Source of the DNA: Acidobacteriota bacterium
Lineage (GTDB): Bacteria > Acidobacteriota > Vicinamibacteria > Vicinamibacterales > UBA8438
NCBI GenBank assembly: GCA_026706755.1
Contig: JAPOYG010000035.1
Location: 12,855-45,309 of the forward strand
DNA length: 32,455 nucleotides
Direction: 5' to 3'
Below are positions 1 to 32,455 of the stretch, in pieces. The notes under the pieces are model-generated. The model was given only the letters and a program-made list of their open reading frames with translations. It did not search any database and was not told the origin of the DNA. Made by a program: the position numbers and the translations under genes. Each line of letters begins with the position of its first letter. Position 1 is the first letter of the stretch.

Positions 1-92
1 TCGGCCCGCCCGACGTCGGCCGCCGCCGCCCGGGCCGCGCGCTCGCGCCAGTTCCGGGCGTCGGGGAGGTCACGGGCGGCGGGTCGGGTCAC
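1..92 (-). CDS. Possible 5' end of a gene running off the left edge
   Basis: On the minus strand an open frame from a GTG at 92 reads to the window edge and gives a charged, helical-looking start (VTRPAARDLPDARNWRERAA and on). Nearly every third codon position is G or C, as in real genes here. The frame stays open upstream to another GTG at 152, and a stop lies just before that. Neither GTG has a visible Shine-Dalgarno sequence. About 30 residues are visible and no family can be named. It could be chance coding potential in GC-rich DNA. Confidence 0.25.
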   Translation of the reverse strand, partial: MTRPAARDLPDARNWRERAARAAAADVGRA

Positions 93-152
93 GGTGTCGG
101 TCGCCGCGTCGCGGAGGCTGGCCGGGACAGGAAGGCGGCGCCTGCCACGCAC

Positions 153-396
153 CGATTATCGCGCATCGCCGAGCAAGCGTCGAACCGACTTCGAGGACAG
201 CCGGGGGCAGGCTCCACCTGTTGGACGACGCGCCACCCGCCGATCCTGAAGTCGAAGCCCGGCCGACCGGGCGTGCCAGCTCCCGGGCAATCAGCCGGCG
301 GTGTGATAGCGTGAGGAGCGACCTCCACCACGGCGGTCACCCCGGTCGGCCATCCGGACTTGGGGGTCGGAGGACTGGCAGGGACGGAGGAAGTCC
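153..396. other. No convincing gene
   Basis: Overlapping frames on both strands exist here but are proline/arginine-rich and look like random GC-rich translation. The only signal is the ribosome binding site (GGAGG at 386-390) of the small gene that follows. Confidence 0.4.
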
Positions 397-549
397 ATGG
401 CGGAGCCGCACTACGTGACACGCGATGAGTTGCGTGCAGAGCTCGCGGAGATGAAGGTCGACTTGATCAAGTGGATGGTCGGCACAGGGCTGGCGATCGC
501 GGCCGTGACGGCGACCTTGGCTGGCATCGTCCTTCGCGCGCTCCAGTGA
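397..549 (+). CDS. Small single-pass membrane protein, 50 aa
   Basis: The frame encodes a short acidic, probably coiled-coil helix (TRDELRAELAEMKVDLIK, about residues 8-25) followed by a hydrophobic segment (WMVGTGLAIAAVTATLAGIV, about residues 26-45) and a short basic tail. A GGAGG sits six bases before the ATG, which supports translation. The pattern of heptad-like E/L/K residues running into WMVG plus one membrane helix matches a common bacterial small-protein type with several coiled-coil heptads before one C-terminal TM segment. This copy is at the short end. It stands alone, with no operon partner. The function is unknown, and membrane anchoring of a small oligomer is a guess. It is too short for most gene callers. 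Confidence 0.55.
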   Translation: MAEPHYVTRDELRAELAEMKVDLIKWMVGTGLAIAAVTATLAGIVLRALQ

Positions 550-630
550 ATCGACCACGAGCGCGGCGTGACCAACGGACGGCGCAACAGGCTCGCCGAT
601 GCGCATAGGCCGACGAGACAGCCTTCGACT

Positions 631-2199
631 CTAGCGCGGGGGCGGCGCCGGCTCCTGCCCGCCGAGGGCGCGCAGGAGGTCGCCGGTGGGGGTGCGCACG
701 GTGACGTTGCCGCTGCCGGCGCGGAAGCGGTCGGCGATCAGGACCGGTGTCTCGCCGCGAGCGTTCGCGACGTCGATGGCCGCCCCGCGCTCGGCGAGCA
801 GTAGCACGACGGCCTCGGACTTGACGTGGGCGGCCGCGTGCAGGGCCGTGTTGCCGACGTCGTTGACGGCGTTGACGTCCGCGCCGAACGCCAGCGCCGT
901 CCGGACGGCCTCGAGCGTCCGCGCCTCGGTCACCAGGTTCTCGGCCTCGTAGCGCCCCAGCCCCGCCGCCACCATCAGCAGGGTCGTGCCGTCGTCGGTC
1001 GCCAGGGCCGGATCGGCGCCGCCCGCGGCGAGGCGCCGCATGACCTCGGCATCCCCGGCCATGGCGGCCAGCATGAGGGGCGTGGCGCCGCCGAACACGT
1101 TGACGCCCTGCTTGTTGTGCTCGTAGGAGATCTGGCTGTAGCCGAATCGGGGAGGCGTCCTCCGCATCCGTGCGTTCGGATCCGCTCCGAAGGCGAGCAG
1201 GGCATCGACGAGGGCCGGCTTGCCGGCCGGCGGCAGGCCCCGGATCGCCTCCCACTCGCGGTCGCGCTCCACCGCGATCCCGTTCGGTCCGGCGAGCTCG
1301 GTCTGCCAGGCGCCCGAGGCCCAGTGGAGCGCGGTGTAGTCCGGCCGGCGGGCATCGGGGTCGGCGCTTGCCGTTGCCTCCGCGGCGGCGGGCCGCCGGC
1401 CGGGCGCGATCGGTCCGGCGTTGGGGTCGGCGCCCGCCTCGAGCAGAAACCGCGCCACCTCGACCTGCCCGCGCACCGCGGCCACGATGAGCGCGCTGGT
1501 GCCGTCGGGCATTGCGGCATCGACGTCTGCCCCCGCCGCCACCAAGCGCCGGGCGGTCGCCAGATCCCCCTCGCGTGCCGCGAACAGGAGCGGCGTGAAG
1601 CCGAGCCGCGAGCGGGCCTCGAGGTCGGCCCCGCGGGCGAGCAACACCGCCACGACGTCCGGGTGGCGGCCCGAGGCGGCCAGCATCAACGCCGTCTGCG
1701 CGCCGGTCGGATCGGCGGCGTCGATGTCCGCCCCGGCGGCGAGGAGCGCCCGCACGGCGGCCACGCTGCCGTTGCTCGCGGCCCGCATGAGAGGCGTCTC
1801 GCCGCTGTCGCGGGCCGTGTTCGGGTCGGCCCCTGCCCCCAGCAGCAGCTCGACCAGGACGGCGCTGGCGTTGGCCGCGGCCAGCGACAGCGGCGTCACG
1901 CCGTAGGCCCCCGCCGCGTCGACGTCCGCGCCGGCGCGCACGAGGCGGCGCGCCATCCCGGCATCGTCCCAGTGCGCCGCCCAATGGAGCGCCGTCGCAC
2001 CGTCCGGCTGCCGGGCGTTCACGTCCGCCCCCGCGTCGAGCAGCGCCCGCACCGCGTTCCCGTCGCGGTCTCGGGCCGCATCGACGAGCGTCCGGTCGTC
2101 GCGGCCGCCGGCGCCGAGCGCGGCGGCGCCGGCGAGGCAGAGCGCCACGCTCCAGCAGACCGCGCCGCGACGAGCCGCCGGGCTGACATCGATGGCCAT
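631..2199 (-). CDS. Exported ankyrin-repeat protein, 522 aa
   Basis: An N-terminal hydrophobic stretch (about residues 13-31) acts as a probable Sec signal. It is followed by about seven consecutive ankyrin repeats (residues ~40-265), recognisable by the recurring G-T-P/A-L-x-x-A-A and L-L-x-A-G-A-D-x-N/D-A patterns. An irregular ~90-residue section (containing DYTALHWASGAWQTEL and RFGYSQISYEHNKQGVNVFG) interrupts them, then about four more repeats run to the C-terminus. The start is supported by GGAGGAG about seven bases upstream of the ATG. It is the last gene of the minus-strand cluster, 112 bases after the propeller gene. Ankyrin arrays bind proteins. An exported one beside DUF1592/DUF1552 cytochrome genes suggests a periplasmic scaffold or partner-binding role, but no partner can be named. 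Confidence 0.93.
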   Translation of the reverse strand: MAIDVSPAARRGAVCWSVALCLAGAAALGAGGRDDRTLVDAARDRDGNAVRALLDAGADVNARQPDGATALHWAAHWDDAGMARRLVRAGADVDAAGAYGVTPLSLAAANASAVLVELLLGAGADPNTARDSGETPLMRAASNGSVAAVRALLAAGADIDAADPTGAQTALMLAASGRHPDVVAVLLARGADLEARSRLGFTPLLFAAREGDLATARRLVAAGADVDAAMPDGTSALIVAAVRGQVEVARFLLEAGADPNAGPIAPGRRPAAAEATASADPDARRPDYTALHWASGAWQTELAGPNGIAVERDREWEAIRGLPPAGKPALVDALLAFGADPNARMRRTPPRFGYSQISYEHNKQGVNVFGGATPLMLAAMAGDAEVMRRLAAGGADPALATDDGTTLLMVAAGLGRYEAENLVTEARTLEAVRTALAFGADVNAVNDVGNTALHAAAHVKSEAVVLLLAERGAAIDVANARGETPVLIADRFRAGSGNVTVRTPTGDLLRALGGQEPAPPPR

Positions 2200-2253
2200 C
2201 GATACTCTCCTCCGAACGGGGACGCAGGGACCGCGCGTCTCCTCCCCCCGGGC

Positions 2254-2337
2254 CTGCTCCGCCAGCGGGTGCGGGCGGACGCGGGGCGGGGCGGGGCGGC
2301 GCCTCCCCGGCTTACTCCGCGAGCGGGTGCGGGCGGA
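2254..2337. repeat. Duplicated 3' gene end plus G-rich spacer
   Basis: A 26-base segment at 2312-2337, which is the stop codon and last codons of the upstream propeller gene (encoding RPHPLAE then stop), is repeated with few mismatches at 2254-2279. In the second copy the stop codon is changed (TAA to CAG on the coding strand). Between them lies a run of three GGGG blocks separated by single C (2283-2296) plus a GG, on the plus strand, which could form a G-quadruplex. The copy looks like the remnant of a tandem duplication of the gene end. Confidence 0.6.
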
Positions 2338-4462
2338 TCTGGAACCGGACGATCTCGCTCGTCTTCCCGCGGCCTCCCTCGCTGTGCCAGTTCGCCATCG
2401 TGTCGTAGCTGCCCCAGAGGCCCCGGCCCTTCCAGCCGGCCTCGGGATCGTCGATGCGCCCGTTGAGGCCGCGCGTGTAGAAGCCCAGCGGATACGGGAC
2501 GCGCATCACGACCCACTCGCGGGTCTCCGGGAGCAGGGCCAGCAGCGAGTCCGAACCGCTGCCGCTCGCCATCGGCACGTTCGGGCCGAGGCCGAGCGTG
2601 TCGAACTGGTCGACCCAGTTGTAGTAGTGGAAGTCGGCATTGGCGGAGCCGGTCACCCCGCGCATGCGGGGTCCGGGCGTCGAGTGCAGCGTCCAGCCTT
2701 CCGGGCAGTGCTGCCCCGTGGCGGTCGGTCCGTTCAGGACGGCGCACTTCCGCCGGTCGAAGCTGGCCAGGTGGCCGCTGCCGCTGAGCGCCGTCCAGAG
2801 CACGCCGTGCCGGTCGACGTCGATCCCGCGGGGACCGTAGCCCCAGCCCTCGCGTGCGACGGCAGGGTTCTCGAACGGCGGCTCGTAGACCTCGGCGCTG
2901 CAGGTCTCGGGCGGGCTCGCGCCCGGATCGAGGCGCAGGATCGAGCCCGGGAACTCCGTCGCCGGCCCCGACATCGATCCCCGCGTGATCCAGATCGATC
3001 CGTCGACCGGGTTGGGAATGATGCCGTAGGCGAACCCGTCGAGCCGCGTGTCGCGCGCCGGGTCCGGCGCCTCGCCGGGCTCGTTCCAGGGCTTCGTGAC
3101 GGCGCCGTCGCCGTTGGTGTCGATGACGGTCGGGCACCAGCCCTGGGCGGCCTGCTCGTCGCCGGTCCGGTCGTAGAGGCGGGTGTTCAGCCAGCCCACG
3201 ACGTCGATGTCGCCGCTGAACCAGAGCGTGTCGTCGGCGTCCTCCGCGAACTGCAGGTGGTGCGTGGTGTAGCAACTGTCGATGAAGACGAACTCGTCCG
3301 CCTCCGGGTCGTAGTAGGACACCTGCCGCGTGCTTCGCTCCACCGGGAAGTAGGCGGCCGAGGGGTGCGACCCGTCCCGGCACCAGTCGGGGTTCCCGGA
3401 AGGGCGAATGGCGGAGGTGAGCCAGACGCGGCCCTCGGCGTCCATCATCGGGTTGTGCCCGCTCGCCGCGCCGTAGCCGGGCGCCTCGTCCCAGTAGAGC
3501 GAGGGCAGGGCCCGACCCCCCGCCGACCTCGAGTCGCGCATCGGCAGCACCCACTCGCGGGCCTCATGGGCGACAGGATCGACGGCGACGAAGTTGTCGC
3601 CGAGGACGCCGTACACGGGGCCGTTCGCGTTGAGGCGCGGGTTGCGCTTGTCGGTGGCGATGTTGTCGTGGACGTGCTTGCGGGGGGACGACCACTTCCA
3701 CATCGTCAGCACCAGGTTCCGCTCGACGCCCTGCGGGCGCGGCGGCGTCGGCGGCACCTCGCCGGCCAGGATGCGGTCCGTCCAGTCGGCGTAGACGTCC
3801 AGCGTCCGCTGCCGTCCCATCTCGTTGAGCTGGCGGATCATCGACGACCCGGTGGCCCCCGTGCCGAGCCGGAACGCCCAGGCCGCCGCGGTCGAGTCGA
3901 ACTCGTCGAGATCGACCATCGGCATCTCGCGCGTCGCCTCGTTGCCGAGCTGGTGGCAGAGCTGGCAGCCGTCCTTCAGGCCGTCGATGAAGTGCTCCTG
4001 CGTCCGCATCGCGGGGTTGATGCCGTTGTCGCCGGTGCCCGGGAAGTCGGCGGCCGGCGGCACCTCGATCAGCGAGTACCAGTAGTTGGCCGGGTAGACG
4101 GCCGCAGCCTCCCGCGGCGTCGCCGCGGCAGCGGCGGTCAACTCCAGCGTGTCGCCGGGCCGTGCCGATTGCGGTTCCGAGTCCGCGAGGCCGTAGCCCC
4201 GCACCCACACGGAGTACGTCGCCGTGGCGAGCTCCGGAATCAGGAAGCGCCCGTCGTCGCCGGTGACGACGATCTTCCGGAAGCCGGTCTCGAGATCGTC
4301 CGTCTCGGCAATCACCCAGACGCCCGCCTCCGGCCCGTCCGCGCTCCGCACGACGCCGGCGACCGACGTCTCGCCCGCCGCCGCTGTCTGGGCCGCCGCC
4401 ACGCCTGCGAAAGCGGCCACCGCGCCCGCCGCGACGATCACCATGGACCCGCGAATGGCCAT
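2312..4462 (-). CDS. Exported Vgb-like beta-propeller with one heme motif, 716 aa
   Basis: The start is set at the ATG at 4462, not the upstream in-frame ATG at 4561, because AAGGAGA lies just before it and the sequence then opens with a clean Sec signal (MAIRGSMVIVAAGAVAAF to AAAQ, residues 1-25). Residues ~31-110 resemble a carboxypeptidase-regulatory-like beta sandwich (VAGVVRSADGPEAGVWV, GRFLIPELATATYSVWVRGYG). C166-QL-C169-H170 is a c-type heme motif. The remainder (~220-716) has repeated propeller-like blades with DxxGxxW-type turns, like streptogramin-lyase (Vgb)-fold proteins, and a D-x-N-x-D-G loop (VIDTNGDGAV). It lies between the DUF1552 gene and the ankyrin gene. It shares domain plan with the 755-aa protein at 21929-24196 but lacks that protein's first cytochrome domain. 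The substrate is unknown; lyase activity is not implied by the fold. Confidence 0.88.
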   Translation of the reverse strand: MAIRGSMVIVAAGAVAAFAGVAAAQTAAAGETSVAGVVRSADGPEAGVWVIAETDDLETGFRKIVVTGDDGRFLIPELATATYSVWVRGYGLADSEPQSARPGDTLELTAAAAATPREAAAVYPANYWYSLIEVPPAADFPGTGDNGINPAMRTQEHFIDGLKDGCQLCHQLGNEATREMPMVDLDEFDSTAAAWAFRLGTGATGSSMIRQLNEMGRQRTLDVYADWTDRILAGEVPPTPPRPQGVERNLVLTMWKWSSPRKHVHDNIATDKRNPRLNANGPVYGVLGDNFVAVDPVAHEAREWVLPMRDSRSAGGRALPSLYWDEAPGYGAASGHNPMMDAEGRVWLTSAIRPSGNPDWCRDGSHPSAAYFPVERSTRQVSYYDPEADEFVFIDSCYTTHHLQFAEDADDTLWFSGDIDVVGWLNTRLYDRTGDEQAAQGWCPTVIDTNGDGAVTKPWNEPGEAPDPARDTRLDGFAYGIIPNPVDGSIWITRGSMSGPATEFPGSILRLDPGASPPETCSAEVYEPPFENPAVAREGWGYGPRGIDVDRHGVLWTALSGSGHLASFDRRKCAVLNGPTATGQHCPEGWTLHSTPGPRMRGVTGSANADFHYYNWVDQFDTLGLGPNVPMASGSGSDSLLALLPETREWVVMRVPYPLGFYTRGLNGRIDDPEAGWKGRGLWGSYDTMANWHSEGGRGKTSEIVRFQIRPHPLAE

Positions 4463-4575
4463 CCTCGTCTCCTTCGATGTCCTGCGCCTTGCCTCAGACG
4501 CCCGAGCCAGCACGCCCTGACGGGCGCGTGGCAGTCTTGCTACCCAATGGAGCCCTGGCACCGGCGCGCAGGTTC

Positions 4576-5934
4576 CTACAGGTCGACCAGCTCCTTCAGG
4601 CGCCCGTCGCTGTTGCCGATCCGCTCGGCGGGCACGCCCAGCTTGTGCAGCATGGTCAAGTAGAGATTGGCCAGCGGCGTCTCGTCCGGGTAGCGCAGGT
4701 GGCGGCCCCCCTTGAGACGCCCCGCCGCGCCGCCGACGACCAGGGCCGGCAGGTCGTAGGGCACGTGCTGGTCGCTCTCGCTCATGCCGCTGCCGTAGAA
4801 GATCATCGTCTGGTCGAGCAGCGACCCGTCGCCGTCCGGCGTGGCGGCGAGCCTCTCCAGGTAGTACGCGAAGAGCTGCACGTGGTACGTGTTGATCCGC
4901 ACCAGCTTGGCGACGCGCTCGGGGTCGGCGGTCGAGTGCGTGACCTGGTGATGGCCCTCGGCCACGCCGATCTCGGGGTAGGTTCGGCCGCTGATCTCCT
5001 TGCCGATCATGAACGTGCCGACGCGCGTCAGGTCCGCCTGGAACGCCAGCACCATCAGGTCGAACATCAGCCGCGCGTAATCGTCGAACGCCTCCGGGAT
5101 GCCGCCCATGGGCCGCTCCAGCGTCGGCAGCTCGCGATCGCCCTGCGCCTCGGCGCGCTGGATCCGGAGCTCGACGTCGCGGATGGCGTCGAGGTATTCA
5201 GTCAGCTTGACCCGGTCGCGCGCCCCGAGCACCGCCCTCCGGTCGGCGACGATGTCGGACACCGAGTCGAGGATGCTGCGATTCTTGCGCAGGCGGGCCG
5301 CCCGGGCCGCGGGGTCGGTCGTGGCGGCGTCGCCGAACAGCCGCTCGAAGACCGCGCGCGGGTTGTTCTCCACCGGGAGCGGCGTCGTCGGCGTCCGCCA
5401 GGAGAGCGTGTTGATGTAGGCGCAGCTGTAGCCGACATCGCACGCGCCGGCCAGGTCCGTCGCCTCGAGGCCGACCTCCAGCGACGGAAGCTCCGTCTCG
5501 CGGCCGAGCTCGGTCGCCGCGAGCTGGTCGACCGAGACGCCGGCCTGGAAATCGGCGCCCTCCGTCGGCTTTCCGTGCACGCCGGTCAGGAAGGCCGCGC
5601 CGATGCGCCCGTGCCCCCCGGCCGGCTCCCCCGGCAGCGCGACGGCCGGCTCGTTGTCGAGCCCGGAGACGACCACCAGCCGGTCGTGCACCGGGGCCAG
5701 CGGCTGGAGGATGGGCGGCAGCTCGAATCCGGCCCCCTCGGCGGCCGGCGTGAACTCGTCCATGATGGCGCCCATCGGCACGTACACGACGCCGAAGCGC
5801 GCCCTCGGCCGCGCCGCGGAGTTCCGCACGGCCGCGAACGCGGGCACCATGCAGTCGAGCAACGGAAGCGCGATCCCCGCTCCGAGGCCGCGCAGCACGG
5901 TCCGCCGCGGGAGCGCCTTGCCGGTGACGATCAT
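4576..5934 (-). CDS. DUF1552 protein with Tat signal, 452 aa
   Basis: The N-terminus carries a twin-arginine-like motif (PRRTVLRGLG, residues ~9-18) before a hydrophobic stretch, predicting folded export by Tat. The body matches the DUF1552 family (PF07586): GVVYVPMGAIMDEFTP near the N-terminus, the His-rich block EGHHQVTHS, and FYGSGMSESDQHVPYDLPAL before the C-terminus. The family signature is usually HxxSHH, and here the block reads HHQVTHS, a variant. ATGA overlap with the DUF1592 gene upstream and a GAGGAGGG ribosome site inside that gene's end indicate translational coupling. The biochemical function of the family is unknown. Pairing with a DUF1592 cytochrome is the normal arrangement in Planctomycetes, Verrucomicrobia and Acidobacteria. 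Confidence 0.95.
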   Translation of the reverse strand: MIVTGKALPRRTVLRGLGAGIALPLLDCMVPAFAAVRNSAARPRARFGVVYVPMGAIMDEFTPAAEGAGFELPPILQPLAPVHDRLVVVSGLDNEPAVALPGEPAGGHGRIGAAFLTGVHGKPTEGADFQAGVSVDQLAATELGRETELPSLEVGLEATDLAGACDVGYSCAYINTLSWRTPTTPLPVENNPRAVFERLFGDAATTDPAARAARLRKNRSILDSVSDIVADRRAVLGARDRVKLTEYLDAIRDVELRIQRAEAQGDRELPTLERPMGGIPEAFDDYARLMFDLMVLAFQADLTRVGTFMIGKEISGRTYPEIGVAEGHHQVTHSTADPERVAKLVRINTYHVQLFAYYLERLAATPDGDGSLLDQTMIFYGSGMSESDQHVPYDLPALVVGGAAGRLKGGRHLRYPDETPLANLYLTMLHKLGVPAERIGNSDGRLKELVDL

Positions 5935-8366
5935 GACGCCGCCCTCCTCATCTGAAACGGGGTGCTCCGGACGATGCCCAGCACGATGGCCGACCAGCGG
6001 TGGTCGTCGGCCTCCGCCTCCCGCACGATGCGCCGGATGGCGGGCATGTCCGCGGTCTCCACGCCCCGGCCGAGCGCATAGGTCATCAGCTTCGCGGTGA
6101 CCGCCTCAACCACCTCCGCCCTGCGCTCCACCAGCATCCGCCGCAGCCCCGCGGGGCCGTCGAACGCGGCGCCGTCGGGCAGCGTGCCCGAGGCGTCGAT
6201 CGCGCTCCCCCCGTCGGCCGTGCGCCACTTGCCGATCGCGTCGAAATTCTCGAGCGCGAAGCCGAGCGGGTCCATCCGCGCGTGGCAGGCCGCGCAGACG
6301 GGGTTGGCCCGATGCTGCTCCATCCGTTCCCGCATCGAGCGCGGGCGCTCGCTGGCGGCGCGCTCCTCGAGCTCCGGCACGTCGGGCGGCGGGGGCGGCG
6401 GCGGGGCGCCGAGGATGTTCTCGAGCAGCCACTTCCCGCGCAGGACCGGCGAGGTCCGCGTGGCGTAGGACGTCACGGTCAGGATGCTGCCCTGGCCGAG
6501 GAGCCCGCGGCGTGCCTCTCCGGGGAGCTGCACCCTTCGGAAGTGGCTGCCGTGAACGCCGGGGATGCCGTAGTGCCGTGCGAGCCGCTCGTTGAGGAAC
6601 GAGTAGTCAGCGGTCAGCAGCTCGACCGCGCTCCGGTCCTCGCGCACCTGGTGCTCGAAGAAGAGCTCGGTCTCGCGCGTGAACGCGGCGCGCAGGTTGT
6701 CGTCGAACTCGGGAAACGCGTTCACGTCGGGGGCCAGCGCCCGCATGTTCCGCAGGTGCAGCCACTGACCCGCGAAGTTGCCGGCCAGCGTCGCGGCCCG
6801 CGGATCGGCCAGCATCCGCCGCACCTGCCGCTCCAGCTCGCCCGGATCGGCGAGACGGCCCGCCTCTGCGGCGGACAGCAGCTCCTCGTCCGGGATCGAG
6901 TTCCACAGGAAGAACGACAGCCGGGACGCGATCTGGAGCTCGGTGAGGGCGTACGCCGCGCCCGCCGCGACGTCGACCGGATCCGGCTCCATGCGGTACA
7001 GGAAGTCCGGATCGATCAGCATGCGCTCCAGCGCCCACCGGAGGCCGACCTCGAAGCTCTGGCCCTCGTCCCGCCCGGCGCGGAAGATGCCGAGCAGCTC
7101 GTCGAGATCCTCGCCCGTGACCGGCCGCCGGTAGGCCCGGCGGGCGAGCGGCGCGAGAATCTCGCGGGCGCACGGTTCTTCGTCCTCGCGGCTCGCGGGC
7201 CGGCACGTCAGGATGCGCCTGCGGCTCGGCGTCTCGCCCAGCCCCGCCGCCCCGAACGGGCCCTCGATGTCGATGCGGCCGACGCGCGTCTCCGCGCCGC
7301 GCTCCCCGCGGAAGAGCACGTTGCTCACGGGCAGGCGCGCCGGAGCCACCCCTTCGGGGGCCGCGAGGCGCTCGGCGAACGTCACCGCGAGCTCGTGCGG
7401 CCCCGCCGCGGCCGCGAAGCGGACGGTGGGAATCGGGGGCGGCTCGGGCCGTCGGGGCTCCCCGGGGGCGGGGCGCGGCGGCGCCTCCAGCGTGAAGCCG
7501 CGCAACCGCACGCCGTCGAGACGAACGTCGAGCCGCTCCGGCTCCGACGGGGGGCGCACGCCGCCGCCGATGGAGTTCTGCGAATGGACCCGGACGACGT
7601 ACTCGCCGTCGACCGGGAAGTGGTGACGGATTACGGTGCCGCCCCGCGAGCCGAACGGCAGCGCCTCCCCCGCCCGCGCGGCCTGAGCGTCCATGCGCGG
7701 GACCCGGTAGCTCCGGATGCCGGGGCGGACGTCCGGGTCGCCGATCGCCAGCCGGGAGACGCGGGCCGCGGCCGACAGGTAGCGCTCGAGCAGGCCGGCC
7801 GACAGCCGCTGCATGTCGGCGTTGTTGTCGAAGCCGAAGGCCATGTCGTCGGCGGGCAGGAGCGCGTCGCCGTCCACCTCCACGGCCAGCAGGTCGCGGA
7901 CCGCGTTGGCGTACTCCGTGCGGTTGAGGCGGCGCACGGTCGGGCGGCCCGGATCGGGCGCGGACTCGGCCGCGCGGTCGATCGCCGTCTCGAGCCACGT
8001 GGCGAAGGCCACGTAGGTCGCTCCGTCCGGCCGCGGCCGCGGGGGCGGCGGCATCGTCTGCGCCCGCAACTTGACGAGCACCTTCTCCCACGTCGCCGCG
8101 TCCGGACCCACGTGGTCGAGGTCCACGGACTCGAGCGTCAGGTCCGCCACGCGTGTGCGATCGTTGTGGCAGGTCAGACAGTAGCGGCCGATGACGGCGC
8201 GGAAGGTGTCGGCCCCCGGCGGTTCGGAGGCGATCGTCGCGGGCTGCGCGCCCGCCGCGGCGGGCGGCGTACCGCCATTGGTGGGTGGCGCCGCGTGGAG
8301 AGCCGCTCCCCCCGCCAGCAGCCACGCGATGGCGCCCAGGCCGGCCTTCGTGAGCGTCGGTGACAT
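5931..8366 (-). CDS. DUF1592-type cytochrome (PSCyt1-DUF1587-1595-1592-1588-1585), 811 aa
   Basis: A Sec signal (residues 1-26) is followed by a heme site C63-LT-C66-H67 with a candidate Met ligand in TMPPPP (M105), as in planctomycete-type cytochrome domains. DUF1587 follows (RRLNRTEYANAVRDLL, ~145 on), then DUF1595 (REILAPLARRAYRRPVTGED), DUF1592 (LASRLSFFLWNSIPDEEL type), DUF1588 with a second heme motif C691-AA-C694-H695 (CHARMDPLGFALENFD), and C-terminal DUF1585. This is the full family architecture and the usual length. The start at 8366 gives the best signal peptide; an in-frame ATG at 8438 would add an arginine-rich tail, and neither has a strong ribosome site. It heads the minus-strand cluster, and its TGA overlaps the ATG of the DUF1552 gene. 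It is probably a periplasmic diheme protein; the substrate is unknown. Confidence 0.95.
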   Translation of the reverse strand: MSPTLTKAGLGAIAWLLAGGAALHAAPPTNGGTPPAAAGAQPATIASEPPGADTFRAVIGRYCLTCHNDRTRVADLTLESVDLDHVGPDAATWEKVLVKLRAQTMPPPPRPRPDGATYVAFATWLETAIDRAAESAPDPGRPTVRRLNRTEYANAVRDLLAVEVDGDALLPADDMAFGFDNNADMQRLSAGLLERYLSAAARVSRLAIGDPDVRPGIRSYRVPRMDAQAARAGEALPFGSRGGTVIRHHFPVDGEYVVRVHSQNSIGGGVRPPSEPERLDVRLDGVRLRGFTLEAPPRPAPGEPRRPEPPPIPTVRFAAAAGPHELAVTFAERLAAPEGVAPARLPVSNVLFRGERGAETRVGRIDIEGPFGAAGLGETPSRRRILTCRPASREDEEPCAREILAPLARRAYRRPVTGEDLDELLGIFRAGRDEGQSFEVGLRWALERMLIDPDFLYRMEPDPVDVAAGAAYALTELQIASRLSFFLWNSIPDEELLSAAEAGRLADPGELERQVRRMLADPRAATLAGNFAGQWLHLRNMRALAPDVNAFPEFDDNLRAAFTRETELFFEHQVREDRSAVELLTADYSFLNERLARHYGIPGVHGSHFRRVQLPGEARRGLLGQGSILTVTSYATRTSPVLRGKWLLENILGAPPPPPPPDVPELEERAASERPRSMRERMEQHRANPVCAACHARMDPLGFALENFDAIGKWRTADGGSAIDASGTLPDGAAFDGPAGLRRMLVERRAEVVEAVTAKLMTYALGRGVETADMPAIRRIVREAEADDHRWSAIVLGIVRSTPFQMRRAAS

Positions 8367-8633
8367 CCCGATAATGAGGCGCCCTGGGCGCCCCGGCACG
8401 CGTCGTCTCCGAGCCGCGGATTCCGAACGCCCCAGCATACGCGCCCCGGTGCCGGCTGTCCATCGGGGACCGGACCCTGCGGCATAATGGAACGCTCCGG
8501 GAAGTTCCCACGTCCGACTCGATCCTGCGGCACGTCGATGGACCAGATCGCGGCGGGCGTGCTCGGGGCGGACAGCGTGCTGCCGTCCCTCGAGCTGGGG
8601 CCTCGCGCTGGGACCGCGAAGCCGGCGAAGCGC
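8367..8633. promoter_or_regulatory. Divergent intergenic region
   Basis: These 267 bases separate the minus-strand DUF1592 cluster from the plus-strand CRTAC1 gene, so they should hold both promoters. A CATAAT (8483-8488) resembles a -10 box for the plus gene, but no good -35 is present. Immediately downstream is an inverted repeat GGAAC-N10-GTTCC (8489-8508), a possible operator. Both are weak calls. Confidence 0.3.
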
Positions 8634-10487
8634 ATGAACCATCCAGCAACGCGCAGGAGAACACGCCGCCAGGCCCGCGCGCCGCACGCGGCCCCCGTAT
8701 CCGCCGTCGCAGCCGGCGCGGCATCGCGGCCGGGGCCGGCCCTCGCCGCGTCGGTCGTGGTGCTGACCCTCGCCGCCGCTTGCGATGCACCGGCCGGCGC
8801 TCCCGAAGACGCTGCGCCGGACGCCGGGGCGGTCGGGGAGTGGTTCGTCGACCGCGCGGCCGAGAGCGGCCTGGACTTCGTACACACGAGCGGCATGAGC
8901 GGCCGCTTCTACCAGCCGGAGATCAGCGGCGGCGGCGCGGCCCTGTTCGACTACGACAACGACGGCGACCTCGACGTCCTGCTCGTGCAGGGCGGCGTCC
9001 TCGGGGCCGACGCACCGGCTCCGCGATCGGGCGCCGAGCCGCCCCGGGACCGGCTGTACCGCAACGACCTCGAGATCCGTTCGGACGGGACCCGCGCGCT
9101 CCGGTTCACCGACGTCACCGACGCGAGCGGCATCGCGACCCGCGGCTACGGCCAGGGCGTGGCGAGCGGCGACATCGACAACGACGGCTGGCCGGACCTC
9201 TACCTGACCGGGTTCGGGCGCAACCAGATGCTCCGCAACGACGGCGACGGAACCTTCACGGATGTCTCCGCCGCGACGGGCACCGGGAGCCCCGACACCT
9301 GGGGCGTCTCCGCCGCCTTCTTCGACGCGGACGGCGACGGCTGGCTGGACCTGTTCGTCGGCAACTACCTGATCTACACAGTCCCCACCCACATCCGCTG
9401 CTTCCGCGACTCGGGGCAGGAGGACTACTGCACCCCGGAGCGCTACCCGCCCCAGCGGGACCGCTTCTACCGCAACCGCGGCGACGGCACCTTCGAGGAG
9501 GCGACCGTCGCGGCCGGGTTGGCGGACGAGTTCGGGCCGGCCCTCGGCGTCGCGACGGCGGACTTCGACGGCGACGGCCGGATCGACCTGTTCGTGGCGA
9601 ACGACCAGCAGGAGAACCAGCTCTGGATGAACCGGGGCGACGGCACGTTCGACAACCGGGCCCTGCTCGCCGGCGTGGCGGTCGACGCGGCAGGGGTCGC
9701 GAAGGCCGACATGGGGGTCGACGCCGGCGACTTCGACAACGACGGCGACGAGGATCTCTTCACGACGGTGCTGACCGGCGAGGGGAGCACCCTCTACGTG
9801 AACGGCGGCACGGGCGCGTTCGAGGACCGGAGCGCCGGCTCGGGCGTCCGGGCCGCCAGCCTCCCCTACACCGGCTGGGGCGCGGGCTGGATCGACGCCG
9901 ACAACGACGGGTGGCTCGATCTCCTGTCCGTGAACGGGCTCGTCTGGCAGGACCTCGACGCGCTCGGGCCCGACAACCCCTATCCCTACCAGCAGCGCAA
10001 CCAGCTCCTCCGCAACCTCGGCGACGGGCGCTTCGAGGACGTCACGGCGCGGGCGGGAGCGGCCTTCGACCTTTCCGCCATCAGCCGCGGCGCGGCCTTC
10101 GGAGACGTCGACAACGACGGCGACATCGACGTCCTGGTAGCCAATGCGGACGGCCGGCCGCGCCTGCTCATCAACGCCATCGGCGCCCGCAACCACTGGC
10201 TGGGGCTGCGGCTCGTCGGCCGCGACGCCCCGCGCGACATGGTGGGGGCGCGTGTCGCGATCATCCGCGGCGACGGGGCCACGCTGTGGCGCCGGGCGCG
10301 CGCCGACGGCAGCTATGCGTCGGCGAACGACCCCCGCGTGGTCGCCGGCCTCGGCAGTTCGGACACGGCGCCGCGCGTCCGCGTCCTCTGGCCGAGCGGT
10401 CGGATCGAGGAATGGACCGACCTGCCGATCGATCGCTACACGACGCTTACCGAGGGCGGCGGGCAGGCGGCGCCACCGGGCGGTTGA
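8634..10487 (+). CDS. CRTAC1-family lipoprotein (FG-GAP/VCBS propeller plus ASPIC/UnbV), 617 aa
   Basis: The start is placed at the last ATG before the lipobox LAAAC (Cys50). The n-region is unusually long and arginine-rich, so the start is less sure than the gene. Seven calcium-type DxDxDG loops follow in order (DYDNDGDLD, DIDNDGWPD, DADGDGWLD, DFDGDGRID, DFDNDGDED, DADNDGWLD, DVDNDGDID), each at the end of an FG-GAP blade, implying a seven-bladed integrin-alpha-like propeller. A C-x9-C pair (CFRDSGQEDYC) may form a disulfide. The last ~110 residues (NHWLGLRLVG, DGSYASANDPRVVAGLG, VRVLWPSGRIEEW) are the ASPIC/UnbV domain. Paralogues are at 19990, 24547 and 29764. Role: probably calcium-dependent binding at the cell surface; the ligand is unknown. 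Confidence 0.95.
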   Translation: MNHPATRRRTRRQARAPHAAPVSAVAAGAASRPGPALAASVVVLTLAAACDAPAGAPEDAAPDAGAVGEWFVDRAAESGLDFVHTSGMSGRFYQPEISGGGAALFDYDNDGDLDVLLVQGGVLGADAPAPRSGAEPPRDRLYRNDLEIRSDGTRALRFTDVTDASGIATRGYGQGVASGDIDNDGWPDLYLTGFGRNQMLRNDGDGTFTDVSAATGTGSPDTWGVSAAFFDADGDGWLDLFVGNYLIYTVPTHIRCFRDSGQEDYCTPERYPPQRDRFYRNRGDGTFEEATVAAGLADEFGPALGVATADFDGDGRIDLFVANDQQENQLWMNRGDGTFDNRALLAGVAVDAAGVAKADMGVDAGDFDNDGDEDLFTTVLTGEGSTLYVNGGTGAFEDRSAGSGVRAASLPYTGWGAGWIDADNDGWLDLLSVNGLVWQDLDALGPDNPYPYQQRNQLLRNLGDGRFEDVTARAGAAFDLSAISRGAAFGDVDNDGDIDVLVANADGRPRLLINAIGARNHWLGLRLVGRDAPRDMVGARVAIIRGDGATLWRRARADGSYASANDPRVVAGLGSSDTAPRVRVLWPSGRIEEWTDLPIDRYTTLTEGGGQAAPPGG

Positions 10488-10511
10488 GCGGAGCGCGCTC
10501 CGGCTCGCCCC

Positions 10512-10566
10512 GGGAGTCTGCGCCGCAGTACCGGCGACACCGGACCTCGCGCGAGCGCAGACTCCC
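10512..10566. repeat. REP-like palindrome, copy a
   Basis: Perfect 12-base inverted arms gggagtctgcgc (10512-10523) and gcgcagactccc (10555-10566) flank a 31-base centre. The same arms recur at 13300-13353 and a related pair at 13565-13599, so this is a dispersed element, not a one-off hairpin. It lies just past the CRTAC1 stop codon. Confidence 0.75.
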
Positions 10567-10588
10567 AGCGCGACTGCAAGGTCGCGCT
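10567..10588 (+). terminator. Stem-loop after the CRTAC1 gene
   Basis: AGCGCGAC and GTCGCGCT form a perfect 8-base stem around a six-base loop, directly abutting the REP-like palindrome. There is no T tract, so classical intrinsic termination is doubtful; it could instead stabilise the mRNA 3' end or be part of the repeat element. Confidence 0.35.
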
Positions 10589-10647
10589 CGCTCGGGGCGG
10601 GTCGCGGCCCGTCCAGCGCCCGCCGCGGGCGGGCATGGCCAACTTGA

Positions 10648-10666
10648 CTACGATCGATGCTACGAT
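10648..10666 (+). promoter_or_regulatory. Direct repeat, candidate VapB operator
   Basis: CTACGAT occurs twice (10648-10654 and 10660-10666) just before the vapB start, with CGATCG at the centre. A TTGACT (10644-10649) overlaps the first copy. Type II antitoxins bind such repeats over their own promoter, which makes this the likely autoregulatory site. If the second TACGAT is the -10 box, the transcript would be nearly leaderless, which would fit the absence of a visible ribosome binding site. Confidence 0.4.
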
Positions 10667-10672
10667 TTGGCG

Positions 10673-10975
10673 ATGGCGATCAACATCGCGCACAGGCGCG
10701 ATCTCGACGAGCGAGTCGAGCGCCTCGCGTCCCGGCTGGGCCTCCGCGGGCGCGGGCGAAAGACGGCGGTCATAGAGCGGGCTCTGACCGCGTTGGAGAG
10801 GCAGGAGGAGGGTGCTGCGCCGGACCGGGCGGCCATTCGTTCGTCCCTCGAGCGTTACGCGAAGGATGGCCCCCGCCTGCGCGCGCGCCTGGGGCATCTC
10901 GATCCCGGCGACGGCCGGCCCCTGTCGCAGATTCTGCAGGATTCCCTCTACGACGAACGGGGGCTGCCGCGGTGA
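10673..10975 (+). CDS. vapB: VapB-type antitoxin, 100 aa
   Basis: The N-terminal ~45 residues (MAINIAHRRDLDERVERLAS, then KTAVIERALTALER) match the short DNA-binding region of VapB antitoxins of the PSK/Rv0623-like type: a beta strand followed by two helices with conserved Leu and Ala positions. The C-terminal half (SSLERYAKDGPRLRARL, DGRPLSQILQDSLYDERGLP) is charged and flexible, as expected for the segment that wraps the toxin. It is somewhat longer than the usual 70-85 residues. Its TGA overlaps the GTG start of the toxin (GTGA), typical of co-translated toxin-antitoxin pairs. It is expected to neutralise VapC and repress the operon. Confidence 0.85.
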   Translation: MAINIAHRRDLDERVERLASRLGLRGRGRKTAVIERALTALERQEEGAAPDRAAIRSSLERYAKDGPRLRARLGHLDPGDGRPLSQILQDSLYDERGLPR

Positions 10976-11364
10976 TCGTCCTCGACACGTCGGCCATCGT
11001 CGCGATCCTTCTGGAAGAGGAGGAGGCGCCGGCTTTCCGGGCGGAGATCGAGAACGCCCGCCGCGCGCTCGTATCGGCGGTGTCGACGGTCGAGTTGACC
11101 GCGGTCGCGGGCCACGACGAGGCGCTGTCCGCAGCAGCTCGCTCGTTCCTGCGCGAACCCTTCGTCACCGTGGAACCGGTCGATCGGGGTCAGGCCACCA
11201 TCGCCATCGACGCCTACCGCCGGTTCGGCAAGGGACGCCACCCGGCCGCCCTCAACCTCGGCGACGTCTTCTCGTACGCCCTCGCTCGACGGCGGGGGCT
11301 ACCGCTGCTCTTCAAGGGCGACGACTTCTCGCGGACCGACATCCCGAGCGCGACGGACGATTGA
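10972..11364 (+). CDS. vapC: VapC-type PIN-domain ribonuclease toxin, 130 aa
   Basis: PIN-domain acidic residues are in place: D5 in VLDTSAIVAIL, E41 in STVELTAV, D98 in NLGDVFSYALA, and D117/D118 in PLLFKGDDFSRTDI, the typical C-terminal VapC signature. The length is normal. The GTG start overlaps the antitoxin stop. The enzyme should be a Mg-dependent endoribonuclease (tRNA or rRNA targets in studied relatives) held inactive by the upstream protein. A small inverted repeat at 11369-11383 (GCCTC/GAGGC) follows the stop codon but lacks a T tract. It sits among metabolic genes of the same orientation and is not linked to them by function. Confidence 0.92.
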   Translation: MIVLDTSAIVAILLEEEEAPAFRAEIENARRALVSAVSTVELTAVAGHDEALSAAARSFLREPFVTVEPVDRGQATIAIDAYRRFGKGRHPAALNLGDVFSYALARRRGLPLLFKGDDFSRTDIPSATDD

Positions 11365-11475
11365 CCCGGCCTCGAGGAGAGGCACTGGACGGAGTACGGC
11401 ATCATGAGGCGCGGGCGACTTGCGGGCAGGACCGTGAGCCGCGCGATGAACCCGGATTGGAAGGGAGCGAATGCC

Positions 11476-13290
11476 ATGCTGAGGGCACTGACGCCGGCGT
11501 GTGTAGGCATCGTCGTCGTGCTCCTGTGGCTGTCCGGAGGCGGTCCGGCCGGATCGGGCCTGGAGCTCGAGCTGACCGCAGCCGGGCAGGACCAGGAATT
11601 CGTACCGGTCACCGACGCGATGCTCCGCGATCCGGACCCCGCGGACTGGCTGATGGCGTACCGCACCTACGACTTCCAGGCCTTCAGTCCGCTCGACCAG
11701 ATCTCACGCGAGAACGTCGGCCGGCTCCAGCTCGCCTGGATGCGCGCGATGGAAGAGGGAGCGGTGCAGATCCGGCCGCTGGTCTACGACGGCGTGATGT
11801 ACGTCGCCCAGCCCGGCTACGACCACCTGCAGGCGATCGACGCCACCACCGGCGACCTGATCTGGGACCACCAGCGGGAGCAGCCGGACGACATCCGCCA
11901 GTACGGTCAGTTCGGCAACCGCACGCGGCACCTCGCCCTGTACGGCGAGCACCTCTACCACCTGACGGCCGACGCCCAGATCGCAGCCATCGACGCGCGC
12001 ACCGGCGAGCTCGCCTGGGAATCCCGCACGGCGGACTACCGGCAGGGCATCAGCCACTCGTCCGGCGCCGTGATCGTCAACGGCAACGTGGTCAGCGGAC
12101 GCACCTGCAGCCCCTCGAGCCTGGAGGCGCGCTGCTACGTGGCGGCTCACGACGCGGACAACGGAACCGAGCGCTGGCGCACCTACACCGCGGCCGGGGC
12201 CGACGATCCCGGCGGCGAGACCTGGGGCACGCTGCCCACCGCCAACCGCGTCCACGTCTCTCCGTGGGGCGTCCCCGGCAGCTTCGACCCCGCGCTGAAC
12301 CGCATCTTCTGGGGCGTCGCGGTGCCGCTGCCCTATCCCCGGCTGGTCCGGCGCGGGACCTGGGACGTGGGCGACCGCTCGCCGTGCGAGCTGTACTCCA
12401 ACTCGACGATCGCCATGAACGCCGACACCGGCGCCATCGACTGGTACTACCAGTACCTGCCGTGCGACGACTGGGACCAGGACTTCGTGCAGGAGCGCAC
12501 GCTCATCGACACCGTGGTCAATCCTGATCCGGAAGCGGTGCGCTGGATCAACCCGAAGCTCACCGGCACGGCGGAGGAGCGCAAGGTCGTGGTCGTGCTG
12601 GGCGAGCCGGGGGGCCTGTTCGTCAACGACCGTGAGACCGGCGAGTTCCTGTGGGGCGACCCGTTCCCGTTCGACAGCACCGAGCGGTTCGTGATCTCGG
12701 ACGTCGACGTGGAGACCGGGACGACCTTCATCAACATGGACCTGGTGGCGCGCGAGGAGGGCGACCAGTTCATCATCTGCGGCCACAACGTGAAGGGCTG
12801 GTGGTCGTGGTCGTACAGCCCGGTGACCGGGATGCTCTACGTCCCGATCAACCGCTCCTGCCTGAACCAGACGACCAACTCCCGCACGGTCTCGGGGGCC
12901 AGCCCGCGGTTCACGATTCCCGATCCGGACATCGGTCCGGACGGCGACCTGACCGAGGTGCGGGCGCTCGACATCTCGACGGGCCGCGAGGTGTGGCGCT
13001 ACAGCCAGCGGGCCCCGAACGCCGGCACGACGCTGGCGACGGCGGGGAACGTGGTCTTCTTCGGCGACTCCAACCGGCGGTTCCGGGCCTTCGACGCGGA
13101 GACGGGCGAGGTGCTCTGGGAGACGATCCTGGGCAGCCAGATCAGCGGCTATCCGGTGACCTACGCGGTCGACGGCCGGCAGTACCTGACGGTGCCGGTC
13201 GGCGGGACCGGCAACCGTCTGCAGACCTACGCGCCGGAGATGGAGGCGCCGACCGGGAGCAACATGCTGGTGACGTTCGCGTTGCCATAG
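11476..13290 (+). CDS. PQQ-dehydrogenase-like propeller without cytochrome domain, 604 aa
   Basis: The ATG at 11476 is chosen for its upstream AAGGGAG and the signal/anchor segment that follows (MLRALTPACVGIVVVLLWLS). The sequence FVPVTDAMLRDPDPADWL and SPLDQISRENVGRLQLAWM open a quinoprotein dehydrogenase propeller, with tryptophan-docking blades (AIDATTGDLIWD, AIDARTGELAWE, AFDAETGEVLWE). By-eye alignment to methanol dehydrogenase puts the catalytic Asp at D331 (PCDDWD), but the Glu and Asn calcium ligands and the Lys/Arg near PQQ appear replaced (SGRTC, WGVAVP, GEPGGLF). It therefore may bind PQQ poorly or not at all. It is a distant paralogue of the two larger proteins downstream and shares their N-terminal blade sequence. 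Confidence 0.9.
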   Translation: MLRALTPACVGIVVVLLWLSGGGPAGSGLELELTAAGQDQEFVPVTDAMLRDPDPADWLMAYRTYDFQAFSPLDQISRENVGRLQLAWMRAMEEGAVQIRPLVYDGVMYVAQPGYDHLQAIDATTGDLIWDHQREQPDDIRQYGQFGNRTRHLALYGEHLYHLTADAQIAAIDARTGELAWESRTADYRQGISHSSGAVIVNGNVVSGRTCSPSSLEARCYVAAHDADNGTERWRTYTAAGADDPGGETWGTLPTANRVHVSPWGVPGSFDPALNRIFWGVAVPLPYPRLVRRGTWDVGDRSPCELYSNSTIAMNADTGAIDWYYQYLPCDDWDQDFVQERTLIDTVVNPDPEAVRWINPKLTGTAEERKVVVVLGEPGGLFVNDRETGEFLWGDPFPFDSTERFVISDVDVETGTTFINMDLVAREEGDQFIICGHNVKGWWSWSYSPVTGMLYVPINRSCLNQTTNSRTVSGASPRFTIPDPDIGPDGDLTEVRALDISTGREVWRYSQRAPNAGTTLATAGNVVFFGDSNRRFRAFDAETGEVLWETILGSQISGYPVTYAVDGRQYLTVPVGGTGNRLQTYAPEMEAPTGSNMLVTFALP

Positions 13291-13299
13291 AGCCCCCTT

Positions 13300-13353
13300 G
13301 GGAGTCTGCGCGGGCACGGAGTACCCGTGACGCGTTCTACGGCGCAGACTCCC
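13300..13353. repeat. REP-like palindrome, copy b
   Basis: Arms gggagtctgcgc (13300-13311) and gcgcagactccc (13342-13353) are identical to copy a. A second hairpin is nested inside (CACGG-N5-CCGTG), and the sequence cgttctacgg precedes the right arm, as in copies c and d. It begins ten bases after the upstream stop codon, so it may also act as an mRNA 3'-end structure. Confidence 0.78.
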
Positions 13354-13360
13354 CGCCTCC

Positions 13361-13366
13361 TATAAT
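13361..13366 (+). promoter_or_regulatory. -10 box TATAAT for the cytochrome c/PQQ gene
   Basis: A perfect TATAAT sits 56 bases before the next ATG. AT-rich hexamers are rare in this DNA, which makes it stand out. No convincing -35 is present: at the correct distance lies the right half of the REP-like element, so the repeat supplies the upstream promoter sequence. Confidence 0.5.
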
Positions 13367-13422
13367 CGCGCCCAAGCTGGGGGAGACCGCCGGCAAGACC
13401 GGGAAGCCAGGGAGACGTACCG

Positions 13423-15735
13423 ATGCCGAGACTGACGAGCGCGGGACATGCTATCGGAACCGGCGCCGGCCGGGCGTCGCCAGGAGCACGGCGCTCGGCG
13501 GGCGTCGCAAGCCTGGCCCGCCAATCGTCGCCTGAAGGCTCCACTCGGCGCCCGGCCAAGCCTGCAGGAGTCCGCGCCGTTCTACGGAGCGGACTCCTGG
13601 CCGCCGTCGCGGTAGCCCTCGGTATCGCCGCGCCGGCCGAGGGCCAGCCCGGGGAGGGCGGCGCCTTCCTCGATGCGCAGGCCGCCAGCGGACGGACCGC
13701 CTACGGGCGCTCCTGCGCCTCCTGCCACGGCGCGGCGCTGCGGGGCGCCGCGCACGGGCCGGAGCTGACGGGGCGCGGCTTCCTGAGCAACTGGGGATCG
13801 CAGAACGCGGCGGCGCTGTACGAGTACGTGCGGGCCGAGATGCCGCCGGGCCTCGGCGGATCGCTCTCGAACAGCGCCTATCTGAACATCGTCGCCTACC
13901 TGCTGCAGCAGAACGGGCACGCGGCGGGACCGCAAGCCCTCACTGCGGATGCCACGGCCATCGTCGGCGAGCCCGGCGCCGCCCCGGCCGCCGGTGCGCC
14001 CGTCGCGGCCGATGCCTCCGGCGCGGCGGCCGATGCGTCCGACGCGGCGGCGGCCGACGAGCCCCGCGACGTGGACGCGGTGCCGCCCCTCCGGGCCTTC
14101 GTCAACCGCGAGGTCTCCCACTTCACGCCGGTCACCGACGAGCTACTCCGGAATCCACCCCCGGAGGACTGGCTGACCTGGCGGCGGACGCGCGATAACC
14201 AGGGCTACACCCCGCTGGACCAGATCGGGCCGGGCAACGTGGCCGGCCTGCGGCTGGCCTGGGCCCTGGCGCTGCCCGAGGGCACGAACCAGACCGCGCC
14301 GCTCGTGCACGACGGCGTGATGTTCCTGGCCAGCCCCGGCAACATCGTCCAGGCCCTCGACGCAGCCTCCGGCGAGCTGATCTGGGAATTCCGGCACCAG
14401 TACCCCGAGGACGCGGAGAGCAGGCGTGCGACCCGCAGCATCGCTCTCTACCAGGACAAGGTCTACCTGGCCACCTACGACGCGGCAATCGTCGCCCTCG
14501 ACGCGCGGACCGGCGAGCCCGTCTGGCAGACGACCCGGGCCGACTACCGGAAGGGCTTCGCGCAGACCGCCGGCCCGGTCATCGCGAACGGCGTCGTCGT
14601 CAGCGGCATCAACGGCTGCGAGCGCTTCGAGGACGAAGGCTGCTTCATCACCGGCCACGACCCGGACACCGGCGAGGAGCTGTGGCGCACGTCGACCATC
14701 GCCCAGCCCGGCGACGTCAACAACGGCACGTGGGGCGACATCCCGCCGCACCTCCGCGGCGGCGGCGACAGCTGGATTCCCGGCGCCTACGACCCGGACC
14801 TCGACCTCTTCTTCGTCGGAACGGCGCAGGCGAAGCCGTGGGTGGCCGCGAGCCGCGGCATGTCGACCTACAACGACGCCCTCTACACCAACTCGACGCT
14901 CGCCCTGAATCCGCGCACGGGGCAGATGGCGTGGTACTTCCAGCACGTGCCGGGCGAGACGCTGGACATGGACATCGTCTTCGAGCGCGTGCTGGTCGAC
15001 GTCGACGACGAGCGGTGGCTGTTCACGGCCGGCAAGGACGCCATCCTCTGGAAGCTCGACCGGCGCACCGGGGCGTTCGTCGACCTGGCGGAGATGCTGC
15101 ACCAGGACATCTTCGACTCGATCGACATGGAGACCGGCCGCGTGAGCTACCGGCAGGACATCCGCGACGCCGGCATCGACGACGCGGTGGATGCCTGCCC
15201 GAGCCTGTACGGGGGCCACAACTGGCAGGCGTCGGGGTACAGCCCCGAGGCGAAGGTCATCATCTACCCGTTGCACCAGGCGTGCATGACGCTGACCGCC
15301 CGTGAGGTCGCGCTCGTGGAGGGCGGCGGCGGGCTCGGCGTCTCGGCCATCGAGCTCCACGAGATGCCGGGCACGAACGGCATGCTCGGGCGGCTTGCGG
15401 CCTACGACGTCCGCACCATGGAGGAAGTCTGGAGCCGCGAGCAGCGCGCCATCTTCCTGACCTCGGTGCTGACGACGGCCTCCGGCCTGGCCTTCGTCGG
15501 GGACGTCGACCGCTACTTCCGCGCCCTCGACGTCCATACGGGCGAGGTGCACTGGGAGACGCGCCTCGGCCAGTCCGGCCACGGGTTCCCGATCTCGTAC
15601 GCCGCCGGCGGCAGGCAGTACATCGCGGTCCCGACCGGCGTCGGCATCTTCCGCGGCCTGAGCGGGGTGCTCAGCCCGGACATCTACCAGCCTCCATCCG
15701 GGAACGGGCTGTATGTCTTCGCCCTCCCGGAGTAG
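13423..15735 (+). CDS. Cytochrome c / PQQ-dehydrogenase-like fusion, copy 1, 770 aa
   Basis: A GGGAG ribosome site precedes the ATG with the same context as the paralogue at 16646, which fixes the start. A long basic N-terminus leads into a hydrophobic signal (about residues 50-72). Heme c domain: C98-AS-C101-H102 with Met ligand M140 (AEMPPG). Quinoprotein propeller from ~225 to the end, with Ca-ligand Glu in INGCE, Lys in [15 protein letters not shown], but Gln for the usual Asn (GTAQAKPW) and E512 (PGETLDMD) in place of the catalytic Asp of the PHDxWD motif. There is no vicinal Cys pair. The cytochrome is N-terminal, whereas in the studied quinohaemoprotein alcohol dehydrogenases it is C-terminal. 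It probably oxidises an alcohol or similar substrate and passes electrons to its own heme; the substrate is unknown. Confidence 0.93.
13565..13599. repeat. REP-like palindrome, copy c, inside a coding region
   Basis: Perfect 11-base arms caggagtccgc (13565-13575) and gcggactcctg (13589-13599) surround the loop gccgttctacgga, which shares gttctacgg with copies b and d. It encodes residues ~48-59 of the cytochrome c/PQQ protein at the start of its signal sequence. The paralogue at 16646 lacks it and has a shorter N-terminus. Confidence 0.72.
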
Positions 15736-15854
15736 CCAGCGGGTCTCGACGAGAGTCCCAAGGCCGTGCGGGTCGTCGCGTAGCCACGGCGGTCGCGCGG
15801 TACGTTGACGGATTCGGCACGCTGACGGGAGGACCGCGGTCGGAGTCGGAAAGC

Positions 15855-16493
15855 ATGGTCTTCGTATACTGGGACAATTCCAACATCTACCACGAGGCGC
15901 AACGGCTCGCCGACGAGCGGGAAGGCACGCCGGGAGCCCGCTACCTCGTACGAGTACATTTCGACAACCTGTTGCGCCTGGCCCACGCAGACCGGCCCGT
16001 GACGAGAGCCGTGGCGGCCGGGTCCATTCCTCCGGAAATGCAGCAGCTCTGGAACCGGACGGAGAACCGCGGGATCGAGGTCAATCTGTTCGACCGAGGC
16101 GCGCGCGACCAGGGCGAACAGGGCGTACCCGATCAGTGGCTGCAGTTACGCATGTTGGAGGACGGTCTGGATCACAACGGCGATCCGGGGGTCGTCGTGC
16201 TGCTGACCGGCGACGGAGCCGGGTATGCGCACGGCCGGGGTTTCCACCGGACTCTGGAACGGATGCACGGACGAGGCTGGGGCGTCGAAGTACTGTCGTG
16301 GGCCCACTCCTGCAACCGCGGCATGCGCGAATGGGCGGAAAGCAACGGTGTCTTCGTCCCGCTCGACGACTACTACGACGCGATCACGTTCCGCGAACCG
16401 TCCCGGCCCGGTTACGAATTCGCGCCACCGCGGGATCAGGCGGCTCTCGACCTCGCGGATAGACCGATGTCTCGTGGAGCACAGAATGACTGA
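15855..16493 (+). CDS. NYN/PIN-like domain protein, probable ribonuclease, 212 aa
   Basis: The protein opens with VFVYWDNSNIYHEA, the NYN-family signature (D7-N-S-N10). It has a central acidic helix (DQWLQLRMLEDGLD) and the core strand VVVLLTGDGAGYAHGRGF, giving the PIN-fold acidic cluster, followed by GWGVEVLSWAHSCNRGMREW and an acidic C-terminal strand (VPLDDYYDAI). NYN proteins are metal-dependent RNases or RNA-binding relatives. There is no signal peptide, so this is cytoplasmic, unlike its neighbours. Its position between two near-identical cytochrome c/PQQ genes, 119 and 152 bases from each, suggests independent insertion or retention during their duplication. Its target is unknown. Confidence 0.85.
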   Translation: MVFVYWDNSNIYHEAQRLADEREGTPGARYLVRVHFDNLLRLAHADRPVTRAVAAGSIPPEMQQLWNRTENRGIEVNLFDRGARDQGEQGVPDQWLQLRMLEDGLDHNGDPGVVVLLTGDGAGYAHGRGFHRTLERMHGRGWGVEVLSWAHSCNRGMREWAESNGVFVPLDDYYDAITFREPSRPGYEFAPPRDQAALDLADRPMSRGAQND

Positions 16494-16645
16494 GTGCGTC
16501 CGAAGACGCCCGACTCTTTGAGGATTCGGGCAGACTCGTCGCGCTGACGCTGCCGGAGTAGTGGGTGTTGCCGGACTGATCGGGCGGCATTGCGGACCGC
16601 CTTCGGCCTGCACCGCCGCCAGAACCGTCGAAGGGAGACGCACCG

Positions 16646-18862
16646 ATGCGGAGACAGAGCAGCGGGGTCGACGCCACCGGGTTCGGCAGCGATCGGGCAT
16701 CGTGGGCGACGGAGCGTTTGTCGGCCGCTGCGGCGGCTGCCTTCGCGACGGCGGCCCTCGCGGCAACCATCGGGATCTCCGCACCGGTCCAGGCCCAACC
16801 GGCGGCGTCGGGCGGCGCGTTCCTCGAGGCCCAGGCCACGAGCGGGCGGACGGCGTACGGCCGCTCCTGCGCCTCGTGCCACGGGGCGACGCTGCGGGGC
16901 GCGGCGCACGGGCCGGAGCTGACCGGCCGCGGCTTCCTGAACAACTGGGGGTCGAGCACCGCGGCGGAGCTGCTCGACTACGTGCGGGTCGAGATGCCGC
17001 CCGGGCTCGGCGGATCGCTGCCCGAGGGCACCTACCTCAGCATCGTCGCCTACCTCCTGCAGGAGAACGGGCACCCCGCCGGGGCCACCGCCCTCACCGC
17101 CGACGCTGCGGCCATCGTCGGCGACCCCGGGGCCGTCCCGGTCGGCGAACCCGCCGGTGCCATCGCGGACGCGTCGGCCGCAGCCGATCCGCCGGCCGAT
17201 GCCGACGTTCTGGAGCTCCCCCGTTCGTTCGTCAACCGCGAGGTCTCCGGCTTCACGCCGGTCACCGACGAGCTGCTCCGCAATCCCCCCGCCGAGGACT
17301 GGCTGACCTGGCGGCGGACCCGCGACAACCAGGGCTACAGCCCCCTGGACCAGATCGGCCCCGACAACGTCGCCGGGCTGCGGCTGGCGTGGGCCCTGGC
17401 GATGCCGGAAGGCAACAACCAGGCGACGCCCATCGTGCATGACGGCGTGATGTTCCTGGCGAGCCCCGGGAACGTCGTTCAGGCCCTCGACGCCGCCACG
17501 GGCGAGGTGATCTGGGAGCACCGGCACCAGTACCCCGAGGACGCCGCGAGCTGGGGCGCAACCCGCAGCATCGCCCTGTATCGGGACAAGGTCTACCTGG
17601 CCACCTACGACGCCGCGATCCTCGCCCTTGACGCGCGCACCGGGGAGCCGGTGTGGAAGACAACCAAGGCCGACTACCGCAAGGGCTTCGCCCAGACGGC
17701 CGGGCCGGCCATCGCCAACGGCGTCGTTGTCAGCGGCATCAACGGCTGCGAGCGGTTCGAGGACGAGGGCTGCTTCATCACCGGCCACGACCCCGACACC
17801 GGCGAGGAGCTGTGGCGCACGTCGAGCATCGCGCAGCCGGGCGACGTCAACAGCGGCACCTGGGGCGACATCGCCCCACACCTGCGCGGCGGCGGCGACA
17901 GCTGGATCCCCGGGGCCTACGACCCGGGCCTGGACCTCTTCTACATCGGCACCGCGCAGGCGAAGCCGTGGGTCGCGGCGAGCCGGGGGATGTCGACCTA
18001 CAACGACGCCCTCTACACCAACTCGACGCTGGCGCTGAGCCCGACGACCGGCCAGGTCGCCTGGTACTTCCAGCACGTGCCGGGCGAGACGCTCGACATG
18101 GACATCGTCTTCGAGCGGGTGCTGGTCGACGTCGACGGCGAGCAGTGGCTGTTCACGGCCGGCAAGGACGCCATCCTCTGGAAGCTCGACCGGCGCACGG
18201 GAGCGTTCCTCGAGCTGGCGGAGATGCTACCCCAGGACGTCTTCGAGTCGATCGACCGCGAGACGGGGCGCCTGACCTACCGCCAGGACATCCGCGACGC
18301 CGGCATCGACGACCCGGTGGATGCCTGCCCCGGCCTGTTCGGCGGCCACAACTGGCAGGCGTCGGCCTACAGCCCGGAGGCCGGCGTGCTCGTGTTCCCG
18401 TTGCACCAGGTGTGCATGACGCTCACCGGCCGCGACGTCGAGCTCATCGAGGGCGGCGGAGGCGTCGGCGCCTCGGTCGAGCTGCACGAGATGCCGGGCA
18501 CGAACGGGATGCTCGGGCGGCTCGCGGCATTCGACGTCCGCACGATGGAGGAGGTCTGGAGCCGCGAGCAGCGCGCCATCTTCCTGACCTCGGTGCTGAC
18601 GACGGCCACCGGCCTGGCCTTCGTCGGCGACGTCGACCGCTACTTCCGCGCCCTCGACGTCCGCACCGGCGAGGTTCTCTGGGAGACGCGCCTCGGCCAC
18701 GCCGCCCAAGGATTCCCGATCACGTACGAGGCGGGCGGCCGGCAATACGTCGCGGTCCCGGCCGGGCTCGGCATCTTCCGCGGCCTGAGCGGGGTGCTCA
18801 GCCCGGAGATCTACCAGGCCCAGACCGGAAACGGCCTGTACGTCTTCGCGCTGCCGGAGTAG
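16646..18862 (+). CDS. Cytochrome c / PQQ-dehydrogenase-like fusion, copy 2, 738 aa
   Basis: This is a tandem paralogue of the protein at 13423, with the large majority of positions identical by eye through the heme and propeller domains. The start is preceded by AAGGGAG and shares the surrounding gggagacg-accgatg context with copy 1. Signal peptide to AQAQ (~residue 50), heme motif C75-AS-C78-H79 with an EMPPG Met, then the propeller. The same altered active-site residues are present: GTAQAKPW and E481 in PGETLDMD. The linker between heme and propeller differs most between copies (Ala/Pro-rich, shorter here). It ends 27 bases from the convergent VWA gene. The two copies may have divergent substrates or expression; nothing in the propeller indicates a pseudogene. 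Confidence 0.94.
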
Positions 18863-18864
18863 CA

Positions 18865-18880
18865 TGCGCGACGGAGCGCA
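18865..18880. terminator. Possible bidirectional stem-loop between convergent genes
   Basis: TGCGC-N6-GCGCA occupies the 27-base gap between two convergent stop codons. The stem is short and lacks T tracts on either side, so it is only a candidate. Confidence 0.25.
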
Positions 18881-18889
18881 GCTTCGAGG

Positions 18890-19798
18890 CTACGGATCGA
18901 TGCGCCGGTTGCCGTGCAGCCGCACCTGGAGACCGGGACGCAGCACGCTCACCGAGATGCGGGTGCCCGGCTCGTAGGGAGCCTCGTAGAGCACGCGGTA
19001 CCGTTTCGAGACGGCGCGGTGGTGGGCGGTCATGTCGGCGGCGAGCTGCCGCAGGATCTGGCCGTACGCCGTGGCGGTGGCGATCGCGACGTAGCGCCCT
19101 CCCGTGTTGTGGACCAGGTTGAGCGCGAGGCCGGTCGAGACCAGCGAGGCCGTGGTCCGCCGGGCACGGGAGGTCCAGAGGACCGCGTGGACCATGACGC
19201 CGGCGGCCCGCAGGTTGGCGACGAAGCCGTTGAATCGGTTCTCGTTCATGAACGCGCTGGTCTCGTTCGCGTCCGTGAGAATCGCGACGAACACCGGCCA
19301 CGCCTCGTCGCCGTCGAAGCGCCGGTCCCACGTCTCGCGGATGCCGTCGAGGAAGCGGACACTTCCGGAATCGCTGTGCATCTCCAGCGCCGATGCAAGG
19401 AGCGCCGCCCGGTCGGTAGTGAAGTCGACGCGCCATCCGATGTGCCCACCGATCGTCGAGAGGCTGACGGGGTGCTCCGGCGCCAGCGTCTCGAGGAAGC
19501 CGGCCACGCCGTCGCGGAGCGGGCCCATCGCCTGCCTCCGGCCGATGATCACGCCGTTGTCCACGAGCAGCGCCACCCGCATCGGCGCCGTGCCGAGTTG
19601 CGCCGCGACGACCTCCAGGACCCGTCCGTCCTCGGTGACCCGGAACTCTTCCGGGCGGAGGTCGGTCACCGGCACGCCACTCCCGTCGATCACCTCCGCG
19701 TAGATCACGTCGTGATCCTGGGCCCAGGCGGTGGCGGCCAGGCAACTTCCCGCCAGAACGGCCGCCCCCATCACCAGCGGGCGCATGCTTCCCTTCAT
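18890..19798 (-). CDS. Exported VWA protein of the acidobacterial type, 302 aa
   Basis: The start at 19798 follows GGAGGGGA and begins a signal peptide ending ATAWAQ (residue ~27). The next segment (VIDGSGVPVTDLRPEEFRVT then EDGRVLEVV) is the hallmark N-terminal strand pair of the VWFA-related Acidobacterial domain (TIGR03436). The VWA core follows (RVALLVDNGVI, AILTDANETSAF, GVMVHAVLW). The metal-ion-dependent adhesion motif DxSxS is degenerate: the strand reads LLVDNGVIIG, without the serines. The C-terminus (KRYRVLYEAPYEPGTRISVSVLRPGLQVRL) is the usual closing beta region. Such proteins are abundant in Acidobacteria, with unknown function, possibly protein-protein adhesion. It lies downstream of a CRTAC1 gene on the same strand, 191 bases away. 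Confidence 0.9.
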   Translation of the reverse strand: MKGSMRPLVMGAAVLAGSCLAATAWAQDHDVIYAEVIDGSGVPVTDLRPEEFRVTEDGRVLEVVAAQLGTAPMRVALLVDNGVIIGRRQAMGPLRDGVAGFLETLAPEHPVSLSTIGGHIGWRVDFTTDRAALLASALEMHSDSGSVRFLDGIRETWDRRFDGDEAWPVFVAILTDANETSAFMNENRFNGFVANLRAAGVMVHAVLWTSRARRTTASLVSTGLALNLVHNTGGRYVAIATATAYGQILRQLAADMTAHHRAVSKRYRVLYEAPYEPGTRISVSVLRPGLQVRLHGNRRIDP

Positions 19799-19961
19799 GG
19801 CGTCAGTTCCCCTCCGCGGCGACTCGTTGCGTCCGACCCGCCCCTGGATCGGCTCCGGCGCGTCAGGCGCCGTCGCCGGCCGGCCCCGCCCGCCGTTCCG
19901 CATCGTAGCTCACCGGCACCCGCGCGCCCCCGCAGGCGCGGTTCGGTAGCCCGCCGGGCGC

Positions 19962-20002
19962 GGGAGTTCTCCAGGGCACGTTCTACGGCCTACGGGGCAG
20001 AC
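19962..20002. repeat. Degenerate REP-like element, copy d
   Basis: The segment keeps the left arm start (gggagt), an internal gggcacg, cgttctacggc and the end gcagac of copy b, but its arms no longer pair well. It overlaps the stop codon of the CRTAC1 gene (19990-19992), so the element seems to have supplied or altered that gene's C-terminal codons. Confidence 0.4.
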
Positions 20003-22002
20003 GGCTGGCGGCCGCTGCCCTCGACCAGCGTGGTGTAGCGACCGAGCGGCACGTCCGTCCACACCTCGACCGCGCCGCCCGGCCACGTCACGCGGACGAG
20101 CGCCGGCGGGGCGGCATCGGTCCCCAGGCCCACGAGCACGCGCGGGTCGTTCGCGGAGGCGTAGCTCCCGTCCGCTCGCGCCCGGCGCCACAGCGTCGGA
20201 GAGCCGTCTCGCACGACTTCCACCCGCGCGCCCGGCATGTCTCGCACCCCGCTCCGGCCGCCTCCCCCTCCGCCGCCGGCGCTCGGCCCGCCGGGCGGGT
20301 CCCCGACCAGGCGCAGCCCGAGCCAGGGGCGCTCGTTCCCCACCTCGTTGACCAGCAGGCGGACGGGGCCCTCGGCGTTGGCCACCACGACGTCGGTGTC
20401 GCCGTCGTTGTCGACGTCGCCGAACGCGGCGCCGCGGCTCACCTCGGAGAGCGCGAGGGCCGGGCCGGCCTGCGACGTGACGTCCTCGAAGCGGCCGTCG
20501 CCGAGGTTGCGCAGCAACTGGTTGGGCTGCTGCAGCGGGAAGGGGTTCTCGGGGCCGAGCGCGTCGAGGTTCTGCGTCACGAGACCGTTGACGGCCAGCA
20601 GGTCCAGCCAACCGTCGTTGTCGTAGTCGAACCAGCCGGCGCCGAAGCCGGTGTAGGGCAGGCTGACGACGCGGATCCCCGCCCGCGCGCTCTGCTCCTC
20701 GAAGCTTGCCGATCCGTCGTTCACGTAGAACGTGCTCCCCTGGGTCGTGAGATCGGTCATGAAGAGGTCTTCGTCGCCGTCGTTGTCGAAGTCGCCGGCG
20801 TCGACCCCCATGTCGGCCTTGAGGGCCCCCGACGCGCCGAGCGCGGTGCCCGACATCAGCCCCACGTCCTCGAAGCGCTCGCCGCCGCGGTTCAGCCAGA
20901 GCTGGTTCTCCTGCTGGTCGTTGGCGACGAACACGTCGATCCAGCCGTCGCCGTCGAAGTCGGCCGTCGCCACGCCGAGCGCCGGCCCGAACGCTCCGGC
21001 CAGGCCCCGGTCGACGGTGACGTCGGCGAACGTGCCGTCTCCCCGGTTGCGGTAGAGCCGGTCGGGCGCGGCGCGGTAGCGCTCCGGCGGGCAGTAGTCG
21101 GGCAGCCCCGACTCGCTGGCGCACGTGACGCGCCGCTCCGGGTCGTAGACCAGGTAGTTGCCGACGAAGAGGTCGAGCCGGCCGTCCCGGTCGACGTCGA
21201 CGAACGAGGCCGGCACGCTCCAGGCCGGGTCGTCGGTCCCGCTCGCGCGCGACACGTCCGTGAACGTCCCGTCGCAGTCGTTGCGGTAGAGCTGGTTGGG
21301 TCCGTAGTGGGTCAGGTAGAGGTCGACGCAGCCGTCGTTGTCGTAGTCCCCCGCCGCCACCCCCATGCCGTAGGCACGGGCGTCGATGCCGCTCTCGTCG
21401 GTGACGTCCGTGAAGCGGAGCGTGCGCGACCCGTCCGGTGCCACCTCGAGGTCGTTGCGGTAGAGGCGGCCGCGGAGGTCCCCGGCTTCGGCCGGCGGCG
21501 GCGTCCCGGTGCCCTCCAGGTAGCCGCTCTGCACCAGGTAGACGTCGAGGTCGCCGTCGTTGTCGTAGTCCACGAGCCCGGCCCCGGGGCCCATGATCTC
21601 CGGCTGGTGGAATTCGCCAGCGTGCCCGGTGACGTGCACGAAGTCGAGCCCCGCTTCCGCCGCGCGGTCGACGAACCACGGCGAGCCCGCAGCGGAGGCG
21701 GGTGCGCCCCCCGGAGGTCGGTCGGGTGGCGGCGCGTCCGCGGGGGAGTCGCCGCAACCGGCCAGCCCCGTCGCCAATGCCGCCGCAGCGCACAGCCGGC
21801 GCAGCCGGGCGCGGTACAGACGCCGGTCCGCCGCGGCGAGAGGAGCGTCGCCGGCCGCTCGCGGCGTGGTCGTCGCGAGCCGGCCGGCCTCGAACGGAAC
21901 GCGCCCCGACGTGCTGCCGGGGGACGGACTACGGGGCGCCAGGGAGCTCCACCTCCGCCGGGGTCCGGAACTGCAGGCGGGCGACGCGGCTGGTGCGCGC
22001 AC
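19990..22002 (-). CDS. CRTAC1-family lipoprotein, start uncertain, up to 670 aa
   Basis: Seven DxDxDG loops (DYDNDGDLD, DYDNDGCVD, DVDRDGRLD, DFDGDGWID, DFDNDGDED, DYDNDGWLD, DVDNDGDTD), a C-x9-C pair (CASESGLPDYC) and a C-terminal ASPIC/UnbV domain (RPWLGLRLVG, DGSYASANDPRVLVGLG) identify the family. A glycine-rich insert (GGGGGGR) lies in the ASPIC domain. The lipobox LAGC (in ALATGLAGCGDS) should follow a short signal, but the only in-frame ATG/GTG before it is a GTG at 22002 that overlaps the upstream gene's end by 74 bases and has no ribosome site. A CTG at 21819 would give a normal lipoprotein signal. The start should be treated as unresolved; an upstream sequencing indel is also possible. 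It is probably co-transcribed with the diheme propeller gene. Confidence 0.9.
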   Translation of the reverse strand: MRAPAASPACSSGPRRRWSSLAPRSPSPGSTSGRVPFEAGRLATTTPRAAGDAPLAAADRRLYRARLRRLCAAAALATGLAGCGDSPADAPPPDRPPGGAPASAAGSPWFVDRAAEAGLDFVHVTGHAGEFHQPEIMGPGAGLVDYDNDGDLDVYLVQSGYLEGTGTPPPAEAGDLRGRLYRNDLEVAPDGSRTLRFTDVTDESGIDARAYGMGVAAGDYDNDGCVDLYLTHYGPNQLYRNDCDGTFTDVSRASGTDDPAWSVPASFVDVDRDGRLDLFVGNYLVYDPERRVTCASESGLPDYCPPERYRAAPDRLYRNRGDGTFADVTVDRGLAGAFGPALGVATADFDGDGWIDVFVANDQQENQLWLNRGGERFEDVGLMSGTALGASGALKADMGVDAGDFDNDGDEDLFMTDLTTQGSTFYVNDGSASFEEQSARAGIRVVSLPYTGFGAGWFDYDNDGWLDLLAVNGLVTQNLDALGPENPFPLQQPNQLLRNLGDGRFEDVTSQAGPALALSEVSRGAAFGDVDNDGDTDVVVANAEGPVRLLVNEVGNERPWLGLRLVGDPPGGPSAGGGGGGGRSGVRDMPGARVEVVRDGSPTLWRRARADGSYASANDPRVLVGLGTDAAPPALVRVTWPGGAVEVWTDVPLGRYTTLVEGSGRQPSAP

Positions 22003-24196
22003 ACGGGACCCAGATGTCGCCCCGGATGTCGTCGACCGCGATGTTGCGTGTCTCGCACCCGATGCTCGGCAACTGGTAGATGGTCCACTCGCCCGTCGCC
22101 GGATCGAGCTTCACCACCCGGTCGTCGCTCAGCAGGTTCGCCCAGACGTTGTGGTCCTTGTCGACGACGACGAAGTACGGGTTCCCGTTGATCGGCAGCG
22201 CGTGGTAGGTCACCTCGTGCGTCCGGATGTCGATGCGCGCGAGGTTCATGCCCAGGTAGTTCGGCACCCAGACCGTGTGGCCGGCCCGGTCCGCACCCAG
22301 CCGCCGCGGGGCCTGCGCGCCGGGGACGGAGTTGATGCCGCCCCAGAGGAGCGCGCCGACCGACTCGTAGAAGGCGCGATCGTCCGGCGTCATCAGGCTC
22401 TCGCGGTCGGCCATCCACGGGGGCCGCATGATGAACTCCGTGCTCTCGCCGGTGCGCGGGTCGCCCTTCACCACCCGCTCCGCGTTGAACTGCGTCCACC
22501 AGCCGTTGCCGTCGGCGTCCCCGGTCATGCCGTAGGTGAAGCCGTCGGCCGGGGTGACGTTCTGCAGGTGCTTCCAGTCCTCGGTGTCGGGATCGAACCA
22601 GATGGAGCCGTAGCGCGTGCCGCCCCAGATCTTCCCGTGTCCGTCGGCGTCGACGGTCACGCTCACCCCGCTTCCCATTCCGCGCGGCGGCGTGAAGAGG
22701 TCGATCGAGTCGGTCGCCGCGTCGATCCGGCCGAGGCTGCCGTTGGTGTCGAACCACAGCGTGCCGTCCTGGTCCCGCCCGATGCCGTGGGACGACCGCG
22801 TGCGCATGCGGGGGCCGGCGCCGCGCGTCAGCTTGAAGTCCGTCACCTGCCCCGTGCGCGTCTCGAGCTTGGTGACGGTGCGGTGCAGGTTGCCGGCCGA
22901 CTCGGTCATCCACGCGTTCCCGTCGTTGTCGACGATGACGTCGTGGAGGCCGCCCATGGCGCCGTGCATCCCGGTGCCCGGCCCCTCGGACCAGTCGCTG
23001 CCGTCGTGCCAGGCGAGCTCGCCGAGCCGGTCCACGGGGACGTCGTACTCGGTGACGACCACGCGCGCCGCATCGCCGGTGGGACGCGGCTGGAGCGCGA
23101 AGTCGAGCTCGGAGTCCGGGCCGCGCACCCGCGCCAGGTACGCCGCCAGCTCTTCCTTGTGGTAGCCGATCGTCCGGTCGCGGTAGATGCCGCCGCCCGC
23201 CTCGTAGTCGCCCGGAGGCGGCCGCCGGTCGCCCAGCCAGCCGGTGTACGTCGAGTGCTCCATCAGGTCGAGGATGGCCAGCCAGCCCGCCTCGTCGAAC
23301 GTGTTGTGGAGCGCCACGCTCGGCGAGTGGCACTCCGTGCAGTTGACGCGGAAGATCTCCTTCAGCCGCCGGTCCTCGAACGTGTCCTCGGGCAGCGAGT
23401 CGAGCCATTCCGCGCCCGAGAGCTGCGGCGTGAAGTCGTCGATGGCGCGCAGGTGGAAGGTGTGCGCGGCGGGGCGCTCCGCGGCCAGCGCCGCCTCGGC
23501 GCGTGCGGTCTCGAAGCCGACGCCCTGCGCCCACAGGCGGTAGTCGCCGTCGTCGAGGGCCGGGAAGACGAATCTGCCCCGCTCGTCGGTGAAGACGGTC
23601 GTCGTGAAGGTCCGGTCCGTGGCGCGGGCGGATACCGCGATGCCCGCCAAAGGCCCGCCGTCGGTCTCCCCGCTCAGCACCTCGCCGCTCAGCCCGGCGC
23701 GCGGCTCCGGAAGGCCCGCCGCCCCGCCGGCCGGCCCGGCCGCAGCCGACAGGGTCGTACCGGCCGCGCCGGCCGGCGCGGTCGCCGCATCGTCGGACAC
23801 CGTCCGCAGGTAGGCGACGATGCGATCCACCTGCGCCGGGCGCAGCGCGTGGCGGAAGCCGGGCATGCGCGGCGAGCCGTCGGCGATCAGGCGCCGCGCC
23901 GCCGCCTCGCGCTCCCCGGCCACCGTGCGCCGGTCGAGCTCCGGACCGGGCGTCTCGCCGAGCGGCTGCCCCACCGGGTCGTGACAGATCGCGCAGCGCT
24001 GGGTGAAGAGGCGCCTTCCCGCAAGCTCCTCGTCCGACAGCGCGGGCGGCGCGGCGAGCCGCCGCATGTCGTAGACCGTCCGCTCCACGGTCGGAGCCGT
24101 GTGCGTTTCCTGCTGTGCGGCGAGGGCCGCGGGTGCCACTGCCGCCACACACGCCACCGCGAGCCACGCAACGATCCTGCCTGCGCGCCTGCCCAT
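21929..24196 (-). CDS. Diheme cytochrome c / Vgb-like propeller protein, 755 aa
   Basis: AGGAGGGG precedes the ATG. Signal peptide to ALAAQ (~28). A class I cytochrome c domain follows, with C68-AI-C71-H72 and Met111 in PRMPGF. A carboxypeptidase-regulatory-like beta sandwich spans ~165-245 (LSGEVLSGETDGGPLAGIAV, GRFVFPALDDGDYRLWAQG). A second heme motif is C286-TE-C289-H290. A streptogramin-lyase-like propeller occupies ~340-755 with repeated DxxGxxW blades (VDNDGNAWMTE, DQDGTLWFDT, DADGHGKIWGG, DKDHNVWANL). It shares domain order with the 716-aa protein at 2312 but has an extra cytochrome. It is probably a periplasmic electron-transfer or substrate-binding protein. The CRTAC1 gene downstream overlaps or abuts it, suggesting one operon. 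Confidence 0.92.
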   Translation of the reverse strand: MGRRAGRIVAWLAVACVAAVAPAALAAQQETHTAPTVERTVYDMRRLAAPPALSDEELAGRRLFTQRCAICHDPVGQPLGETPGPELDRRTVAGEREAAARRLIADGSPRMPGFRHALRPAQVDRIVAYLRTVSDDAATAPAGAAGTTLSAAAGPAGGAAGLPEPRAGLSGEVLSGETDGGPLAGIAVSARATDRTFTTTVFTDERGRFVFPALDDGDYRLWAQGVGFETARAEAALAAERPAAHTFHLRAIDDFTPQLSGAEWLDSLPEDTFEDRRLKEIFRVNCTECHSPSVALHNTFDEAGWLAILDLMEHSTYTGWLGDRRPPPGDYEAGGGIYRDRTIGYHKEELAAYLARVRGPDSELDFALQPRPTGDAARVVVTEYDVPVDRLGELAWHDGSDWSEGPGTGMHGAMGGLHDVIVDNDGNAWMTESAGNLHRTVTKLETRTGQVTDFKLTRGAGPRMRTRSSHGIGRDQDGTLWFDTNGSLGRIDAATDSIDLFTPPRGMGSGVSVTVDADGHGKIWGGTRYGSIWFDPDTEDWKHLQNVTPADGFTYGMTGDADGNGWWTQFNAERVVKGDPRTGESTEFIMRPPWMADRESLMTPDDRAFYESVGALLWGGINSVPGAQAPRRLGADRAGHTVWVPNYLGMNLARIDIRTHEVTYHALPINGNPYFVVVDKDHNVWANLLSDDRVVKLDPATGEWTIYQLPSIGCETRNIAVDDIRGDIWVPCARTSRVARLQFRTPAEVELPGAP

Positions 24197-24546
24197 CGTC
24201 CCCTCCTGGCCAATGTGGCCGTCGGCCGCTCCGAGCGCCCGGCAGCGGCCGTGAACCGATCATGGGGCAAGCCCGTGGGAAGCGCAACCGGGACGTCCGT
24301 CCGGTGCCGGCGATCGACAGCGTAGGGCCAAAACTATACTTGGAGGAGGGTCAGGCGCTCGCGGTGGGGCCGGGACGATTCGTGTGGCAGCCCTCGGCGG
24401 GGCCGCCCGTCCAGGAACCTGGCAACCGCGCGCGGAGAGCGCGACTTCGATCGCCAGCCCGCGCGCGGAGGGACGGCCTGGGCCGACCGAGAGCCATCGT
24501 CCGGAGACGAGCGTCCCGGCAACGAATTCACGACACGAGGAAGACG
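24197..24546. promoter_or_regulatory. Divergent intergenic region with candidate plus-strand promoter
   Basis: This 350-base stretch lies between divergent genes. TCGACA (24314-24319) and TATACT (24335-24340) with a 15-base spacer form the best plus-strand promoter candidate; the spacer is short. A strong GGAGGAGGG follows at 24342-24350 with no good start codon at the right distance. The frame of the downstream gene stays open through the region, but its translation there is arginine-rich and without a signal peptide, so I treat it as leader. Confidence 0.4.
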
Positions 24547-27042
24547 ATGCGGGGGCAGAACACTACGACAGCGACACGGATGCTCAGCGCCGCGATCCTG
24601 TTGGCGACGGGCGCAGCACTCGCGGCCTGCGGAGGGGGCGCGCCGGCCGACCCGATTCCCGACACGACCGTGGAGACCCTGCCGACAGCGCGAGAGCTGC
24701 TGGAAGCCGGCGCCGTGCTGGAGGTCCCCTCCTTTTCCCTGACCGATCAGACCGGCGAGCCGTTCGGTTCGGCGCACCTCGAGGACCGCGTCTGGATCGC
24801 GCACCTCACGTCGACCGCATGCACCGACATCTGCCCGGACGTCACGGCTGGGCTGCGGGAGCTGGAGGGCGAGCTCAGCGGCGCGCCGGGCTGGGACGAC
24901 ATCCGCTTCGTGAGCTTCAGCGCCGACCCGGAGGCCGACACGCCGGCCGTGCTCGCGGACCACGCGCGCGAGGTCGGCGCGGACGGCGAGCACTGGAAGT
25001 TCCTCACCGGCCGGCGCAACCAAGTCCGGCAGCTCAGCCGCCACGGGCTGCGACTCCCGGTCGGCGGTTCCGCGGACGACGCCGAGCCGGGCTTCCCGGC
25101 CGGCGACGTCCTGCTCGTCGACCGCCTGCAGCGCATTCGCGCCGTGTTCGACGGAACGAGCGCGGAGGGGCGCGGGGATCTGGCTCGCGAGCTCCGGGAG
25201 CTCGCCGGCGCCCCACCGCGCCGCGTCGTCGCGCACCCCGAGGAGGTGCTCGACCCGCCGTGGCTGGACGGTCGCGCCCAAGCGCAGCTCGCGACGGCCG
25301 ACGATCTCGACGTCGTCCACGACTTCCGCTTCACCGACCGCCTGCACGAGAGCGGCATCACCTTCGTCAACCGCGTCACGGACGACTCGGGCAAGGCCTA
25401 CAAGCCGGTCCACTACGACCACGGGAACGGCATCGCGGTGGCCGACGTCGACGGCGACGGGCGGCTCGACATCTACTTCACCAACCAGGTGGGCCCGAAC
25501 GAGCTGTGGCGCAACCTCGGCGCCGGCGAGTTCGACAACGTCACGCGCGCGGCGGGCGTCGGCCTGCCGGACGCGATCAGCGTCACCGCCTCGTTCGCCG
25601 ACACCGACAACGACGGGGACGCGGACCTGTTCGTGACGACGGTCCGAGGCGGCAACCACCTCTTCGTCAACGACGGGGGGGGCCGCTTCACGGACGCCAC
25701 CGAGGCGGCGGGGTTGGGTCACGTCGCGCACTCGTCGGCGGGGGTGTTCTTCGACTACAACCGGGACGGCCTGCTCGACCTCTTCCTCTGCAACGTCGGC
25801 GTCTACTCGTCGGACGACCTCGGTCCCGGGGGCTACTACATCGGGTTCGCGGACGCCTTCGAGGGACACCTGCAGCCCGAGCGGCGGAACGAGCGGAGCA
25901 TCCTCTACGAGAACCGGGGCGACAACCGCTTCGCCGACGTCACCGAGGAGCGCGGGCTGGCCGACGAGAGCTGGACCGGCGACGCGAGCCCCCTCGACGC
26001 CAACGGCGACGGCTGGCCGGACCTGTACGTGCTCAACATGCAGGGCCACGACGAGTACTTCGAGAACGTGGGCGGCGAGCGCTTCGAGCGGCGCAGCCGG
26101 GAGCTCTTCCCGCGCACGCCGTGGGGGTCGATGAGCATCAAGGTGTTCGACTTCGACAACGACGCCGACATGGACATCATCCTCACCGACATGCACTCGG
26201 ACATGAGCGAGGACGTCGGGCCTCCGCGCGAGAAGCTGAAGGCGCGCATGCAGTGGCCGGAGTCGACGCTCCGTTCCGGGGGCAACAGCATCTACGGCAA
26301 CGCCTTCTTCCGAAACGACGGCGGCACCTTCACGGAGGCCTCGGACGCGCTCGGCACCGAGAACTACTGGCCGTGGGGCCTCAGCGTCGGCGACCTGAAC
26401 GCCGACGGCTTCGACGACGTCTTCGTCGCCTCGAGCATGAACTTCCCGTTCCGCTACGGCGTCAACACCGTGCTGCTGAACGACGCGGGCCGTGGATTCG
26501 TCGACAGCGAGTTCATCCTGGGCGTCGAGCCGCGCCGGGATCGCCGGACGGCGCGCCCCTGGTTCACGCTCGACTGCGCGGGAGCGGACGCCGGGAACAC
26601 CTACTGCGAGGAGTTCGGCCTGCTCGACGAGGCGGTGGTCTGGGCCTCCGTCGGGTCGCGCTCGGCCGCCATCTTCGACCTCGACGGCGACGGCGACCTC
26701 GACATCGTCACCAACGAGTTCCACGACGGCCCGCTCGTGCTCGTGAGCGATCTCGCAGAACGAGGGCCGGTCCGTGCCGTGACCGTCAACCTGACCGGGT
26801 CGGAGTCGAACCGCGACGGCCTCGGCGCCGCGGTCACGGTGCGCGCCGGCGGCCGCTCGTACGTGAAGGTCCACGACGGGCAGTCGGGCTACCTCTCGCA
26901 GAGCCTGATTCCGCTCTACTTCGGACTGGGCGACGCCGAGACGGTCGACGAGATCACCGTAGTCTGGCCATCCGGGGCCGAGCAGACCGTGCCCGGCCCC
27001 ATCGCAGCCGGAAGCACCGTGGACGTGCGCGAGGGTGAATAG
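24547..27042 (+). CDS. SCO1/SenC-CRTAC1 fusion lipoprotein, 831 aa
   Basis: GAGGAAG precedes the ATG, and the lipobox is LAAC at Cys28. Residues ~58-220 form a SCO1/SenC thioredoxin-like domain: PSFSLTDQTGEPFGSAHLED, the copper/redox motif C92-TDI-C96, and FVSFSADPEADTP. The distal His ligand of Sco proteins, normally just before the LVD strand, is missing here: the region reads GFPAGDVLLVD, with P184 near the expected spot. From ~280 a CRTAC1 propeller follows with seven loops (DVDGDGRLD, DTDNDGDAD, DYNRDGLLD, DANGDGWPD, DFDNDADMD, DLNADGFDD, DLDGDGDLD) and a C-terminal ASPIC/UnbV domain (GRSYVKVHDGQSGYLSQS, ITVVWPSGAEQ). It is more divergent than the other three CRTAC1 proteins. It is probably a membrane-anchored redox or copper protein with a binding propeller. 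Confidence 0.93.
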   Translation: MRGQNTTTATRMLSAAILLATGAALAACGGGAPADPIPDTTVETLPTARELLEAGAVLEVPSFSLTDQTGEPFGSAHLEDRVWIAHLTSTACTDICPDVTAGLRELEGELSGAPGWDDIRFVSFSADPEADTPAVLADHAREVGADGEHWKFLTGRRNQVRQLSRHGLRLPVGGSADDAEPGFPAGDVLLVDRLQRIRAVFDGTSAEGRGDLARELRELAGAPPRRVVAHPEEVLDPPWLDGRAQAQLATADDLDVVHDFRFTDRLHESGITFVNRVTDDSGKAYKPVHYDHGNGIAVADVDGDGRLDIYFTNQVGPNELWRNLGAGEFDNVTRAAGVGLPDAISVTASFADTDNDGDADLFVTTVRGGNHLFVNDGGGRFTDATEAAGLGHVAHSSAGVFFDYNRDGLLDLFLCNVGVYSSDDLGPGGYYIGFADAFEGHLQPERRNERSILYENRGDNRFADVTEERGLADESWTGDASPLDANGDGWPDLYVLNMQGHDEYFENVGGERFERRSRELFPRTPWGSMSIKVFDFDNDADMDIILTDMHSDMSEDVGPPREKLKARMQWPESTLRSGGNSIYGNAFFRNDGGTFTEASDALGTENYWPWGLSVGDLNADGFDDVFVASSMNFPFRYGVNTVLLNDAGRGFVDSEFILGVEPRRDRRTARPWFTLDCAGADAGNTYCEEFGLLDEAVVWASVGSRSAAIFDLDGDGDLDIVTNEFHDGPLVLVSDLAERGPVRAVTVNLTGSESNRDGLGAAVTVRAGGRSYVKVHDGQSGYLSQSLIPLYFGLGDAETVDEITVVWPSGAEQTVPGPIAAGSTVDVREGE

Positions 27043-27044
27043 CG

Positions 27045-27060
27045 CCGCCCGTCGGGGCGG
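27045..27060. terminator. Stem-loop between convergent genes
   Basis: CCGCCC-GTCG-GGGCGG gives a perfect six-base GC stem with a four-base loop three bases after the plus-strand stop codon. There is no T tract. Further GC-rich palindromes follow before the convergent cyclase gene ends at 27116. It is plausible as a termination or 3'-protection structure. Confidence 0.4.
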
Positions 27061-27115
27061 AGGCGCGCGTCCGCGGCCAGGCCACCCGCGGCCGCGGCCA
27101 CGGCACCGGGTAGCG

Positions 27116-28111
27116 TCAGAACACCGCGATCACGTTCAAGGGCGAACCGGTACCCCCACTCACCGGAATTGGTGCCGCGGTGATCAGGAACTCCCAGCGC
27201 CCCTCGTCGGCCGCCGCGGCAGCCAGCGCCTCCAGGTCCATGTTGTCGAAGATGTTGGTCCCGAGGCCGGCGATGAGCAGCGTGTGCACGGGAAGCCGGA
27301 CCCCCTCGACGCCGGATGGCTGGACGTCGGTGGCCGCGTCGCTCCCGAAGAACGCCACGTCGCTCGCGCGGATCCAGCGGACGACCGACGCGTGGATGCC
27401 GGCCGAGTTGCCGGAGAGCTGCCACGGGCCCTCAGCAGCCCGGCGCGCCCAGCGGCCGGTACGCAGGAAGACCGCGTCGCCCGGCTGCATCGTGACCCCC
27501 GCCTGCTCCAGCCACGCCTCGACGTCCTCGGTGTAGATGGCGGTCCCGGGCTCCAGGAAGTCGACGCCCTTCAGCCGCGGGATGTCGAGCAGCACACCGC
27601 GCGTCACGATGCCCTGCTTCAGGTTCTGGATGCCGAGCTTGCCGCAGCCCTCCTCGACGGAGCTCGCCTCGGGCGGGACGCCGTTGTACATCGCACCGTT
27701 GTGGAGGAAATGGCAGAGCGCGTCGATGTGGCTGACGCCGTAGCCGTGGTAGGAGAACTCGATCGTGTCCGAGCGCAGGGACTCGGCCATCGTGTGGTTG
27801 AACGCGGAGTCGGGGTTGTCCGGCGCCTCGTCCGGCATCGGGTTGTGCGAGAGCGACACCGTTCGGCCACGCGTCGCGAGCGACAGCGCCTGACGGCGCT
27901 TCTCCTCGGTCACCAGATTCGCGGTCCCGAGCTCGTCGTCCGCCCCCCAACGCCCCCAGTTCTTCAGCTCCTCGAAGAGGGCGTCGAACTCCGCCGCGTC
28001 GTGCGGCCCCGGCCCGTCCTGCGCCGCGGCGAGACCGAAACCGCCCAGAGCGATCCCGACCGCCCCGGCGGCGATCGCCGCCAACCGCCATCGACTCCGT
28101 CGCTTCGTCAT
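27116..28111 (-). CDS. Exported cyclase-family metal-dependent hydrolase, 331 aa
   Basis: The start at 28111 follows GGAGGGA and opens a signal peptide with a basic n-region (MTKRRSRWRLAAIAAG to GLAAAQ, ~31 residues); ATG 28201 upstream would only add an arginine-rich tail. The body is the cyclase / kynurenine-formamidase-like fold (PF04199): ELGTANLVTEEKRRQAL, then the metal motif H122-GYGVS-H128-I-D130-ALC-H134, VLLDIPRLKG, and PGDAVFLRTGRW. This is the larger variant of the family, similar to proteins acting on amide or lactone-type substrates. Known relatives are mostly cytoplasmic, so secretion is notable. It lies downstream of the TPR lipoprotein on the same strand, 159 bases away. The substrate cannot be assigned. 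Confidence 0.9.
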   Translation of the reverse strand: MTKRRSRWRLAAIAAGAVGIALGGFGLAAAQDGPGPHDAAEFDALFEELKNWGRWGADDELGTANLVTEEKRRQALSLATRGRTVSLSHNPMPDEAPDNPDSAFNHTMAESLRSDTIEFSYHGYGVSHIDALCHFLHNGAMYNGVPPEASSVEEGCGKLGIQNLKQGIVTRGVLLDIPRLKGVDFLEPGTAIYTEDVEAWLEQAGVTMQPGDAVFLRTGRWARRAAEGPWQLSGNSAGIHASVVRWIRASDVAFFGSDAATDVQPSGVEGVRLPVHTLLIAGLGTNIFDNMDLEALAAAAADEGRWEFLITAAPIPVSGGTGSPLNVIAVF

Positions 28112-28270
28112 GGTTCTTCCCTCCGTGTCTCCGTCATGCTCCGTTCCACGACGCCAACGCCTTGACGCCTCGTTCGCTGCCTCCAGGCGACATCCCTCCA
28201 CGACCGGACAGGGACAACCGGGCCAGCGTCATGCAGGAGGTCGACGCCACCGGGCGAGCATCCGCCGGGC

Positions 28271-29641
28271 TCACCGGGCGGCGAGGGTGGCTTCGACGGT
28301 GCCGGCCAGCTCACTGAGCCTCGCGTGCTCGGGGTGCCGCTCGCGCGCCTCTGCCAGCCACGCGCGAGCGTCGTCGTAGCGCTCCAGTCGGACGAGGGCC
28401 ATGGCGCCCTCCAGCCAGGAGGCAGCGTCGGTGGGGTCGAGGGTCACGACCTGCCGCCAGTGAACCACCGACGCGGCGAGGTCGCCCAGATTGCGGAGCA
28501 TCTCGGCCTGTCCGACGTGGGCGTCGACCTGCGCCGGGTCGTGCTCGGCGGCGGCCGCGAAGTGCGTGAGGGCGTCGCGGAAGCGCCGCTGCTGCGCGAG
28601 GAAGATGGCGAGGCTGAGGTGGGTCGGGGCGTGGTCGGGAGTCCGGCGCAGGGCCTCCTGGAACTCGGCCACCGCCGCGTTGCCGTCCCCAATCCAGTAG
28701 AGAGCAAGGCCGAGGCCGTGGCGGAGCTCGGCGCTGTCCGGGTCGAGCTCGAGCCCGCGGCGGTACATCTCCACCGCCCCCTCGTAGTCCTCCGCCTCCA
28801 TGGCGAGCCGGCCGCGGTTGTTGTAGGCGTCGGCGCTCTCGAGCAGCCAGAAATAGTCCTGCATCAGCGGGTCGTGGAGGCGCGGACGACCGTCGCCCCG
28901 CTGCCCCAGATGCCGCTCCGCCCGCTCCTGGTCGCCGAGGCCGCGGTAGGCCAGGGCCAGGCGGTAGTGGACGCGCGTCGCCTGCGGGTCGAGGGCCAGC
29001 ACCCGCTCGAGAAGCTCGACGGCGGCCGCCGGATCGTCGAGGGCCAGTCGGGCGCGGCCCAGGCCCTCGAGGACCGCGGCCGATTCGGGTGCAATCTCCC
29101 TCCCGTGCGTGAAGACGCGCTCCGCGTCCGCGGCCCGGTCGCGATCGAGGTAGGCCTCGCCGAGCCGCACGATGGTCGGCAGATCCGTCGGCCGCAGGTC
29201 GAGCGCGCGCTCGAACGGCTCCACCGCGCGCGCGGGGTCGCCCGTGAGCAGAAACAGCTGCCCCAGGTAGTACGGCCACCGCGGGTCGCGGGGCATCAGC
29301 GCCTCGGCGTTCCGCAGGCTCGCCTCGGCGCCGGTGTGGAAGCGGGTCGCCATCAGGATGAGCCCGATGTCGCCGTGCGCCTGCGCCAGCTCGCGGGCGG
29401 GGGCGTTCGGGCGCCCGGACACCGCGGCGAGCGTCGCGAAGCGGGTGCGTACCTGCGCCTGGACGGATTCCGGCAGCAGCGACAGGTCGGGCATCTCCAC
29501 CGGCCGGACCTGCCAGGCGGTCGGCTCGGCGTCAGCCGGTGCGGTGGAGGCGGGGTCGGCCGTGTCGCCGGCAGAGCCGCAGGCGGCCGCCGACAGGGCC
29601 AAGGTCAGTGCGCAGGCTGCCAGCGCGACGCGCTGCGACAT
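28271..29641 (-). CDS. TPR lipoprotein, 456 aa
   Basis: The signal peptide ends in the lipobox SAAAC (Cys21). The mature protein is a chain of about ten tetratricopeptide repeats (for example YYLGQLFLLTGDPARAVEPF, TIVRLGEAYLDRDRAADAER, YNNRGRLAMEAEDYEGAVEM). No enzymatic domain is seen. It is a clear paralogue of the TPR lipoprotein at 31578, sharing IVRLGEAYL / LVRLGEVYL and RVHYRLALAYRGLGDQERA / GIHYPLAMAYRRLGDSERA. It is divergent from the CRTAC1 gene at 29764, across 122 bases. No ribosome site is visible, and a TATGCT lies only nine bases before the ATG, so a near-leaderless transcript is possible. Role: probable periplasmic protein-protein scaffold, perhaps for CRTAC1 partners. Confidence 0.92.
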   Translation of the reverse strand: MSQRVALAACALTLALSAAACGSAGDTADPASTAPADAEPTAWQVRPVEMPDLSLLPESVQAQVRTRFATLAAVSGRPNAPARELAQAHGDIGLILMATRFHTGAEASLRNAEALMPRDPRWPYYLGQLFLLTGDPARAVEPFERALDLRPTDLPTIVRLGEAYLDRDRAADAERVFTHGREIAPESAAVLEGLGRARLALDDPAAAVELLERVLALDPQATRVHYRLALAYRGLGDQERAERHLGQRGDGRPRLHDPLMQDYFWLLESADAYNNRGRLAMEAEDYEGAVEMYRRGLELDPDSAELRHGLGLALYWIGDGNAAVAEFQEALRRTPDHAPTHLSLAIFLAQQRRFRDALTHFAAAAEHDPAQVDAHVGQAEMLRNLGDLAASVVHWRQVVTLDPTDAASWLEGAMALVRLERYDDARAWLAEARERHPEHARLSELAGTVEATLAAR

Positions 29642-29687
29642 GGTCGCGCGAGCATAGCACGCGGGCGGAGCCTCGCCGGTTCCAACC

Positions 29688-29718
29688 TATAATCGAACGC
29701 CCAAAAACCGAACGTTCG
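29688..29718 (+). promoter_or_regulatory. -10 box TATAAT and downstream palindrome
   Basis: A perfect TATAAT (29688-29693) stands 70 bases before the CRTAC1 start, without a recognisable -35. Fifteen bases downstream is the perfect palindrome CGAACGTTCG (29709-29718), whose half CGAACG also occurs directly after the -10 box (29694-29699). Its position near the likely transcription start makes it a candidate repressor site. Confidence 0.45.
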
Positions 29719-29763
29719 CCCCGGGCAAGACGAGTCGTTACGGAAGCAACGCGACCCCGCACC

Positions 29764-31581
29764 ATGCGCACTAGCGATCTTCGCCGCACGACCGCCATCG
29801 CGACGGTCTGTCTCGCGGCCGGGCTGGCGGGCTGCGGCTCCGAGGCGCCGCCGCCGTCGGCCGAGGCCGCCGACGCCCTCGCCCCCGTCCCGGCCGAGAG
29901 CCCGAACGACTGGTTCGTCGACCGGGCCGCCGCGGCCGGGATCGACTTCGTGCACTTCAACGGCATGTCCGGGGAGTACTACTTCCCCGAGATCATGCCG
30001 GCCGGCGTGGGCCTCGTCGACTACGACGCCGACGGCGACCTCGACGCCTACTTCGTCCAGGGCCAGATGATGGGCGAGGGCAAGACGTTCGCCGACGCCC
30101 TGTTCGAGCCGGTCGGCCCGCTGCCGCTCCGCGGCCGGCTGTACCGCAACGACCTGGAGGTCGCGGCGGACGGCACGCGGACGCTGCGCTTCACGGACGT
30201 CACCGAGGCGAGCGGCATCGACGCCCGCGGCCACGGCATGGGGATCGCGACCGGCGACGTCGACAACGACGGCTGGGTGGACCTCTACCTCACGTTCCTC
30301 GGCCCCAACCGCCTCTACCGCAACAACGGCGACGGAACGTTCACCGACGTCTCGGCGGCGAGCGGCGCGGACGACGCGGGCTGGGGGGTCTCGGCGTCGT
30401 TCGTCGACATCGACGGCGACGGCTGGCTCGACCTCTACGTCGGCAACTACGTGCACTACGACTTCAGCGGCGAGCGCGTCTGCACGGTCCTGTCCGACCG
30501 CCGCAGCCACTGCGGGCCCGAGCACTTCGAGCCGGAGACCGATCGCCTGTTCCGCAACCGCGGGGACGGCACCTTCGAGGACGTCACCGCCACCGCGTTC
30601 GTCGTCACCGAGCCGTTCGGGCCGGCCCTCGGCGTGTCGACGGCGGACTTCGACAGCGACGGCTGGATGGACATCTACGTCGCCAACGACGGCCGCGACA
30701 ACCTGCTCTGGATGAACCGCGGCGACGGGACGTTCGGCAACCTGGGACTGATGAGCGGGGCCGCGCTCAGCGAGGACGGCAAGCCGGAAGCGAGCATGGG
30801 AGTGGACGCGGGCGACTTCGACAACGACGGCGACGAGGACCTGTTCATGACGCACCTGCCCACCGAGGGGCACAACCTGTACGTCAACGACGGGTCCGCG
30901 ACGTTCGAGGACGGGAGCGCCGCCTCGCGGGTGCACGGCCTGAGCCTCGGCTACACCGGCTGGGGCACGGCCTGGATCGACGTCGACAACGACGGCTGGC
31001 TCGACCTGCTGCTGGCGCACGGCGCGCTCGACGCCAAGCCGGGCCGGCCCGACCATCCGATGCCCTTCGAAGAACGGAACCTGCTGCTGCGCAACACCGG
31101 CGACGGGCGGTTCGAGGACGCTACCGATGCAGCCGGAGCGGCGCTCGCGCTGGTGGAGGTAAGCCGGGGCGCCGCGTTCGGCGATATCGACAACGACGGC
31201 GACCCCGATGCCCTGCTCGGCAACCTCAACGGGCGCGTCCGTCTCCTCCTCAACACCGTCGGCAACCGCGCCCACTGGCTCGGCCTGCGGCTCGTCAGCG
31301 AGGCCCCGGTCGCAGGCGGGGGTGCCGCGGCCACCGGCCGCGACATGCTCGGCGCCCGCGTCGAGATCCTCCGGGACGGCGAGACCACCCTGCGGCGCCG
31401 GGTGCGGGCCGACGGCAGCTACGCCTCGGCCAGCGACCCACGCGTTCTCGCAGGGCTCGGCGATTCGACCGCCGCGCCGACGGTGCGCGTCCACTGGCCC
31501 GACGGTCGCACGGAGGAGTGGGCCGACGTCCCGATCGACCGCTGGACCACTCTGGTCCGGGGCGAGGGGCGAACGCGATGA
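29764..31581 (+). CDS. CRTAC1-family lipoprotein, 605 aa
   Basis: A short clean lipoprotein signal ends in LAGC (Cys24). Seven DxDxDG loops follow (DYDADGDLD, DVDNDGWVD, DIDGDGWLD, DFDSDGWMD, DFDNDGDED, DVDNDGWLD, DIDNDGDPD) with a C-x9-C pair (CTVLSDRRSHC) and a C-terminal ASPIC/UnbV domain (AHWLGLRLVS, DGSYASASDPRVLAGLG, VRVHWPDGRTEEW). It is closest to the proteins at 8634 and 19990. Its TGA overlaps the ATG of the next gene (ATGA), so the CRTAC1 and TPR lipoproteins are translationally coupled, the strongest evidence here that the two families work as a pair. No strong ribosome site precedes this ATG. Confidence 0.95.
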   Translation: MRTSDLRRTTAIATVCLAAGLAGCGSEAPPPSAEAADALAPVPAESPNDWFVDRAAAAGIDFVHFNGMSGEYYFPEIMPAGVGLVDYDADGDLDAYFVQGQMMGEGKTFADALFEPVGPLPLRGRLYRNDLEVAADGTRTLRFTDVTEASGIDARGHGMGIATGDVDNDGWVDLYLTFLGPNRLYRNNGDGTFTDVSAASGADDAGWGVSASFVDIDGDGWLDLYVGNYVHYDFSGERVCTVLSDRRSHCGPEHFEPETDRLFRNRGDGTFEDVTATAFVVTEPFGPALGVSTADFDSDGWMDIYVANDGRDNLLWMNRGDGTFGNLGLMSGAALSEDGKPEASMGVDAGDFDNDGDEDLFMTHLPTEGHNLYVNDGSATFEDGSAASRVHGLSLGYTGWGTAWIDVDNDGWLDLLLAHGALDAKPGRPDHPMPFEERNLLLRNTGDGRFEDATDAAGAALALVEVSRGAAFGDIDNDGDPDALLGNLNGRVRLLLNTVGNRAHWLGLRLVSEAPVAGGGAAATGRDMLGARVEILRDGETTLRRRVRADGSYASASDPRVLAGLGDSTAAPTVRVHWPDGRTEEWADVPIDRWTTLVRGEGRTR

Positions 31582-32455
31582 ACGGCCGTCGCCTGGCCGC
31601 CGCCGCACTGGCCGCGCTCCTCTCGGCGGGCTGTGCGGGATCCGCGGGCCCGACCGGCGGGGACGGCCCGGGGATGCTCGCTCCGCCCGAGGGCCTGGGC
31701 CTCGAAGAGGTCATCCGACCCGACTTCTCCGCGATGGGAGAGTCGGCGGCGCGGCAGATGCGCGAGCGCTACGACACGCTCGCCCGTACCGTGGGCGACG
31801 GAAGCGCGACGGCCGCCGAGCTCGCCGCCGCCTACGGCGGGATGGGCGACCTGCTGCTGGCGGCCCGCGAGCTCGAGACGGCCGAGGCCTACTACCGCAA
31901 CGCGCAGGCCCTCGCCCCGGGCGAATGGCGCTGGGCGCACCTGCTCGGCCACCTGTACCGCAATCAGGGCCCGCTCGACGAGGCGGTGACCTTCCTGGAG
32001 CATGCGGCCGAGATTACGCCCCGGGCCGTGGCCACGCTGGTCCGCCTGGGCGAGGTCTACCTCGCGCTCGGGCGTCCCGAGGCGGCCGCGCCGCGCTTCG
32101 AGCAGGCGCTGGCGGTCGATCGCGGCTCGGCCGCCGCGTGGTACGGCGCCGGGCGGGCCGCACTGGCCCGCAGGGACGACGCAGCCGCCGTGAACGCGCT
32201 GGAGGAGGCCCTCGCGCTGGCCCCGGAGGCGAACGGGATCCACTACCCGCTCGCGATGGCCTACCGGCGCCTGGGCGACTCGGAACGGGCGCGCGCCCAC
32301 ATGGCGCGGCAGGGAGAGATCGAGCCGCGGCCCGACGACCCCGTGCTGCAGGAGATCGAGCAGCGCTTCGAGAGCGCCCTGCTCCTCGACTTCCGGGGCG
32401 GCGAGGCCCTGGCCGCGGGCAACTGGGCCGCCGCAGCCGACTTCTTCGACCGGGC
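31578..32455 (+). CDS. TPR lipoprotein, 3' end outside the window
   Basis: The ATG overlaps the stop of the CRTAC1 gene. The lipobox is SAGC (Cys19). At least five tetratricopeptide repeats are visible (for example AAYGGMGDLLLAARELETAE, ATLVRLGEVYLALGRPEAAA, HYPLAMAYRRLGDSERARAH). It is paralogous to the protein at 28271 in the aligned section, including the insertion of a Pro/Asp-rich spacer (EPRPDDPVLQEIEQ here, GRPRLHDPLMQDYFW there). The frame is open to the window edge, with at least 292 residues. It is inferred to bind its CRTAC1 partner at the periplasmic face of a membrane. Confidence 0.9.
   Translation, partial: MNGRRLAAAALAALLSAGCAGSAGPTGGDGPGMLAPPEGLGLEEVIRPDFSAMGESAARQMRERYDTLARTVGDGSATAAELAAAYGGMGDLLLAARELETAEAYYRNAQALAPGEWRWAHLLGHLYRNQGPLDEAVTFLEHAAEITPRAVATLVRLGEVYLALGRPEAAAPRFEQALAVDRGSAAAWYGAGRAALARRDDAAAVNALEEALALAPEANGIHYPLAMAYRRLGDSERARAHMARQGEIEPRPDDPVLQEIEQRFESALLLDFRGGEALAAGNWAAAADFFDR

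Follow-up and report, generated by a model that had tools for sequence, protein, structure and literature searches.

A recurrent CRTAC1-TPR lipoprotein gene pair of Acidobacteriota, perhaps the outer capture module for an uptake system not yet described

In a 32,455-bp stretch of a 5.8-Mb acidobacterial draft genome (contig C540, positions 12855-45309; hereafter the window), the gene of a calcium-propeller lipoprotein of the CRTAC1 family overlaps that of a TPR-repeat lipoprotein. This pair recurs across several phyla, in both gene orders and occasionally as a single fused protein, and its two members co-diverge as a cassette. In relatives of the window it frequently lies next to a gene for a TonB-dependent transporter. 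A partnership between the two proteins is very likely, and a role in TonB-dependent uptake is plausible: as the pairs often adjoin importer genes in Acidobacteriota, they are perhaps the outer capture part of an uptake system. We found no account of the CRTAC1-TPR pair in the literature searched; a paper on Poribacteria merely lists both domain types.

The gene pair and its divergent paralogue

An earlier note made from the sequence alone had described the first protein as a lipoprotein combining a propeller with an ASPIC/UnbV domain. Our analysis agrees. The N-terminus carries a lipobox at residues 21-24, and a profile search against Pfam retrieved FG-GAP_3 repeats (E 2.2e-47) followed by UnbV_ASPIC at residues 529-593 (E 1.8e-15), the order of FG-GAP/VCBS and UnbV_ASPIC that characterizes the family; the model of a homologue matches murine CRTAC1 (see below). 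The ATGA overlap with the downstream TPR gene proposed in the same note is also present. All three N-termini, LAGC in CRTAC1, SAGC in TPR2 and AAAC in TPR1, show a lipobox cysteine after a hydrophobic stretch, as in bacterial lipoproteins. The window contains the first 292 residues of TPR2; on the contig the full ORF encodes 546 residues and ends at the equivalent of position 33218, with residues ~293-413 masked as N. TPR repeats cover nearly the whole length of TPR1. In NCBIfam, no named family matched CRTAC1 or the transporter considered below, and all TPR matches were below the cut-off.

Coordinates of the pair and adjoining features in the window
Feature	Position	Strand	Description	Basis
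TPR1	28271..29641	-	Short-form TPR-repeat lipoprotein of 456 aa, transcribed divergently from CRTAC1	ORF, lipobox, TPR Pfam matches
Intergenic conserved block	29645..29696	.	Near-invariant across three species of the genus	
CRTAC1	29764..31581	+	Lipoprotein, 605 aa, FG-GAP calcium beta-propeller and UnbV_ASPIC; ATG at 29764, TGA ending at 31581	Pfam, homologue model
ATGA overlap	31578..31581	+	TPR2 start codon (ATG 31578-31580) over CRTAC1 stop codon (TGA 31579-31581)	Sequence
TPR2	31578..32455	+	TPR-repeat lipoprotein, long-form subfamily; ORF cut by the window end	

Over 261 residues, TPR1 shares 42% identity with TPR2. Because this similarity spans the non-TPR spacer as well as the repeats, the two are true paralogues, which bears out the earlier description of a second TPR lipoprotein of the same family transcribed divergently from a shared gap. 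A tree sets them apart, with TPR1 in a clade where 8 of 10 members are short forms and TPR2 in one of long forms. These clades are distinct and supported, and a recent local duplication is therefore ruled out. Relatives of TPR1 that are 95% and 86% identical occur in the same arrangement in two genomes of the same genus (G001 and G002), the only relatives examined to show it; in a third genome, G003, the contig stops at CRTAC1. The divergent paralogue is thus a feature of the genus, and its inclusion in the module by the earlier note does not stand.

The two divergent genes share a gap of 122 bp, which diverges among the three species of the genus outside the conserved block. This block contains a TATAAT facing CRTAC1 (29688-29693) and a TATGCT-like sequence facing TPR1, and it likely holds divergent promoters. 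Promoter function is what we infer from this conservation, since a strict sigma-70 scan of the gap found no site.

Among the other genes of the window, a putative cyclase (PF04199; 27116-28111, minus strand) with a signal-like N-terminus adjoins TPR1; in G001, too, TPR1 is followed by a relative of it. On the plus strand, three propeller proteins of the PQQ-dependent dehydrogenase type lie close together (11404-13290, 13423-15735 and 16646-18862), two of them with a cytochrome c domain. One minus-strand protein (21929-24196) joins cytochrome c, CarboxypepD_reg and a virginiamycin B lyase-like propeller; a DUF1552 (HXXSHH) protein (4576-5934) and a long ankyrin-repeat protein (631-2199) are encoded on the same strand. 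A lipoprotein-like protein (24544-27042, plus strand), which is also found in G001 (L082:12304-14814), combines a SCO1/SenC domain with a CRTAC1 propeller and UnbV_ASPIC in one chain. Two more CRTAC1 genes on the window contig have no TPR partner (19990-22002, minus strand; 8487-10487, plus strand). Next after the first comes a VWA-like gene (18890-19903, minus strand) whose family recurs near the transporter/CRTAC1/TPR sets of L095 and L101; L085 also has a VWA gene, and L089 a relative.

Recurrence, coupling and co-divergence

We searched 40 genomes, the window's own and 39 relatives, for members of the TPR family. Of 94 TPR relatives, 71 lie on the same strand directly downstream of a CRTAC1 gene, 5 upstream and 4 on the opposite strand, while 14 stand alone, some of these at contig ends. 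A single genome can contain up to about a dozen CRTAC1-TPR pairs, often in tandem. In 17 further genomes of the phylum, nearly all from outside the family, 41 of 63 TPR matches have a same-strand CRTAC1 neighbour. To these we added a set of 80 loci chosen by CRTAC1 alone, 70 of which have room for a neighbour: a same-strand TPR gene was found at 45 of the 70 (27 downstream, 18 upstream). The background, counted in the same DNA beyond 3 kb from CRTAC1, is 0.034 TPR matches per kb. The CRTAC1-chosen loci come from Acidobacteriota, Planctomycetota (L195, L206, L213, L214), Verrucomicrobiota (L210, L223, L234) and others, among them MAGs labelled Gammaproteobacteria (L185, L187, L189); such labels may be wrong, but the multi-phylum pattern does not depend on any single one. 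Adjacency restricted to close relatives, the outcome against which the earlier note had set its proposal, is ruled out by the other acidobacterial families and the other phyla. In a distant acidobacterial family, the pair is flanked by a longer divergent CRTAC1 of ~770 residues, of which 200-plus at the N-terminus have no domain assignment (L254:2604-4916, L255:3322-5517, L264:8551-10857).

The short overlap recurs as well. In 54 of 83 CRTAC1>TPR pairs (22/30, 18/32 and 14/21 in three sets; frame statistics p 1e-7 to 4e-4), the sequence would allow the TPR frame to open with a 4-bp NTGA overlap, at putative start codons. With adjacency this wide and 4-bp overlaps this frequent, a functional pair is well supported. 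Natural fusions exist in both orders: CRTAC1-TPR in Latescibacterota (L208:10004-12766) and TPR-CRTAC1 in Pyrinomonadaceae (L228:5074-8547).

Within the family, CRTAC1 and TPR distances over 50 pairs correlate with a rho of 0.60. When TPR partners were swapped among paralogous pairs of the same genome, the correlation fell to a mean of 0.26, with a maximum of 0.46 in 2000 swaps. This shows that each CRTAC1-TPR cassette is passed on as a unit; linkage could be a sufficient cause of such co-divergence. The type of signal peptide agrees in 76 of 84 CRTAC1/TPR pairs, some of which have type I signal peptides instead of lipoboxes. On the tree, this match corresponds to about 3 independent concerted changes, which is not significant (sign test, p 0.25), and we dropped it as tree-independent evidence. 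It mostly reflects shared ancestry and is no more than suggestive of partnership.

These genomes have multiple copies of both families, as would be expected if two abundant envelope families were simply co-transcribed with neither physical nor functional partnership. Recurrence in several phyla, the two gene orders, the fusions and the cognate co-divergence all speak against such an arrangement, which we consider very improbable.

A dedicated partner could also act in assembly or export, as a chaperone or tether that holds, matures or displays CRTAC1 and has no part in ligand binding. The ATGA coupling and the co-divergence fit a dedicated partner of this kind, and the 14 CRTAC1 genes at or above 55% identity to which no TPR match is adjacent might share one. 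TPR superhelices, moreover, commonly bind other proteins. On the other hand, the existence of fused proteins in either order, and of anchors that usually match, suggests permanent rather than transient company. Slam, too, combines TPR repeats with a link to outer-membrane lipoproteins, and the TPR_Slam model matches the repeats of the proteins studied here. Slam is a fusion of TPR repeats to its own beta-barrel; Pfam found no barrel domain in TPR1, and the barrel encoded nearby is that of a TonB-dependent transporter. An assembly role of the TPR protein is unlikely in our judgement. A TPR arm may present or retain the propeller, as the earlier note put it.

Structural models of the pair

The pair was modelled on a homologous in-frame pair, L089, read through its stop codon, with an alignment of in-frame read-through pairs. 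The model shows two confident separate domains joined by a disordered linker, with an overall pTM of 0.64. For two independent domains of such sizes we estimate a pTM of ~0.5, so that there may be some preferred arrangement of CRTAC1 and TPR; at 0.64, the model falls short of defining an interface. The earlier proposal is thus partly supported: adjacency and overlaps favour a functional pair, and a direct stoichiometric complex within it is a conjecture.

A fold search with the L089 model returned murine CRTAC1 first, followed by OGT-type TPR superhelices. Murine CRTAC1 (9etn) is the best PDB match by both sequence and structure, and the homologue model superimposes on it with a TM-score of 0.72 normalised to the target. 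The homologous-pair model thus supports a propeller fold for CRTAC1; the seven blades given in the earlier note are putative. The bacterial family shares its domain order and fold with cartilage acidic protein 1 of animals and differs from it in being usually lipid-anchored and paired with a TPR protein. No description of the function of bacterial members was found in the literature searched.

Transporter neighbours and a possible role in uptake

The most informative neighbour of the pairs is a recurrent outer-membrane protein (OMP) of ~1000 residues whose N-terminal domain is CarboxypepD_reg. Its relatives match OMP_b-brl_4, Plug and TonB_dep_Rec in Pfam. A model of an OMP from the window's own genome (pLDDT 71.5, pTM 0.70) retrieved TonB-dependent transporters throughout the top 50 fold matches, FusA being the first; among the matches is 8bmx, the transporter of a Bacteroides complex of B12 transporter and lipoprotein. 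For most pairs of the family, and in several other Acidobacteriota, a lipoprotein gene lies beside such a transporter gene. In two genomes of the family (G013 and G019), 17 of 21 CRTAC1 genes have an OMP gene at a distance of 4.5 kb or less, with ~0.03 expected per gene. Runs of OMP>CRTAC1>TPR or OMP>CRTAC1>TPR>CRTAC1>TPR were found at seven loci (L087, L088, L090, L094, L095, L099, L101); OMP>CRTAC1>TPR is also present in a distant family (L271), and the reversed TPR>CRTAC1>OMP at L100, in a different family of the order. In the window's own genome, the three best-scoring OMPs adjoin CRTAC1-TPR pairs on C363, C144 and C387, and are convergent with the pair on C363 and C387. The window pair itself lacks a neighbouring transporter gene, and none was found on its contig.

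Lipoproteins with comparable parts serve as transporter lids in Bacteroidota. In Bacteroides, seven-bladed propeller lipoproteins are proven lids of TonB-dependent transporters, to which they hand over B12 or siderophores (PMC10404256, PMC13142918), and TPR-containing SusD/RagB lipoproteins are reported to be lids for glycans and peptides (PMC2954216, PMC11817032). The pair studied here brings together parts of both sorts. As in BtuB-BtuG and XusA-XusB, a propeller lipoprotein is here encoded with a TonB-dependent transporter, and XusA shares an N-terminal carboxypeptidase-like domain with the OMP (PMC10404256, PMC13142918). Unlike BtuG and XusB, CRTAC1 belongs to a different sequence family: its Pfam matches are FG-GAP and UnbV_ASPIC only, with no match to the BtuG/XusB family domain (DUF4374 in XusB). 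The phylum also differs, a TPR partner is added, and the window pair lacks a cis-encoded transporter. The resemblance to SusC-SusD and RagA-RagB lies in a helical TPR-containing lipoprotein that accompanies a CarboxypepD_reg TonB transporter, in many paralogous cassettes per genome. Here, however, the helical protein is a plain TPR superhelix, with the propeller as constant partner; Pfam found TPR or helical-repeat models only, and no SusD/RagB domain, in TPR1, the TPR2 fragment and the TPR protein of L100.

On this basis we propose as the most economical explanation, tentatively and at somewhat less than even confidence, that in the window's family the pair is a capture module for CarboxypepD_reg TonB transporters, made of cognate, translation-coupled envelope lipoproteins. 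CRTAC1 and TPR2 would be translated in a coupled manner from one mRNA and exposed at the cell surface in physical contact. The calcium propeller with its UnbV/ASPIC domain would be the ligand-facing part, and the TPR superhelix a scaffold or docking arm for it. Binding the transporter like a lid, the pair would do the job of BtuG, XusB or SusD in ligand import with unrelated parts, and paralogous cassettes may have different ligand specificities. The window pair would use a transporter encoded elsewhere.

In other phyla, the pair may work with different surface machines. No TonB transporter was seen among the neighbours examined outside Acidobacteriota, where multihaem cytochromes, CCP_MauG and pilin-like proteins were found instead, and these different surroundings are the main reason why our confidence stays short of even. 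Multihaem cytochrome or CCP_MauG genes near such pairs are located at L187:7836-9956, L186:1668-3617, L186:3651-5168 and L205:2559-4508.

The same neighbourhoods suit a general-purpose surface complex for adhesion, matrix or cell-cell contact, for which proximity to TonB genes would be a lineage-specific use or the hitchhiking of surface genes. Integrin-like adhesion proteins likewise contain FG-GAP propellers (PMC3123361), lipidated and secreted forms of the pair both exist, and the window pair has no adjoining transporter gene. Such a complex appears rather unlikely as the general explanation, given that transporter adjacency in the window's family is far above chance, same-strand runs included, and that a TPR>CRTAC1>OMP run occurs in another family of the order.

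Taken more broadly, the capture-module proposal describes a widespread two-protein surface receptor, a CRTAC1 propeller with a TPR scaffold, that caps CarboxypepD_reg TonB transporters in Acidobacteriota. We regard this wider claim as possible, though doubtful. It would place lipoprotein-capped uptake outside Bacteroidota, in protein families not known for this, when capped transporters have seemed exclusive to Bacteroidetes (PMC10404256).

The CRTAC1-TPR pair is recurrent across phyla and undescribed in the literature searched. Many CRTAC1 and TPR proteins of Acidobacteriota and Planctomycetota that had no assigned use can now be seen as members of a cognate, translation-coupled cassette, which makes of them a system open to testing. 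Should the cassette prove to cap TonB transporters, lid-type nutrient capture would reach beyond Bacteroidota. This would offer a route to predict uptake by soil and marine Acidobacteriota, and would give a bacterial role to the ASPIC/UnbV domain that these proteins have in common with animal CRTAC1.
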